Part shown: positions 1 through 50,478 of the stretch, one piece after another
Layout: every line of letters starts with the position of its first letter
How positions within the stretch are numbered: the first letter of the stretch is position 1
DNA from: a virus
Direction: 5' to 3' (one strand)
IMG/VR virus record: IMGVR_UViG_3300023176_000477
Span: 1 to 50,478 of that record
Length of the DNA stretch: 50,478 bases
Notes under the pieces: generated by a model
Told to the model about the DNA's origin: nothing
Databases searched by the model: none
What the model saw: the letters and a program-made list of their open reading frames with translations, nothing else
Translations under genes and position numbers: made by a program

Positions 1-139
1 GTTCCCACACTGCACACCAACCATATGGTGCTACTTGTTCCTGAAATTTAACGCAATAGTTATTAGAATAATATTCGCAATTACTACAATACTGACCAAT
101 TGTATTACTTCTGTTAACATATGCTCCTGGTAACGCCAT
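1..139 (-). CDS. Small four-cysteine protein, 3'-truncated by the window edge
   Basis: The ATG at 139 overlaps the stop of the upstream 42-aa gene (TAATG). It encodes MALPGAYVNRSN and then a Cys-x2-Cys, Cys, Cys arrangement ending GWC-x-VW before the sequence runs off base 1. The complete homologue at 41591-41758 has the same cysteines in 55 aa. The spacing recalls small high-potential iron-sulfur-like or zinc-binding phage proteins, but the function is unknown. It sits at the end of the small-protein cluster of the late operon. Confidence 0.7.
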   Translation of the reverse strand, partial: MALPGAYVNRSNTIGQYCSNCEYYSNNYCVKFQEQVAPYGWCAVWE

Positions 140-267
140 TATTTATTCTTACGTATTTTTTTAATTTTATTGTTATGTGTTTTAGCATATATAAAGTTTT
201 TAGTTTCACGAGTAACTGTACCTCTATAGGTTTTGCCACCCCACTTCCAACTTACTGTTTTAGCCAT
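139..267 (-). CDS. Small basic protein, 42 aa
   Basis: It encodes a 42-residue lysine-rich protein beginning MAKTVSWKWGGKTYRG and ending in a basic tail (NNKIKKIRKNK). The homologue at 41758-41886 is the same length with a few substitutions (G11D, R15E), which argues that it is a real gene. It lies between the DUF6321 gene and the four-cysteine gene and overlaps the latter by TAATG. The N-terminal part looks like a small beta barrel. I do not recognise a family. Confidence 0.7.
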   Translation of the reverse strand: MAKTVSWKWGGKTYRGTVTRETKNFIYAKTHNNKIKKIRKNK

Positions 268-268
268 A

Positions 269-565
269 CTACCACTTAACTTTATCAGCCCAATAAGCTG
301 CTGACATTTTACCTTTTTTAATATTTTTAGCGTGTCTTGCTTTAAAAGATTTACGTTTCTTTTTCATTTTATCTGATTCACCAGCTTTAGGTTTACCAGC
401 AGTCTTAGCACCTTGCTCACCAAATCTAATTAATTTATATTTGCCATTAGAACTAGCCATAACAACATGTGATTTACTTGGATGACTAGGTGTACGCTTA
501 GGTTTATTAACACCTTTAAGACCGTTCTTTTTCATGGTAGCTTTTACTCTATCTGGAACTGCCAT
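269..565 (-). CDS. DUF6321-like basic protein, 98 aa
   Basis: This strongly basic 98-residue protein has the core GLKGVNKPKRTPSH, SHVVMA, KLIRFGEQG, FKARHAKNI and the C-terminal SAAYWADKVKW. I recognise this as the DUF6321 type seen in many marine phages. Its role is unknown; nucleic-acid binding is an inference from charge. The ATG at 565 is preceded by AGGAGATATA. A near-identical-length homologue lies at 41886-42179, so the gene is kept on both sides of the exchanged cassette. Confidence 0.8.
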   Translation of the reverse strand: MAVPDRVKATMKKNGLKGVNKPKRTPSHPSKSHVVMASSNGKYKLIRFGEQGAKTAGKPKAGESDKMKKKRKSFKARHAKNIKKGKMSAAYWADKVKW

Positions 566-680
566 TATATCTCCTGTTTTCTTTACGTACTAAGTATACT
601 GATATTACGTCAATAAAGCTATTCGCAATGACAATTAATACTGCCATCAGGACAGTTACATATTTGAATAATTGTTTCAT
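549..680 (-). CDS. Small single-pass membrane protein, 43 aa
   Basis: The ATG at 680 overlaps the stop of the upstream 67-aa gene as ATGA, so translation is probably coupled. The product starts MKQLFKYVTVLMAVLIVIAN, has one hydrophobic segment (about residues 6-30) and a basic C-terminus RRYNGSSR that overlaps the start of the DUF6321 gene. The homologue at 42163-42294 has the same length without gaps and mostly conservative changes (F/Y, V/I, L/I), which supports this frame. The position and size would suit a holin-like or accessory lysis peptide, which is an inference. Confidence 0.55.
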   Translation of the reverse strand: MKQLFKYVTVLMAVLIVIANSFIDVISVYLVRKENRRYNGSSR

Positions 681-684
681 CCAT
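619..684 (-). CDS. Candidate 21-aa cysteine-rich peptide in an overlapping frame
   Basis: It encodes MDETIIQICNCPDGSINCHCE in a different frame of the same DNA as the 43-aa membrane protein. The core QICNC-x2-GS-x-NC also occurs in the right-hand copy (42233-42319), where a good AGGAGG precedes the start. On the left I see no Shine-Dalgarno sequence. Part of the conservation may be forced by the overlapping membrane frame, so this is weak. Confidence 0.3.
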   Translation of the reverse strand: MDETIIQICNCPDGSINCHCE

Positions 685-880
685 TTAATTTAAATAATAA
701 TTCTGTAAAGTTAGATTCTAACATATCTAATTCACTATTCATTTCTAATACCATAGCATCACAAGCGTTTTGATGTGATTTAATTTCTTCTATAGAGTTA
801 AATACCCAACCAAATGCACCAAGCATTGCTGATAACACTATAGGTATAATTGTTTTGGTGTCTATTTTTATTTGTGACAT
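677..880 (-). CDS. Small membrane protein with C-terminal helix, 67 aa
   Basis: It has a short N-terminus (MSQIKIDTK), one membrane segment (about residues 10-28) and an amphipathic, acidic helical region (EEIKSH, SELDMLESNFTELLFKL) that could be coiled coil. The ATG at 880 follows GTAGGAGAACA. The homologue at 42321-42524 is nearly identical in the second half and more variable in the membrane segment. It could be a holin, spanin-like or anchoring protein; no family is recognised. Confidence 0.75.
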   Translation of the reverse strand: MSQIKIDTKTIIPIVLSAMLGAFGWVFNSIEEIKSHQNACDAMVLEMNSELDMLESNFTELLFKLNG

Positions 881-887
881 TGTTCTC

Positions 888-1061
888 CTACATTAAGGCA
901 GCAACAACAACACCACCTACTGCTACCAATAAGCCTAATACTTTATAAAATTCTGCTTTGTCTAGTTTTGCATCTAGTTTACTATCGATTTCATCAAGGC
1001 GTTTTAATACCATATCTAACATCTCCTTTTGTGTATAACCATTACCAAGATAGTCAGACAT
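888..1061 (-). CDS. Small protein with C-terminal membrane segment, 57 aa
   Basis: It begins MSDYLGNGYTQKEMLDMVLK, followed by an amphipathic charged helix (RLDEIDSKLDAKLDK) and a C-terminal hydrophobic segment (GLLVAVGGVVVAAL). This tail-anchored design is common for small phage membrane proteins. The start overlaps the stop of the 52-aa gene by TAATG. The right copy (42532-42705) differs by few bases. It is probably part of a membrane or lysis-related cluster with its neighbours; the role is unknown. Confidence 0.75.
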   Translation of the reverse strand: MSDYLGNGYTQKEMLDMVLKRLDEIDSKLDAKLDKAEFYKVLGLLVAVGGVVVAALM

Positions 1062-1219
1062 TATGGAAGGTCATCCTCTGACATATAAATGTCATCACTC
1101 CAGGTGTATGATTTATCGTAGTAGTTACGATTTTCCCAATCCCAAGTGCTTAATTTTTTAAGAGATGATAGAATATCTTTTAAAAAAATACCTAATAAAA
1201 ATCCAATTATAAAATCCAT
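1061..1219 (-). CDS. Small protein with N-terminal membrane segment, 52 aa
   Basis: It encodes MDFIIGFLLGIFLKDILSSL, an N-terminal membrane anchor, then a tryptophan/tyrosine-rich and acidic tail (STWDWENRNYY, SEDDLP). The counterpart at 42705-42863 has only a few changes (for example ILSSLKK to IVSTLKR). It is the first conserved gene after the exchanged receptor cassette: identity between the copies stops about 17 bases upstream of its start. The function is unknown. Confidence 0.75.
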   Translation of the reverse strand: MDFIIGFLLGIFLKDILSSLKKLSTWDWENRNYYDKSYTWSDDIYMSEDDLP

Positions 1220-1227
1220 AAGCAGGA

Positions 1228-1923
1228 TTATAACATAAACTTTTTAGGTTTTCGTTTAACTATATTTTTAGATATCTTATTTATATTATTAACAAAACTT
1301 GTAATATTTTTTATTTGATTATAATAATTTAATGTTTCTTTATTAAATTCTTTATAATTTATATTAATGTTTTTATTAAATAATAAATACATCATTGGTT
1401 TATTTTTTTTAAAATTAACAATTCCTGGTTTGTTTTTATCTATTAATAACCAAGCACTATTAATAGGTCTTATCCATAAATTAATATTAAATGCACCTGG
1501 AACAAATTGTAAATTTGTTGTTTCTATATTAGGTGGCAAAGTAATTATTTCTGTATTTTTGATATCTGTATATAAATTATACGGTAATAAAAATTGCAAA
1601 TCTACAATATTATTTTTTTTATTAACTGCAATAACATTTTTTAAATAAGTAATTAAATCAATATTATTAGGTGCGTTTTTGTATTGAAAATTATAAGTTA
1701 CATTGTTTATATTTTTATCATAGTTAATTTCAATTTGTAAATCTAAAGGAGAGTTAATATAAAATAATCTATTATTTACTGAACTAACAGCAGGACATTT
1801 AGGATTATCTATTAAAGTATATTGTTCAATATTATTAAAAAAACCTTTTGGTACAAAAATATTATCTTCGTTTTTTATATCGTAATAGACATTAGCTTTT
1901 TGTAAATTAAAAAATATACTCAT
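1228..1923 (-). CDS. Cassette beta-rich protein, likely virion/receptor-binding, 231 aa
   Basis: This is an asparagine- and isoleucine-rich protein. It carries a CPA motif near residue 43 and a conserved VPGAFNINLWIRPIN block in the C-terminal half, followed by a basic C-terminus (KRKPKKFML). The CPA and PG-x-F-x-I-x2-W-x-R-x-I features recur in 43837-44523, and the second also in 43115-43840, so this is a family. It overlaps its upstream neighbour by TAATG. The position after the adhesin suggests a tail-fibre or host-recognition role, which is an inference. Base composition is even more AT-rich than its neighbours. Confidence 0.7.
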   Translation of the reverse strand: MSIFFNLQKANVYYDIKNEDNIFVPKGFFNNIEQYTLIDNPKCPAVSSVNNRLFYINSPLDLQIEINYDKNINNVTYNFQYKNAPNNIDLITYLKNVIAVNKKNNIVDLQFLLPYNLYTDIKNTEIITLPPNIETTNLQFVPGAFNINLWIRPINSAWLLIDKNKPGIVNFKKNKPMMYLLFNKNININYKEFNKETLNYYNQIKNITSFVNNINKISKNIVKRKPKKFML

Positions 1924-2612
1924 TATTTTTTAATATTCTTTTTATATCCGCCAACAAAAGTATTTTGTATTCTAGCTTTTTCAATTAATATTTTATTTTT
2001 AAATTTTTTATTATAAGGTTTAACTTTATAAATAAATTTTTCTCTTTTAAAAGGAACTAAATAGCACAATGGAGTTCCACTTTTAATAAACACTTCGTTA
2101 TCTTTAGAAGTAAACATTAATTGTAAAACTATTTCACTTATTTTATCAGCTTCATAAACTCCATAAGCTATATGCCAATCAGGATTGTAATCATATATTA
2201 ATGGAACTTGTCTTAAACTATATCCTCTTGGAACTATTAATTGAAAAGGACTTATAATTTTAAATACTTTTTTAATATTTGAATTAGAAAAATAATCTAC
2301 AAATTGATTATCAGTATGATGTTGTAAATAAAATCCTGTATGTTCAGGTACTTCCCAATAATGTTTTTTATTTTCATCTACACTTAAATACATATCACAA
2401 TGTGCATATATAATGATTCCTTCTTTAAATATATCTACAAAACTTGGACATTGTTTTGCGGTTCTTAAATTAGGAAATTTACTAGGTCCTCTTTCAACAT
2501 TACTAGGAATATTTTTAAAATATTTTGGTATATCTTTATAAGCAGGTTTAGGAATTATATTATTAATTGATAATAATTCTTTTCTTTCAGTAGTAATTAT
2601 TATTTTTTTCAT
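1923..2612 (-). CDS. DUF6065-like protein, 229 aa
   Basis: The ATG at 2612 follows AGGTGGAT, so I prefer it to the GTG two codons upstream. Family-like blocks are KQCPSFVDIFKEGI, D-x-YLSV, HH, FKIISPFQLIVPRGYS, PLIYDY and KSGTPLCYLVPFKRE. This matches what I know of DUF6065 proteins, which are frequent in marine phages and have no known function. The homologue at 44513-45250 keeps all these blocks but is otherwise strongly diverged. It sits between the adhesin group and the beta-rich protein in the variable cassette. Confidence 0.7.
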   Translation of the reverse strand: MKKIIITTERKELLSINNIIPKPAYKDIPKYFKNIPSNVERGPSKFPNLRTAKQCPSFVDIFKEGIIIYAHCDMYLSVDENKKHYWEVPEHTGFYLQHHTDNQFVDYFSNSNIKKVFKIISPFQLIVPRGYSLRQVPLIYDYNPDWHIAYGVYEADKISEIVLQLMFTSKDNEVFIKSGTPLCYLVPFKREKFIYKVKPYNKKFKNKILIEKARIQNTFVGGYKKNIKK

Positions 2613-2633
2613 ATCCACCTAGTTTAATTGATA

Positions 2634-3053
2634 TTAAGAAACAGACCAACCTTGTGTATTATCAGCTTGATACGCAGCTTCATCCCAATAATAATTATCA
2701 TTATTATAATCAGAAGGATAATCAATAGGTGGTTTCCAATCCCATATATTTGTATCTAGCACCCAACTATTTTTATCTAAAGGTTTTACAGGATAAAATA
2801 CATCATTGATTTCATCATAATAATCACCCATAGATGCAAAGTTTCCTCTAAATGGAGTGCCACCTAATATGTGTGTATTGTGCATTGTGTTATAAGAAGT
2901 TCTTACAACTTTTGCATTATTACAAAATTTTTTACTAATATAATCTTCCCAATTTTCATAACCTTCAGGTAATAAACTTAAATCGTCTTCATCTTTTCCT
3001 GTTAATACTCCAGTTACAATATTATTATTGTCTAGTACTGCATAATGTGCCAT
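2634..3053 (-). CDS. Adhesin-adjacent protein, probable tail-fibre accessory, 139 aa
   Basis: The start at 3053 (MAHYAVLDNNNIV) overlaps the stop of the glycine-rich gene by TAATG. Later blocks are TSYNT, FRGNFASMGDYYDE, F-x-PVKPLDKNSWVLD, W-x-W-x-PP and DYPSDY. I know this arrangement (ladder of R-x-NYA-x-G, KP-x-SW-x-LD, W-x-PP-x-x-P) from short proteins next to tail fibres in marine phages. It may be a fibre chaperone or a distal fibre piece. The counterpart at 45277-45651 keeps the blocks but differs elsewhere. Confidence 0.65.
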   Translation of the reverse strand: MAHYAVLDNNNIVTGVLTGKDEDDLSLLPEGYENWEDYISKKFCNNAKVVRTSYNTMHNTHILGGTPFRGNFASMGDYYDEINDVFYPVKPLDKNSWVLDTNIWDWKPPIDYPSDYNNDNYYWDEAAYQADNTQGWSVS

Positions 3054-3994
3054 TAGATACTCCAACTTACATTGTCTGAACCTGAAGTAAAATAATGTAT
3101 TTTATATTCACCACTTGTTACATAATTGTGTGTTAATAATGGACCAACAGTTGCTGTGTACTTAGCTGGATATTTAATAATAACTACACCTGAACCTCCA
3201 GCACCTGAAAAAGCATTATAATCACTTCCTCCACCACCGCCTGTGTTAACTGTTCCTGATACTCCATTTAATCCAGCGTCTTTTTCACCTCGGCCTCCAC
3301 CGCCAAGACCACCAGTTCCTTCTTGAAATGAACTAGCTGAACCACCACCACCTGCATAATATACATCAGAACCTTGAACATCTCCTACACTAGCAGTTGT
3401 AGCATCAGAAGCTGGTAATAAATTACAGATTACACCATCACCACCGTGAGTTCCATAACCGCCATAATTAGTAGTACCGACTTCAGAAGCACCGCCACCA
3501 CCGCCACCACCATCTTGTGTGTTAGCACCACCTCCTGCAAAACCTTGATTTGTTTCTCCTGCAGCACCTGCAGCACCACCATTATTAGAAGCACCTCCAC
3601 CTGAACCTCCAGTTCTATTTCCACCGTGGCGACCTTGACCACCACCGCCACCAATAGCAACTACAGGTTGAAAAGAACTTGCACTACCTTGACCACCGCC
3701 ATATCCGTATGTAGCACCACCACCTGCACCTACAGCAACTAAATAATCTTTTTCTAATTCAATAAAATTCTTAGGTGCAGCATCATCACCACCACCTGAG
3801 TTTTCTTCTGTAGTAGAGTTAATAAAACCTCCACCACCGCCACCACCAGTTCTACGGTTATTATCACCACCACCGCCACCGCCTCCACCAGCGACAACTA
3901 AATATTCTACAGCAAATCCTTTAAAAGCACTATTACTAAGAGTATTTGATTTACTTGCAGATATACCTTGATTACTTAATGATGTAATTGACAT
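3053..3994 (-). CDS. Glycine-rich tail adhesin, 313 aa
   Basis: After a 30-residue N-terminus it has the typical entry VEYLVVAGGGGGG and then more than 200 residues dominated by Gly runs separated by short variable segments, closing with GSGVVIIKYP and a 40-residue C-terminal tail. This organisation is that of glycine-rich adhesins and fibre tips with polyglycine II-type helices, which bind the host surface. The right copy (45654-46535) has the same architecture but different segments and lacks the C-terminal tail. It is followed by the accessory and DUF6065-like genes. Confidence 0.8.
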   Translation of the reverse strand: MSITSLSNQGISASKSNTLSNSAFKGFAVEYLVVAGGGGGGGGDNNRRTGGGGGGGFINSTTEENSGGGDDAAPKNFIELEKDYLVAVGAGGGATYGYGGGQGSASSFQPVVAIGGGGGQGRHGGNRTGGSGGGASNNGGAAGAAGETNQGFAGGGANTQDGGGGGGGASEVGTTNYGGYGTHGGDGVICNLLPASDATTASVGDVQGSDVYYAGGGGSASSFQEGTGGLGGGGRGEKDAGLNGVSGTVNTGGGGGSDYNAFSGAGGSGVVIIKYPAKYTATVGPLLTHNYVTSGEYKIHYFTSGSDNVSWSI

Positions 3995-4011
3995 TTAAAC
4001 TCCTATAATAA

Positions 4012-4341
4012 TTATGATATTTCTGTACCAAACACAGAAAAACTTACATCAGCACTTGAAGCTGTTGCAGTTACTACATCTGTAGTAGCTAAAGTTATAC
4101 CTAATGTTAATGTAACAGTATCATTAGCAGCTATATTTGCATCTTTAACAATAAAATGTTCATTAGCTTCTGCTGCACCTGATGGTCTAACAGATAAACT
4201 AAATGTTTTTGTTGCTGCACTTCTATTACAAACTACAATAGTTGAAACTATTGCTTCTGTTGAAGCTGGTACTGTATAAACATCAACTGAAGTAGTAAAA
4301 GCATCTCCAGTTTGTCCTAATACTTTATACGCATTTGCCAT
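4012..4341 (-). CDS. Beta-sandwich virion protein, 109 aa
   Basis: It starts MANAYKVLGQTGDAF and ends ADVSFSVFGTEIS. The alternating pattern and repeated Thr/Val strands predict a small all-beta domain, as in decoration or fibre-base proteins. AATTGGAGATAAAAT precedes the start. The homologue at 46544-46876 has nearly the same ends and a more variable middle. It lies between the tail proteins and the adhesin and is probably structural; no defined family is assigned. Confidence 0.7.
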   Translation of the reverse strand: MANAYKVLGQTGDAFTTSVDVYTVPASTEAIVSTIVVCNRSAATKTFSLSVRPSGAAEANEHFIVKDANIAANDTVTLTLGITLATTDVVTATASSADVSFSVFGTEIS

Positions 4342-4366
4342 ATTTTATCTCCAATTATATTTTTAT

Positions 4367-4393
4367 ATTATACTATACACCTACCAAAAGCAA
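4367..4393 (-). promoter_or_regulatory. Weak candidate promoter before the adhesin group
   Basis: On the minus strand TTGCTT and TATAAT are separated by 15 bases and lie upstream of the 109-aa gene. The same two boxes and spacing are kept in the right copy, although the spacer changes. The short spacing and the coding constraint from the end of the 67-aa gene keep this tentative. Confidence 0.25.
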
Positions 4394-4576
4394 GGTTTCT
4401 TCAGACAAATAAATTAATGCGTGTCCACTATCAGACCACAACATCATTTGTTCGCCTTCATTTATTCCACCACCACCTGCATCAGGTAGTAAATCTATAT
4501 CTTCATCTATTGGCAAATTACCAATAGTATCTATTCCTAAACTTCCACCTTCTTTGAGCATTAATAACATACCCAT
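4373..4576 (-). CDS. Small protein with conserved N-half and variable C-half, 67 aa
   Basis: The first part (MGMLLMLKEGGSLGIDTIGN, IDEDIDLLP) is essentially identical in the right copy (46906-47103). The remaining residues differ completely in sequence but end similarly (LLLVGV versus LLLVDV). The start overlaps the upstream gene by TAATG. The function is unknown. The sharp change inside a 67-aa protein marks a recombination joint or a module boundary. Confidence 0.65.
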   Translation of the reverse strand: MGMLLMLKEGGSLGIDTIGNLPIDEDIDLLPDAGGGGINEGEQMMLWSDSGHALIYLSEETLLLVGV

Positions 4577-5178
4577 TATGCACCCATTACTATAAAAGGA
4601 TGAACTTCTACTGGAGGTGCAACTTGACTTACATAAACTTTTTTAGCTGTGCTATCTGTTGCATCATAAACTAAAGCATAGTCTGCTTCAACATCTACTG
4701 TAATTCCAGTACCATCAGTAGCACCATCAAACATAGCTGTAGCTGAAGCTGCAGTAATAGCATCTATAGCTGCTTGACCTTCTGTTAATATACCTGCAAC
4801 TCTATCATTTTGGTCATTTATGTGTTGTGCTAGTACAGCCATTCTAACTGTAGTACCAATACCGTGTGATATACCTGTATCAGCTGCAGCACCTGCTGCT
4901 TCTTGTCTACCATCATAATCTCTTTCAACATCACTAAATGTTGTAGAACCTGATGTATGTGTTTTAACTACTACAATTTCTCTGTTAGATGTACTGTCTG
5001 GGTCAATAACTAAATATACCCAAGTATCTGCATCACCAGTTGTAGCTGATGTAATACCATTAGTACCATCTATTGTTGGTGTAGATGCAACGTCAAATGA
5101 TGTAGCACCTGCACTAAAATCTGAATTAGCAATAGTAGTTTCATAAAAGTTAAATACTTGTGTTGCTCTATCTGCCAT
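4576..5178 (-). CDS. Tail-associated virion protein, 200 aa
   Basis: I use the ATG at 5178 (MADRATQVFNFYE), which overlaps the upstream stop by TAATG; a TTG further upstream lies inside the previous gene and is unlikely. The N-terminal 100 residues are a beta-rich domain (DTWVYLVIDPDS, VVVKTHTSGST, FSDVERDYDGRQ) almost identical in 47103-47771. A short segment near residues 130-155 differs in length between the copies. It probably connects the tail tip to fibres, judging from position. Confidence 0.7.
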   Translation of the reverse strand: MADRATQVFNFYETTIANSDFSAGATSFDVASTPTIDGTNGITSATTGDADTWVYLVIDPDSTSNREIVVVKTHTSGSTTFSDVERDYDGRQEAAGAAADTGISHGIGTTVRMAVLAQHINDQNDRVAGILTEGQAAIDAITAASATAMFDGATDGTGITVDVEADYALVYDATDSTAKKVYVSQVAPPVEVHPFIVMGA

Positions 5179-7160
5179 TATGCTCCGTATCTCATTATAC
5201 CCCAAGCAGCAATACCTGGTGTATGTATTGATGTTACTTCTTCAATAGTACCTTGTCTAGTACCACGCACTGTAATAATAGCATACATTGTATCACTTCC
5301 AATTACTTCATTAGATTGTATAGGATAACTTATTTGCTCTACTACACCACGAATAATTTCTTGTGGTTCAAATATTTCTAATGTTACTGAATCACCTTCT
5401 TTAGCACGTAATGCTTTATATAAAGTATCTCCAAGACCTTTTACTTTTAATGGTTTTCTACCAGGTCTTTCTACTCTATCACTAATGTTTATAGGTATTT
5501 GTGCTACTACAAGTTCTGGTCTTGCTAATGCACGAAACTGTACTGATTTGACTTTAGGAGTTGACATACCATCTGTACTTCTAAGTATGACTTTACCTAT
5601 AATATATCTAGAAACTTCTGCTATTTGTTTTTCTTCGTCACCTGTACCACCAAGTTGTGTTAAAGCATTAGTAAACGTAGCAGACTCAGGTGCATCTAAA
5701 TCTTCAAATCTAGTTGAATATTGTAAACTTACTTGTGTATCTGCAGGCATTGTAACAGTAGATACTTCTGCACCTACAAACTGTTTAGATTCTGCAGTAA
5801 AAAAATCTGCAGCAGATAACACTACATAACCTTCAGATTCATATGTAGATGTTTCTTTATATACATCAGAACCTTCAACTACTATTACAAATTTACCATC
5901 AGATTGTGTAATACCTGATACATAACTATTACCAACTGTTTGTAAATCTCTAGCCAAACCACCTGTTGGTAGGTAATATCGCCACAAATTTACTTCATTA
6001 GTATCTTCTTTAACACCCATATACACACTATCACGGCTTACAAACATAGCGTGTGGTGTTGTATCTACGTTATCAACAACCCATTCTTTTACTAATTGTC
6101 TATTAGCAAGTACATATAAATCATCAGCATTAACAAGGTCTGCTCTGTATAACCTACCTACATCTCTTGTATTTTCTTTAGTACCAAAAAATATAATTCC
6201 TTCTGCAGCTGCAATAGAATGTATTTCTTCAAAAGGTATTTTTGTTTGTCCTTGATTTACAAATACACCAGATGACAATTTAAATGAATATATATTACCA
6301 TCAGTACTAGCTGTTAATACAACAGCTCCACCATCAACAATACCTGTTATTTCGTGTGTAGGTTCTACTTCTATTATTGCGTCAACAACAGCAAAAGCTG
6401 ATGCCCAGCTATCTGCAAATGCATCACCTTCCCATACATATTCTGCAGTACCATCATTACCAGTAACAAACAAAGTATTTTTAACAAACCATACACCTGT
6501 TAATCCACCTGTTGTATTAAAAGCTGTGTTATGTGTAGACCAACCGTGTCCATCTGGTTCATAATGTATAAACTCTGAGTTAGTATTAGTAGCATCAGCA
6601 GTAGTAAAATATACTGTGTTTCCAAATGCTGCAGCACCTGTAAAGTTATAAGTTGCACCATTAGTTGCAGCTAAAATAGCACTCCAAGTTTCTGTACTAG
6701 CATCATATTCGTGTACAGTTGTACCATCAGTGACGTATATATTACCGTTAGTAGTTTGTGTCATATAGTTATTGCTAGCACCAAAAGATAAACTTTCTGT
6801 AGCTGTCGTATATAACAAATGTATATGATATGCAGTTTCATCATCTCCGTGAAATACATCAATACCTTTGCTATCCCAAAATCTATTAACATCATCTGGT
6901 TTACCATCAGCTCTATGTGCAGTATCTAATCCTTGACCTGCAGAAAAATTGTTTCTTGAATATATACGTCCTAAGTTAGAAGTAAAATCTTCAGGGTTTT
7001 GTTTGACGTTTACGTTTTGTCCTTGTTGTACATCAGATGATTGTATAGTCATTTCACGACCAGGACCTACAGCTGTACGTAAATATATATTATCTAACTT
7101 TATATCATAACCAAATCGTTTTGGATTACGAACATTAGAAGTTGATGCAACTCTAGCCAT
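5178..7160 (-). CDS. Large tail protein (nozzle/hub-like), 660 aa
   Basis: It begins MARVASTSNVRNPKRFGYDI and contains many beta-strand repeats of the NIYVTDGTTVHEYDA, NTVYFTTAD and GIIFFGTKENTR kind, which suggests a beta-propeller-like central part. A C-terminal domain follows (KPLKVKGLGDTLYKAL, ISYPIQSN, WGIMRYGA). The size and place after the connector fit a tail nozzle or hub of a short-tailed phage. The right copy (47771-49786) is almost identical except for a segment near residue 120. It overlaps both neighbours by TAATG. The exact family is uncertain. Confidence 0.7.
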   Translation of the reverse strand: MARVASTSNVRNPKRFGYDIKLDNIYLRTAVGPGREMTIQSSDVQQGQNVNVKQNPEDFTSNLGRIYSRNNFSAGQGLDTAHRADGKPDDVNRFWDSKGIDVFHGDDETAYHIHLLYTTATESLSFGASNNYMTQTTNGNIYVTDGTTVHEYDASTETWSAILAATNGATYNFTGAAAFGNTVYFTTADATNTNSEFIHYEPDGHGWSTHNTAFNTTGGLTGVWFVKNTLFVTGNDGTAEYVWEGDAFADSWASAFAVVDAIIEVEPTHEITGIVDGGAVVLTASTDGNIYSFKLSSGVFVNQGQTKIPFEEIHSIAAAEGIIFFGTKENTRDVGRLYRADLVNADDLYVLANRQLVKEWVVDNVDTTPHAMFVSRDSVYMGVKEDTNEVNLWRYYLPTGGLARDLQTVGNSYVSGITQSDGKFVIVVEGSDVYKETSTYESEGYVVLSAADFFTAESKQFVGAEVSTVTMPADTQVSLQYSTRFEDLDAPESATFTNALTQLGGTGDEEKQIAEVSRYIIGKVILRSTDGMSTPKVKSVQFRALARPELVVAQIPINISDRVERPGRKPLKVKGLGDTLYKALRAKEGDSVTLEIFEPQEIIRGVVEQISYPIQSNEVIGSDTMYAIITVRGTRQGTIEEVTSIHTPGIAAWGIMRYGA

Positions 7161-8170
7161 TAGGTTGGATACAATATACTATTTAATTGAACTGGTTCTG
7201 GGTATTTAGACCTTAAATTACTTCTAGCTTGTTGTATTAATAACTGTTGATATCTTAATAAACTACTGCTAATACTATTAGAACTACCTACAGGATAGTT
7301 TTGTGCAGCCATTTGTTCTGTAATATATCTTGCATCAACATTTTTAATATCTTTACCAACTAGCATTTGAGCAGCTACACCAGCCATAACAATTGGTTCA
7401 TACTCTGTTTCTAAACCTACACTAGATAATGTTGTTTCTTCTGATGTTGGTGCTACAAATTTCTTTTTAAAAGTTACATACACAGTATGACCTGCTGATA
7501 TACCCACAAACTGTACAGCATGAACTACGTTGGGACCTGAAGTATAAGTTTTAGTTCTTTCTGTTTGTGTATCATCAGTCCATACAAAAGGATTAGGTAA
7601 GTCAATCATTTCTATAGCTACACCATTATATTTAAGTCCTGTTTGGTCTGAGCCTGATTGCCAATCTGTATATTGTGATATAGCTTTTAATGGTGCTATT
7701 AAATAATTATTAGTATCTACGTCTGTACCATATGTACCAAGTAATTTATAACCTGTACTAGCAGTAAGTTCTATTGTTTCTACGGCAAATAATGTAGGAT
7801 AAAGATTTTTAATTTGGTCTGATACTGCATCATATACTGCTTGTCTTGTAAATGCAGGAGCTATTTTAATTATATCGTTTGCATCATGTGTAGTAGCAGT
7901 AGTACCTCTAACTCCACGTTCAACTGTTATTTCATTAGTAACGGCATTAAGAGATTTAGAAAACATTAATTCTCTATTAACTTCTATAATTGCACCAGCA
8001 CCTAATGCGTCTTCTTCTTCTGTAGAAAACAGACCTTCTTCATAGTTAATGGTGCTTTGTGTTGTAGTTGTTACATCACCAGTTAAATAAGAATAAGATT
8101 CAACAGAATCCATTGGCTCTAGGTATTCTCTAAATACCCTGTCTACTAGGTTGCCTATTGTGTCACTCAC
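7160..8170 (-). CDS. Head-tail connector / tail protein, 336 aa
   Basis: It starts MSDTIGNLVDRVFREYLEPM and includes a strand-rich section (TVERGVRGTTATTHD), a helical section (TRQAVYDAVSDQIKNLYPTLF) and a C-terminal helical region rich in Gln/Ser. The size, the location between the capsid and the large tail protein, and the mixed helical/beta character fit an adaptor or tubular tail protein; this is an inference from position. Its 3' two-thirds are repeated almost unchanged at 49786-50478. Confidence 0.65.
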   Translation of the reverse strand: MSDTIGNLVDRVFREYLEPMDSVESYSYLTGDVTTTTQSTINYEEGLFSTEEEDALGAGAIIEVNRELMFSKSLNAVTNEITVERGVRGTTATTHDANDIIKIAPAFTRQAVYDAVSDQIKNLYPTLFAVETIELTASTGYKLLGTYGTDVDTNNYLIAPLKAISQYTDWQSGSDQTGLKYNGVAIEMIDLPNPFVWTDDTQTERTKTYTSGPNVVHAVQFVGISAGHTVYVTFKKKFVAPTSEETTLSSVGLETEYEPIVMAGVAAQMLVGKDIKNVDARYITEQMAAQNYPVGSSNSISSSLLRYQQLLIQQARSNLRSKYPEPVQLNSILYPT

Positions 8171-8178
8171 AATGACTC

Positions 8179-8511
8179 CTAACTTTGTTTAAATATAAGT
8201 TGTATATTTCTATCAGCTAATTCAGTTGCATCTGAAGATACTCTAATAAATCCAGCAGTAGCAAAAGCCCAACCACTAGGGTCAACTCTTACAACATCAC
8301 CAGCTGTAACTGTATAAGTTACTTCAGTACCATCAGTTTCTACTACATCTACCCAAGTACTTCCATCAAATGAAAAATCAAATGTTACGGCTGTACCTGT
8401 CATAGCTGCAGGAAATACTATACCAGATAGTAATAAACCATCTGCTTGTACACCTGTAGAGTTAACTGCATCTTCTGATATATCTATTAAAACTTTTTTT
8501 GATAATTGCAT
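8179..8511 (-). CDS. Small all-beta capsid-associated protein, 110 aa
   Basis: It encodes MQLSKKVLIDISEDAVNSTG followed by strands with repeated Thr/Val and a DFSFDGSTWVDV core, ending RNIQLIFKQS. It lies directly after the major capsid gene, where decoration or head-completion proteins usually sit. A GAGGACAAT precedes the start. The call as decoration protein is positional; no family is recognised. Confidence 0.6.
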   Translation of the reverse strand: MQLSKKVLIDISEDAVNSTGVQADGLLLSGIVFPAAMTGTAVTFDFSFDGSTWVDVVETDGTEVTYTVTAGDVVRVDPSGWAFATAGFIRVSSDATELADRNIQLIFKQS

Positions 8512-8537
8512 ATTGTCCTCACTATAGCAGAAGAAAT

Positions 8538-8559
8538 GGGAGGAAGGTGGATTCCCCCC
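8538..8559 (-). promoter_or_regulatory. GC-rich hairpin after the capsid gene
   Basis: In minus-strand RNA a GGGGGGAA arm pairs with TTCCTCCC, with one mismatch and a six-base loop, in the 64-base gap between the capsid and the 110-aa gene. It is followed only by a weak T-rich stretch. It could act as a partial terminator or an mRNA-end stabiliser that keeps capsid output above that of downstream genes. Confidence 0.45.
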
Positions 8560-8575
8560 AAATCTTCAAAATAAA

Positions 8576-9694
8576 TTAAGCTACGTCAGTAATCTTCAAA
8601 TGGTATGAAGGAGGACCAAAGTCGTATCCCATTTCCATGTAGATTGCTTTAGCAACTTGTGCATTTGCATCTTGGTCAATATCTCTTACGAATACTGTTC
8701 CGTATCCAGGGATATTTGTAAAGACTGGCTGTATAAAAGCAAAGTCTATGATGAATGCAGTATTTGCAGGAATGATATTAGGGTCAATAACCATCATACC
8801 AATTTGTCCAAATGGTGTGACAATTACGTCAATATCAATACCGGCTAAGTTTCTATCTCTAGGAAGAATAGCACCTGTAATACCAACGTTACCTGCTAGT
8901 AATTCTTTGTTAAGGTCCAATAATTGTTTTGGACTTAAGCAAAGTACTGGTTGTACCATTGGTGCGTGTGCATCATACAATCTCTTTAAAGAGTTTGCAA
9001 TAGTATCCCAAGAAAGAACTTGGTCTGTTCCTGAACCATCTCCAGCTGTATCGTTGTAGTATACGTTACCACCAACGAATGTTGGAGCTGTGTCATTATC
9101 TGCGTTAGCATTTAATGCACAGTATTCAGAAAGACCACGCATTTCTCTAGTACCAGCTCCTGGAGTTACATTAGCTCCATCAGCAAAAGTACCATTGAAT
9201 GCGAACCATTCTACTTCTCTAGCTACTTTTTCAAGAGCTAAAGACATTTGCTCTGCAAATTCATCAACGATTGGATTAGAACCAGCTAGTCCAAGTTGTG
9301 TAGATGCGGATGTTGTACCATCTCCATCAGAAGCGTCAAAAGCTGCAGCTCCTAATGTGAAAGTATTTTGTTGTTGAAATGTTGCCATTGCAGTGTAAGT
9401 CATCTTGACACCTTTATGGAATATCTGTGTCACACCTGTGTAAGCAACTCTATCTCTACCGAGATATTCAGTTGGTGTATTACCTTCTTGACCTTTAGTA
9501 GGCTCAGAAGATACAGTGTGTGAGTCAGCAGCTTGGATTTGCCAGAAAGTAGATTGTAAAACCTTACCTCCGTTTAATCCACCTGTTGCAGATAAGAAAG
9601 GAGTTCTTTGACCACCTACACGGAATAGCTCCCCAGAAAAGTTATTAATATTCTGGGAGTAAATTGCGTTACCTGTCAGAGTAATCTCTGCCAT
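8576..9694 (-). CDS. Major capsid protein, SU10/DUF5309-like HK97 fold, 372 aa
   Basis: The features fit the SU10-type major capsid family: an N-terminal region RTPFLSATGGLNGG, a W/Q-rich segment (STFWQIQAADSH), the helix EQMSLALEKVAREVEWFAFN followed by GTR-x-MRGLSEY, and a beta-rich C-terminal half (LAGIDIDVIVTPFG, NIPGYGTVFVRDI). It is the shell subunit. ACGGAGGTGTACA is a strong ribosome-binding site before the ATG at 9694. The codon composition is less AT-biased than its neighbours, as expected for a highly expressed gene. The scaffold gene precedes it directly. Confidence 0.88.
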   Translation of the reverse strand: MAEITLTGNAIYSQNINNFSGELFRVGGQRTPFLSATGGLNGGKVLQSTFWQIQAADSHTVSSEPTKGQEGNTPTEYLGRDRVAYTGVTQIFHKGVKMTYTAMATFQQQNTFTLGAAAFDASDGDGTTSASTQLGLAGSNPIVDEFAEQMSLALEKVAREVEWFAFNGTFADGANVTPGAGTREMRGLSEYCALNANADNDTAPTFVGGNVYYNDTAGDGSGTDQVLSWDTIANSLKRLYDAHAPMVQPVLCLSPKQLLDLNKELLAGNVGITGAILPRDRNLAGIDIDVIVTPFGQIGMMVIDPNIIPANTAFIIDFAFIQPVFTNIPGYGTVFVRDIDQDANAQVAKAIYMEMGYDFGPPSYHLKITDVA

Positions 9695-9732
9695 TGTACA
9701 CCTCCGTATTGTGTCGTATTAAATTCTTTTAC

Positions 9733-10194
9733 TTATTTTTTTTGTTGTTCCATAGCATTTAACCTAGCTCTAAGTGAATCTTTAACAGACGCACCTTTTA
9801 ATGCTTTAGCTAATTGCTCATTAACATCAAGAGGTATTTCTGAAGTAGAATTTGCATCAAGTGCAGCTACTCTAGCACGTGCATCATCTTGTACAACCGG
9901 TTCAGGTTCAGATTGTGGTATAACCTCTACCTGTCCTGTTGGTTCAAAACCATACTCATCCTTAGCAAACTGTGCGATAGACTCTAAATCTACAGGGCCA
10001 TCATACACTTGTTTTAACGCCTTGCCGAAACCTTTGTCAGTAGATAATCCTAACTTACCAAAGACATTGTTAATTTCTTTATCTTTAAAAGAAGCTAACT
10101 CAGCCTCAAGTTTTTTGATAGTTTCATCTTTTCTATCAATTGTTTCTCTCATTTGTTTTACACCATGTTCTTGCGGTGCATCAAATTCTTCCAT
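9733..10194 (-). CDS. Scaffold protein, 153 aa
   Basis: This acidic, helical protein has a coiled-coil-like N-terminal part (KQMRETIDRKDETIKKLEAEL, about residues 13-36), a Pro/Glu-rich linker near residues 90-102 and a basic C-terminal helix (DSLRARLNAMEQQKK). This is the usual design of a procapsid scaffold, and the gene lies immediately upstream of the capsid gene. GGAGGTACAAG precedes the ATG. It is the first gene of a transcript that probably starts near 10389. Confidence 0.78.
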   Translation of the reverse strand: MEEFDAPQEHGVKQMRETIDRKDETIKKLEAELASFKDKEINNVFGKLGLSTDKGFGKALKQVYDGPVDLESIAQFAKDEYGFEPTGQVEVIPQSEPEPVVQDDARARVAALDANSTSEIPLDVNEQLAKALKGASVKDSLRARLNAMEQQKK

Positions 10195-10395
10195 CTTGTA
10201 CCTCCACTATGTATTAACCTATCAGACAAGACCATAGGCATCTTGCCGTGGTGCTACCTTTACCACTTGACTTATCTCTCTGGTAGCTACAAGCTATAAG
10301 TCCATTACTCTACGATTTTAATACGAGCTTTCAACGTAGGCTTCGAAAGCTGATTTGCAGGTCTATTTGTAGCGGACCACGCAACGCTTAAACTT
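10195..10395 (-). ncRNA. Structured 5' leader of the capsid transcript
   Basis: This is the longest gap within the late operon. In about 195 nt it holds several inverted repeats: 10231-10252 (ACCA/GGCA with TGCC/TGGT), 10261-10285 (TACCA/TGGTA), 10284-10296 (TAGC/GCTA), 10326-10351 (AGCTTTC/GAAAGCT) and 10360-10378 (GGTC/GACC). It is less AT-rich than the flanking genes, and I find no credible ORF. It lies between a strong promoter and the scaffold start and is probably a regulatory leader or a processed RNA. Confidence 0.5.
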
Positions 10396-10423
10396 ATTAT
10401 ACACTAATCTTCTATTAGTCCAA
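10396..10423 (-). promoter_or_regulatory. Internal late promoter for scaffold and capsid genes
   Basis: On the minus strand TTGGAC (10418-10423) and a perfect TATAAT (10396-10401) are 16 bases apart. The -35 box lies in the last codons of the 332-aa gene, and the predicted start is near 10389. This would give capsid and scaffold a separate strong transcript, as is usual for the most abundant virion proteins. Confidence 0.55.
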
Positions 10424-11402
10424 CTATATTACCATCTTTTTGAATAGCTCCTAAAGTTGCTCCTTGCATTGATTGCATTTCTGCATTTATTCTTGTAACT
10501 CTTTTAGTTGCATCTGCATCTCCTAACGCAGCTTCTTCTAATGTTGTTATATCTAAATCTCTACCAATACTTGAAGCACTACTTATAATTCCACTAGCAT
10601 TTTCATACAATTGTCTAGCCATTTGCAAGTCCATACCTCGTTGTTTTAATTCATTAAATCTACCAAATGAATATGAAAAACCTCTACTTACAGCTTCTGC
10701 ACCTAATGTAATTGTATCTATAGCTCCATTTAATACTTTATCTTCTATTTTAGGATTAATTAAAGATGCAAATATTGTTGCATCATCATATTCTACACCT
10801 AAATAATCAGCTAACATATTTTTAACTTCAGGTATACGATTATTAATTGCAGCATATACTGTATCAATTCTTTGTTGAAATTCTACAGGTGCAACATCTC
10901 CAACCATTTCATTAAATTCATCTTCAAAATCAGAAAAATCTTGTATACCTATTTCTCTTAATGTATTTTTAAAACTTTCTTTTACACCTATAGCTTCTAT
11001 TTCTGACATTTTAAGTGTTATTCCATCATCATTAAACAACCAACCAAATTCTTTTTTATATTCACTTGATGCTCTTGTAAAAGATAAAGCTAAATCTTTA
11101 TCACCACCATAATTTGCATAACCTTCAGCATATTTTTTAACTATTGATTCAGGTAAAAATCCATATAATGTTCTAGCAACAGATAAAGCATACTGATAAT
11201 CTCCTCCAGATTGTGATTGAGATTGAGATGATTGTTGAGGTGGAGTATATTCTTTATAACCATCTCTTTCATATCTTTCAAATTCAGATAATCCACCTGG
11301 GTCGTTTTGCCTAAGGTCTGTATTAACCATTTTGACATCACCACCAGGTCCTTGTACATAAATTTGACCTCGTCTTACTTCAATTACTGGATTTTCTGCC
11401 AT
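10404..11402 (-). CDS. Putative internal virion protein, 332 aa
   Basis: It has an N-terminal beta piece (MAENPVIEVRRGQIYVQGPG), a Gln/Ser-rich linker (residues about 56-66) and a long helical remainder (YALSVARTLYGFLPESIVKK, ASSEYKKEFGWLF). It is the last of the series of large genes between portal and scaffold, each joined to the next by TAATG or a very short gap. In short-tailed phages this place is taken by proteins ejected with the DNA. No family is recognised. Confidence 0.6.
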   Translation of the reverse strand: MAENPVIEVRRGQIYVQGPGGDVKMVNTDLRQNDPGGLSEFERYERDGYKEYTPPQQSSQSQSQSGGDYQYALSVARTLYGFLPESIVKKYAEGYANYGGDKDLALSFTRASSEYKKEFGWLFNDDGITLKMSEIEAIGVKESFKNTLREIGIQDFSDFEDEFNEMVGDVAPVEFQQRIDTVYAAINNRIPEVKNMLADYLGVEYDDATIFASLINPKIEDKVLNGAIDTITLGAEAVSRGFSYSFGRFNELKQRGMDLQMARQLYENASGIISSASSIGRDLDITTLEEAALGDADATKRVTRINAEMQSMQGATLGAIQKDGNIVGLIED

Positions 11403-12754
11403 TATCTAATCCTTTGTGTTGACGGTTCTAAGAAATTTTGACTTCGTATAATGTTTCCACCAAAAGAAGATATCATATCTCTTGCAAAATCATTAACTAC
11501 ACTACCTATATTATTTGCTAAACCTTCTTGTACTAAATATTTATTAGCTTCATTAACATCATTTAATGTAGCTACTTTGTTATAAACATATCCATACTTA
11601 CCATCTGGGTCTATTTCCATATCCCATTTGTTTTTAATAGTATTTTTTGTAATTCTATCTATAACACTCCATTTAGTTTCTTTATCGTATTGTGGATATA
11701 AAGCATATCTTGCATCTTTTAATTCATTTTCTAAAGTTTCTAAATATGAAGCATCTTGTCTATATTCACCAGCATGTTTTCCAATTTCATCTATGTAATC
11801 TTTTTTTGCAGAAGGAGGTAACCAGTCATCTATAACAGTCATAACTTCTTTTTCACCAACTGTAGTTTGTTCAATAGTAGAATTTGTTATAAACGATTCT
11901 AAATCTTTATCTAACGGTGTATCTCTATATTTATCTACTAATCTAAATAATTGACTTCTAGCTTTATTATTATCCCATGAACCCATAACAACTTTATTTG
12001 CTATCCATTCCATAGTTTTATCATCAACACTTGCACCACTAGGTAATAAATCATATAAATATCCTTTTTGTGCTGATAAATCTAAAGCATATTGTGCTTC
12101 ATTAACATTGTAAAAATCTAAAGCAGTAATTTCAGGTTCTGTCAAATTAAGTTCTTTTAATACTTGACTCATAACTCCTGCAGTATTTACATAATCATTA
12201 GCTGAAGCTATATCTTGAAATAATAAATATCCTTCTTGCCATTTTCTTCTATAAGTTGGAGATTTAAATTTAGTAGTTCCTTCATTTAATTTATTAAAAC
12301 TATTCATTGCTATATCTATTTGGTCTGAAATAGTAAAATCAGTAGTAGACATTACTACAGCTTCTTCAGGTGTTAATGTTCCAATTTGTGTTTGAAAGAA
12401 ATTTTCTGGTACTTCTATCCAGTTTTCTGTTTGAACATACATACTATCGTATTCAGTTGGAGTAACGTAATGAGCTGTTTCATCTTTTACCATATCTTTA
12501 ATGTATTCAAATGGATTTCCACCTTTATAATCAATAACATCTGTATAATCTTCTGCTGGATTAAATGCTAAATATTCTCCAGTTTCTGTGGGAACTATTA
12601 TTTTATAAGTTAAACTTGATAAAAAAGCTTTGTTTAATTCAAATTTACTTGTACCTCCAGCTTGATATAATTCTTTTTCTATTTCTTCTAATGATTTAGG
12701 ACCAACAATAATTATTACTGCTCCAGGAGGTAATTTAGTTTTATCTAAAGCCAT
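11402..12754 (-). CDS. Putative internal virion protein, 450 aa
   Basis: It starts MALDKTKLPPGAVIIIVGPK and is mostly helical and acidic, with no recognised catalytic motif. It is joined to the 332-aa gene by TAATG. It is interpreted as one of the ejection or inner-core proteins, from its position in the block and the lack of tail-fibre or enzyme features. Confidence 0.58.
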   Translation of the reverse strand: MALDKTKLPPGAVIIIVGPKSLEEIEKELYQAGGTSKFELNKAFLSSLTYKIIVPTETGEYLAFNPAEDYTDVIDYKGGNPFEYIKDMVKDETAHYVTPTEYDSMYVQTENWIEVPENFFQTQIGTLTPEEAVVMSTTDFTISDQIDIAMNSFNKLNEGTTKFKSPTYRRKWQEGYLLFQDIASANDYVNTAGVMSQVLKELNLTEPEITALDFYNVNEAQYALDLSAQKGYLYDLLPSGASVDDKTMEWIANKVVMGSWDNNKARSQLFRLVDKYRDTPLDKDLESFITNSTIEQTTVGEKEVMTVIDDWLPPSAKKDYIDEIGKHAGEYRQDASYLETLENELKDARYALYPQYDKETKWSVIDRITKNTIKNKWDMEIDPDGKYGYVYNKVATLNDVNEANKYLVQEGLANNIGSVVNDFARDMISSFGGNIIRSQNFLEPSTQRIR

Positions 12755-12756
12755 TA

Positions 12757-14544
12757 TTAAGACCCACTTTCTGCATTATTGTACATTTGTATATCATACC
12801 CTGCCATTTCCATTATACCAGGTCCAAACCTATCTTTAATTTTTTGTAGCTTTTTCCAAGTGTCTACATGATGATTTGCATTACCAGGAACTAAATCTGG
12901 ATTATTAACTTGTGCAAAATAACTAGGATTTACTCCAAATTGTCCTGTTTGTTCAATTTCATTTTTCCACCAACCAAAAAAACCATCTTGATTTCTTATT
13001 TTAAATTCTCTTTGCCCACTAATAATATCCCAATAATCTTGTTCATCAGCATCTAATTCAAATCTTTGAGGAAACTGGGACATAACCATTTTATTTATAC
13101 CCCAGTTATGTGGAGTATTACCTGTTATTTTTGCAGGTAACATAGTATCTAAGATATACCATAAAGATGTAAGTTTTGAACCTTGCCAACCAGCACTTTG
13201 CCAATATCTACTTTGATGTGCTAAATGTTTATTTAAATCTTCATAGGGTATTACATCAATATTTTCTTTTACAAATTTTGGTAACAAACCATATTTATCT
13301 AATACACTATTTAAAGCATCTGAAGCATTAAGTGTTGTAGCAACTATAGCAGCAGTTCCTTGCCATGCTAATTGATTATATAATTCATACCAAAGATTAC
13401 TAGCTATTCCTCCTAGTCTACCAGTAAGTGCACCTGTTGCTTTAGCTCCTTTAGCAGCTTTTCTACCTTGATTAGCAGCTTTTAAAAGGCTATCACCCAT
13501 TGCATGTCTTCCTTTAATAGCATCTTTAATTATACCTGTTTTAACACCTATTCTTACAGCTGTTTCTATACCTTCTCCTATTGGGTCTAATATAGATATA
13601 ATTCCTCTATACAATACTTTGCTTAATTTACCACTTATTTTTACAGGATTAAATTTACTTAAAGAATTGTATTTATCAAAAACATCTGCACCAAATGTTT
13701 TAACTAATCCTAGTAATAAACTTTCGCCATTTAATTTTGCATTTTGCATAGTAGGATGATTGTTAATATAATCTAAAGCTCTACGTTCAGAATCAGTCAT
13801 TTTATCTAATATTGATTCTTTAAAACTTTTATGTATATCAGGGTCATATTCTTCTATTTTTTCTGGAAATATATTAGGGTCATTTAATTTAGCTGCACCA
13901 AGAGAACCACCAAAACCTTGATTATTAAGTATATTAGTTAATGCTTCTGCTTGATTAACTGTTTTATTAGGGTCACCTGCAAAACTATCTACTAAATTGT
14001 AACCTTCATCTACTTTAGCTTTTAATTGATTTATTAATTTAGGATTTTCATCTGCCCACATTTGCCAAAGTTTTTGATATTCATCTTTACTTACTTGGTA
14101 ATCTTTACCAAATAAAATACTATTTTGTGCAGGAGGTTTACCTTTACCAGATTTTTTAATTTCATTTTGCCATACATCTTCTATAGTTCTACCTTTGTAT
14201 GGTCCTTCTTTAAACGTAGCATTTAATGCAGAAAATTGTTTACCTAAGTCATCACCTTTAGTAGATACTTCAAATGTTTTATTAGCTGTTTCTTGTTTTG
14301 CAATATCTTCTACAATTAATTCATCAGGTATAGTGTCAGGTATTCCTATATTTGCACGATACTTTACACTATCAATTAAATCATCTGCTAACTGTTGTAA
14401 TAAATCATTTTTGTCTTCTAACAATGGAATTAAATCTTCAAACTGTAATACAGCTCTATCTATTTCTATTTGAGGTATATTAAATTCTTTTTGTAAAGCA
14501 TTAAGTTCGTCTAAAACTTTTTGTCTAATTTCATCTTTGTCCAT
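12757..14544 (-). CDS. Putative internal virion protein with hydrophobic centre, 595 aa
   Basis: It has a helical N-terminal half (MDKDEIRQKVLDELNALQKE). A central region of amphipathic and glycine/alanine-rich segments near residues 330-410 (AANQGRKAAKGAKATGALTG, AWQGTAAIVATTLNASDAL) could insert in a membrane. A Trp-rich C-terminal part (DEQDYWDIISG, FFGWWKNEIEQTG) follows. Such membrane-active stretches are common in ejected proteins that build a channel across the envelope. The role is inferred, not recognised. Confidence 0.58.
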   Translation of the reverse strand: MDKDEIRQKVLDELNALQKEFNIPQIEIDRAVLQFEDLIPLLEDKNDLLQQLADDLIDSVKYRANIGIPDTIPDELIVEDIAKQETANKTFEVSTKGDDLGKQFSALNATFKEGPYKGRTIEDVWQNEIKKSGKGKPPAQNSILFGKDYQVSKDEYQKLWQMWADENPKLINQLKAKVDEGYNLVDSFAGDPNKTVNQAEALTNILNNQGFGGSLGAAKLNDPNIFPEKIEEYDPDIHKSFKESILDKMTDSERRALDYINNHPTMQNAKLNGESLLLGLVKTFGADVFDKYNSLSKFNPVKISGKLSKVLYRGIISILDPIGEGIETAVRIGVKTGIIKDAIKGRHAMGDSLLKAANQGRKAAKGAKATGALTGRLGGIASNLWYELYNQLAWQGTAAIVATTLNASDALNSVLDKYGLLPKFVKENIDVIPYEDLNKHLAHQSRYWQSAGWQGSKLTSLWYILDTMLPAKITGNTPHNWGINKMVMSQFPQRFELDADEQDYWDIISGQREFKIRNQDGFFGWWKNEIEQTGQFGVNPSYFAQVNNPDLVPGNANHHVDTWKKLQKIKDRFGPGIMEMAGYDIQMYNNAESGS

Positions 14545-15851
14545 TATCTACCAAACATAGCTTTTAACATAGCTTCATCCATTTTCATTTTTTCCTGAGC
14601 ATATGTAGCTGCATTAATATCATCTCTATATGTTGCTCTAAAATCTTCTTGTGTTGTTTGTGTTGCTGTATCAACAAATTGATTTAATACTTCATCAGTA
14701 GGTTCTACTTGCCATGATTGAGTAGGTGATTTAATCATATTCATATTGTCAATAAAAGAATACATTTCATTCATTTGATTAAATTCATCTATATAACTTG
14801 TTGCTAATAAACGTACTTGCTCTTTTAATTCATCTTTAGTAGGCAATCTGTTCATTGTTGTATAAAAAGCATTTTCAACCATTTGTTCCATACCAAGTTC
14901 TCCTGGTACGCCTTCCATGTATTTTTTAAATCTAGCTGCAGTATTAGCCCTATCCATAGTTGAAGCTACATTAGCATGATTATCTTTGTAATCAGATAAA
15001 AAGTATGCAAACATTTTCTGATGTTTTAAATTTTCTCCTACTAAAAAAGCTGAATTACTAAAAGGATTACTAGGGTCTGTATCTAAGTCATAATTCATTA
15101 CATTAACATAATCCTGTGTACCAGGGTCTACGTATTTATTTGTATCTATCCATGCCATATATTGTGCAAGTTGACTACGAAGTAAACCATTTGGTACTCC
15201 TTTAGTATCATCAAAAGCTCCTTGTTGTACTAAACCATTATTTTCTAACCATTCTTGAAACTCTGTTACAGTATCTGTATTTTGAAATATTAATTCATAT
15301 ACTCCAGCCATGTCACCAAAATGACCACCAAAAGGTTTTGTTTGAACTTGACCAGTATCCATATCTGTTTTTACAACACCTATTTGTGAAGGGTCGTAAA
15401 TAGGAACAGTTCTTAACGTACCACCTATACCAGCTATATAATCATTAATTGCTTGTTCTTTTTCTACTTCTGAAAGAGTTTCATCATTATTAATTATTGT
15501 TATAACTTTTTCTACATCAGAAGAATAACTATCGTATTTATCTGGACTTAATCTTCTAGTAACAAGTTCTAGTTGATTATTAATTTGTCTTCTAATATCT
15601 TCAGGGTCATCACCGTCTTTTATGTTGTTATAAATATCTCTAATAATATCTAAATCTTTTTTAGGAAAATTAGAATTAATACTTCCTAATGGTGGGTCAT
15701 TAGGATTTGCTGCTGGAATTTGTGAATGTTGTTCCCATATTTCATTAACTTTTAATGCTGCAAATTCATTTGCATTTAAACCAAATAAATTAGAATATTC
15801 TGGGTTACTTAGTAAATCTATTACTAATGCTTGTAATTCTTTTTTTGTCAT
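14544..15851 (-). CDS. Putative internal virion protein, 435 aa
   Basis: It starts MTKKELQALVIDLLSNPEYS and is helical throughout, ending in a Met-rich helix (EKMKMDEAMLKAMFGR). It overlaps both neighbours by TAATG, so it is translated in tandem with the 1996-aa and 595-aa proteins, as expected for parts of one complex. No domain is recognised. Confidence 0.58.
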   Translation of the reverse strand: MTKKELQALVIDLLSNPEYSNLFGLNANEFAALKVNEIWEQHSQIPAANPNDPPLGSINSNFPKKDLDIIRDIYNNIKDGDDPEDIRRQINNQLELVTRRLSPDKYDSYSSDVEKVITIINNDETLSEVEKEQAINDYIAGIGGTLRTVPIYDPSQIGVVKTDMDTGQVQTKPFGGHFGDMAGVYELIFQNTDTVTEFQEWLENNGLVQQGAFDDTKGVPNGLLRSQLAQYMAWIDTNKYVDPGTQDYVNVMNYDLDTDPSNPFSNSAFLVGENLKHQKMFAYFLSDYKDNHANVASTMDRANTAARFKKYMEGVPGELGMEQMVENAFYTTMNRLPTKDELKEQVRLLATSYIDEFNQMNEMYSFIDNMNMIKSPTQSWQVEPTDEVLNQFVDTATQTTQEDFRATYRDDINAATYAQEKMKMDEAMLKAMFGR

Positions 15852-18800
15852 TAACTATCATTCCTTATAATATCTATTTCATCATCTGATAAATCTACAA
15901 AATCATAAGCAGCTCTATCTGGATTTAATAACCTTAATACTACATTGTAATATAAATTAAATCCACGTGGATATTTAGCTAATAATTCTTTAGCTTGTGT
16001 ATCAAATTGCATTCTAAAATATTGAGCTTGTGGTTCATCTGATTTTTTCCACCAATCAAATTTAACTTCTTTATCTTGACTAATTAAATATTTAGATGAC
16101 TTTTCATCATATTCTTGCATTATTGGATATAACTCTAAAAAGAATTTACCTTCTTCTGTTGTTTTAGTTAAATCTAAATTTGGCCATATTTCAGTTATTT
16201 CTCTCCATATATCTTCTATTTGAGTTAAAGTTATAAATCCATATTCATCTCTTTGAAAACCACTAAAATCTGCCATTATAGCATTTCTCATAATTGCAGC
16301 TAAATCATCTTCTCCACCACCAGTTAATTCTAAATTATCATTTTGTAATATATTATTCATAGTTTTTATATCATCTTTCCAAGATTGATACTGATAAAAA
16401 CCTTTAGTTTTATTTATATATCTTCTGTATTCATCCGGAGTTAAATCATATCTTTCATTGTTAATTGCTTGCCATGTCATTTTTGCTTCAGGATTATCAC
16501 CATATAAAAATTGAAATGACAATGGTAATAATTTTTTCTCTCTAGGATGACTGTTCCAAAAATCTACAGCATCATATGTTTTAACACCTTTACCAGATAC
16601 TTTAATATCTGTAGGACTAAATAAATACATATGGTCTAATCCAAATTTAGAATGAAAATCTTGTGATGTTTGTATTGTGTCGTAGTTATTATTTTCTAAT
16701 ATTTCTTCGTAAACTTCATACAAAACAGCCATGTGATAATGCAAACTATTTTTAGCTTTAATAAAATATTCTGGTTTATAATTACTTGAAGGACCAATAA
16801 AACTTCTAATAAACTGCATAAACATATCTACTTGTGCTCTATCTCTTGCATAATCTAACATTGCATCTTCTATTTGTTCATATGTAACATCATCTCCATC
16901 TTTCCAATTAGGTATGTTGTATTTAAAATATTTATCTAATCTTCCATCTTTATATATATTTACCCACTCTAAAGAAACCATTGCATGTCGCCAAAAATTT
17001 ATTGTTGAATCAGCACGTAGTGTTTCTAGTTCACTTAATGCTTCACCAGGTTCTCTTACAATATCTTCTGAAAATTCAAATACACCTACTTTATCACCCC
17101 ATTCACGGCTAAAATCTACATCAACACCTTGTAAAAAAGCTCCTAATTTTTTATATGTAGGTGCTAAGCTAGCTAAATCCGATAATGCTATTTCTTCAGG
17201 CATAGGAAATTGTGTTAACCAATTTTTAAATTCACCAAATACACCACGGCTAGGTAATACTTTATTAAGACCTAAAGCAACAATAGAGTTAGTACCAGGT
17301 ACTTGTGACTGTGCAAGTAGGTTAATACTGCTTAGTGTAGATTTATATTGAACTTTCATATTAGATTCATCATCATCACCTTCTACTAATAAAGGCCCCA
17401 TCCATGCTTCAAATGGTGTCATAAATACATCATCACTAGGATTCATAGGATGTGGTGCAAACCAACCAGTATTTGTGTCACTTACATCATTTGTACCTTG
17501 TAAAGCTCTCCTACCTTTTTGTATACCAACAACTGGATATGGATTGTTTGCTAATAATTTACCCCAAGTTTTAAATACCTCAAACCATATTTCAGGAAAT
17601 GGAAATATATTTCTTGTAACTTCAGATATTTTATGTTGTGTAGTTGTGTCGTATAATAAATCTTTTAAGTTTTCTAAAGCGTATGCTCTGTTCATAGGTT
17701 CTACTTCATTAAAATTACTCCAACTACCAGTACCTAATCTTGATTTAGTTATTAAATCATTAACAACTTGTGATGGAACACCGTATGCTTTTGCATTATT
17801 AATGTATTTTTTTTGTAATGATTTATCCATTTGATTTATATTATCCATAACCCATAACCAATAGAATTGTTTAAATACAGGAGCTCTGTTTAAATAACCT
17901 ATAGGTTTACGCATTAATACTTCAAATAAACCATCTATAATATCTTCATATCTACTTGTTTTATTTGCATCATCTAATTCTTCTGTAACACGTACATATC
18001 CACCATTTAAACCTAAACCACCATCAGTAGTAGATTTAAATAATTCTTTAGCAGCATTAATAGCTTTACCTTTTTGTTTATTAGACATAGCTTTGATATA
18101 ACTTCTTTTTTCCCAATTTTTAACATCTAAAGCTTTTTTATTGTTTTGTTTAATTCTTCCAGTAATACCTGTATAACCATCAATATCACTCATAAAATCA
18201 ACAAATTTATTTGTTACCTTTCCATCTTTAACTACAGGTATTTTTCCTTCAGAAATAATATTTCTAAGTATTGTTGAACCTTTATTACCTTCTTTAACTT
18301 TATCCAAAGTCATTTGATATTTAACATCACTACCTGCTTGTTTCATAAAATGAATACCTTCAACAATATTGTCACCAGTAATTTCTCTTATGTATGCTTC
18401 TTGTTGTTGTATAAGTTGGTCTAATGCCCAAGAATCTGTTAATATATCGTAGTTTCCTGAGTAATCAGCATACTCTTGTAACCAAAATTGTCCTTCAGAT
18501 GAATCTAACCATTTGTTTAATTCAGGACTACCCCATCCATATTTAGCTACTTTTCTACCAATAGGGTCTGTTCTTACTTGTACATAATCCCAAAGTTTAC
18601 TTTGTGAATATTCAGCATTAGAAACGTTTGCTTTTAATTCCATTCTGTATTCAATATTTAAAGGATTCCAACCAGCTTTTTTACCTAAGAAACCTGTAAG
18701 TCCAATTGTTTGTTGTGTACCTTCAAGTAACTCTTGTGACATTAAAACTGATTGTATATCTGGTATATCATCTATTTCAGCTTGAGTAAATCCCATATCT

Positions 18801-21800
18801 AATAATTTTTTATTAGACATTTTTTTACCAGTAGATAACCATTGTGTATATATAATAGGATTTGTAAAAAAGTTATCTAATCCTTTTACTAAAATACGTG
18901 CTTGTTCTTCAAAAAATACACGAGTTAAAAATGCAACACGCAACAACACTAAAGGTTTAAATATTTTTCTAGTATAAAAATCCATAGCTCTATTTACAAC
19001 ATCTGCATCAGTTGCAGATTTTCTAGGTAAAAATCCATTTGGAAAAATGTATCCTTCTTTACCCCATGAACTTACATATTTTGCAAATCCTTTAATATCT
19101 TCTGCTAATATTGTAGCTTGTGTGCCAAGTCCTGAATCAGGAACAACATTCCATGCACCACTTGTAACTCTTTGTATATATTGCCAAGGTATTAAAGGAA
19201 CTACACTGTCTGTCATTTGTGATAAAAACAATGCATTTAAAGTACCTACATTTTTAAATTTACCTACATCTCTAGAATCTTCTGCTAATACAACTTCATG
19301 TACTTCAAAATTGCTGTTAAAACCTGGAATGTTTTTTGTTTTAGCATTAGCATATATTTTAGAACGTTCCAATCTAGAGTTAAGATGTTTTAAATAATTA
19401 CGTAATGGTGCTACTTTTTCTGGTCCAAATTCTGGTCCAAGTAATTTTTCTGCTCTATCTACTTCCCATTCTCTAAAATCTTTTCCAAATTTATATATAG
19501 AAGTTTTTTTCGTATAATCTAAATTAACAAACTTTAATAACCATTCTGATGCTTCTTTTTCATTATAATTATTTACTTCCATATGCTTTAATAAATTTTG
19601 ATAAGCACGTTTTTTATTAGTAATAACTAAACCAGAATCAGGAACAAGACTTAATAATCCATTTAAATAAGGTTCATTGTATGTTTTATAAGCACCACCA
19701 AAACCTAAATATTTTTGTATTTCATATTCATCATATGATGTAAAATTTTCTTTAACTTTATTTAAAGCTAGTTTTATTTTTCCTACTTCTTCTGCTTTAT
19801 CAAAACTAAGTGACTCAACTGTAGGTGCTACAGTTTTAATATTTTTTGATGTTTTAAATGGTGATATATCTCCTGCAGTTTTTACAATACCTCTTGCACC
19901 TTGACCTATATAGCTACCAAGATTTCTATAAGCAGCATCTTGATTACCAAATCTTGCCATAGGTTTAGATAACATACGTTTTACAGAATTACTAGATTCT
20001 GCAAAAGATTTTGCATCATTTGCTAAATTAATTAGCAAGTTATTTATAAAACCTGATTGTCCTACTTCACCCATAGCATTATCAGATAATTTTTCTATTA
20101 CTTCTGATACAGGTGCTTTTTTATTCTTTTTTAATCCTGCTTTAGAATTTACAACTTTTCTACCTGTATTTGCATATACTTTAAAAAAGTCTTTTACTTC
20201 ATCAGCTTTATTCATAAAAAGCATTTCAGCTAATAAATCAGGATGAATGTGTCTAAACAAAGGCATTCTAGACATTGCATATAAATTTTCTGGTCCAGAC
20301 TCAGCTACAAGTTGAAAAATATTGTTCCATACAGGCATATCAAAAACTACATCTGTTGAGGGAGCAAAGTATTTATTTACTTTATTAAAAACTAATAATT
20401 GATTTCTCATTTGTTTAGCTTTTTTATTAGTAGCTCTGACTGCTTTAGCTTCTGATAAATAACCTTGACCAAATAATCTTTTAAATCTACTAAAGTTTTG
20501 TGTACCTTCTGAACCAAGTTCTTCTAATTTACCTAAATCTTTGTATGTGTTTTCAATAATTTTAGTTGTATTTACTTTAACTTTTTTACCTTGTTGTAAC
20601 AAAATACCATTATCTAAAAATTCTGATGCTCTATTTACTTGATTCCAACGTTTACCTAAGTTACCTACTTTTAACCATTTAGAATAAAGTAATGGGTCTG
20701 CTAACTGGTGTGCTACGTCAATAGAACCAGATAGTAAATTAAAAGATAATGTACCTGGTTTGTAATATTCTGATGCATGTACTTTACCTGGTGAGTATTC
20801 TAACAATGTATTATCTGCTGCCCATGCTGGATGATTGTTATCAGGGTTTAAAGAATACTTTCTATTCCTTGTATATCTACCAGCATAAAAATTTATCTTA
20901 TTAGGTCTGGCTATTGAAGTATAAAATATATCTCCGTTTTCATCTTTACGTTTTAATGGTTCACCAATAACAGAAACTGTTTTACTATACGATTCTTCAT
21001 CAGAATAACCAGCTTGTTTATAATATCTATATAACTCTGTTTGTTCTGGTATTACAGGTTGAAAACCAATTAAAGTACTTCTATCAAAGTTAACAGGTTT
21101 ATCTGTATATTTATTAGGTAAAAATCCATTTGACCATACTTCATTCCATAATGCACCTAAGTTAGTTTGACCTGACATTTTAAAAGCTTCTACTAATGCA
21201 CTACCTTTTCCTGTTGCTAATACATCACTATCACTAATATCAATCATTAATCTATCTTGTGCTTGAGATATAGACATACCTTGTTTCATATAATCTTGTG
21301 CTTGTTTAACTGCACCGTAATATTCAATAGCTCTACCTTGTGTAAAAGGTTTACCAGGTAATAAAGCATTTAAAGCTATACCAGGTAAATTTACTTTTCC
21401 TGATGGTCCTAATGTTTGCATTAACCATTCAAGACCTAGTACACCCCAAACACCGTATTGTATATCTCCTGGTCCTGCACCACCAGGAAATAAACCAAAA
21501 GAGAAAAAATCACTTACATTCATTTGCATATTTCTTGCTAAATCTTCAGGAGCATATCTATCGTATATTTCTTTATGTAGAGCTTGTTCTTTTTTAATAC
21601 GTTCTTTTGTTAACTCATCTTCAATATCAAACAAATCACGACTACCAGCAGGTATTTGAGCACCCCAAGCTGAATAAGTTACACCTAAAGGTAAGTTAGG
21701 ATGTGTTTCTAATAATCTTTCAAAATCATAAATAGATGCAGGATTAGCTTTAAACGCTTCTACTTCTCTATTAAACTGTGCTATTTCTCTTTGTTTATTT

Positions 21801-21841
21801 ATTAGATAATTTCTATTATCTAACCAATTTGGATTTATCAA
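15851..21841 (-). CDS. Giant internal virion protein, 1996 aa
   Basis: At 1996 residues this one gene fills about 14 percent of the unit genome. It lacks the repeated coiled coil of a tape measure and has a globular, Trp/Tyr-rich sequence, for example FFSFGLFPGGAGPGDIQYGV (N-terminal), QYIQRVTSGAWNVVPDSGLG (about residue 900) and EVTRNIFPFPEIWFEVFKTW (about 1400). The position after the portal in a short-tailed-phage gene order suggests a giant ejection protein, comparable in size and place with the large virion-associated proteins of some marine podoviruses. I find no polymerase signature such as a clear DxDGD motif. Confidence 0.62.
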   Translation of the reverse strand: MINPNWLDNRNYLINKQREIAQFNREVEAFKANPASIYDFERLLETHPNLPLGVTYSAWGAQIPAGSRDLFDIEDELTKERIKKEQALHKEIYDRYAPEDLARNMQMNVSDFFSFGLFPGGAGPGDIQYGVWGVLGLEWLMQTLGPSGKVNLPGIALNALLPGKPFTQGRAIEYYGAVKQAQDYMKQGMSISQAQDRLMIDISDSDVLATGKGSALVEAFKMSGQTNLGALWNEVWSNGFLPNKYTDKPVNFDRSTLIGFQPVIPEQTELYRYYKQAGYSDEESYSKTVSVIGEPLKRKDENGDIFYTSIARPNKINFYAGRYTRNRKYSLNPDNNHPAWAADNTLLEYSPGKVHASEYYKPGTLSFNLLSGSIDVAHQLADPLLYSKWLKVGNLGKRWNQVNRASEFLDNGILLQQGKKVKVNTTKIIENTYKDLGKLEELGSEGTQNFSRFKRLFGQGYLSEAKAVRATNKKAKQMRNQLLVFNKVNKYFAPSTDVVFDMPVWNNIFQLVAESGPENLYAMSRMPLFRHIHPDLLAEMLFMNKADEVKDFFKVYANTGRKVVNSKAGLKKNKKAPVSEVIEKLSDNAMGEVGQSGFINNLLINLANDAKSFAESSNSVKRMLSKPMARFGNQDAAYRNLGSYIGQGARGIVKTAGDISPFKTSKNIKTVAPTVESLSFDKAEEVGKIKLALNKVKENFTSYDEYEIQKYLGFGGAYKTYNEPYLNGLLSLVPDSGLVITNKKRAYQNLLKHMEVNNYNEKEASEWLLKFVNLDYTKKTSIYKFGKDFREWEVDRAEKLLGPEFGPEKVAPLRNYLKHLNSRLERSKIYANAKTKNIPGFNSNFEVHEVVLAEDSRDVGKFKNVGTLNALFLSQMTDSVVPLIPWQYIQRVTSGAWNVVPDSGLGTQATILAEDIKGFAKYVSSWGKEGYIFPNGFLPRKSATDADVVNRAMDFYTRKIFKPLVLLRVAFLTRVFFEEQARILVKGLDNFFTNPIIYTQWLSTGKKMSNKKLLDMGFTQAEIDDIPDIQSVLMSQELLEGTQQTIGLTGFLGKKAGWNPLNIEYRMELKANVSNAEYSQSKLWDYVQVRTDPIGRKVAKYGWGSPELNKWLDSSEGQFWLQEYADYSGNYDILTDSWALDQLIQQQEAYIREITGDNIVEGIHFMKQAGSDVKYQMTLDKVKEGNKGSTILRNIISEGKIPVVKDGKVTNKFVDFMSDIDGYTGITGRIKQNNKKALDVKNWEKRSYIKAMSNKQKGKAINAAKELFKSTTDGGLGLNGGYVRVTEELDDANKTSRYEDIIDGLFEVLMRKPIGYLNRAPVFKQFYWLWVMDNINQMDKSLQKKYINNAKAYGVPSQVVNDLITKSRLGTGSWSNFNEVEPMNRAYALENLKDLLYDTTTQHKISEVTRNIFPFPEIWFEVFKTWGKLLANNPYPVVGIQKGRRALQGTNDVSDTNTGWFAPHPMNPSDDVFMTPFEAWMGPLLVEGDDDESNMKVQYKSTLSSINLLAQSQVPGTNSIVALGLNKVLPSRGVFGEFKNWLTQFPMPEEIALSDLASLAPTYKKLGAFLQGVDVDFSREWGDKVGVFEFSEDIVREPGEALSELETLRADSTINFWRHAMVSLEWVNIYKDGRLDKYFKYNIPNWKDGDDVTYEQIEDAMLDYARDRAQVDMFMQFIRSFIGPSSNYKPEYFIKAKNSLHYHMAVLYEVYEEILENNNYDTIQTSQDFHSKFGLDHMYLFSPTDIKVSGKGVKTYDAVDFWNSHPREKKLLPLSFQFLYGDNPEAKMTWQAINNERYDLTPDEYRRYINKTKGFYQYQSWKDDIKTMNNILQNDNLELTGGGEDDLAAIMRNAIMADFSGFQRDEYGFITLTQIEDIWREITEIWPNLDLTKTTEEGKFFLELYPIMQEYDEKSSKYLISQDKEVKFDWWKKSDEPQAQYFRMQFDTQAKELLAKYPRGFNLYYNVVLRLLNPDRAAYDFVDLSDDEIDIIRNDS

Positions 21842-21843
21842 TG

Positions 21844-22254
21844 TTAACCCTGTCGTCTATTAAGTAAATCTAAAATAATAGGTGATTTACTAACTTCATA
21901 CATAGCAGCAAGAGTAATATCTATACTTTGTGTGTTTGACTCAGGTATCATACCAGGACCTAAAGGTGCTCCTGATGTAGGAACTTCAGTAGGTCTTTCA
22001 GATGGTGCAAACACATTTGGTCTTTGTGGTTGTTGTTGTGATGTAGGTCTAGGTTGTATGTTACGTTGTGCAGGTAACGGAGCTGCTTTTTGTTGATTTA
22101 ATAATTGTTGTTGTTGACCATAAGGTAAACCAGGCATATCTCTTAAAGGTTGTTTTGAACTACCTGGACCACCATCAGTTCTATTTCTATTTTGTGTAGC
22201 TACTGGAGCTGGTTTGGCAGGTTGTCTATATCCACCTCGTCTATTTTTCGCCAT
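21844..22254 (-). CDS. Pro/Gln-rich basic virion-associated protein, 136 aa
   Basis: The ATG at 22254 follows AGGAGAATTTG; a TTG one codon upstream has too short a spacing. The sequence is disordered: KNRRGGYRQPAKPAP, repeated Gln/Pro runs (YGQQQQLLNQQKAAP, PTSQQQPQRPN) and a short folded C-terminus (SIDITLAAMYEVSKSP). Its place between portal and the giant protein suggests a linker or assembly factor. No homology is recognised. Confidence 0.6.
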   Translation of the reverse strand: MAKNRRGGYRQPAKPAPVATQNRNRTDGGPGSSKQPLRDMPGLPYGQQQQLLNQQKAAPLPAQRNIQPRPTSQQQPQRPNVFAPSERPTEVPTSGAPLGPGMIPESNTQSIDITLAAMYEVSKSPIILDLLNRRQG

Positions 22255-22399
22255 CAAATTCTCCTGTTAATAAAATTATAATACCTGGTGCTGGATATAT
22301 GATTTGTTTAACATTATCACCCATAACATCAAGTTCATCAACAACACCATATTCATTGTATATAGTTTCCCAAAAAGTATCTTCGTAATATTCTTCCAT
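22241..22399 (-). CDS. Small acidic protein, 52 aa
   Basis: The ATG at 22399 overlaps the portal stop by TAATG, and the stop at 22241 lies within the next gene. The product, MEEYYEDTFWETIYNEYGVV and so on, is acidic, with a hydrophobic end (PAPGIIILLTGEF). The tight coupling on both sides supports a real gene. The role is unknown. Confidence 0.55.
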   Translation of the reverse strand: MEEYYEDTFWETIYNEYGVVDELDVMGDNVKQIIYPAPGIIILLTGEFDGEK

Positions 22400-24177
22400 T
22401 ACATACCACCAAATGCACCTGCAATTGAAGGTTGTCCACCCATCATTTGTTGTTGCATCATTTGTTGTTGTATCATCATTTCTTCTTCAGGTGTCATCTG
22501 AGGTTCTTGTGGAGTATAAAACTGTTTCATAATCTCTGTTATAGCAGTTGGATACTCGTAAATAGCAATAGCAGCCATTGTAGCTGCAGGGTCACCTTGT
22601 GCAGACCTAGCTAGTATAGAATCAAATAATACTTGTTCAGCTTTATTTTTACGTATACGTTCCTGTACTTTAGCTATATTCTCTAAACCATCAATGTTAT
22701 CTTGTAGTGTTTCTACGTCTATAACACCTGCTTGTAACAATTGCAACCCAGTTACAATTTTTTGTGGTTCATCAAATCCAGCCATAACACCATAGATACG
22801 TCTAGTTCTAAAGTCACCACCAATATCTTGTAATACATTATAGTTTTCACTAAATGCAGCACCATTAAGAAAACCAGCCATAGGTTTTTTAGATATGCCT
22901 TGTGAGTAAGATAATATTACATCCATCTCTAATCTCTTAGCATCCATCTGTACCATAGCTGATTTAATAACATCTCTATATTCTGAAATCATAAGTGACA
23001 TAGTGCTGTTTAATTCTGATAGTCCAGCACCAGTAACAAAACTATTAGGAGATTGGCTATCGTCAGTTACAGGATAACCACCTACCATACGCAATTGTCT
23101 TTCTAATCTATCTATCTGTTGAAACAATTGATACGGCATATTGTTCATTGGTTTAGAAACTTGTGTACCAGGAGCTAGATAATTAACCGCAAATCGACCT
23201 TTTCTATATTGTCCGGATTCTATCTCTCCTGATATGTTAGTTTCTGTAAACACACTGTCTTCCATAGCAATAGCTGACATAATGTTTATTTTTGCCATCA
23301 TTGCCATCAAACCTATTACGTGGTCGTATTGTCCTTTAAGCTGGTCAAAAGATACACGTTTCATAAATACAAATGGTGGAGTAGATAATACGTTAGGTAT
23401 AAAATCTAAAATCATATTACGTTCTGGGAATACAATGTATGTACCTCCCATGTCATAGTATTCAATAATTCTTACACCAGAGTATGTATTATCTTCCCAA
23501 GCTTGTTCTCTGTTATTTTCATAAGACAAAAATGGTGTAGCATTATCTTGTGCTTCTTCAGCATCTTCATCTTGTTTTAAAATTTGTTCTGCAAACTCTG
23601 GATAGATTTGTGCAAGTTTATATCTAGGTACACGTCTAATAACAGCCATTTCTCTTGGTTGTTGGTCAGGACCTAAGTTACCTACAAAAGTATCATAAGG
23701 GTCACGTAACTCTGCACTAGGATAAAAGAAACCATTAGTATCACGTTTAGTTGTAATAACCCAAGCACAGTAACCATAACCAGGTAACCATCTAGCTGCT
23801 TGTTGTAGTTGACCTAATAAGTTTTGTTTTTCATCATAGTTAGTAACAATACGTTCTAATTTTTCTGCACGTACTTTACTTCTAGTAGAATCATTTTCAT
23901 TAGGTACATCAACTCTAACTTGTGGTATACCTGAAATCTTTTGTGCAAGTCGGTCAATACCAGATTGCAACATATTAGGAGCTGGTAATAAATCAGCATC
24001 AGAGGTTTCCATTGTATTACCTAACAATGCTTTAATGCCATCTGCACCACCATTAAGAATAGCTTTTATTCTAGCTTTCTGTACTTGTCTTTCTTGTACT
24101 AACTTACCTGATGTAAGTTCAGCAGCGTTTCTAACTATCTCGTCATAAGTTTTAACATCTAAGTTTTCTATGCCCAT
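22399..24177 (-). CDS. Portal protein, 592 aa
   Basis: It follows TerL, overlaps it by 10 bases, and has the size and composition of a portal: helical N-terminal wing (residues 1-60), a middle domain with LRDPYDTFVGNLG and RVPRYKLAQIYPEF, a conserved stem-like stretch and a Met/Gln-rich flexible C-terminus (EEMMIQQQMMQQQMMGG). It forms the dodecameric DNA gate at one vertex, which TerL docks on. The assignment rests on position and general architecture rather than a single diagnostic motif. Confidence 0.82.
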   Translation of the reverse strand: MGIENLDVKTYDEIVRNAAELTSGKLVQERQVQKARIKAILNGGADGIKALLGNTMETSDADLLPAPNMLQSGIDRLAQKISGIPQVRVDVPNENDSTRSKVRAEKLERIVTNYDEKQNLLGQLQQAARWLPGYGYCAWVITTKRDTNGFFYPSAELRDPYDTFVGNLGPDQQPREMAVIRRVPRYKLAQIYPEFAEQILKQDEDAEEAQDNATPFLSYENNREQAWEDNTYSGVRIIEYYDMGGTYIVFPERNMILDFIPNVLSTPPFVFMKRVSFDQLKGQYDHVIGLMAMMAKINIMSAIAMEDSVFTETNISGEIESGQYRKGRFAVNYLAPGTQVSKPMNNMPYQLFQQIDRLERQLRMVGGYPVTDDSQSPNSFVTGAGLSELNSTMSLMISEYRDVIKSAMVQMDAKRLEMDVILSYSQGISKKPMAGFLNGAAFSENYNVLQDIGGDFRTRRIYGVMAGFDEPQKIVTGLQLLQAGVIDVETLQDNIDGLENIAKVQERIRKNKAEQVLFDSILARSAQGDPAATMAAIAIYEYPTAITEIMKQFYTPQEPQMTPEEEMMIQQQMMQQQMMGGQPSIAGAFGGM

Positions 24178-26081
24178 GGTGCTTCGTTTATCTCCGTCAT
24201 CTTATAATCTCCATAACTAGGATTATAATCTAATCCTATGTTGGCAGTATGCTCTTTTTGCATACGCCTAAAAACTTTCATTGGAAACCAACTAGCCATA
24301 ACTATGTCAGTCTTCTCTTTGTTTCGTTTAGAAACAGGTTTACCATCAAAGTATAACAGTTGTTGTCTGTATTTCTGTATTTTAGCATTAGATTCTCCAT
24401 CACCAACAGGTAGATGTATTCTTTTATCTTCAAACAAATCTGCCATAGCACCAACACCATACAATGGGTCATGTTTATTTTTACCTGTTAAATGACCTTG
24501 TACAGTTATACCAGTACGTAATGTAAATTCTTTTATTGCAGCATCTTGTCGTATAGCAGATTGAAATCCGTTTTCTTCTACTATCCAATGTCTACAATCG
24601 TACTCGTGTAACCATATTGCCATTTGGTCTAACGCAGCTCTAATACCACCACCACGTCTGTTTTCTAAATCAACTAAATACAACTCACCTCTGTATTGGT
24701 CTATACCCCAAAGTACAGATGCTTGGTAACCACTTGATGCAGGGTCTAGTCCAGCAACAAGATATAAGTTTTTATATACCTGCCCTAGTACTAAATCAGG
24801 TCGCATACATTGGTCAATCATGTTCATAGTAAATATTTGCGTACCTTCTACATATGCTTGATTAAAATAAACCATTTCAAATGTTTGCCTACCACCTGTA
24901 GATTCAGCAGAATGTAACCTAGACATTAACCATTTAAAAGTTCTTTTACCTGGCCATAACATACAATCAGTATGTTCTTCTTCTAAATGTTCTGGTATTT
25001 GACACTCTAATGCATGTGCAGTTTCTACTATGCTTGTAAAGTTATCTGATTCAAGTAAGTGGTTATATAAATCATCAGGGTGCTGTCTTGAACCAATTAC
25101 AACAACAGCAGTATGTTCCTCTTTACGACTAGATAATGTAGTAGTCCACCATTGTCTTGTACTTTCTCTAGCACCAGGTTGCATAGTAGTTTGGTGGTCT
25201 TCAATGTCGTCTGCAATAATTATGTCACAGTCACGTGATAGAATCTTACCACCCTTACCTACAGCAACCATAGTTGGTGATTTAATACCTGCAACTGTTC
25301 TAGTACCTACAGTAAATTGGTTTTGTGACCAGTTTTTACCTGACCTGTTATCTGGTTTAAATGATTGACCAGGTGGACAGAAATCTTCTCTAAGTTCTTC
25401 ATTAGTATCTAGTACGTCAAGTACAGCAGATAATGCGTTTTTAGCTATGTCTTCGTTACCACCTACCCACATAATACGTACGTTAGGGTTTTTACATATC
25501 TGATATACAGCAAAGTGTATTAATAACTCTGTCTTTCCATGTCGTGGGGGTGACAGTATCAATAATTCTTTACCGTGTTCTATAGAATCTATAATATTAT
25601 TAATCCAGTTAGTGTGAAAATCTGCGGTGTCATAGTGTTTTCCTAGTTCTGTTCTAAAGTATTTGTGTCGGAAGTTCGAAAAATTTTCTAATGCAGCTTC
25701 TGCTTCAGCTGATAGTTCCCAATCTTCTGCTGCTATTTCGTTTCTACTATCTATCTTGTAGGCAGCGAGCATGCGACTGACAGTAGCTGGGGTGCAGCCA
25801 AGGAGGGAAGCTGCGTTTGCTACTGTCATGTCGCCAGTTGCAACTTCTTCGGCTATACCTTCGCTTACGAAAGCTCGGTAATACTGCCCTCTGCGTACAG
25901 AAGCATAATCGCCTGTATCAGCATTATACTCTTTATTGATGGGCTTGGTGTCCACTTTGTCATTATGTCGCTTGTCACGTGCAAATTGACGCTTCTGGCA
26001 CGTTCCTGAACAGAATTTTGTTTGTCTACCTCGTAATTTCTTTCGACAACCTTCTGCTATACAGATTACATTCTTTGACAC
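24168..26081 (-). CDS. terL: Terminase large subunit with N-terminal zinc-finger and HTH extension, 637 aa
   Basis: The ATPase has Walker A SPPRHGKT (residues 177-184), Walker B IIIADD (287-292) and a downstream VVVIGSRQHPDD segment. The nuclease part begins LVAGLDPASSG (D446) with further acidic residues (LYLVDLENRRG, HWIVEENGF). It cuts concatemers and pumps DNA into the procapsid. Unusually, the first 115 residues add a four-cysteine unit (C7, C12, C24, C28) and a helix-turn-helix-like stretch (MTVANAASLLGCTPATVSRM). No separate small subunit is seen, so the extension may supply DNA recognition. The start is GTG at 26081, about 31 nt downstream of the predicted transcript start. Confidence 0.93.
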   Translation of the reverse strand: MSKNVICIAEGCRKKLRGRQTKFCSGTCQKRQFARDKRHNDKVDTKPINKEYNADTGDYASVRRGQYYRAFVSEGIAEEVATGDMTVANAASLLGCTPATVSRMLAAYKIDSRNEIAAEDWELSAEAEAALENFSNFRHKYFRTELGKHYDTADFHTNWINNIIDSIEHGKELLILSPPRHGKTELLIHFAVYQICKNPNVRIMWVGGNEDIAKNALSAVLDVLDTNEELREDFCPPGQSFKPDNRSGKNWSQNQFTVGTRTVAGIKSPTMVAVGKGGKILSRDCDIIIADDIEDHQTTMQPGARESTRQWWTTTLSSRKEEHTAVVVIGSRQHPDDLYNHLLESDNFTSIVETAHALECQIPEHLEEEHTDCMLWPGKRTFKWLMSRLHSAESTGGRQTFEMVYFNQAYVEGTQIFTMNMIDQCMRPDLVLGQVYKNLYLVAGLDPASSGYQASVLWGIDQYRGELYLVDLENRRGGGIRAALDQMAIWLHEYDCRHWIVEENGFQSAIRQDAAIKEFTLRTGITVQGHLTGKNKHDPLYGVGAMADLFEDKRIHLPVGDGESNAKIQKYRQQLLYFDGKPVSKRNKEKTDIVMASWFPMKVFRRMQKEHTANIGLDYNPSYGDYKMTEINEAPWA

Positions 26082-26105
26082 TATTAACTAACTTTCCGTA
26101 GATGT

Positions 26106-26133
26106 TTGTATAGTGAGAATTATATGCTATAGT
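26106..26133 (+). promoter_or_regulatory. Rightward early promoter
   Basis: TTGTAT (26106-26111) and TATAGT (26128-26133) are 16 bases apart, with a TGC just before the -10 box (extended -10 form). Transcription would start near 26140 and give the early unit a leader of about 600 nt that is rich in hairpins. The boxes are host sigma-70 type, in keeping with the lack of a phage RNA polymerase. Confidence 0.55.
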
Positions 26134-26147
26134 CACATTAAATACAA
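26119..26147 (-). promoter_or_regulatory. Leftward late promoter
   Basis: On the minus strand TTGTAT (26142-26147) and a perfect TATAAT (26119-26124) are 17 bases apart, and the predicted start is near 26112, just upstream of TerL. It physically overlaps the rightward promoter. Both share an inverted repeat GTTTGTAT (26104-26111) / ATACAAAC (26142-26149), so one protein could control both directions. Confidence 0.6.
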
Positions 26148-26405
26148 ACACTAAACAATAGTATTTTGTTACAGGTAAAGCGGTGACCGGGACATCAAAA
26201 GCTGCTCACAGGTAAAACTGTACACTAGAAAGACAAAGGCAGTACCCAAGGACATTAAAAAAGGTTTAGTCAGGACTGGTACATACATTGCCCGCTCCTG
26301 CCCAGAAAGGCAACTACTATAAGGCTTTTATCTGTACGAAAGATTACCAACATATTTTTTAGACCTTACGTTAATATATAGAACACCTTAGATTAACATT
26401 AGGTA

Positions 26406-26497
26406 GTCAAACTAACAGAAGTAAGCATAAATACTGCATACCTATACAGAATTTTATTCTGTATGCAGTATTATGCTTTCTAGTTCTGTAGTTTGAC
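26406..26497 (+). ncRNA. 92-nt near-perfect hairpin in the early leader
   Basis: The outer arms GTCAAACT / AGTTTGAC, then ACAGAA / TTCTGT, AAGCATA / TATGCTT, ATACTGCATAC / GTATGCAGTAT (partly) and inner ACAGAAT / ATTCTGT pair almost continuously around a TTT loop. As RNA it would be very stable; as DNA it could form a cruciform. It is not followed by a T tract, so it is not an ordinary terminator. Regulatory RNA or origin structure are the options. Confidence 0.6.
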
Positions 26498-26498
26498 T

Positions 26499-26572
26499 CA
26501 GAATGCAGGCATTCTGTAGTTAAATGCAATACCCTACCGGTTACTTTAATTCATTGATATCTGCATTTAACT
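26499..26572 (+). repeat. Two further inverted repeats in the early leader
   Basis: CAGAATG / CATTCTG with a four-base loop (26499-26516) is followed by AGTTAAATGCA / TGCATTTAACT, an 11-bp perfect match enclosing 33 bases (26518-26572). They follow the 92-nt hairpin head to tail, so the whole leader is a chain of stem-loops. Confidence 0.6.
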
Positions 26573-26697
26573 TACCTATGTTAATCTGGATAGCTTATCA
26601 TCTTTAGTATGTTTGTTAGGTGTCCGACAAGTTGTATCTACTGCTTGCTTTAATGCTTCCGACACAATAAATTATCATACTCTCACGTCTTTCTATA

Positions 26698-26734
26698 GTT
26701 CTTTAGAAATTCTTTATGAATTTCTCTAAAGAAC
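26698..26734 (+). promoter_or_regulatory. TTTAT-loop hairpin 1
   Basis: GTTCTTTAG-AAATT pairs with AATTT-CT-CTAAAGAAC around C-TTTAT-G. It ends 19 bases before the ATG of the first early gene (26754). No T tract follows, so it is not a terminator. It is the first of five hairpins of this form in the early unit. Confidence 0.7.
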
Positions 26735-26753
26735 AGAAAGGACAGTGAGAGAT

Positions 26754-26945
26754 ATGATTAATTGTTTATTGTGCGGTGAAGCATTCACAAGCAAGGGCAG
26801 TAGAATACATGACTTGTCATGGGACACTGCTAACAAAACATACAAGAAAGATGACAAAGGTATGCCGAAGGCATACGCTTTGGCTATCCACAGAAACTGT
26901 TATTGGGATAAATACAATGCAGAGAAAGAAAGTGTAGCACAATAG
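26754..26945 (+). CDS. Early small cysteine/histidine protein, 63 aa (CxxC...HxxC)
   Basis: It starts MINCLLCGEAFTSKG (ATG at 26754; an in-frame GTG lies at 26745, but it leaves only two bases after AGGA). The pairs Cys-x2-Cys at the N-terminus and HRNC near residue 46 suggest a zinc-binding treble-clef-like unit. The same pattern occurs in the two following early proteins at 26979 and 27617. As the first early gene it is a candidate for a host-takeover or counter-defence factor; this is an inference. Confidence 0.7.
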   Translation: MINCLLCGEAFTSKGSRIHDLSWDTANKTYKKDDKGMPKAYALAIHRNCYWDKYNAEKESVAQ

Positions 26946-26971
26946 TGCTACCTTTCTTCCGCATCTGGAAG
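26934..26971 (+). repeat. Two short hairpins between early genes 1 and 2
   Basis: GTAGCAC / GTGCTAC (26934-26951) overlaps the end of the first gene, and CTTCC / GGAAG (26956-26971, loop GCATCT) precedes the second. A similar CTTCCGCA hairpin occurs again near 27950. They may separate or stabilise transcripts. Confidence 0.45.
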
Positions 26972-26978
26972 TATTGAT

Positions 26979-27206
26979 ATGACCATTAATGGCGTAAATA
27001 TAGTACATTGCGGTTATTGTCAACACGAAGTAATGAGTGATGACAGATACCCAATATACTTACGAAGTAAGGGTGTGTCCATACCTTCTTATCTACACAA
27101 TAGTTGTGGTGTTAAGATAGATAACTTAGGCGAAAATGTATGGCATTTTCACAAGTTATCTTGGACATATCAAAAGAAACTAAACAAACAAGATACGTTA
27201 TTTTAA
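26979..27206 (+). CDS. Early small cysteine/histidine protein, 75 aa (CxxC...HxxC)
   Basis: It starts MTINGVNIVHCGYCQHEVMS, with Cys-x2-Cys, about 25 residues, then SYLHNSCG. It is followed by a Trp/His-containing tail (ENVWHFHKLSWTYQKK). It matches the pattern of the proteins at 26754 and 27617. I see no clear Shine-Dalgarno sequence except GGAAGTATTGAT with a purine-rich core. The function is unknown; zinc binding is likely. Confidence 0.65.
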   Translation: MTINGVNIVHCGYCQHEVMSDDRYPIYLRSKGVSIPSYLHNSCGVKIDNLGENVWHFHKLSWTYQKKLNKQDTLF

Positions 27207-27217
27207 GAAAGGAAATT

Positions 27218-27430
27218 ATGAATTACGTAAACGTTGAAAAACTAAATGAAGCAATCGCAGAGATTGGGAAGTATGTTACTAATGATACTATTGTAACAAT
27301 AGAAAAGGCATTAACACAAGGTATCCAAGATTGGTATGATAATCAAGCTAATGGATTAGCCGAAAGTGATACCAAAGCATTGGGTATAAAAGTAGTTGAT
27401 GAATATGCATTTGATGAAAGCCCATTCTAA
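27218..27430 (+). CDS. Early protein, 70 aa
   Basis: The ATG at 27218 follows AAGAAAGGAAATT, the typical site of this unit; a longer frame open from 27140 is discarded because it would overlap the previous gene. The product (MNYVNVEKLNEAIAEIGKYV and so on) is helical and acidic with a C-terminal FDESPF. No family is recognised. Confidence 0.65.
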   Translation: MNYVNVEKLNEAIAEIGKYVTNDTIVTIEKALTQGIQDWYDNQANGLAESDTKALGIKVVDEYAFDESPF

Positions 27431-27553
27431 AATTACGCACAATATGATGAGTGCCGACATGAATATGTTGGCATTCATCCAAATGGAATTAAGTCATGGA
27501 CATTTTGACCACTTAATAATTGGCGTATCTCTTATGATAATGGAAAAAATTGT

Positions 27554-27590
27554 GTCTTTCTTTTTTTCTTTACGAAAAATAAAGAAAGAC
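27554..27590 (+). promoter_or_regulatory. TTTAC-loop hairpin 2
   Basis: GTCTTTCTTT-TTTTC pairs with GAAAA-AT-AAAGAAAGAC around a TTTAC loop, with a one-base bulge. It ends 26 bases before the ATG of 27617, with AAGGAAGGAAATAT as ribosome-binding site between them. The stretch upstream (27431-27553) holds further small inverted repeats such as GCCGACAT / ATGTTGGC. Confidence 0.65.
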
Positions 27591-27616
27591 TTTATATATA
27601 TAAAGGAAGGAAATAT

Positions 27617-27877
27617 ATGACTAAAGAATATGTGCCAGTAGATTGCGGTGTATGTCATACACCAATTGACGCATGGCGTGATAGAACATGGGCATCTGTG
27701 CCTATTGATGGTAACTTGGAAAAGATACCATTTTACTTACACATTAATTGCGTAAGAGAATTACATAGAAAATCTGCAGACTATGTAAAGAAAGAAACTA
27801 ATGCAGAAAACAATACTACAGATGCGAAAGGAACTGTATCAACTACTGCACCGGTAGAAGATACTGTATCTGTATAA
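27617..27877 (+). CDS. Early small cysteine/histidine protein, 86 aa (CxxC...HxxC)
   Basis: It starts MTKEYVPVDCGVCHTPIDAW; the second half of the site is FYLHINCVREL, 28 residues later. A disordered Thr/Asn/Glu-rich tail follows (from about residue 62). It is the third member of the CxxC...HxxC group in the first kilobase of the early unit. Zinc binding is inferred; the role is unknown. Confidence 0.68.
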   Translation: MTKEYVPVDCGVCHTPIDAWRDRTWASVPIDGNLEKIPFYLHINCVRELHRKSADYVKKETNAENNTTDAKGTVSTTAPVEDTVSV

Positions 27878-28009
27878 CAAATACGGTGTATAGCTTGCAG
27901 TCTATAGATTATTCTATGGACTGCTGGGTATATTATACCAATAGTCTAGCTTCCGCACGGAATAAAGTAAAACATATTAAGTTGGCTAGACACGATAGAA
28001 AGGAATAAA
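27878..28009 (+). other. Hairpin-rich gap
   Basis: It contains GCAGTCTATAG / CTATGGACTGC (27897-27924), GGTA / TACC (27927-27939) and GTCTAGC / GCTAGAC (27944-27991), the last enclosing a small TTCCG / CGGAA hairpin. There is no ORF. AGAAAGGAATAAA before the next gene is its ribosome-binding site. It may be the end of one early transcript and the leader of the next. Confidence 0.5.
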
Positions 28010-28369
28010 ATGCGACAATATACAGACAGTGCAGATGCTATCAAAGCATATGCAGAGGAAGTTAACTTTGACTTTACAAATGTAAAGGTTGAGGAACTAA
28101 CCGAAGGCGAAAATAATGAGAGAGGTGGATTAAAACTTGCGTTTAAAAACTACCAAGGTGACGACATGGAAGTAACTGTTATACATACATGGTTTGATAC
28201 CTTTGCTGTTACATTTTGGACAGAAGAAAAAGGTAGTGAAACTATGCAAGATATATATTTCCCAGAATTAATGGAACTATTCAAGGGTTTAAAAGTTGCT
28301 TTAACCGGAGTAACAAAAGATGAATGGAATAAAATTCTAAATCACCAAAGTCAATTGGAGGAAGAATAA
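28010..28369 (+). CDS. Early protein, 119 aa
   Basis: This acidic protein starts MRQYTDSADAIKAYAEEVNF and ends QSQLEEE; the last codons double as the GAGGAAGAA ribosome-binding site of the next gene, joined by TAATG. The predicted mixture is alpha plus a beta-sheet (LKLAFKNYQGDDMEVTVIHT). No family is recognised. Confidence 0.7.
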   Translation: MRQYTDSADAIKAYAEEVNFDFTNVKVEELTEGENNERGGLKLAFKNYQGDDMEVTVIHTWFDTFAVTFWTEEKGSETMQDIYFPELMELFKGLKVALTGVTKDEWNKILNHQSQLEEE

Positions 28370-28518
28370 TGGCTAAGAAATATAAAATATATTTTATAGG
28401 CGAACGTACATACACAGCATCAAGTGAAGACCAAGCTATACGTATGGCGGAAACACACCTAGAAAATCTACCACCACAATTTAAATTAGATATAGGAGGT
28501 GTACGTAGTGAAGACTAA
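28369..28518 (+). CDS. Early small protein, 49 aa
   Basis: It starts MAKKYKIYFIGERTYTASSE, then an alpha helix (DQAIRMAETHLENLP) and a short strand. The beta-alpha order is reminiscent of tiny phage proteins that modify host machinery, but nothing more can be said. It is coupled to the gene before it by TAATG, which supports translation. Confidence 0.6.
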   Translation: MAKKYKIYFIGERTYTASSEDQAIRMAETHLENLPPQFKLDIGGVRSED

Positions 28519-28624
28519 TAAAGAACATTCAATGTATCCAAGCTATATATATTGGAAAGAAAATGAACGTACAATTAAGGATAGAATAAAGGTAAGATTT
28601 GAATTGGATTACGATTTAAAATGA
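28508..28624 (+). CDS. Early small basic protein, 38 aa, GTG start
   Basis: A GTG at 28508 follows an ideal TAGGAGGTGTACGTA and gives MKTNKEHSMYPSYIYWKENE and so on. It overlaps the end of the preceding gene by 11 bases and the start of the next by ATGA. The ribosome-binding site and overlaps support it despite its size. The function is unknown. Confidence 0.5.
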   Translation: MKTNKEHSMYPSYIYWKENERTIKDRIKVRFELDYDLK

Positions 28625-28728
28625 GTAGCCCAACTGGACAACCTTACCCACAATGTTACAAATGTTTAGAATACACAGAGTATCCATTAGAAGAAGACGA
28701 ACTTTGTTTTAATTGTAACGTTATCTAA
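28621..28728 (+). CDS. Mini zinc ribbon, 35 aa
   Basis: It encodes MSSPTGQPYPQCYKCLEYTE and ends DELCFNCNVI, with two Cys-x2-Cys pairs about 17 residues apart: a minimal zinc-ribbon arrangement. Coupled to the gene before it by ATGA. It could bind nucleic acid or a host protein. Confidence 0.55.
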   Translation: MSSPTGQPYPQCYKCLEYTEYPLEEDELCFNCNVI

Positions 28729-28741
28729 ATGAATACTTGGC

Positions 28742-28778
28742 GTTCTTTTCTTTTTCTTTATGGAAAATAGAAAAGAAC
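28742..28778 (+). promoter_or_regulatory. TTTAT-loop hairpin 3
   Basis: GTTCTTTTCT-TTTTC pairs with GGAAAA-TAG-AAAAGAAC around TTTAT. It ends 28 bases before the ATG of 28807, with AAGAAAGGGAATAT between. It has the same design as the hairpins at 26698, 27554, 30333 and 34682. Confidence 0.7.
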
Positions 28779-28806
28779 TTATTATTAATTATAAGAAAGG
28801 GAATAT

Positions 28807-29010
28807 ATGGATATTGATGACAAGCTAGATAATCTAACTAATACACAGTTACGTACTGTTATTAAGTGGACACTAGCAGATACACATAATGCAGCTAAAA
28901 ATTACTCAGGACTTGATGAGAGAGTCAAGGGTTGGTGTGCAATGCTTAATGAAGCTATTGAATATCAAATTGATAAAGCTGTTAATAAAAATAATAGAGA
29001 GGAAGAATAA
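28807..29010 (+). CDS. Early helical protein, 67 aa
   Basis: It starts MDIDDKLDNLTNTQLRTVIK, is acidic and all helical, and ends NKNNREEE, with the ribosome-binding site of the next gene inside its last codons. TAATG coupling follows. No family is recognised. Confidence 0.65.
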   Translation: MDIDDKLDNLTNTQLRTVIKWTLADTHNAAKNYSGLDERVKGWCAMLNEAIEYQIDKAVNKNNREEE

Positions 29011-29276
29011 TGAGTACTAAAGAAATATTAGAACACGTTAAACAATTATCTATGCGTATAAATGTGTTAGCTGATATGCAGATGTTAGTTATGGAAGAAT
29101 TGGGTGATAAAAATCCAAGGTTTCAAACAAAAGCTATAGCAAAAATATTATCGCACGATGAACTTAGAGAAGACTTTACTGAGTTTGTACAAACTGAAAA
29201 AGGTATGTCAGATAATGTAAAACTATTTATGCAAGATATAAATGAGATGATTAAAGATATAAGAGAGGAAGAATAA
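29010..29276 (+). CDS. Early helical protein, 88 aa
   Basis: It starts MSTKEILEHVKQLSMRINVL and is helical, with Met-rich segments (ADMQMLVMEELGDK) and the same EEE end as its neighbour. Coupled on both sides by TAATG. Together with 28807 and 29276 it forms a tightly translated trio. No function can be assigned. Confidence 0.65.
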   Translation: MSTKEILEHVKQLSMRINVLADMQMLVMEELGDKNPRFQTKAIAKILSHDELREDFTEFVQTEKGMSDNVKLFMQDINEMIKDIREEE

Positions 29277-29860
29277 TGCCTAACATATGTAGAAATAGCG
29301 TTGAAATTACAGGTGATACAAAAGATATTACTAAATTTTTAAATACTATTACAAAGAAAGATGATAATGGTGAGTACTATTACAGCTTCACAGAGGCTAG
29401 TCCTATGCCAAAAGAATTACAAAACTTACACCAAGGTTTAAGAACTATTGATGGTGTTAGATGTAACGTATGGTATGAAGATGATGATGGTGCTAGGCCA
29501 ATGCTTGATATAACTAAAGATGAATTGATAGATAAGTATGGTACATATGAACCAATTAGTTGGCAGTATGACTACTGGGGTACTAAATGGGGTGATATGT
29601 CAACACAATTAGTATCAGATACAACAATTGATGGTAAAAGAACTGTGCAATTTTGGTTTGAATCTGCATGGGGACAACCATTTATATTATTACATGACAT
29701 ATGTACTAAGTTTAGTTTAACTATGAAAAATACATATGACATTGAGTTTGAAGAAGAACTTAAAACAGATACGTATCCTATAGAAAACGCAGAAGAAATG
29801 TTTAATGAATACAGAAATAGTATGCGTGATATGAGAAGTAGCGTACGTGATGTTGTATAA
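29276..29860 (+). CDS. Api92-like protein with ferredoxin-like domain, 194 aa
   Basis: The signature is the N-terminal MPNICRNSVEITGDTKDITK, then FTEASPMPKEL, a W-x-YDYWGTKWGD block and QFWFESAWGQPFILLHDICT, which I recognise from the Api92/DUF1281_C family of phage and plasmid proteins with a ferredoxin-like fold. Its biochemical role is unknown. No iron-sulfur cysteine set is present, so the name refers to the fold only. The C-terminal tail is acidic. It overlaps the following gene by 11 bases. Confidence 0.75.
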   Translation: MPNICRNSVEITGDTKDITKFLNTITKKDDNGEYYYSFTEASPMPKELQNLHQGLRTIDGVRCNVWYEDDDGARPMLDITKDELIDKYGTYEPISWQYDYWGTKWGDMSTQLVSDTTIDGKRTVQFWFESAWGQPFILLHDICTKFSLTMKNTYDIEFEEELKTDTYPIENAEEMFNEYRNSMRDMRSSVRDVV

Positions 29861-30080
29861 AGAAAACTTAATAGTACAATATGCACACTGCGGTGAATGT
29901 TTACAATCTAAACCACCACATTATTCGCCAATGGAATGGCAAGATATATCAGTAGGTTTAGTTGAAGATATGCAACACTTACAAATATGGTGTAATAGAC
30001 ATGATGCTGAAGTTGCTTTGTTAGCTTTAGCAAGCAAAGTTACACCAGATATGCAGTGTGATTGTAGTGAACATGATTAA
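29850..30080 (+). CDS. Early Cys/His protein, 76 aa
   Basis: The ATG at 29850 is preferred to an in-frame GTG one codon earlier. Putative zinc ligands are AHCGECL near the N-terminus, IWCNRHD in the middle and QCDCSEHD at the end. The pattern differs from the CxxC...HxxC proteins at 26754-27877. It is the last gene of this early sub-cluster before a 315-base structured gap. Confidence 0.6.
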   Translation: MLYKENLIVQYAHCGECLQSKPPHYSPMEWQDISVGLVEDMQHLQIWCNRHDAEVALLALASKVTPDMQCDCSEHD

Positions 30081-30395
30081 AGTCAATGCAGCAATACTGT
30101 AATTGAAACGCAGAGCTATTTACATTGTTGACTTCCCCTTTGTCAACCGATAGACCATAATGTAGATAGCTTGTAGCACATAGGTAGTAACTCAATTTCC
30201 AACTTCTACTTGTGTGTTACAAGCTATCTATGAATGTTTTAGAAACGATGTAATATCTACAACTACAATTCATAGATGCAAAGCTAGTTATGTGTATTCA
30301 TGCCCAGTCTAAACAACATAATTAGCGTCTATGTATGTAAGCCTTTCTCTTTATGAGCCAAAGGCTTACATACTATAAAAAAAGAAAGGAGATAT
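30081..30395 (+). other. Structured intergenic region before the AAA-VWA cluster
   Basis: No credible ORF. It contains GTTGAC / GTCAAC (30127-30147), a 13-bp perfect repeat TAGATAGCTTGTA / TACAAGCTATCTA (30163-30230) and CATAGA...TTATGT / ACATAA...TCTATG (30271-30333), then a TTTAT-loop hairpin. The density of pairing suggests an RNA leader or a separate small RNA. Confidence 0.55.
30333..30373 (+). promoter_or_regulatory. TTTAT-loop hairpin 4
   Basis: GTATGTAAGCCTTT-CTC pairs with GAG-CC-AAAGGCTTACATAC around TTTAT; only two bases are unpaired in the stem. It ends 22 bases before the ATG of 30396, with AAGAAAGGAGATAT between. It is the strongest of the five hairpins and stands in front of the AAA-VWA cluster. 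Confidence 0.72.
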
Positions 30396-30866
30396 ATGCC
30401 ATCAGGTGATTACTTAGAAGTACACGAACAAGATGACATTGAGTTCATGGTTACTCTTACATATTTAGATATGCCAGGAGCACCAAAAGAACATAATGCT
30501 AGAACTGTACGTGTGTTGTTAAAAGCCAAAGATATAATTCAAGCTGTAACTATGGCTACAACAATTGACATGGTAAACAAAGCAGAAATGATGACCGATT
30601 TTATCGGTTCACATCCATCGCTAATAAATAAACAAGTATTTACTAGAGATGAGATAAATAATCTAAGGCAGCAAGCTATAGATAATGGTGTATTTGCTAG
30701 CTGGCTAATGCATCCAGCATCTGCAATACAAGTTGTTCAATATGATAAGAGTCAAGAAATGAATGATATCGTATTGAATGACGTAATGGAACATGCTTCT
30801 CACTTGGGTGACCAAGCTGAGGAGTTCTTAAAAGATATAGACGAAGGAAAGGAAGGTACAAAATGA
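30396..30866 (+). CDS. Early protein upstream of the AAA ATPase, 156 aa
   Basis: It starts MPSGDYLEVHEQDDIEFMVT, with an N-terminal beta-rich part (residues 8-55) and a helical acidic C-terminal half (EHASHLGDQAEEFLKDIDEG). It overlaps the AAA gene as ATGA and shares its leader and hairpin, so it is probably a partner, adaptor or substrate of the AAA-VWA pair. No family is recognised. Confidence 0.65.
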   Translation: MPSGDYLEVHEQDDIEFMVTLTYLDMPGAPKEHNARTVRVLLKAKDIIQAVTMATTIDMVNKAEMMTDFIGSHPSLINKQVFTRDEINNLRQQAIDNGVFASWLMHPASAIQVVQYDKSQEMNDIVLNDVMEHASHLGDQAEEFLKDIDEGKEGTK

Positions 30867-31573
30867 ATTGTTGGGAATTACTTGACAATGTAATAAGTGT
30901 ATCAAATAGAATATTACTATATGGGCCACCAGGTACTGGTAAAACATATAGTGCTGTAAAGCAAAATCAACCTATAAATGCGTTTGGCGAACCAAATGTG
31001 TTTCAAATTACAATGACAGAAGATACTGCTTCTGCTAATTTAGAAGGCTTTTATAAACCAAGTAAAGATGGTGGCTTTCAATGGCATGACGGTATCGCTA
31101 TACAGGCATGGCGACATGGTGGTAGATTGGTAATCAATGAGATTGACCACGCATCACCAGACGCTATGACTTTTCTGCATGCAATTTTAGATGACCCAGA
31201 GATAGCAGGTATCACTCTTAACAATGATAAGAGAGAAACTGTTAGACCAGCAGATGGTTTTCAGGTTATCGCAACAACTAATAGTCCACCTGAGAGTTTA
31301 CCTTTGGCACTCAAAGATAGATTCCCAGTTAAAATTAATATGGATACAATACATCCAAAAGCTTTGGCTGTATTTCCTACTGAGTGGCATAAAGTTATTA
31401 ATGAAACTACATTAGTTGATGACCCAGAACAACGTGTATCTATACGTGCATGGAAAGAGTTCTTTATGCTTAAAGACCAAGACTTCAGTCAAGAAGTTGC
31501 AGCTAAACTTATATTTGCTGATAAATCAGAAGAAATTATCGATGCAATACTACTAGCTAAAGCTAATGACTAA
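30863..31573 (+). CDS. MoxR-type AAA+ ATPase, 236 aa
   Basis: Walker A is GPPGTGKT (residues 21-28), the MoxR-type EGFYKPS follows near residue 61, Walker B is LVINEID (89-95), and sensor 1 with the arginine-finger region is VIATTNSPPESLPLALKDRF. It lacks a long C-terminal lid, so it is a minimal MoxR-like module. MoxR ATPases work with VWA proteins as metal-insertion or remodelling chaperones; the VWA gene follows with an 8-base overlap. A direct role in phage replication or host takeover is not known. Confidence 0.88.
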   Translation: MNCWELLDNVISVSNRILLYGPPGTGKTYSAVKQNQPINAFGEPNVFQITMTEDTASANLEGFYKPSKDGGFQWHDGIAIQAWRHGGRLVINEIDHASPDAMTFLHAILDDPEIAGITLNNDKRETVRPADGFQVIATTNSPPESLPLALKDRFPVKINMDTIHPKALAVFPTEWHKVINETTLVDDPEQRVSIRAWKEFFMLKDQDFSQEVAAKLIFADKSEEIIDAILLAKAND

Positions 31574-33002
31574 AGCATATCCATATCCAGAGATTGTAAC
31601 TGGAGAAGACTGGACTGTTTATGGTACTAGCGAATTTAATTCAACACCACGTACTGACAATGTCAATAACAAGATGGTTGTACCACTTGATAGAGAATGT
31701 GAGGCATGTGGTGTTAATCATAGTCGTATGGTACGTAGACATCAGTTAGGTCGTGCTAAATGGTCACCTAAAACATTAGGTAAGTTTGGTCCAGATGTAA
31801 GACAAGAAGCTGTAGAAATACTAGAACGTATGCGTATTGATTGGCTACTTGGTTATGCAGGTAGAGGTATAACAGACCCTTATGTATGCCAAGAGTTTAC
31901 AGATATGCAAGTACTTAAAGTAATCTATGAAGGTTCTATTGCAGAACTAATTACTTGTTTTCTTAATTTAGTTACATGGATTGATTCAAAACATCCACGT
32001 GCATATTATTCTACTAGTGCTAACTTAACTGGTAGAGCACAATGGTACTTAAGTGTACTAAGTAATTGTGCAGATGATATGCGTTTTACTGAGGCAAGAC
32101 GTATGGAATATCTATTTGTTTATCATCAAGTATATAAGTTTATGAGAAAGCTTATAGACGATAGACGAGCTGATTTACCTACGTTTGCTGCTGTAAAAAG
32201 ACAAGCAAAACTTTTGTCAATACTATTAGAAATGGATGAACGTCCAGATAAACAATATGTATTTAAACCTATGCCTAAGAAAGGTGAAGGTAGTGGCGAA
32301 AGTTCTGATGAATCTGAACAACAACAATCAGGTGGTTATGGTAATGGTTCTGCTAAAGACTTAGAAAAACGTATGAAACGTAAACTTATGGAAGACATGT
32401 CATACTATACAAGTTCTAGTATGGGTCAATGGGGTGAAATGAGAATACATGAACCACCATTGTCAGTTAATCTACAAGCTAGATTAAAGAATGGCAGAGA
32501 TTATAGACCACAAGATTATGGTTACAATCCTAAATACATTAATAGATATTGTATTGACAAGAAGATATTCAAACAAAGACAACGTGTCAAAGGTGGCACA
32601 ATATTGATTGACGCTTCTGGTTCAATGCGATTTGATGGTAAAGATATCTTAGATATTATGATGATATTACCTGCAGTTAACATTGCTATGTACAATGGTA
32701 GTGGTAACTGGGGTGACTTACGTATCATTGCTAAGAATGGACTACGTGTTAATGATGATTATTTAAACATACACTCTGGCAGAGGTAATGTTATAGATGG
32801 TCCAGCATTACGCTGGCTAGCTGAACAACCAGCAAGACGTATATGGGTTAGTGATATGAAAGTGTTTGGTAGAAACGATAGCAGTGTTGGTTACAATTTA
32901 CTTAGAGATTGTATAGACACATGTACTAAAGCACAGATAATTAACTTAAAAAACGTAGAGGAAGTAAAAGAACACGCATTAAAACTAAGCGTGCTAAACT
33001 AA
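31566..33002 (+). CDS. VWA-domain protein (CoxE/CobT-like partner of the AAA ATPase), 478 aa
   Basis: The N-terminal 270 residues are helical, with CEACGVNHSRMVRRHQLGRA, then a flexible Gly/Ser/Glu linker (GEGSGESSDESEQQQSGGYG). The VWA domain begins GGTILIDASGSMRFDG (the MIDAS motif D-x-S-x-S starts near residue 349) and continues with RRIWVSDMKVFG as the last strand. This order, helical region plus acidic linker plus C-terminal VWA, is that of CobT/CoxE-type partners of MoxR ATPases. It overlaps the AAA gene, which indicates a stoichiometric complex. Confidence 0.83.
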   Translation: MTKAYPYPEIVTGEDWTVYGTSEFNSTPRTDNVNNKMVVPLDRECEACGVNHSRMVRRHQLGRAKWSPKTLGKFGPDVRQEAVEILERMRIDWLLGYAGRGITDPYVCQEFTDMQVLKVIYEGSIAELITCFLNLVTWIDSKHPRAYYSTSANLTGRAQWYLSVLSNCADDMRFTEARRMEYLFVYHQVYKFMRKLIDDRRADLPTFAAVKRQAKLLSILLEMDERPDKQYVFKPMPKKGEGSGESSDESEQQQSGGYGNGSAKDLEKRMKRKLMEDMSYYTSSSMGQWGEMRIHEPPLSVNLQARLKNGRDYRPQDYGYNPKYINRYCIDKKIFKQRQRVKGGTILIDASGSMRFDGKDILDIMMILPAVNIAMYNGSGNWGDLRIIAKNGLRVNDDYLNIHSGRGNVIDGPALRWLAEQPARRIWVSDMKVFGRNDSSVGYNLLRDCIDTCTKAQIINLKNVEEVKEHALKLSVLN

Positions 33003-33009
33003 ATAGCAG

Positions 33010-33157
33010 GTAAGGTACTAGCAATAGTGACGTGTTCCTTTCCACGTAACCCTTACTAAGTAATGGAATAGAGTCGGAGGAGAACTCCGGACGAGGTTTT
33101 TCGCACATCTTGTGCAAGTCAATCCCTATAGTGAACACCATTACGCTATTTTTTTTT
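33010..33157 (+). ncRNA. Two-part structured RNA ending in a T9 tract
   Basis: Element 1 (33010-33056) has GTAAGG / CCTTAC around ACGTG / CACGT. Element 2 (33060-33144) is closed by a 7-bp stem GTAATGG / CCATTAC and encloses GGAG / CTCC and GCACA / TGTGC hairpins, giving a branched, tRNA-sized shape. However, it has no T-loop or anticodon arm and is not a tRNA. GCTA and nine T residues follow (33149-33157), so it may end the AAA-VWA transcript or be the terminator of a small RNA. Confidence 0.5.
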
Positions 33158-33166
33158 ATATAAAGT

Positions 33167-33193
33167 TTGACTAAATATCAATGAAAGTATAAT
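33167..33193 (+). promoter_or_regulatory. Second early promoter, possibly giving a leaderless mRNA
   Basis: TTGACT (33167-33172) and a perfect TATAAT (33188-33193) are 15 bases apart (16 if TTTGAC is used). The predicted start is at about 33200, next to an in-frame ATG at 33201. No Shine-Dalgarno sequence precedes 33192. It follows directly after the T9 tract, so a new transcript begins where the previous one ends. Confidence 0.5.
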
Positions 33194-33443
33194 GAATAGT
33201 ATGAATATAGATGATATGCTTTACGAAGCAGAAAATGGTAAAAGAAGTCCGATACTTGACAGGATAACTGAAGAAGCTGAACCTTTTTGGCATGGCTGCG
33301 AAGAACGTGTTAAGTCAGGACGCAACATAAAACCATATGTTGTTTCAAGATTATTGAAAGAACAATATGGTATCAAAATAAGTGAGAGTGCAGTGCGTAA
33401 TCACTTTGAAAACTTGGCGAATCTAGGTTCACAATATGAGTGA
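33192..33443 (+). CDS. Small DNA-binding-type protein, 83 aa (or 80 aa from 33201)
   Basis: The sequence starts MNSMNIDDMLYEAENGKRSP, and a helix-turn-helix-like stretch KPYVVSRLLKEQYGIKISESAVRNHF follows near residues 47-72. Because the -10 box covers the first ATG, the second ATG (33201) is a better start, giving 80 aa. It overlaps the next gene by 8 bases. It is a likely DNA-binding accessory of the phosphoesterase-annealing group; a terminase small-subunit-like role is possible but unproved. Confidence 0.65.
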   Translation: MNSMNIDDMLYEAENGKRSPILDRITEEAEPFWHGCEERVKSGRNIKPYVVSRLLKEQYGIKISESAVRNHFENLANLGSQYE

Positions 33444-34494
33444 TAAAGATATTGATAAGCTATTTATAGAAGCTGAATCTAAATTAGTTCAAGAACTCAA
33501 AGCTGATAACCTTAAACTACTTAAGTCATTAGAAAAAGCTAAAAATAAAAAAGCTGATATGATTGAAGCAGTTTATGAAGCTGTATCTACTAACCTTCGT
33601 ACATGGGACAAACCAAATATCCCTAAACCTAAATTACATAAACGTAATAAGAACGAAGAAGTAGCTGTAGCTGTACTCTCAGATGTACAATTGGCGAAGG
33701 TAACGCCAGATTATAACACACAAGTAGCAGAAGAACGTGTAATTGAATATGCAAATAAGATAGTTGAATTGACAAATGTTCAACGTTCTGCACATCCAGT
33801 TAATAAATGCGTAGTCCTAGCTGCTGGTGATATCGTAGAAGGTGAGCTTATATTCCCAGGTCAAACACATTTGATTGATGCAAGTTTGTACAATCAAGTA
33901 ACAATAGATGGCCCAAGAATACTTACCAAATTCTTTGATACATTATTGGCGAACTTCCAAGAAGTAGAAGTACATTGGGTAATAGGTAATCATGGTTCAT
34001 TAGGTGGACGTGCAAGAAAAGATTATCACCCAGACTCTAACGCTGATAGAATGCTAGGCAAAATAATGGATATGGTATATGAAAAAGATAAACGAATATC
34101 ATTTGTTATTCCTGATAGTGAAGGCGATAATCATTGGTTTGATATTGCTGATTTGGGTAAGGGATGTAAATTCTTTGTATGGCATGGCGATAATGTAAGA
34201 GGACACAGCGGTTTTCCATGGTATGGCTTTGGTAAAAAGTTATTAGGATGGAAAGCACTAGCGTCTAGAGGTTTAATGCCTGACTTTGATTATGCTATTG
34301 CTGGACACTGGCATACACCTACAACTATGTATGTTAATGACATAAGATTGTGGGTAAATGGTAGTACTGAAAGTTACAATACATATGCATTAGAACAATT
34401 AGCGAGCATGGGAAGACCATGTCAATGGTTATTGTTTGCTAAACCTAATCATGGAGTAACTGCAGAATACCTTGTAAAATTGTCACATAAGTGA
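33436..34494 (+). CDS. Calcineurin-like metallophosphoesterase, 352 aa
   Basis: After a 60-residue coiled-coil-like N-terminus (KSLEKAKNKKADMIE) the metallophosphoesterase blocks appear in order: LSDVQLAK (the usual His of D-x-H is Gln), LAAGDIVEGE, WVIGNHGSLGG, VWHGDNVRGHSG and IAGHWHTP. The family hydrolyses phosphodiesters with two metal ions. In phages such proteins act with recombination functions, and a Rad52-like gene lies shortly downstream. The D-x-Q change in the first motif may lower or shift metal use. Confidence 0.85.
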   Translation: MSDKDIDKLFIEAESKLVQELKADNLKLLKSLEKAKNKKADMIEAVYEAVSTNLRTWDKPNIPKPKLHKRNKNEEVAVAVLSDVQLAKVTPDYNTQVAEERVIEYANKIVELTNVQRSAHPVNKCVVLAAGDIVEGELIFPGQTHLIDASLYNQVTIDGPRILTKFFDTLLANFQEVEVHWVIGNHGSLGGRARKDYHPDSNADRMLGKIMDMVYEKDKRISFVIPDSEGDNHWFDIADLGKGCKFFVWHGDNVRGHSGFPWYGFGKKLLGWKALASRGLMPDFDYAIAGHWHTPTTMYVNDIRLWVNGSTESYNTYALEQLASMGRPCQWLLFAKPNHGVTAEYLVKLSHK

Positions 34495-34499
34495 CTATA

Positions 34500-34679
34500 A
34501 TGAATACTATGACAAACATAGACACTAAGTCTAGTTGGGAGTTAACAGGCATAGAGTACAGTGGTTTAGGTGATAAGCCATACTTTATTCTGACCAACAT
34601 AAATGGCGAGTGCAAGCTTGTACCCATAGAAAAAGGGGTACATAACTTGCGAAGTTTATTAGACTTAGATAAAGAATAG
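34500..34679 (+). CDS. Small early protein, 59 aa
   Basis: The ATG at 34500 gives MNTMTNIDTKSSWELTGIEY and so on; a GTG at 34491 overlapping the previous stop (GTGA) is an alternative. It appears as a small beta-rich protein (PYFILTNINGECKLVPIEKG). It lies between the phosphoesterase and the annealing protein. The function is unknown. Confidence 0.55.
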   Translation: MNTMTNIDTKSSWELTGIEYSGLGDKPYFILTNINGECKLVPIEKGVHNLRSLLDLDKE

Positions 34680-34681
34680 AA

Positions 34682-34718
34682 GTATTTGTTTTTCTCTTTA
34701 TGAGAAAAAAACAAATAC
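34682..34718 (+). promoter_or_regulatory. TTTAT-loop hairpin 5
   Basis: GTATTTGTTTTT-CTC pairs with GAG-AAAAAAACAAATAC around TTTAT, with two extra A in the right arm. It ends 13 bases before the ATG of the Rad52-like gene, with CAGAAGGGAATGTT between. Its core CTC-TTTAT-GAG is the same as in hairpin 4. Confidence 0.7.
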
Positions 34719-34731
34719 AGAAGGGAATGTT

Positions 34732-35298
34732 ATGACTAATAACGTTGACTTACTATCCCCATTTCCACAGGAGATAGTTAGGAAAGCACCAGCTGGTAAG
34801 TTTGGTGATTATGTTCCACACGCACACTACGTTGAGCGTTTAAGGGACAGTGGAGTTAAATACACATGGCAATGCGAACCTGTATATGGTACATACAATG
34901 GTGAAAAACGTATTGTCGGTGCTAAAGGTACTATAACAATTGATGGCATGGGTAGCTATGATGGCTTCGGTGACGTTGATACATTTAAGCTAGGTAATGC
35001 TAAGTTTAATGATGGTACTAATCTTAAAGATGCAGAGTCTGATGCATTTAAACGTGCATGTATGAGATTTGGTCTAGGCGTAGAGCTATGGTCAGGTTCA
35101 GTACAATCAGAAGAAGAAGCTACATCTTATGGAACTGATGGTTACACTCAAGAAATGGCTGACAAAGATGCCAAGGTTGAAGTAACTAAAGTAGATATGC
35201 GTAAAAAAGAGAACAAACCTACTAAGGAAGATGTTCAACGCATGAATGACATTATGGATAGTATCTTAGATACTGAAAATAATGAAGCACCATTCTAA
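34732..35298 (+). CDS. Rad52/Rad22-like single-strand annealing protein, 188 aa
   Basis: The fold-typical blocks are VERLRDSGVKYTWQCEPVYG, a beta hairpin with GAKGTITIDGMGSYDGFGDVD and the signature KDAESDAFKRACMRFGLGVELW (about residues 100-121). In phages such proteins anneal single strands during recombination-dependent replication and repair. The C-terminal 60 residues are charged and flexible and end NNEAPF, reminiscent of acidic tips that contact SSB. With the phosphoesterase and the zinc-ribbon protein this is the only recognisable DNA-metabolism set. Confidence 0.85.
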   Translation: MTNNVDLLSPFPQEIVRKAPAGKFGDYVPHAHYVERLRDSGVKYTWQCEPVYGTYNGEKRIVGAKGTITIDGMGSYDGFGDVDTFKLGNAKFNDGTNLKDAESDAFKRACMRFGLGVELWSGSVQSEEEATSYGTDGYTQEMADKDAKVEVTKVDMRKKENKPTKEDVQRMNDIMDSILDTENNEAPF

Positions 35299-35840
35299 TG
35301 CAGGACTTAAACTTTATAGTAAATACTATACAGTCTATGACTGCATCAGTACAAAATAAAGAAACTCTAAACAAAATCATAGGTACTGCTAATCAATACG
35401 CAGTTACTATGAAGTTTCCTGCTGATAAAACAACATGGTCAGATAAACAATTAACAAAGTATTTCGATATGATTGAAAGACTTGTTGATATGCCTGTTGA
35501 GTATACACAAGATGAGTTTGATAGCTTATCAATACAAGAAAAACTATCAGCAGTTGGTATAGAGTCAGAAGATATCACACCAGGATTACAAGATTCTAGT
35601 GGAGTGATAGGAGGAATAGTAAATAAAATGGAACAACAAAATAAGTATAGAGATGACTTAAAATGTCCATATTGTGGAGAAATGGTTTATGATAATCGTA
35701 ACTCTAAAAGGTCAGATAAAAGTCCAGACTTTACATGTAGCACAAATGACCCTGCAAAATGCGGAGGACATAGTGGTAAGTGGCGTAAGTCTTGGTGGTT
35801 AGACAACTCAGATATACCTGAAGAATGGGGTATTAACTAA
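35298..35840 (+). CDS. Zinc-ribbon protein, 180 aa
   Basis: The N-terminal 100 residues are helical (MQDLNFIVNTIQSMTASVQN). The C-terminal part holds a four-cysteine ribbon: KCPYCGEMVYD, then FTCSTNDPAKCGGHSGKWRK. It could recognise single-stranded or damaged DNA beside the annealing protein it is coupled to by TAATG. No family name is assigned. Confidence 0.68.
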   Translation: MQDLNFIVNTIQSMTASVQNKETLNKIIGTANQYAVTMKFPADKTTWSDKQLTKYFDMIERLVDMPVEYTQDEFDSLSIQEKLSAVGIESEDITPGLQDSSGVIGGIVNKMEQQNKYRDDLKCPYCGEMVYDNRNSKRSDKSPDFTCSTNDPAKCGGHSGKWRKSWWLDNSDIPEEWGIN

Positions 35841-36112
35841 TGATACCTGAATACTTTAGAGGCAGAGAAATACCTGCTTTTATTAAATCTAAAACACAGT
35901 TAGTTGCTTGGGCATTAACTGAGTTTATTGATGATGAACCAATTAGTAATTGGGAGTTTGTGGCAGAACTACATTGCCATAGGTTTGGTGGAATAATACA
36001 TAATCTTAGAGCAGAAGGTTATGAAATTACTACCTTACCTAGTAAGAAACGTGGGTTAGTACATTACTACTGTACTAAATTACCTACTAAGAAAGCTGCT
36101 ACCATTAGCTAA
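35840..36112 (+). CDS. Winged-helix protein, 90 aa
   Basis: It starts MIPEYFRGREIPAFIKSKTQ; ISNWEFVAELHCHRFGGIIH-x-LRAEGYEI fits a winged helix-turn-helix of the type found in many phages, with the wing at KKRGLVHYYCTKLP. It is a likely transcription or replication regulator. Coupled to the genes on both sides by TAATG. Confidence 0.65.
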   Translation: MIPEYFRGREIPAFIKSKTQLVAWALTEFIDDEPISNWEFVAELHCHRFGGIIHNLRAEGYEITTLPSKKRGLVHYYCTKLPTKKAATIS

Positions 36113-36549
36113 TGATAGAAGTATTGGTCGGTTGTATGATACCCCTGTTGATTACAACCGATACATTACCAGAGTACAGGGACTGTATGGAAGTGGCTTC
36201 TAAAGTCGAGTATGTGTTAGAACATACAGACCTTGTACAAAGGTACTTTAAGGAGGACGACATCTTGCAGGCACTAAATGTAATTTACTGTGAAAGTTCA
36301 GGAAAACCTGATGCAGTAGGCAAGAACACAAATGGTACTGCAGATGTTGGACTCTGGCAATTTAATGATAATACATGGGCTTGGTTAAAACCTAAGCTTG
36401 ATATAATAAGTAATAGGACTAATCCAAAAGTATCTACAGCTGTAGCTAGTTGGTTAGTCTACAATGATGGATGGCATCATTGGAATAGTAGCAAGCACTG
36501 TTGGAAAGATTACAATAACAGATACTTGTATATGGAGGAAACTAATTAA
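36112..36549 (+). CDS. Lysozyme-like/lytic transglycosylase domain protein, 145 aa
   Basis: It has a hydrophobic N-terminus (MIEVLVGCMIPLLITTD) that could be a signal or membrane anchor. The catalytic-type segment is NVIYCESSGKPDAVGKN, with the likely catalytic Glu near residue 65, followed by GLWQFNDNTWAW, as in SLT/lysozyme-like domains that cut peptidoglycan. Further aromatic blocks (WLVYNDGWHHWNSS) close the domain. It lies in the early unit, far from the holin and DUF5675 genes, so it may act at entry or be made early and held inactive. Confidence 0.75.
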   Translation: MIEVLVGCMIPLLITTDTLPEYRDCMEVASKVEYVLEHTDLVQRYFKEDDILQALNVIYCESSGKPDAVGKNTNGTADVGLWQFNDNTWAWLKPKLDIISNRTNPKVSTAVASWLVYNDGWHHWNSSKHCWKDYNNRYLYMEETN

Positions 36550-36734
36550 TGAATGAGTATTATAAATCGTATACATCTAACAAATGGAACATATGGCGTA
36601 ACCAATTAGATTCAAATACGTATGATATTAGATGTAAAAATTGTCGTAAAAAATTTGAATCTGATTATATGTACACAGAGAGATGTGTATCTTGTGAACA
36701 GAAAATGTTTGACGAATATTTTGGAGAGGAATAA
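36549..36734 (+). CDS. Small zinc-ribbon protein, 61 aa
   Basis: It starts MNEYYKSYTSNKWNIWRNQL, with two Cys-x2-Cys pairs (IRCKNCRKKF and ERCVSCEQK) about 17 residues apart and an acidic end FGEE that carries the ribosome-binding site of the next gene. Probably a zinc-binding protein; the target is unknown. Confidence 0.65.
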   Translation: MNEYYKSYTSNKWNIWRNQLDSNTYDIRCKNCRKKFESDYMYTERCVSCEQKMFDEYFGEE

Positions 36735-36977
36735 ATGGCGAAAATAGACATAAATAAAATAAATATATTTACACACCATAAGTATTTAAAAGTATGGGCT
36801 ACACAGTTTAATCAAGCATGTGGTAGTGATACATTTAAAGTACAACCTGATATGAAAAAATTAAGGTTTCTTATGGATAAGTTTGTAGCAGATTACAATT
36901 GGCATCTAGAACAATTAGAATCAGAGTTTCAACAAGATGCTCATGTAAAAGATTACAGACGTTTAGAAGAAGAATAA
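36735..36977 (+). CDS. Early helical protein, 80 aa
   Basis: It starts MAKIDINKINIFTHHKYLKV; helical, mixed charge, ending RRLEEE, where the GAAGAAGAATAATG junction with the HNH gene forms its stop and ribosome-binding site. No family is recognised. Confidence 0.62.
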   Translation: MAKIDINKINIFTHHKYLKVWATQFNQACGSDTFKVQPDMKKLRFLMDKFVADYNWHLEQLESEFQQDAHVKDYRRLEEE

Positions 36978-37252
36978 TGGAAAGTTTATCACCAATAAGA
37001 GAAGAAGCTATGAAACGTGCAGGTGGTCGTTGTGAGTGGGCTTATTGTAATGATAACAAGTGGCTAGAGCTAGCACATATACAAGGCATAGGTATGGGTG
37101 GCAACAAAAAACGTAAGTATGATATTAATAATGTTGCCATACTATGTAAATGGCATCATGATATATATGATGGTAGGCAATCAAGTGGACATAGTAAAGC
37201 TATAAGAGATTTATTAAAAGGATTTCTAAAAAGAGAAAGTACTATAACTTAG
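36977..37252 (+). CDS. HNH endonuclease-like protein, 91 aa
   Basis: The start at 36977 (MESLSPIREEAMKRAGGRCE) is coupled to the previous stop by TAATG; longer frames upstream lie inside that gene. The motif is CEWAYC for the first metal knuckle, LELAHIQGIGMGGN with the catalytic His, then YDINNVAILCKWHHDIYDG. HNH proteins of this size nick or cut DNA and often assist packaging. Here it lies at the end of the early unit instead of next to TerL. The free-standing form and the flanking genes argue against a homing role but do not exclude it. Confidence 0.83.
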   Translation: MESLSPIREEAMKRAGGRCEWAYCNDNKWLELAHIQGIGMGGNKKRKYDINNVAILCKWHHDIYDGRQSSGHSKAIRDLLKGFLKRESTIT

Positions 37253-37778
37253 TATTTTTATTTTTTTTATTTCTATCTTCCCATACTGGAAGGGTTGGTG
37301 AACTATTTAAACGTGTAATAGTATTACCTGCATTACTACCCCAAGGATTTACTGGTTTAACACCACCAGGAAGTAATCCATAGTTTATAGCATCTAATAC
37401 TTTGTAACCTTTAGCAATATTTTTAGCCCATTTTTTAGCAGTACCTTTGTAACCTTGAACAGTCATATCCCATGCTCTTTTAAGACCATCTTTATTTATA
37501 GTAGGAGATACACCAGGAATTATAGGTTTATTATCTTTTTGTTTAGGAAAAGAATATGTTTTATCACCTATAGATTGCATTAATTTAGCATCATTTTTTA
37601 ATTTAATACCACGATAAATGTTAGCTACATCAGCAGCAGTAAGTTGTTCTTTACCTTTAACACTAGCAAATGCTTTCTCAGCTAATGCATTGTGTTGTTT
37701 TACACGCCTTTTAAGTTCGTCTTTACCAAGACCAGCTTTACCTTCACCTACTAATTTATTGTAATTAGGACTTCCCAT
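37242..37778 (-). CDS. Basic late protein, 178 aa
   Basis: It starts MGSPNYNKLVGEGKAGLGKD; it is strongly basic, with helical N-terminal half (NALAEKAFASVKGKE) and a Gly/Pro-rich C-terminal part. Its last codons overlap the convergent HNH gene by 11 bases. It is the last gene of the late unit. A virion or DNA-binding role is possible. Confidence 0.6.
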   Translation of the reverse strand: MGSPNYNKLVGEGKAGLGKDELKRRVKQHNALAEKAFASVKGKEQLTAADVANIYRGIKLKNDAKLMQSIGDKTYSFPKQKDNKPIIPGVSPTINKDGLKRAWDMTVQGYKGTAKKWAKNIAKGYKVLDAINYGLLPGGVKPVNPWGSNAGNTITRLNSSPTLPVWEDRNKKNKNTKL

Positions 37779-38023
37779 TATAGATTTTCTAATGTATATA
37801 CGTTACGTTCGTCTATTTTTGGAGCTGCAACTGCAGCAGCAACTGAGTTAACAGATACTTGACCATCACTTTTACCATGTGATACAGGTTCTTGTACTAA
37901 TCCCATGTCAGTAAGTACACTATGACTAGCGATTTTTTCAAAGTTAATACCTGATTCTACAATAGATTCTTCATCTTTATTTTCTAAAGATATTTCGTGT
38001 TTGTTATGATAATGTCCAGGCAT
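37778..38023 (-). CDS. Small late protein, 81 aa
   Basis: It starts MPGHYHNKHEISLENKDEES, with a His-rich N-terminus, an acidic stretch and an Ala-rich segment (VNSVAAAVAAPKI). Coupled to the holin-like gene by TAATG. The function is unknown. Confidence 0.58.
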   Translation of the reverse strand: MPGHYHNKHEISLENKDEESIVESGINFEKIASHSVLTDMGLVQEPVSHGKSDGQVSVNSVAAAVAAPKIDERNVYTLENL

Positions 38024-38232
38024 TATTTACTCACTTTCTTAACAGGTTTAGCTAATTGTTTTTTAGCAAACTCTTTAATTACTACTAAAGCTGCAGACGC
38101 ACCTGATATTGCAGCTAACTGTACTGTATCAGCATCTACACCAACTAATGGTGCTACTGTTAATGCACCAATAAATGCTTCAACAAATGTCCATAATGTT
38201 TTTTCTAATATATCTTTATATTCTTTACTCAT
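38023..38232 (-). CDS. Holin-like protein, r1t type, 69 aa
   Basis: It encodes a short charged N-terminus (MSKEYKDILEKTLWTFVEAF) and two hydrophobic segments (about residues 14-32 and 36-55), with a basic C-terminus (KKQLAKPVKKVSK). The start is close to the r1t-holin pattern with L-x-RT-x-WTF-x-Q-A-F that I know from actinophages. It would form pores that release the lysis enzyme. It lies in the cluster that also carries the DUF5675 gene, although two large genes separate them. Confidence 0.72.
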   Translation of the reverse strand: MSKEYKDILEKTLWTFVEAFIGALTVAPLVGVDADTVQLAAISGASAALVVIKEFAKKQLAKPVKKVSK

Positions 38233-38234
38233 AA

Positions 38235-39299
38235 TTATCCTAACTTAGAAACTAATCTTATTATTTTTGGAATACCTTTTTTAGATTTCCAAGCTTGAAA
38301 TTCTTTAAGACCTTTTTCATAATTAACTTTAGTTAATTTTTCATCAATCCATTTTTTCTCACCAATAGGTCCACGAATCATATGGTCTATTATAGCCGCA
38401 GGAGTTTTAGCAGTATCACCAACGATAGTTGCTGCATACTGTGATAATGAACTGTAATTTCTACTTATATCAGATGCTTCATCAGTAAAAGAAATCATTT
38501 TTTGTAATTGTCTTTTAGCTTCTTTTTTACTTGCATCATCAGGAAAATATTTATTTTCTAATTCATTATTTGAAAGTGGTTGTCTTCGTTCAGAGGAAAA
38601 TATATTATCATTTACTGCCTCATCAACTTCATCTAATAAACCACTTTTAACTTCATTAATAAAATCATAAACAGTCCCTTTAAATTCCATAGCAAAATCT
38701 CTTGTTCTAGCTTTACGTGCTTGTAGTTCTTGATTGACACCAGCGACTGTATTAGGCATTGGTTTATCTTTTAAAAATTCCATAGTTTCTTCATTCCAAC
38801 CTTTAATACCTCTAAAACTACCTGTATCAAATGCTCTAGTTTTATTTTCTGATACTACTTTATCTGGTAATCTAAACACTTCTTCAAAAAATGTATCTGG
38901 ATTAGTTGGGTCATAAGAGAAACCAAACTTAGCTAATTTATCACTTAATGATGCAGGTTTAGAAAACTTAGGATTAATTTGTGGACCACCAACTCCACCT
39001 GGGTTTAAACGTTCACGTTCTCTAGCTCTAAAATAAGATACAGTATCGCTTGTTTGTTTATCAGCTTTAACTTTATCATAAGCTGCTTCACCTTCTGCTT
39101 CTATAACATCATCATATTCACCTGCACCAACTTCGTAATATTGATAATTTGCAGTTTCTGCCCAGTCAGCTGATTTGTTAGCTTGATTTTTAATGTAATC
39201 TGTAGAAGACTTACCATCTTTTTTAGGGTCATAATTAGGATTATCATAATAATCTACATTCTGACCACCTGTATTATTGCCGCCTTTAAATGCTACCAT
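38235..39299 (-). CDS. Late protein of unknown role, 354 aa
   Basis: It starts MVAFKGGNNTGGQNVDYYDN, with a disordered, Asp/Asn-rich N-terminus and a helical, charged remainder (NEVKSGLLDEVDEAVNDNIF). No catalytic motif is visible. The size and position between lysis genes and the end of the late unit suggest a minor virion protein. Confidence 0.6.
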   Translation of the reverse strand: MVAFKGGNNTGGQNVDYYDNPNYDPKKDGKSSTDYIKNQANKSADWAETANYQYYEVGAGEYDDVIEAEGEAAYDKVKADKQTSDTVSYFRARERERLNPGGVGGPQINPKFSKPASLSDKLAKFGFSYDPTNPDTFFEEVFRLPDKVVSENKTRAFDTGSFRGIKGWNEETMEFLKDKPMPNTVAGVNQELQARKARTRDFAMEFKGTVYDFINEVKSGLLDEVDEAVNDNIFSSERRQPLSNNELENKYFPDDASKKEAKRQLQKMISFTDEASDISRNYSSLSQYAATIVGDTAKTPAAIIDHMIRGPIGEKKWIDEKLTKVNYEKGLKEFQAWKSKKGIPKIIRLVSKLG

Positions 39300-39307
39300 T
39301 TATACTC

Positions 39308-41011
39308 CTAAAAAAACTTACTAAGGTTTAACAATAATTTTTTATTAACTGGTAAACCATATTCTTTTTCCATATTTCTTAACGCTAGTCTAACAAGATT
39401 ATTTTTATTTGCAACGTTTGGATACATTGCCTTTAATTGATTCATTTGATTAACTAAAGATTCTTGTGTTTTATATTCAGCTTTAGATATTCTAGGTGTA
39501 CTCTCATCAATAGCACTAGGTACATATGTTTGTTTAGGTTTGTATTCTCTTTTTGTTTTATCATAAATTTCTATTTTACCTGGTTGTTCTTTACTAGCTC
39601 TTTCAGCTTGTACATCTGAGTCGTATCTTACACCTGATAATCTATCAGTACCAAAAGAAGTAATACCAGTACCTATTGGTTTTGCTTCATCAACTTCAGG
39701 TCCTACTTTTAAAAATATTGACTTACCTTTTTTATCAATACCTACAGGTAATTTATCTCCAACATTAAAACCCATTTCTTTTATAGTTTTATTTCCTGCA
39801 GCAGTTGGATGTTTAAAATTAATAGGTATTGTATTATCACCATAAGCTTTTTCATAATTTATTTTTGCTGCAGCTTCTAAATCTTCTTGAGTTTTATTCA
39901 TAAATCCACCACCTATTTTCATATCACCAAAGTTTTCTGTAAGCATAGGTTTAGTTTGTGTACCCATAGCTTGTCCTTCTAGTAAACCACCCTTACCTTG
40001 TTCTATAATATTTGCTTGTGATTCGTCTAATGATTTACTTAATTTTTGTGCACGTTTAGTTTCAGTAGATAAATCTATTTTGTCAAAATCTTGTACCATT
40101 TTGTTGTATTCTTTAATTTCAGCACTACTTTCAAATGGCATTTGTTTACCAATGTTGCTTTCATTTGCAGTTTTAATTAAATTATATTGTTTTACATGAC
40201 TATCTACAGGTCCGTAATACTTATCATCATATAAACCTGATTCTCTTTGTAAATATTCTAAGTCTTCAGTTGCTTGATTAGCAGCTTCTACTGCTTTTGT
40301 TAAAGCACTGTCACCAACTGAAGGTAATGTTTTTGATATGTCAGTTCCAGATGTACGTAACATACGACTAATACTAGATTTAGTTACTTTTAATGCAAGT
40401 TTATCTGATAGTCCTTTGTTTTTAGCAGTAAAATATTGTTTAGTTAAACGCAATTCATTGTCACTAAAATCATTCAATGATTTATAAACAGGTACATATT
40501 TTTCTACAAAACTAGGTCTAGGACCAGCTGAACTTACATCTTTTAACATAGGTGTATAACCTCTACGAAGTTGTTTACCTATATCAATGTCAGCTTGTAT
40601 ATCTGACAAACCTCTAGATACAGTAGTTTCTATATCACCTACTTTTCTAGGTACATCTCCTTTACTTTGTTTAAATATTTGTTTACTTTTTACACCACCT
40701 ATATTTTCTACATCACTTATATTTGCTAAGTTACTATCTTTAAATTCACCTAAGCCATGATTACCTGTTGATTCTAAAATTTTATTTATAATTGCTGTAT
40801 CAAATGCATCATCAGCACCTTCAGATATTAATTTACTTGCATCTACTGAACCTAATGCTACTTCACCACCTAATTTTAATTCAGCATGTATGCTTTTTAA
40901 TACAGGTAAATCTTTTTTACTAACATTAAATTTATTAGATAAACGAACAGAACGACTACCACCTTTAGTTAATTGTTCTATAATGTATTCTATTCTGTCT
41001 ATGTCACTCAT
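39308..41011 (-). CDS. Large late protein of unknown role, 567 aa
   Basis: It starts MSDIDRIEYIIEQLTKGGSR; largely helical and lysine/serine-rich, with several PLEXP-like short linkers and repeated KPMLTENFGDMKIGGGF-type loops in its C-terminal half. It overlaps the DUF5675 gene by 4 bases (ATGA). Perhaps an ejected or minor virion protein, but no family is recognised. Confidence 0.6.
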   Translation of the reverse strand: MSDIDRIEYIIEQLTKGGSRSVRLSNKFNVSKKDLPVLKSIHAELKLGGEVALGSVDASKLISEGADDAFDTAIINKILESTGNHGLGEFKDSNLANISDVENIGGVKSKQIFKQSKGDVPRKVGDIETTVSRGLSDIQADIDIGKQLRRGYTPMLKDVSSAGPRPSFVEKYVPVYKSLNDFSDNELRLTKQYFTAKNKGLSDKLALKVTKSSISRMLRTSGTDISKTLPSVGDSALTKAVEAANQATEDLEYLQRESGLYDDKYYGPVDSHVKQYNLIKTANESNIGKQMPFESSAEIKEYNKMVQDFDKIDLSTETKRAQKLSKSLDESQANIIEQGKGGLLEGQAMGTQTKPMLTENFGDMKIGGGFMNKTQEDLEAAAKINYEKAYGDNTIPINFKHPTAAGNKTIKEMGFNVGDKLPVGIDKKGKSIFLKVGPEVDEAKPIGTGITSFGTDRLSGVRYDSDVQAERASKEQPGKIEIYDKTKREYKPKQTYVPSAIDESTPRISKAEYKTQESLVNQMNQLKAMYPNVANKNNLVRLALRNMEKEYGLPVNKKLLLNLSKFF

Positions 41012-41616
41012 ATTATTCTTTTTCCATCAAGCTTAGCAGATAATATTTTGACTTCACCACTTATCTCTTGCAATTTTTCCATAACTTGTTTAGGTTGTAT
41101 CATATCTGGTGGAGCTGCATTAGAAACTTCAGGTGTAGGTAACTTACCATCATAATCTATATATTCTACTTCTACATCTAATCCTGATTCAATAGCAGCT
41201 AATACACGAGGATATACAAGTGCATATGCATCACGACTTGAACCAATAAACCCATCTTTAGCTACTAAATTGCTAGTTTGTGTGTTACCTAACAGCAAAC
41301 AACCTGCAGTATTTTCATCTGTATTACCTGAATGCCATAGTATCCATTCAAATCCAGGTACATCTAATACCCATATCATACCTTTATGAAAGTCTGCACC
41401 ATATCTGGACAGATAACGATTATGAAAACCACCTTCTGTACGTAAACCTAGCTTATAAGTACCAGCAGGTATGCGTGTTTCACCCCAGACTTTAACATCA
41501 CGTTGTTCATCTTCTAATGTATAACAAAGAAATGTACGCTTACCATTGTTGACTTCAAATAACAAACCTGATGTAGAGTCTTTTTGACTACTAACTCTTA
41601 ATACTTCGTATTTCAA
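41008..41616 (-). CDS. DUF5675-family lysis-associated protein, 202 aa, TTG start
   Basis: It starts at a TTG (41616) and reads MKYEVLRVSSQKDSTSGLLF, which is the normal N-terminus of this family, so the unusual start is preferred. Family blocks are TLEDEQRD, RIPAGTYKLGLR, HKGMIWVLDVPGFEWILWHS and GNTDENTAGCLLLGN. The HS...AGC core resembles the active site of L,D-transpeptidase-like folds, although activity of the family is unproved. Such genes usually sit with lysis genes in phages. It overlaps the upstream Cys protein by 26 bases. Confidence 0.8.
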   Translation of the reverse strand: MKYEVLRVSSQKDSTSGLLFEVNNGKRTFLCYTLEDEQRDVKVWGETRIPAGTYKLGLRTEGGFHNRYLSRYGADFHKGMIWVLDVPGFEWILWHSGNTDENTAGCLLLGNTQTSNLVAKDGFIGSSRDAYALVYPRVLAAIESGLDVEVEYIDYDGKLPTPEVSNAAPPDMIQPKQVMEKLQEISGEVKILSAKLDGKRII

Positions 41617-41758
41617 TTGATTCCCACACTTTACACCAACCTCCTGGTGCTACTTGTTCTTTGAATGCAATGCAATAGTTATTAATATAATGTTTGCAAT
41701 TAGAACAATACTGACCAGTTGTATTACTTCTGTTAACATATGCTCCTGGTAACGCCAT
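41591..41758 (-). CDS. Small four-cysteine protein, 55 aa
   Basis: It encodes MALPGAYVNRSNTTGQYCSN, then Cys-x2-Cys (CSNC), Cys (NNYC) and GGWC with VWESIEIRSIKS at the end. It is the complete form of the gene cut at base 1. The cysteine order recalls small metal-binding proteins; cluster type unknown. It reads through the start of the DUF5675 gene, which may account for the weak TTG there. Confidence 0.7.
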   Translation of the reverse strand: MALPGAYVNRSNTTGQYCSNCKHYINNYCIAFKEQVAPGGWCKVWESIEIRSIKS

Positions 41759-41886
41759 TACTTTTTCTTACGAATCTTTTTAATTTTATTGTTATGTGTT
41801 TTAGCATAAATAAAATTTTTAGTTTCACGAGTGACTGTACCTTCATAGGTTTTGTCACCCCATTTCCAACTTACTGTTTTAGCCAT
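41758..41886 (-). CDS. Small basic protein, 42 aa
   Basis: Right-hand counterpart of 139-267: MAKTVSWKWGDKTYEGTVTR and a lysine-rich end, same length. It is coupled on both sides by TAATG. The function is unknown. Confidence 0.7.
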   Translation of the reverse strand: MAKTVSWKWGDKTYEGTVTRETKNFIYAKTHNNKIKKIRKKK

Positions 41887-42179
41887 TACCACTTAACCTT
41901 ATGTGACCAATACTTAGCAGATAATTTAGATTTAGGTTTACCTTGTGCATTATGTCTAGCATAATACGACTTTTTACGTGCTTTATCTTTTTTACTTTTA
42001 GGATTTTTACCAGCACCTTTAACACCTTGTTGTCCAAATCTAATTAACTTATACTTGTTACCTTCTTTAGCCATAACAACATGTGATTTTGTTTTGTGAC
42101 TAGGTGTAAGCTTAGGTTTATTAACACCTTTAAGGCCGTTCTTTTTCATAATAGCTTTAACTCTATCTGGAACTGCCAT
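41886..42179 (-). CDS. DUF6321-like basic protein, 97 aa
   Basis: Counterpart of 269-565, with the same blocks GLKGVNKPKLTPSH, SHVVMA, KLIRFGQQGVK and YWSHKVKW; the lysine-rich middle part differs most. It occurs in both copies, beyond the exchanged cassette, so it belongs to the conserved core of the genome. Confidence 0.8.
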   Translation of the reverse strand: MAVPDRVKAIMKKNGLKGVNKPKLTPSHKTKSHVVMAKEGNKYKLIRFGQQGVKGAGKNPKSKKDKARKKSYYARHNAQGKPKSKLSAKYWSHKVKW

Positions 42180-42294
42180 TATATCTCCTGTTTTCTCGTT
42201 TAACTAAGTATAATGATAGTATATTACTAAAGCTAGTTATTAGTGCAGTTATCACTGCCGTGCTTACAATTACAAATTTGTACAAACGAACCAT
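42163..42294 (-). CDS. Small single-pass membrane protein, 43 aa
   Basis: MVRLYKFVIVSTAVITALIT and then SLYLVKRENRRYNGSSR. It has the same length as its counterpart at 549-680 with conservative changes in the hydrophobic segment. Unlike the left copy it is not coupled by ATGA, and only a weak purine stretch precedes the ATG at 42294. The overlapping Cys-rich frame upstream has the better ribosome-binding site. Confidence 0.5.
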   Translation of the reverse strand: MVRLYKFVIVSTAVITALITSFSNILSLYLVKRENRRYNGSSR

Positions 42295-42319
42295 CTTCTT
42301 TTTCTTTTACCATACACAT
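42233..42319 (-). CDS. Candidate 28-aa cysteine-rich peptide
   Basis: ATG at 42319 follows AAATAGGAGGATAGT, a strong site. The product is MCMVKEKEDGSFVQICNCKH plus GSDNCTNN. The QICNC-x2-GS-x-NC core is shared with the shorter left version (619-684). It overlaps the 43-aa membrane protein in another frame. Either one is expressed from the other's leader, or both are made. Confidence 0.4.
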   Translation of the reverse strand: MCMVKEKEDGSFVQICNCKHGSDNCTNN

Positions 42320-42320
42320 A

Positions 42321-42524
42321 CTATCCTCCTATTTTAAATAATAACTCTGTAAAATTAGATTCTAACATATCTAGTTCACTATTCATTTCCATAACCATAG
42401 CATCACAAGCGTTCTGATGTGATTTAATTTCTTCTATCGAGTTGAATACCCAACCAAATGCACTAATTACTATTGTTGCAATTATTGGAATGATTGTTTT
42501 TGTGTCTATTTTTAATGTTGCCAT
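42321..42524 (-). CDS. Small membrane protein with C-terminal helix, 67 aa
   Basis: Counterpart of 677-880: MATLKIDTKTIIPIIATIVI and the same acidic helix (SELDMLESNFTELLFKIGG). The membrane segment has changed more than the helix, so the helix is likely the constrained, interacting part. Confidence 0.75.
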   Translation of the reverse strand: MATLKIDTKTIIPIIATIVISAFGWVFNSIEEIKSHQNACDAMVMEMNSELDMLESNFTELLFKIGG

Positions 42525-42531
42525 TATTCTC

Positions 42532-42705
42532 CTACATTAAGGCAGCAACAACAACACCACCTACTGCTACCAATAATCCTAATACTTTATAAAATTCTGC
42601 TTTGTCTAGTTTTGCGTCTAGTTTACTATCTATTTCATCAAGGCGTTTTAATACCATATCTAACATCTCCTTCTGTGTATAACCATTACCGAGATAGTCA
42701 GACAT
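42532..42705 (-). CDS. Small protein with C-terminal membrane segment, 57 aa
   Basis: Counterpart of 888-1061, almost identical. The start overlaps the 52-aa gene by TAATG. Tail-anchored design: amphipathic helix, then hydrophobic C-terminus. Confidence 0.75.
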   Translation of the reverse strand: MSDYLGNGYTQKEMLDMVLKRLDEIDSKLDAKLDKAEFYKVLGLLVAVGGVVVAALM

Positions 42706-42863
42706 TATGGAAGGTCATCCTCTGACATATAGATGTCATCACTCCAGGTGTATGCTTTATCGTAGTAGTTACGATTTTCCCAATCCCAAGTACTTAATCT
42801 TTTAAGAGTTGATACAATATCTTTTAAAAAAATACCTAATAAAAACCCAATTATAAAATCCAT
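42705..42863 (-). CDS. Small protein with N-terminal membrane segment, 52 aa
   Basis: Counterpart of 1061-1219 with a few substitutions. Upstream, the shared sequence ATAAGCAGGATTATAACAT continues to about 42880 and then stops, which marks one border of the exchanged cassette. Confidence 0.75.
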   Translation of the reverse strand: MDFIIGFLLGIFLKDIVSTLKRLSTWDWENRNYYDKAYTWSDDIYMSEDDLP

Positions 42864-42881
42864 AAGCAGGATTATAACATA

Positions 42882-43118
42882 TTATAACTTTTTGGAAATC
42901 ATTTTAGAACTTCTACCAGTTTTAGTATTTTTATTTTTTTCTATAACTTCAGAAGTTAAATATTTTTTAATATCTTCTTCTTTTAATATTAATTCATTAG
43001 TTGCATAACTAACAATTTTTTCTACTTCTTCAGGATTGTGCATATCTATTTCTTTATCAACTAAAATATCATCAATCCATAAACTAAATTTAACTGAATA
43101 ACTTATATATTCTTTCAT
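42882..43118 (-). CDS. Small cassette protein, 78 aa, right copy only
   Basis: It starts MKEYISYSVKFSLWIDDILV, then charged helices (HNPEEVEKIVSYATNELIL) and a basic end (TKTGRSSKMISKKL). No counterpart exists in the left copy. It overlaps the preceding gene by ATGA. The role is unknown; it travels with the exchanged cassette. Confidence 0.6.
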   Translation of the reverse strand: MKEYISYSVKFSLWIDDILVDKEIDMHNPEEVEKIVSYATNELILKEEDIKKYLTSEVIEKNKNTKTGRSSKMISKKL

Positions 43119-43840
43119 TCTATAATCCTTTCTTTTATTTTAGCTAAAGTTTTATTTAACATTTTACTTTCGTGAAATCTAGCATATCTATTTATTAACG
43201 GTACATTGCTTTCCCAAGAACTTGCAGTACTACAAACATTCATAATTTTTGCTAAATCATTTGACATTTCAAACATTTTAAATTTAATTTTTTTATTTGT
43301 TAAAAAATTAATAAAAGCTAAAGGTTCATTTTGTTTAATAATAAATTCATCTACATTTGACCACAAGTTAAATTCTACTTGTATAGGTCTAAACCATTTA
43401 CCAATATTATATTGTCCAGGAGTTACTGAACCATATTGCATATGAGGTGCATTAATAAAATAAGGAGCTGTAAATTGAACTTCTAAACTTTCATCAGCAA
43501 ATAATATTATTGGATAACTATATTCTAATAATATTTGATTATTTAATTGTGGTTCTCTTTTTATTGTTGCACTTAAAGAATTTTTACCAGTAGATAAAGC
43601 AACGTTTGTTATTTTATAACTAGATTCTATAGGATTTTCTAACACATATAAATTTTTAGATAAGTTTTGATAAGCAGTACAAGATAAATAAGCTCTATTA
43701 TTTAGTTCTTTACTACGAGTTTTATTTATATTTTTATTTAATAAACTACTTAAACTAACAGGTTCTTTATAAAGTATTGACCAATCTTCTGTTTGATGTA
43801 AATTATCAGGACTTGCATAATATACAGTTATTTCTTTCAT
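43115..43840 (-). CDS. Cassette beta-rich protein, extra member, 241 aa
   Basis: It starts MKEITVYYASPDNLHQTEDW. The block TPGQYNIGKWFRPIQ and the following hydrophobic stretch match the VPG-x-F-x-I-x2-W-x-R-x-IN block of 1228-1923 and 43837-44523, so this is a third, diverged member. There is no CPA motif; a CTAYQN segment lies where that would be. It is found only in the right copy. Its role is likely structural or receptor-related, by position. Confidence 0.65.
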   Translation of the reverse strand: MKEITVYYASPDNLHQTEDWSILYKEPVSLSSLLNKNINKTRSKELNNRAYLSCTAYQNLSKNLYVLENPIESSYKITNVALSTGKNSLSATIKREPQLNNQILLEYSYPIILFADESLEVQFTAPYFINAPHMQYGSVTPGQYNIGKWFRPIQVEFNLWSNVDEFIIKQNEPLAFINFLTNKKIKFKMFEMSNDLAKIMNVCSTASSWESNVPLINRYARFHESKMLNKTLAKIKERIIE

Positions 43841-44523
43841 AATAATTTATTAGGTCTTTTATTAATTATGTTATTAATTATAGGTCTAACATTTTTATAG
43901 TAACTTACAATATTGTTACTGTATTTATAATATTTATTTATATTATCTGTACTATCTATATAATTTAAATCTACTTTGTAATTGAACATTAAGTTAGCAA
44001 ATGATTTACCAAGTGTTAATGTTACAGTTGCTGATTTATCTGTTGTTTGCATATAAGTAGGATTTATTTCTCTTATCCAATTATTAATATAAAAACCTCC
44101 AGGTACAAATACACAATTATCATAAGTTTTTTCATCAGGTGGTAACATAGTAATTTCAATATCTTTAGCATCATCAGTAGCAAACACTAAATAAGTATGC
44201 AATTGCAAAACAGCTCTACCATTATGTAGCTGTACATTAATTATATGATTAAATACATCACTGACTTCATCTGTTACTTGCATATCTTTATTATTAAAAT
44301 TCCAATAAGCAAATGGTTTTGCATTGTTATCAAGACCAAAAGTAATTTCTACAGTGTATGGAGATAATAAGTTATACAATTTATTATGCGTAGATTTAAT
44401 AGCAGGACAACCAAAGTCAATTGTTTTTCTTTTAATAATTTCAGGTAACAAAAACTTAGGTATTATTGAGTTAGGACTTTGCGTGTAAGATACTTTATGT
44501 TTTTTTTTATCATTAAATATCAT
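43837..44523 (-). CDS. Cassette beta-rich protein, 228 aa
   Basis: Best counterpart of 1228-1923: FGCPAIKSTHNKLYNLLSPY aligns with its CPAVSSVNNRLF region, and ITMLPPDEKTYDN plus FVPGGFYINNWIREINPTY with its ITLPP and VPGAFNINLWIRPIN blocks. Most other residues differ. It ends in a basic tail (NKRPNKLL). The conserved blocks probably form the fold and the variable loops the binding surface. Confidence 0.68.
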   Translation of the reverse strand: MIFNDKKKHKVSYTQSPNSIIPKFLLPEIIKRKTIDFGCPAIKSTHNKLYNLLSPYTVEITFGLDNNAKPFAYWNFNNKDMQVTDEVSDVFNHIINVQLHNGRAVLQLHTYLVFATDDAKDIEITMLPPDEKTYDNCVFVPGGFYINNWIREINPTYMQTTDKSATVTLTLGKSFANLMFNYKVDLNYIDSTDNINKYYKYSNNIVSYYKNVRPIINNIINKRPNKLL

Positions 44524-45250
44524 ATTTACGTTTTTTAAAATATCCTTTACTAAAACTTCTATGTGCTAAATATTGTGATTTAATAACTTTATTTTTAAGT
44601 TCTTCATCCATAGGTTTCATTTCTACTTTTGTATCAGTTCTTTTAAATGGAATGTAATAACATAGTGGTGTTCCAGCTTTTATATACACTTCATCTTTAT
44701 CACTAACATAAAATATTTGTGGATTAACTTCGTGATGAATATCAATATCTATAACACCATATGGTACATACCAATCATCCATTTGGTCATAATGATAAAA
44801 CATTGGTAACTGCATTAAACTATAACCAGGAGGACCTATTATTTGTATTGGATTTACAAATTTAAATACTTTTTTAATTGGACTATTTATGTGTTGTATC
44901 ATTTGACTATCGTGATGTATTTCTATTTCAAATGCTTCATTAGCAATTTTCCAATAATTAATATCGTGATTATCTTTAGCTACAGAAAACCACATATCTA
45001 CAGGTGCAGGTAATACATAACCTAAATTAAATATATCAGCAAAACTAGGACAATATTTTACAGTTCTACCATTAGGTATTATTTCTTTTCCTACAACAGG
45101 AAATGACAAACCTTCTTCATTTATATCTCTTGGGATATTTTTCCACCAAGGTGGTATAAATTTATTAGCTGGTTGTAAATGCACATCTAATGATGAATAA
45201 ACACCCATATTAAATGTACAGGTTATTATTTTATCTTTTTTGAATTTCAT
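44513..45250 (-). CDS. DUF6065-like protein, 245 aa
   Basis: Counterpart of 1923-2612. It contains the same chain of blocks: FIPPWWKNIPRD, VKYCPSFADIFNLGYVLPAP, D-x-WFSV, IHHDSQM, FKFVNPIQIIGPPGYSLMQL, GVIDIDIHHE and KAGTPLCYYIPFKR. The two WW residues and the D-I-D repeat make it closer to typical DUF6065 proteins than the left copy. Function unknown. Confidence 0.72.
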   Translation of the reverse strand: MKFKKDKIITCTFNMGVYSSLDVHLQPANKFIPPWWKNIPRDINEEGLSFPVVGKEIIPNGRTVKYCPSFADIFNLGYVLPAPVDMWFSVAKDNHDINYWKIANEAFEIEIHHDSQMIQHINSPIKKVFKFVNPIQIIGPPGYSLMQLPMFYHYDQMDDWYVPYGVIDIDIHHEVNPQIFYVSDKDEVYIKAGTPLCYYIPFKRTDTKVEMKPMDEELKNKVIKSQYLAHRSFSKGYFKKRKYDI

Positions 45251-45276
45251 AGTTCCACCTTACTATAGTTAATATT

Positions 45277-45651
45277 TTATTCTTGAACTTCCCATTGTTG
45301 TAGTTCTTCATTCCAATGTTTATAAACACCTACAGGTTCAACTGGATATTCAACAGGTGCTACCCATTCAGCATTATCAACATCTAATGTCCAACTATCA
45401 AAAGGTTTTGGAGGCATAAATATATCGTGTTCTCTAATATAAAGATACCCTTCACTAGCATAGTTACCACGTATATTATTATTATAAGAAGTTTTTAACC
45501 AAATTGTTTCTTCACCATATAATGATTTACAAAAAGCAATACCTGCTTCTTCTGTTTCTAATTGTGTTACAGGGTCTAAGTTGTCATTATCATTAACTGC
45601 AATAACTCTTAATACATTATCTTGGTTATCTAATTCTGCGTAATAAGCCAT
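45277..45651 (-). CDS. Adhesin-adjacent protein, probable tail-fibre accessory, 124 aa
   Basis: MAYYAELDNQDNVLRVIAVN, then TSYNNNIRGNYASEGYLYIR, FMPPKPFDSWTLD and WVAPVEYPVEP. The block order is the same as in 2634-3053, but the left copy has an added C-terminal stretch. Variation matches that of the adhesin next to it, consistent with a dedicated chaperone or a joint receptor-binding unit. Confidence 0.65.
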   Translation of the reverse strand: MAYYAELDNQDNVLRVIAVNDNDNLDPVTQLETEEAGIAFCKSLYGEETIWLKTSYNNNIRGNYASEGYLYIREHDIFMPPKPFDSWTLDVDNAEWVAPVEYPVEPVGVYKHWNEELQQWEVQE

Positions 45652-45653
45652 AG

Positions 45654-46535
45654 TTATTTCCTATACTTTACTATAACAACACCTTTACCACCTGAACCGC
45701 CACCAACGTTACCAGCGTATGAAGTACCTCCACCGCCACCTCCTCCAAGGTTAGCTGTTCCTGATTGTCCACCACCGCCACCAGAGCCGCCATTTCCACC
45801 GCCTCCGTCACCGCCTGGTTGACCACCACTTAATTCTCCACCAGCACCACCGCCACCATAAGTAACAGCTGTACCAGTTATGCTTGAAGTACGTCCTTCA
45901 CCACCGTGACCATCACCATCATTATCTCCTACAGTTCCTGCACCACCGCCAGAACCACCAGAACCTGAACCATAACCACCATTATATCCTTCAGGAGTAC
46001 TGTCATAAGAGGAGTTACCGCCTATATTACCTGAACCAGGAGAACGTCCTCTACCACCGCCACCGCCAGTTCCTCCATTACCACCATTATTATTAGGTGC
46101 AAATCCACCTCCGCCTCCTCCATAAGATGAAGCAAAGTTTGAGAAAGATGACATACCACCTCTAGATGCAGTAGCTGCGTATCCAGAACCACCAGAACCA
46201 TTACCAATAGTTATTGTATAACTACCTGGTCCTAAAGGAGTTGTTGTTGTACCAGTACGAAAGCCTCCACCTCCGCCACCGCCACCTTCGTTAGAGCCTT
46301 CAGTAGCTAATCCACCACCAGCTCCTCCTCCAACAACGACAAACTCAACAGCTCTTTTACCAAAAGTAATATTAAAACTTCCACTGTTATTAAATTTATG
46401 CACTAAATAACCATTAACTTCGGTTACTACATCACCACCTGATGCTTTAAAACCACCACCATATTCATTACCAACACTAGCTGCACGGAATGAACCTCCG
46501 TTAACTCCTTGTCCTCTAGCAGACTTTACGCTCAT
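45654..46535 (-). CDS. Glycine-rich tail adhesin, 293 aa
   Basis: Counterpart of 3053-3994. A different N-terminus (MSVKSARGQGVNGGSFRAAS) and a short beta lead-in (VHKFNNSGSFNITFGKRAVE) precede the VEFVVVGGGAGGG entry into the glycine repeats; it ends directly after KGVVIVKYRK without the 40-residue tail of the left copy. The adhesin tips therefore differ between the two genomes, as expected for different receptor specificities. Confidence 0.8.
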   Translation of the reverse strand: MSVKSARGQGVNGGSFRAASVGNEYGGGFKASGGDVVTEVNGYLVHKFNNSGSFNITFGKRAVEFVVVGGGAGGGLATEGSNEGGGGGGGGFRTGTTTTPLGPGSYTITIGNGSGGSGYAATASRGGMSSFSNFASSYGGGGGGFAPNNNGGNGGTGGGGGRGRSPGSGNIGGNSSYDSTPEGYNGGYGSGSGGSGGGAGTVGDNDGDGHGGEGRTSSITGTAVTYGGGGAGGELSGGQPGGDGGGGNGGSGGGGGQSGTANLGGGGGGGTSYAGNVGGGSGGKGVVIVKYRK

Positions 46536-46543
46536 TTAAACTC

Positions 46544-46876
46544 CTAAGCTGTTATTACTGTACCAAATGCACTAAAACTTACATCTGCTGTGCTAGCTGT
46601 TGCTTTAAGAACATCACCATCAGCAAGTGTTATACCTAATGTAAGAAATAATGTATCGTTTGCAGGAACTGGTACATCTTTAGAAATGTAATGTTCATCA
46701 CCTGCTGTTTCTCCTGCAGGTACAACTTGCAAGTCATAAGTTTTTTCTGCTGATGACCTATTGCAAATTACAACAGTAGAAACAATTACTTCTCCGTCTT
46801 GGTCAGGTATTAAATCAACAGGTGCGCTTGTAAAAGCGTCTGCTGTTTGTCCTAGTACTTTATATGCGTTTGCCAT
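46544..46876 (-). CDS. Beta-sandwich virion protein, 110 aa
   Basis: Counterpart of 4012-4341: MANAYKVLGQTADAF at the start and STADVSFSAFGTVITA at the end, with a more different middle. An AATTGGAGATAAAAT ribosome-binding site is kept. Structural by position. Confidence 0.7.
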   Translation of the reverse strand: MANAYKVLGQTADAFTSAPVDLIPDQDGEVIVSTVVICNRSSAEKTYDLQVVPAGETAGDEHYISKDVPVPANDTLFLTLGITLADGDVLKATASTADVSFSAFGTVITA

Positions 46877-46905
46877 ATTTTATCTCCAATTATTTTTCTA
46901 TTATA

Positions 46906-47103
46906 CTACACATCTACTAAAAGCAAGGAATAATCATCAGATAAATAATCTAATGTTAAAGCTGGTGTCCACATAGTTTTTTGTAGAACGTAGCTTATTG
47001 TTGAACCTTCAGGTAATAAATCTATATCTTCATCTATAGGTTTATTTCCAATAGTATCTATTCCTAAACTTCCACCTTCTTTAAGCATTAATAACATACC
47101 CAT
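46906..47103 (-). CDS. Small protein with conserved N-half and variable C-half, 65 aa
   Basis: The first 30 residues match 4373-4576 almost exactly; from about residue 32 the sequence is unrelated (EGSTISYVLQKTMW) until a similar LLLV end. The role is unknown. Confidence 0.65.
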   Translation of the reverse strand: MGMLLMLKEGGSLGIDTIGNKPIDEDIDLLPEGSTISYVLQKTMWTPALTLDYLSDDYSLLLVDV

Positions 47104-47771
47104 TATGAACCCATCACTAAAAATGGATGAACTTCAACAGGTGCAGCAACTTGATTAACATAAACTTTTTTTGAAGTGCTATCAGTTGCATCATAAACTA
47201 AAACATAATCTGCTGCAGTATCTACTGTAATAGAAGTACCATCAGTAGCATTACTTATCATAGCTGTAGCTGATGAAGCATTAATAGCTGCTATAGCATC
47301 ATCACCATCACTATTAAAATCTGATATAGCTGTTGTACTGTCTGTATCAAAATCTGTTAAAGCATCAGATAATGATGTAATATTTGTAGCAACTCTATCG
47401 TTTTGGTCTTGTATATGTTGTGCAAGTACAGCCATTCTAACTGTAGTACCAATACCGTGTGATACACCTGTATCAGCTGCAGCACCTGCTGCTTCTTGTC
47501 TACCATCATAATCTCTTTCAACATCACTAAATGTTGTAGAACCTGATGTATGTGTTTTAACTACTACAATTTCTCTGTTAGATGTACTGTCTGGGTCAAT
47601 AACTAAATATACCCAAGTATCTGCATCACCAGTTGTAGCTGATGTAATACCATTAGTACCATCTATTGTTGGTGTAGATGCAACGTCAAATGATGTAGCA
47701 CCTGCACTAAAATCTGAATTAGCAATTGTAGATTCATAAAAGTTAAATACTTGTGTTGCTCTATCTGCCAT
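47103..47771 (-). CDS. Tail-associated virion protein, 222 aa
   Basis: Start at 47771 (MADRATQVFNFYE), coupled by TAATG. It is almost identical to 4576-5178 over the first 110 residues, then carries about 22 additional residues with repeated Asp/Ser/Thr (SLSDALTDFDTDSTTAISDF) that look like a lengthened coiled or linker segment. Confidence 0.7.
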   Translation of the reverse strand: MADRATQVFNFYESTIANSDFSAGATSFDVASTPTIDGTNGITSATTGDADTWVYLVIDPDSTSNREIVVVKTHTSGSTTFSDVERDYDGRQEAAGAAADTGVSHGIGTTVRMAVLAQHIQDQNDRVATNITSLSDALTDFDTDSTTAISDFNSDGDDAIAAINASSATAMISNATDGTSITVDTAADYVLVYDATDSTSKKVYVNQVAAPVEVHPFLVMGS

Positions 47772-49786
47772 TATGCTCCGTATCTCATTATACCCCAAGA
47801 AGCTATACCTGGTGTATGTATTGATGTTACTTCTTCAATAGTACCTTGTCTAGTACCACGCACTGTAATAATAGCATACATTGTATCACTTCCAACTACA
47901 TCATTAGATTGTATAGGATAACTTATTTGTTCTACTACACCTTTAATAATTTCTTGTGGTTCAAATATTTCTAATGTTACTGAATCACCTTCTTTAGCAC
48001 GTAATGCTTTATATAAAGTATCTCCAAGACCTTTAACTTTTAATGGTTTTCTACCAGGTCTTTCTACTCTATCACTAATGTTTATAGGTATTTGTGCTAC
48101 TACAAGTTCTGGTCTAGCTAATGCACGAAACTGTACTGATTTGACTTTAGGAGTTGACACACCATCTGTACTTTTAAGTATGACTTTACCTATAATATAT
48201 CTTGACACTTCTGCTATTTGTTTTTCTTCGTCACCTGTACCACCAAGTTGTGTTAAAGCATTAGTAAACGTAGCAGACTCAGGTGCATCTAAATCTTCAA
48301 ATCTAGTTGAGTATTGTAAACTTACTTGTGTATCTGCAGGCATTGTAACTGTAGATATTTCTGCACCTACAAACTGTTTACTTTCTGCTGTAAAAAAATC
48401 TGCAGCAGATAATACTAAATAACCTTCAGCTTCATATGTAGATGTTTCTTTATATACATCAGAACCTTCAACTACTACTACAAACTTACCATTAGATTGT
48501 GTAATACCTGATACATAACTATTACCAACTGTTTGTAAATCTCTAGCCAAACCACCTGTTGGTAGATAATATCGCCACAAATTTACTTCATTAGTTGCTT
48601 CTTTAACACCCATATACACACTATCACGGCTTACAAACATAGCGTGTGGTGTTGTATCTACGTTATTAACAACCCATTCTTTTACTAATTGTCTATTAGC
48701 AAGTACATATAAATCATCAGCATTAACAAGTTCTGCTCTGTATAACCTACCTACACTTCTTGTATTTTCTTTAGTACCAAAAAATATAATTCCTTCTGCA
48801 GCAGCAATAGAATGTATTTCTTCAAAAGGTATTTTGGTTTGTCCTTGATTTACAAATATTCCACTAGATAATTTAAATGAATATACATTACCATCAGTAC
48901 TAGCAGCTAAAACTACAGCACCACCATCAACAATACCTGTTATTTGATGTGTAGGTTCTACTTCTATTATTGCATCTCCTGTTGCAAAAGCTGATGCCCA
49001 ACTGTCTGCAAATGCATCACCTTCCCAAACATACTCTGCAGTACCATCATTACCAGTAACAAACAAAGTATTTTTAACAAACCATACGCCTGTTAATCCA
49101 CCTAATGTATTAAAAGCTGTGTTATGTGTAGACCAACCGTGTCCATCTGGTTCATAATGTATAAACTCTGAGTTAGAATTAGTAGCATCAGCAGTAGTAA
49201 AATATACTGTGTTTCCAAATGCAGCAGCACCTGTAAAGTTATAAGTTGCACCATTAGTTGCAGCTAATATAGAACTCCAAGTTCCTGCAGTAGCATCATA
49301 TTCGTGTACAGTTGTACCATCAGTAACGTATATATTACCATTAGTAGTTTGTGTCATATAGTTATTTGTATATGTACCACTTAATATTGCAGTGTCAGTA
49401 GTACCTTCATCAACATCTTTTGCTTGGTCAGTCGTATATAACAAATGTATATGATATGCAGTTTCATCATCTCCGTGAAATACATCAATACCTTTACTAT
49501 CCCAAAATCTATTAACATCATCTGGTTTACCATCACTTCTATGTGCAGTATCTAATCCTTGACCTGCAGAAAAATTGTTTCTTGAATATATACGACCTAA
49601 GTTAGATGTAAAATCTTCAGGATTTTGTTTAACATTAACTTGTTGTCCTTGTTGTACATCAGATGATTGTATTGTCATAGCTCTATCAGGACCTACAGCT
49701 GTACGTAAATATATATTATCTAATCGTATGTCATAACCAAATCGTCTTGGATTACGAACATTAGAAGTTGATGCAACTCTAGCCAT
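47771..49786 (-). CDS. Large tail protein (nozzle/hub-like), 671 aa
   Basis: Counterpart of 5178-7160 with scattered substitutions. The exception is near residue 120, where LLYTTDQAKDVDEGTTDTA replaces LLYTTATESLSFGA and adds 11 residues. A single surface loop of an otherwise fixed tail protein is therefore variable. Confidence 0.7.
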   Translation of the reverse strand: MARVASTSNVRNPRRFGYDIRLDNIYLRTAVGPDRAMTIQSSDVQQGQQVNVKQNPEDFTSNLGRIYSRNNFSAGQGLDTAHRSDGKPDDVNRFWDSKGIDVFHGDDETAYHIHLLYTTDQAKDVDEGTTDTAILSGTYTNNYMTQTTNGNIYVTDGTTVHEYDATAGTWSSILAATNGATYNFTGAAAFGNTVYFTTADATNSNSEFIHYEPDGHGWSTHNTAFNTLGGLTGVWFVKNTLFVTGNDGTAEYVWEGDAFADSWASAFATGDAIIEVEPTHQITGIVDGGAVVLAASTDGNVYSFKLSSGIFVNQGQTKIPFEEIHSIAAAEGIIFFGTKENTRSVGRLYRAELVNADDLYVLANRQLVKEWVVNNVDTTPHAMFVSRDSVYMGVKEATNEVNLWRYYLPTGGLARDLQTVGNSYVSGITQSNGKFVVVVEGSDVYKETSTYEAEGYLVLSAADFFTAESKQFVGAEISTVTMPADTQVSLQYSTRFEDLDAPESATFTNALTQLGGTGDEEKQIAEVSRYIIGKVILKSTDGVSTPKVKSVQFRALARPELVVAQIPINISDRVERPGRKPLKVKGLGDTLYKALRAKEGDSVTLEIFEPQEIIKGVVEQISYPIQSNDVVGSDTMYAIITVRGTRQGTIEEVTSIHTPGIASWGIMRYGA

Positions 49787-50478
49787 TAGGTTGGATACAA
49801 TATACTATTTAACTGAACTGGTTCTGGATATTTAGACCTTAAATTACTTCTAGCTTGTTGTATTAATAACTGTTGATAACGTAATAAACTACTGCTAATA
49901 CTATTAGAACTACCTACAGGATAGTTTTGTGCAGCCATTTGTTCTGTAATATACCTAGCATCAACATTTTTAATATCTTTACCAACTAACATTTGAGCAG
50001 CTACACCAGCCATAACAATAGGTTCATATTCTGTTTCTAAACCTACACTAGATAATGTTGTAGCTTCTGATGTAGGTGCTACAAATTTCTTTTTAAAAGT
50101 TACATACACAGTATGACCTGCTGATATACCTACAAACTGTACAGCATGAACTACGTTAGGACCTGAAGTATAAGTTTTAGTTCTTTCTGTTTGTGTATCA
50201 TCAGTCCATACAAAAGGATTAGGAAGGTCAATCATTTCTATAGCTACACCATTATATTTAAGTCCTGTTTGGTCTGAGCCTGATTGCCAATCTGTATATT
50301 GTGATATAGCTTTTAATGGTGCTATTAAATAATTATTAGTATCTACATCACTACCATATGTACCAAGTAATTTATAACCTGTACTAGCAGTAAGTTCTAT
50401 TGTTTCTACGGCAAATAATGTAGGATAAAGATTTTTAATTTGGTCTGATACTGCATCATATACTGCTTGTCTTGTAAA
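49786..50478 (-). CDS. Head-tail connector / tail protein, N-terminally truncated by the window edge
   Basis: The frame is open to the last base (231 codons) and corresponds to the C-terminal two-thirds of 7160-8170 with very few changes. The real start lies beyond the window; an internal ATG near 50235 is not the start. It shows that the right copy was cut by the end of the sequence, not by a biological boundary. Confidence 0.75.
   Translation of the reverse strand, partial: FTRQAVYDAVSDQIKNLYPTLFAVETIELTASTGYKLLGTYGSDVDTNNYLIAPLKAISQYTDWQSGSDQTGLKYNGVAIEMIDLPNPFVWTDDTQTERTKTYTSGPNVVHAVQFVGISAGHTVYVTFKKKFVAPTSEATTLSSVGLETEYEPIVMAGVAAQMLVGKDIKNVDARYITEQMAAQNYPVGSSNSISSSLLRYQQLLIQQARSNLRSKYPEPVQLNSILYPT

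Follow-up and report, generated by a model that had tools for sequence, protein, structure and literature searches.

The 50,478 bp contig analysed here, which we refer to as the window, carries a diverged block of tail genes common to both of its ends. Within the block, a run of adhesin-type and accessory genes differs far more than the genes on either side, which raises two questions: whether both blocks belong to one genome, and whether the genes between the conserved flanks form a host-recognition cassette that phages exchange by recombination.

The original prediction took the blocks for two copies in one genome. A single 50-kb genome with two diverged tail-adhesin blocks, such as one expressed and one silent cassette, has in its favour that both blocks lie on one contig, but several observations leave this reading with next to no probability. 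A perfect 127-nt match at the end of the contig joins the blocks. It is the longest exact suffix repeat of the window, and we take its length to be the maximum k-mer size of a widely used short-read assembler (Table 1). Separate contigs carry each of the two sequences past this join. Two of them, L018 (3300023170_000474) and L075 (3300023172_000545), match the left-hand piece and run on beyond window position 1, with sequence of their own that is ~84% identical to 42235-41010 in the right-hand piece; L018 starts at exactly the 127-mer. A third, G028 (3300023170_000124), has 0 mismatches to window positions 7853-14722, extends into the right-hand copy, to which the 1000 nt checked have 0 mismatches, compared to 41 to the left-hand copy, and runs on to 29311. 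Because G028 crosses the join without mismatch, 7853-50478 represents one closed phage, which G028 indicates to close at 42.6 kb without the left-hand piece. The 660-aa tail protein gene is single-copy in 28 of the 29 relatives checked, a set that includes fragment records, and is split over the contig ends in the remaining one. A true duplication in one genome was ruled out by the 127-nt node, the single-copy relatives and the separate contigs, and the two-copy contig instead reads as an assembly splice of two closely related phages, hereafter strains A and B. Since the window is a splice, every comparison of the copies is a comparison of strains. Exact direct repeats of 46-127 nt end several 41-44 kb relatives, as in circular assemblies. 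More generally, caution is due when metagenome contigs end in diverged "duplications", as these can be two strains joined at a k-mer.

As L018 and G028 share a sample number, strains A and B probably co-occur. A second difference between them lies in the place of the B genes for 567-aa and 354-aa proteins (window 38235-41011), where A has a single 475-aa gene (L018:8463-9890). The window encodes a major capsid protein of the SU10 type (8576-9694; PF17236, E 1e-40), and TerL is found at 24168-26081; the 567-aa protein was considered as TerL and rejected. A search with the 567-aa protein returned no relatives among named phages, and by TerL named phages reach only about 25-29% identity. The phage collection holds no close isolates of the group to which the strains belong. 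TerL relatives in bacterial genome contigs belong to metagenome bins of unrelated groups, and we therefore make no host call. No tRNAs were detected in the window. One relative, L078, stands out at 61,426 bp against the 41-44 kb of the others, with one 660-aa gene, and may be an over-extended assembly.

The lower border of the divergent stretch is sharp. The A and B blocks are ~95-97% identical up to a common ATAAGCAGGATTATAACAT (1218-1236 in A, 42862-42880 in B) and drop just past it, with the maximum-likelihood change-point 18 nt upstream of the 52-aa start codon, where identity falls from 0.96 to 0.47; the border predicted at 1236/42880 is thus borne out. The upper border had been placed too early. 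Identity does not return at 4000/46540 but stays at 63-67% to about 4348, a span that covers the 109-aa gene, rises to 75-88% around the 67-aa gene, to about 4745, and exceeds 95% only from 4796/47389. For this reason the divergent stretch includes the 109-aa and 67-aa genes as well as the C-terminal portion of the 209-aa protein. The second change-point falls inside the 209-aa gene, at codon 127 (about 4823), ~800 nt beyond the border first proposed. A longer member of the 209-aa family, from L063, weakly matches the tail-protein profile phrog_1197 (E 8.8e-5).

Judged from profile matches and predicted models, the cassette between these borders encodes a Gly-rich protein of adhesin type with a small partner and, besides these, two or three DUF6065-related proteins whose predicted fold is dUTPase-like (Table 1). 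The match of the Gly-rich protein to PF21722 exceeds the cut-off of that family in A, B and the relative L126. As had been predicted, the strains carry remodelled versions of the Gly-rich, accessory, DUF6065-like and beta-rich genes, whose proteins are 31-39% identical, and the right-hand copy has two extra genes. The assignment to DUF6065 holds at the level of the 231a family, of which 12 of 32 members match PF19541 (accepted up to E 1; best match E 1.1e-7), but not for the two window proteins alone, which do not match. The predicted model of 231a (pLDDT 89.8) resembles the dUTPase fold by Foldseek at E ~1e-4, with a TM-score by query of only ~0.4, and four of the 32 family members weakly match PF00692. 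Hits of the 231b family (231, 228 and 241 aa) to the dUTPase fold are weaker than those of 231a.

Table 1. Features of the window, in window coordinates, with strand (. where unstranded) and the basis of each assignment.
Feature	Position	Strand	Basis or remark
Strain A piece	1..7725	.	99.99-100% to L018 (1-7852) and L075 (1-5782)
Joining node A/B	7726..7852	.	127-nt exact match, = 50352-50478; assembly node
Strain B, single closed genome, 42,626 bp	7853..50478	.	match to contig G028
Exchanged stretch, strain A	1237..4823 (upper end about 4800-4825)	-	change-points
Exchanged stretch, strain B	42881..47415 (upper end approximate; >95% identity from 47389)	-	corresponds to A stretch
52-aa gene, conserved; its start is the sharp border	1061..1219	-	clustered breaks at ATG
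231-aa remote DUF6065 relative (231b), strain A	1228..1923	-	hhalign probability 94%, E 9e-8 to 231a family
231-aa DUF6065-family protein (231a), strain A	1923..2618	-	family match PF19541; dUTPase-like predicted fold
143-aa partner, proposed fibre chaperone (B: 45277-45651, 124 aa)	2634..3065	-	phrog_7759, unknown function; position only
313-aa Gly-rich adhesin-type protein, strain A	3053..3994	-	PF21722 Gly_rich_2, 65.9 bits (cut-off 24.3)
109-aa gene (B: 46544-46876)	4012..4341	-	A vs B 60-63%, vs L126 79%
67-aa gene (B: 46906-47103)	4373..4576	-	A vs B 63%; kept in most relatives
209-aa gene (B: 47103-47798, 231 aa), probable tail-fibre base, N-terminal part conserved; holds second border	4576..5205	-	breakpoints at codons 95-170
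Extra strain B gene, 78 aa, no family	42882..43118	-	profile search
Extra strain B gene, 241 aa, further 231b paralogue	43115..43840	-	22% to A 231b, E 5e-10
228-aa 231b protein, strain B	43837..44523	-	31% to A 231b
245-aa DUF6065-family protein, strain B	44513..45250	-	39-41% to A 231a
293-aa Gly-rich adhesin-type protein, strain B	45654..46535	-	PF21722, 55.7 bits
Exonuclease	33436..34494	+	phrog_284, E 2e-42
Single-strand annealing protein, proposed agent of exchange	34732..35298	+	phrog_3290, E 2.6e-10

Homology and position point to host recognition as the likeliest function of the cassette, because Gly-rich adhesins act in this way elsewhere and because the cassette follows a fibre-base gene. 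The Gly-rich adhesin determines host recognition in Pam3, and likewise in T-even phages (PMC9608196), and probably does so in the hafunaviruses, haloarchaeal tailed viruses in which one species carries adhesins of different groups with differing host range (PMC8651126). The cassette resembles T-even gp38 and Pam3 gp24-gp25 (PMC9608196) in setting a Gly-rich receptor-binding domain beside a small partner, with a conserved attachment part and a variable tip. By analogy, the Gly-rich protein may form the receptor-binding tip, the 143-aa protein may, from its position, serve as its chaperone, and the swap would then change host range. Unlike in those systems, the 313-aa protein had no sequence match among the sequences of solved structures, the 143-aa family had none among Protein Data Bank sequences, and the chaperone role is putative: a search for homology of the 143-aa family to known tail-fibre chaperones of the Tfa/gp25 type found none, phrog_7759 being its sole match. 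The hafunavirus locus is similar in that a small gene comes after the Gly-rich adhesin gene and both lie in a hypervariable region, and the variation in adhesin and host range within a hafunavirus species is, by analogy, the same pattern as here. HSTV-2, a hafunavirus, also has a DUF6065 gene. However, the hafunaviruses are a different virus family, the DUF6065 gene of HSTV-2 adjoins thymidylate synthase, outside any demonstrated adhesin cassette, and the 143-aa family showed no relation to the HSTV-2 small proteins with which it was compared.

Alternatively, the exchanged tail module may serve a purpose other than host recognition, such as protection from host defence or chemical modification. 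The DUF6065-related proteins, with their dUTPase-like predicted fold and, in some relatives, a halogenase alongside, are atypical for adhesins and favour such a role, but all G-type cassettes, that is those of the A and B type, start with the Gly-rich adhesin-type protein after the fibre-base gene, and such a gene tracks host range in hafunaviruses (PMC8651126). We consider this alternative improbable, although it is the one that fares best. Strains A and B themselves are without a halogenase. Among the relatives, a tryptophan halogenase (PF04820) lies within the cassette and adjoins the DUF6065-related genes in L070 (15334-16446), L039 (15246-16409) and L023 (16014-17111), and one of the same family also occurs in L024, L043, L045 and L053. 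As in some of these cassettes, the cyanophages Syn10 and syn9, the former being the source of the halogenase VirX1 (PMC8407142), encode a relative of the 231-aa protein immediately after tryptophan halogenase-region genes; in contrast to our loci, the halogenase-region genes there are not an established exchanged Gly-rich cassette. The pairing of halogenase and DUF6065 genes is suggestive, not proven. It is conceivable, though we regard it as a long shot, that the DUF6065-related proteins and a flavin halogenase chemically modify the Gly-rich adhesin or its partner, and that adhesin and modification are swapped as a unit; if true, such a modification system would explain what viral halogenases like VirX1 do in nature. 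That DUF6065-related genes repeatedly occur with Gly-rich adhesins, joined in some relatives by halogenases, offers a lead on proteins of unknown function. This lead is the part worth following, and the halogenase-bearing relatives are the most interesting by-product of the analysis.

To place the A/B difference among related phages, 66 loci were gathered with the 660-aa protein and their cassettes typed. Besides the Gly-rich and DUF6065-related type of A and B, we found a U type, hybrids, and a small-protein type. The U type is a tandem array of three (L027, L051 and L076) or six proteins, each about 170-215 aa long, and the six-protein cassettes (L042:8203-11500, and also L020, L030, L034 and L048) look like a doubled three-gene unit. 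On the flank tree (660-aa protein, 45 loci), cassette type changes at least 15 times, and sisters with near-identical flanks hold unrelated cassettes; close sisters of different type are L032/L046, L034/L033, L056/L058 and L020/L021. Cassette type is more clustered on this tree than under shuffling, and so exchange is frequent but not unlimited.

Comparison of related contigs, which the original prediction had proposed as its check, revealed breaks clustered at two places and no gradual divergence. Among exchanged pairs, 43 of 48 break between -45 and +5 nt of the 52-aa ATG, versus ~6% expected, and 56 of 82 at codons 95-170 of the 209-aa gene, versus ~12% expected, with the pairs in both counts sharing strains and thus not being independent. 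The remainder (5/48 and 26/82) break elsewhere, partly where flanks are only 82-84% alike. These data also bear on whether there is exchange at all, or whether the block stays where it is, between fixed flanks, and selection makes it evolve very rapidly. The A and B genes are still recognisably homologous and in the same order (31-41% identity), as fast evolution in place would have it. Against this stand the unrelated gene sets in close sisters and the distribution of identities in pairs whose flanks are at least 88% identical, where most cassette proteins are either ~94-100% or ~25-45% alike, with some U-type pairs at 50-60%. The 231a protein of A moreover groups with phages of distant flanks, and we judge evolution in place to be very unlikely.

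That grouping makes strain A the strongest single case of exchange. To strain B, A is 94% identical in the 660-aa protein, 41% in 231a and 63% in the 109-aa protein; to L126 the corresponding values are 39%, 72% and 79%. In the 231a tree, A groups with L125-L127 (SH-aLRT 99) and A+B is rejected (AU p 0.0014), while the flank tree rejects A+L125+L126 (AU p 4e-48), such that cassette and flank phylogenies conflict. The A+B hypothesis was fixed by the finding, and the group of A with L125-L127 was chosen post hoc, which makes its p-value descriptive. In the flank tree L126 sits on a very long branch, and the argument rests on its distance rather than its exact placement. The 143-aa tree likewise joins A with L125-L127, but for this short protein A+B is not rejected (AU p 0.085).

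We therefore put at roughly 85% the reading that A and B, co-occurring phages of ~42 kb with ~96% identical tail genes, carry different versions of a probable receptor-recognition cassette that is exchanged by recombination in conserved flanks. The exchange in conserved flanks that was originally predicted stands, on the clustered breaks and the tree conflict, but it took place between strains rather than copies and its second border lies further out. The exchange is real, well bounded, and of an already known kind; it provides a natural adhesin-cassette swap between co-occurring phages with both borders located. The cassette extends from the C-terminal part of the 209-aa fibre-base gene to the start of the conserved 52-aa gene. 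One crossover would fall within the N-terminal half of the fibre-base gene, which is conserved, and the other at the start of the 52/57-aa genes, with the block between them replaced by that of another phage. The swap may be driven by the phage's own annealing protein, as Rad52-like phage recombinases tolerate diverged flanks (PMC3945230). The likeness to that system is that diverged phages recombine via partly conserved flanks, and that both an annealing protein and an exonuclease are encoded here; the difference is that the published mosaicism concerns temperate coliphages in the laboratory, whereas here only its traces are seen (PMC3945230). The searches turned up no distant backbone with a near-identical cassette and hence no recent donor; a search for the donor of the B cassette with its 245-aa protein found only the strain B contig.

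Diversity-generating retroelements and invertible segments act on phage adhesin genes, and a built-in diversifying device of either kind has this precedent, but the replacement of whole genes rather than points within one segment, the lack of a second copy in B, and a scan of the larger window proteins that found no reverse transcriptase or site-specific recombinase family largely exclude it and leave it a negligible chance.

Two further features were observed near the cassette. Just after the 57-aa gene, about 25 loci other than A and B (for example L021:6696-8414 and L042:12180-13910) encode a protein of ~500-670 aa that has Thr-/Pro-rich stretches and appears to carry a signal peptide. In L063 (12172-15035), the sequence beyond the cassette is 95-97% identical to strain A but the tail genes only 78-82%, a sign of another recombination just downstream of the cassette.

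Follow-up and report, generated by a model that had tools for sequence, protein, structure and literature searches.

Predicted overlapping divergent promoters and a conserved pseudoknotted RNA in the only divergent gap of an uncultured phage genome

We found that positions 26106–26147 of the window, i.e., the whole 50,478-base stretch of viral DNA that was analysed, very likely hold overlapping divergent sigma-70-type promoters of which the rightward one is functional. The leftward predicted promoter is probably functional as well. In addition, a conserved structured RNA follows the rightward promoter; the original prediction, which had proposed the promoter pair as a compact early/late switch, overlooked this RNA. 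The covariation among relatives makes it nearly certain that the RNA is a conserved fold. As the best explanation of the whole, to which we assign a probability of roughly 0.5, we suggest that the two promoters are mutually exclusive and that the RNA would act in cis on the early transcript.

The window is a single virus contig. Its main genes run leftward at 269–26081, rightward from 26745 to approximately 37,000 and leftward again from 37242 to the end, so that the record has a single divergent gap, the 663-base stretch between genes at 26082–26744, and a single convergent point. The terminase (PHROG 38) and an SU10-like capsid protein are encoded left of the gap, and small proteins, an AAA ATPase, a phosphoesterase, a lysozyme-like protein and a winged-helix protein are encoded right of it. 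Pfam and/or PHROGs scans of 53 window proteins recognised no phage RNA polymerase, sigma factor or antitermination protein, consistent with the earlier proposal that the switch needs no phage RNA polymerase. No tRNA was found in the window.

The contig ends were redundant with variation: 4796–7852 and 47389–50478 are 94.8% identical, and the partial gene at 49786–50235 matches the end of the protein at 7160–8170 with 99.3% identity. Because of this redundancy, we infer that the genome is circular or circularly permuted with a length of approximately 42 kb, and that the assembly ran past its start into a second tail-module allele. Such wrap-around assembly is the probable source of the redundant ends, and the tail region would be hypervariable. 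The two tail-module alleles occupy window positions 1–8170 and 41621–50478, and two of their gene pairs share only 31–39% protein identity.

With the terminase as query, we retrieved 80 relatives from viral contigs and a further six from genome contigs. The rows of the alignment were found by the motif CATATAATT together with a nearby -35-like string. This anchor was present in 75 of the set formed by the window and the 80 terminase relatives, and the six without it begin in the terminase gene or no more than approximately 65 nt from its start. Another seven did not span the full 345-base stretch, and merging of identical rows left 52. L084 and L083, which were added by hand, are among the 52 rows; L085 and L087, which do not contain the motif, are outside them. 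This choice of anchor forces the leftward -10 box and the TG to be conserved in these 52 rows. For a freer count, 181 records from an RNA-pattern search and from the terminase-based search were merged to 77 distinct contexts, the majority of which came from the RNA-pattern search. The features in and around the promoter region are as follows, with fractions of 52 referring to the aligned rows.

24168–26081, minus strand: terminase large subunit, first gene of the leftward operon (PHROG 38, E 2.8e-66).
26103–26111 and 26142–26150, no strand assigned: inverted repeat TGTTTGTAT/ATACAAACA enclosing both promoters, with perfect 9-base arms in the window.
26106–26111, plus strand: predicted rightward -35 box TTGTAT; TTG invariant in 52/52, with TTGCGT, TTGCTT, TTGCAT and TTGCCT in relatives.
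26119–26124, minus strand: predicted leftward -10 box TATAAT, in 52/52 with rows anchored on CATATAATT.
26125–26133, plus strand: predicted rightward extended -10, TGC-TATAGT; TG, T-12, A-11 and T-7 invariant in 52/52.
26142–26147, minus strand: predicted leftward -35 box, TTGTAA in 36 and TTGTAT in 16 of 52; overlaps the 5' end of the rightward RNA.
26745–26945, plus strand: first rightward ORF, with GTG at 26745 and the likely start at ATG 26754.

We checked the promoter letters on both strands, and they were letter for letter as originally written. The rightward promoter (plus strand) consists of TTGTAT at 26106–26111, N16 and TATAGT at 26128–26133, and the leftward promoter (minus strand) consists of TTGTAT at 26147–26142, N17 and TATAAT at 26124–26119; three bases separate the two -10 boxes. 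TGC at 26125–26127, which had been overlooked, makes the rightward site an extended -10 promoter. The predicted starts are at approximately 26140 on the plus strand and 26112 on the minus strand. Because these starts are approximately 28 bp apart, the geometry indicates that the two sites would exclude each other, in agreement with the original claim that polymerase can occupy only one of them at a time.

Both -35 boxes match TTGACA at only three of six positions, and a simple consensus scan omits the pair. The pattern TTGTAT-N15-18-TATANT is expected 1.37 times per window, and at least two occurrences were observed in 44 of 100 shuffles. Of 1000 dinucleotide-shuffled versions of the 663-base gap, 2 contained an opposed overlapping pair of such quality, as did 13 of 60 shuffles of the whole window; the real window contains a second such pair, inside a gene, at approximately 38,580–38,625. 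The promoter pattern alone was only moderately unusual. The pair is credible because it is placed in the only divergent gap of the record and is conserved in relatives. Terminase and structural genes lie to the left of the pair and early-type genes to the right.

In the 52 rows, the rightward -10 box was TATAGT in 46, TAACAT in 2, TACTAT in 2, TATATT in 1 and TATCAT in 1, and the base after TG was C in 29, G in 15 and T in 8. In the wider set, the extended -10 was present in 73 of the 77 distinct contexts, and TTG together with TAnnnT in 71 of them. The rightward site thus carries TGn before a -10 box with T-12, A-11 and T-7, as expected of a sigma-70 extended -10 promoter. TG and position -12 matter for sigma-70 contacts, and the constrained positions of the rightward site are among those with such a role. 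One study names -7 and -11 as the best-conserved -10 positions (PMC10268837). The leftward promoter, TTGTA(A/T)-N17-TATAAT, was present in all 52 CATATAATT-anchored rows with a spacing inside the 16–18 nt range. The two templates fitted the invariant columns fully (8/8 and 9/9) and jointly at shift 0 only, of 84 shifts; the leftward part of this test is affected by the CATATAATT anchoring. The comparison with relatives shows that both promoters are under constraint.

The elements of the RNA and of the DNA that follows it are listed below.

26138–26275, plus strand: RNA core (model R1); 26 pairs, 15 with two-sided changes, 99.3% of cells paired.
26150–26156 with 26264–26270, plus strand: helix P1, which closes the domain; 4 of 7 pairs changed on both sides, 97.4% paired.
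26174–26176 with 26244–26246, plus strand: three-pair helix GGU/ACC; its variable pair is GC in 45 and AU in 5.
26182–26185 with 26193–26196, plus strand: hairpin P2, with loop CGGG at 26188–26191; 3 of 4 pairs changed on both sides, 100% paired.
26201–26206 with 26238–26243, plus strand: helix P3, which encloses P4 and P5; 7 of 12 pairs changed on both sides, 100% paired.
26208–26211 with 26218–26221, plus strand: helix P4, inside P3.
26225–26226 with 26231–26232, plus strand: helix P5, inside P3.
26291–26294, plus strand: CCCG, the pseudoknot partner of the P2 loop, approximately 20 nt after P1.
26344–26362, plus strand: 3' element TTACCA-N-CATATTTTTT; TTACCA invariant in 52/52, with no stem directly before the T run.
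26363–26744, plus strand: untranslated leader, rich in hairpins, that precedes the first early gene; a 300-base stretch of it has a folding z of -4.4.

P1 begins approximately 10 nt 3' of the predicted rightward start. Across the six helices in 50 distinct rows, 154 cells showed two-sided changes, compared with 32.7 in shuffled data, and structures slid by 1–3 columns gave only 3–12 such cells. This comparison of relatives shows strong constraint on the fold. RNAalifold, supplied with nothing but the longer alignment, returned the same helices except GGU/ACC and added one short extra hairpin; 14 of the 25 pairs in its fold changed on both sides. The pseudoknot CGGG/CCCG was invariant in the main clade, with L083 off by one alignment column. 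Two separate compensatory changes were observed in distant relatives outside it: CAGG with CCUG in L129, L156 and L091, and CGGA with UCCG in L085. The folding energy of the RNA itself was ordinary (z -0.6 to +2.1 in 15 loci) and provided no support for structure.

Three other identities for this stretch were rejected. The best open frame in the window has stops and the stem variation is compensatory, which is not expected of coding read-through. A group I intron was dropped after inspection by eye, with no Rfam match. A riboswitch was set aside as there is no constant adjoining gene, the first window-like early ORF being 482–3745 nt away and not always the same one.

Downstream of the RNA, the stretch matching the 300-base leader showed z values from +1.7 to -12.4 in 15 loci and was strongly folded in most of them. 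On the plus strand, a consensus scan detected no terminator-like site from the end of the RNA to the first gene, and this makes an antitermination role for the RNA less plausible. No conserved gene directly follows the RNA, and the distances given above apply to the 59 of 63 loci with an ORF resembling an early ORF of the window. A conserved box, TTRACAT-NN-G-N-TAGTCA or near variants of it, lies 49 nt after TTACCA in most relatives (approximately 26393–26413 in the window); its possible roles include the -35 of a second promoter, an operator and a component of the RNA fold. A short Cys-rich ORF lies after the RNA core in L129 and L156, as though insertions were tolerated at this point of the leader.

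The rightward operon also contains five hairpins (26698–26734, 27554–27590, 28742–28778, 30333–30373 and 34682–34718) whose 15–17 bp stems differ, whereas all share the loop C-UUUAY-G and have two bulged bases on the 3' side. Each lies shortly before a start codon of the operon, and none was found antisense or in shuffles. Among 68 loci, the motif occurred only in the window and the close relative L166, and its appearance suggests a site of RNA binding or processing that is specific to this lineage.

A model derived from the 52 rows detected the RNA in 48 of 57 sources. The misses include L006, L026, L051, L070, L071, L074 and L086, which begin in the terminase gene or no more than approximately 65 nt from it, and L088, which holds only the end of that gene. 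In L087, whose terminase is 50% identical, the RNA was absent, the best result of an unfiltered scan being 9.9 bits (E 0.16). The RNA was present in sources with terminases 62–71% identical (L108, L124, L130 and L144) or 52–57% identical (L085, L091, L109, L113, L123, L129, L148, L154 and L156), and in L106, whose terminase is 35% identical over a fragment. The same divergent leader of L087 contains, at 2658–2738 on the minus strand, an 81-base tRNA-like tmRNA part without the messenger part (Rfam tmRNA, 52.6 bits); ARAGORN calls no tmRNA in L087.

In L085, L091, L129 and L156, other DNA lies between the RNA and the terminase, and there is no TATAAT at the place of the leftward -10 box. The rightward promoter of L085 is TTGCAT-N16-TATAGT preceded by TGT; the TATAAT of the leftward promoter is missing, and a different left-hand ORF has an ATG that overlaps the rightward -35 box. 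The RNA and the rightward promoter are the more stable part and outlast the leftward promoter, because they are kept in relatives without the leftward TATAAT such as L085. The overlapping leftward promoter belongs to the clade with terminases approximately 62% identical or more.

No Rfam 15 match above the curated cut-off was obtained for the window or for the RNA of seven divergent loci. Lax Rfam thresholds gave only below-cut-off matches elsewhere in 26000–26800 or on the other strand, and none in L129 at 4400–4800. Four query stretches holding the RNA had no DNA match among 50,697 phage records. By terminase protein, cultured phages were all below 30% identity, as judged from the best 20 of 56 and the best 10 of 267 matches. 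We found no description of the RNA in Rfam 15 or in a literature search that lay mostly outside subscription papers (including PMC7771536 and PMC2864571), which is no proof of absence. The labels of metagenome-assembled genomes (MAGs) holding relatives conflict (Actinomycetota, Gammaproteobacteria, Rhodobacteraceae and Flavobacteriaceae) and were not taken as host evidence. Genome G001, from which L083 and L085 derive, is a MAG labelled Actinomycetota with two phage contigs that carry the RNA. One of these contigs contains two RNA copies 43.8 kb apart, suggesting wrap-around assembly again, and the other contains two terminase genes.

We propose that host RNA polymerase would occupy one promoter or the other, but never both. 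From the leftward promoter, polymerase would read the terminase and structural genes; from the rightward promoter, it would enter the pseudoknotted RNA approximately 10 nt or less after the start and go on to the early-type genes. As a nascent leader in cis, the RNA may alter the behaviour of polymerase or the stability of the early transcript, ahead of the long hairpin-rich leader. Any timing would come from a regulator that favours one promoter while the other is occluded, and a switch would still depend on such a regulator. A cis role, which we hold tentatively and at slightly less than an even chance, is favoured because the early transcript would open with the RNA and continue into a long, mostly strongly folded leader, with no single conserved gene at that place. 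A more specific proposal, that a pseudoknotted RNA, with no phage protein, reprograms the host polymerase or protects the transcript at its 5' end while its promoter excludes the late promoter, seems rather unlikely. If true, it would represent a new phage RNA class, in which one 42-base site picks the direction of polymerase and arms it.

The main rival is almost as good as the cis role. A stand-alone trans-acting noncoding RNA might be made from its own promoter, with the early genes reached by read-through or from further promoters, and it might act by binding a protein, of the host or of the phage, or by base-pairing to targets. We consider this a serious possibility, with a lower probability than the cis role. 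The RNA would have its 5' end at the predicted start, it is kept where the nearby early genes differ, and the T run after TTACCA is conserved. The long distance to the first early ORF and the small Cys-rich ORF after the RNA in L129 and L156 point in the same direction. However, no terminator hairpin directly precedes the T run, no second copy of the RNA was found in the window, and no Rfam 15 family matches it.

It is improbable that only the rightward promoter is functional and that the leftward signals are by-products, with ACAAAC belonging to the 5' end of the RNA and ATTATA to an A+T-rich spacer. ACAAA was kept at the RNA 5' end in 77/77 contexts, even where the leftward -10 box was lost; therefore, its conservation is no proof of a -35 box. 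By comparison, ATTATA was present in the leftward -10 region in 67/77 contexts, absent in 10 and off position in at least two (L091 and L148), and the four relatives with other DNA before the terminase also fit a single functional promoter. However, TATAAT was letter-perfect in the 52 aligned relatives, and, of 81 records, none that had upstream DNA lacked it. No requirement for a fixed TATAAT on the opposite strand is known for the spacers of extended -10 promoters.

The original prediction also treated the inverted repeat as part of the switch. We consider it very unlikely that the repeat is an operator at which the winged-helix protein flips polymerase between the promoters, although the 9-base arms are perfect in the window and the HTH_39 protein is encoded in the rightward operon. 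Of the two candidate proteins named at the time, the winged helix at 35840–36112 was recognised as such (Pfam HTH_39, E 6.3e-6), and the HTH-like protein at 33192–33443 had no Pfam or PHROG match. Among the 52 relatives, 8-base arms were perfect in only 8, matched at 7 of 8 in 30 and at 4–6 of 8 in 14, and GTGA/TCAC was not kept. A repeat that is non-conserved in relatives had been named in advance as evidence against the switch; this is what was observed for the repeat, whereas the promoters stand. Each arm combines one promoter's -35 box with the stretch that the other promoter would transcribe first, and the right arm is also part of the RNA, whose ACAAA is kept in distant relatives without the leftward -10 box. 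An operator dyad should be kept in relatives, and this one was not. In view of this poor conservation, of the promoter geometry that explains the likeness of the arms and of the place of the right arm in the RNA, we do not read the repeat as an operator.

The phi29 pRNA is a phage RNA that is encoded apart from any protein gene and is needed with the packaging motor. The window RNA likewise lies apart from protein genes, and it differs in having no Rfam match. A packaging function of this kind is the least probable explanation: it would account for the RNA staying close to the terminase, which in all 14 divergent loci examined lies no more than 1.6 kb to its left, but this proximity could be a mere consequence of genome layout, L085, L091, L129 and L156 have other DNA between the two, and the phi29 packaging ATPase is of another class than the window terminase.

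Overlapping divergent promoters are already known; here, a single pair of them seems to control an entire phage genome, and does so in a large uncultured group. The RNA has strong covariation support while being absent from Rfam 15 and unmatched in the phage records searched. With the RNA on the early transcript and no antiterminator protein recognised, protein-free control of host polymerase would become directly testable beyond HK022.

Among known systems, the bidirectional promoters of bacteria have opposed polymerases that cannot bind together (PMC12825309) and one shared -10, with starts commonly 18 and also 10 or 23 bp apart (PMC12825309, PMC10268837). The window resembles them in having polymerase sites on opposite strands that would not be filled at once. 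It differs from them in having two separate -10 boxes and predicted starts at 26112 and 26140, outside the 7–25 bp separation that defines the shared -10 type. For such promoters in E. coli, little release of one site on loss of the other is reported where the promoters are weak (PMC12825309). GOLLD and ROOL are, like the window RNA, structured noncoding phage RNAs of unknown function; they often lie near tRNA islands and many GOLLD RNAs exceed 800 nt (PMC12286853), whereas the window RNA has neither tRNA neighbours nor an Rfam match. The nearest working analogue is HK022 put. Its putL element, a short way downstream of the early promoter PL, needs no protein factor to act on polymerase (PMC9378689), and the window RNA is likewise placed just after an early phage promoter and before early genes. 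The two folds differ in size and shape: put is approximately 70 nt with two stem-loops, whereas in the window RNA P1 closes a domain of approximately 120 nt, and the fold comprises six helices and a pseudoknot. The likeness would thus be one of working like put, rather than of membership in its family.
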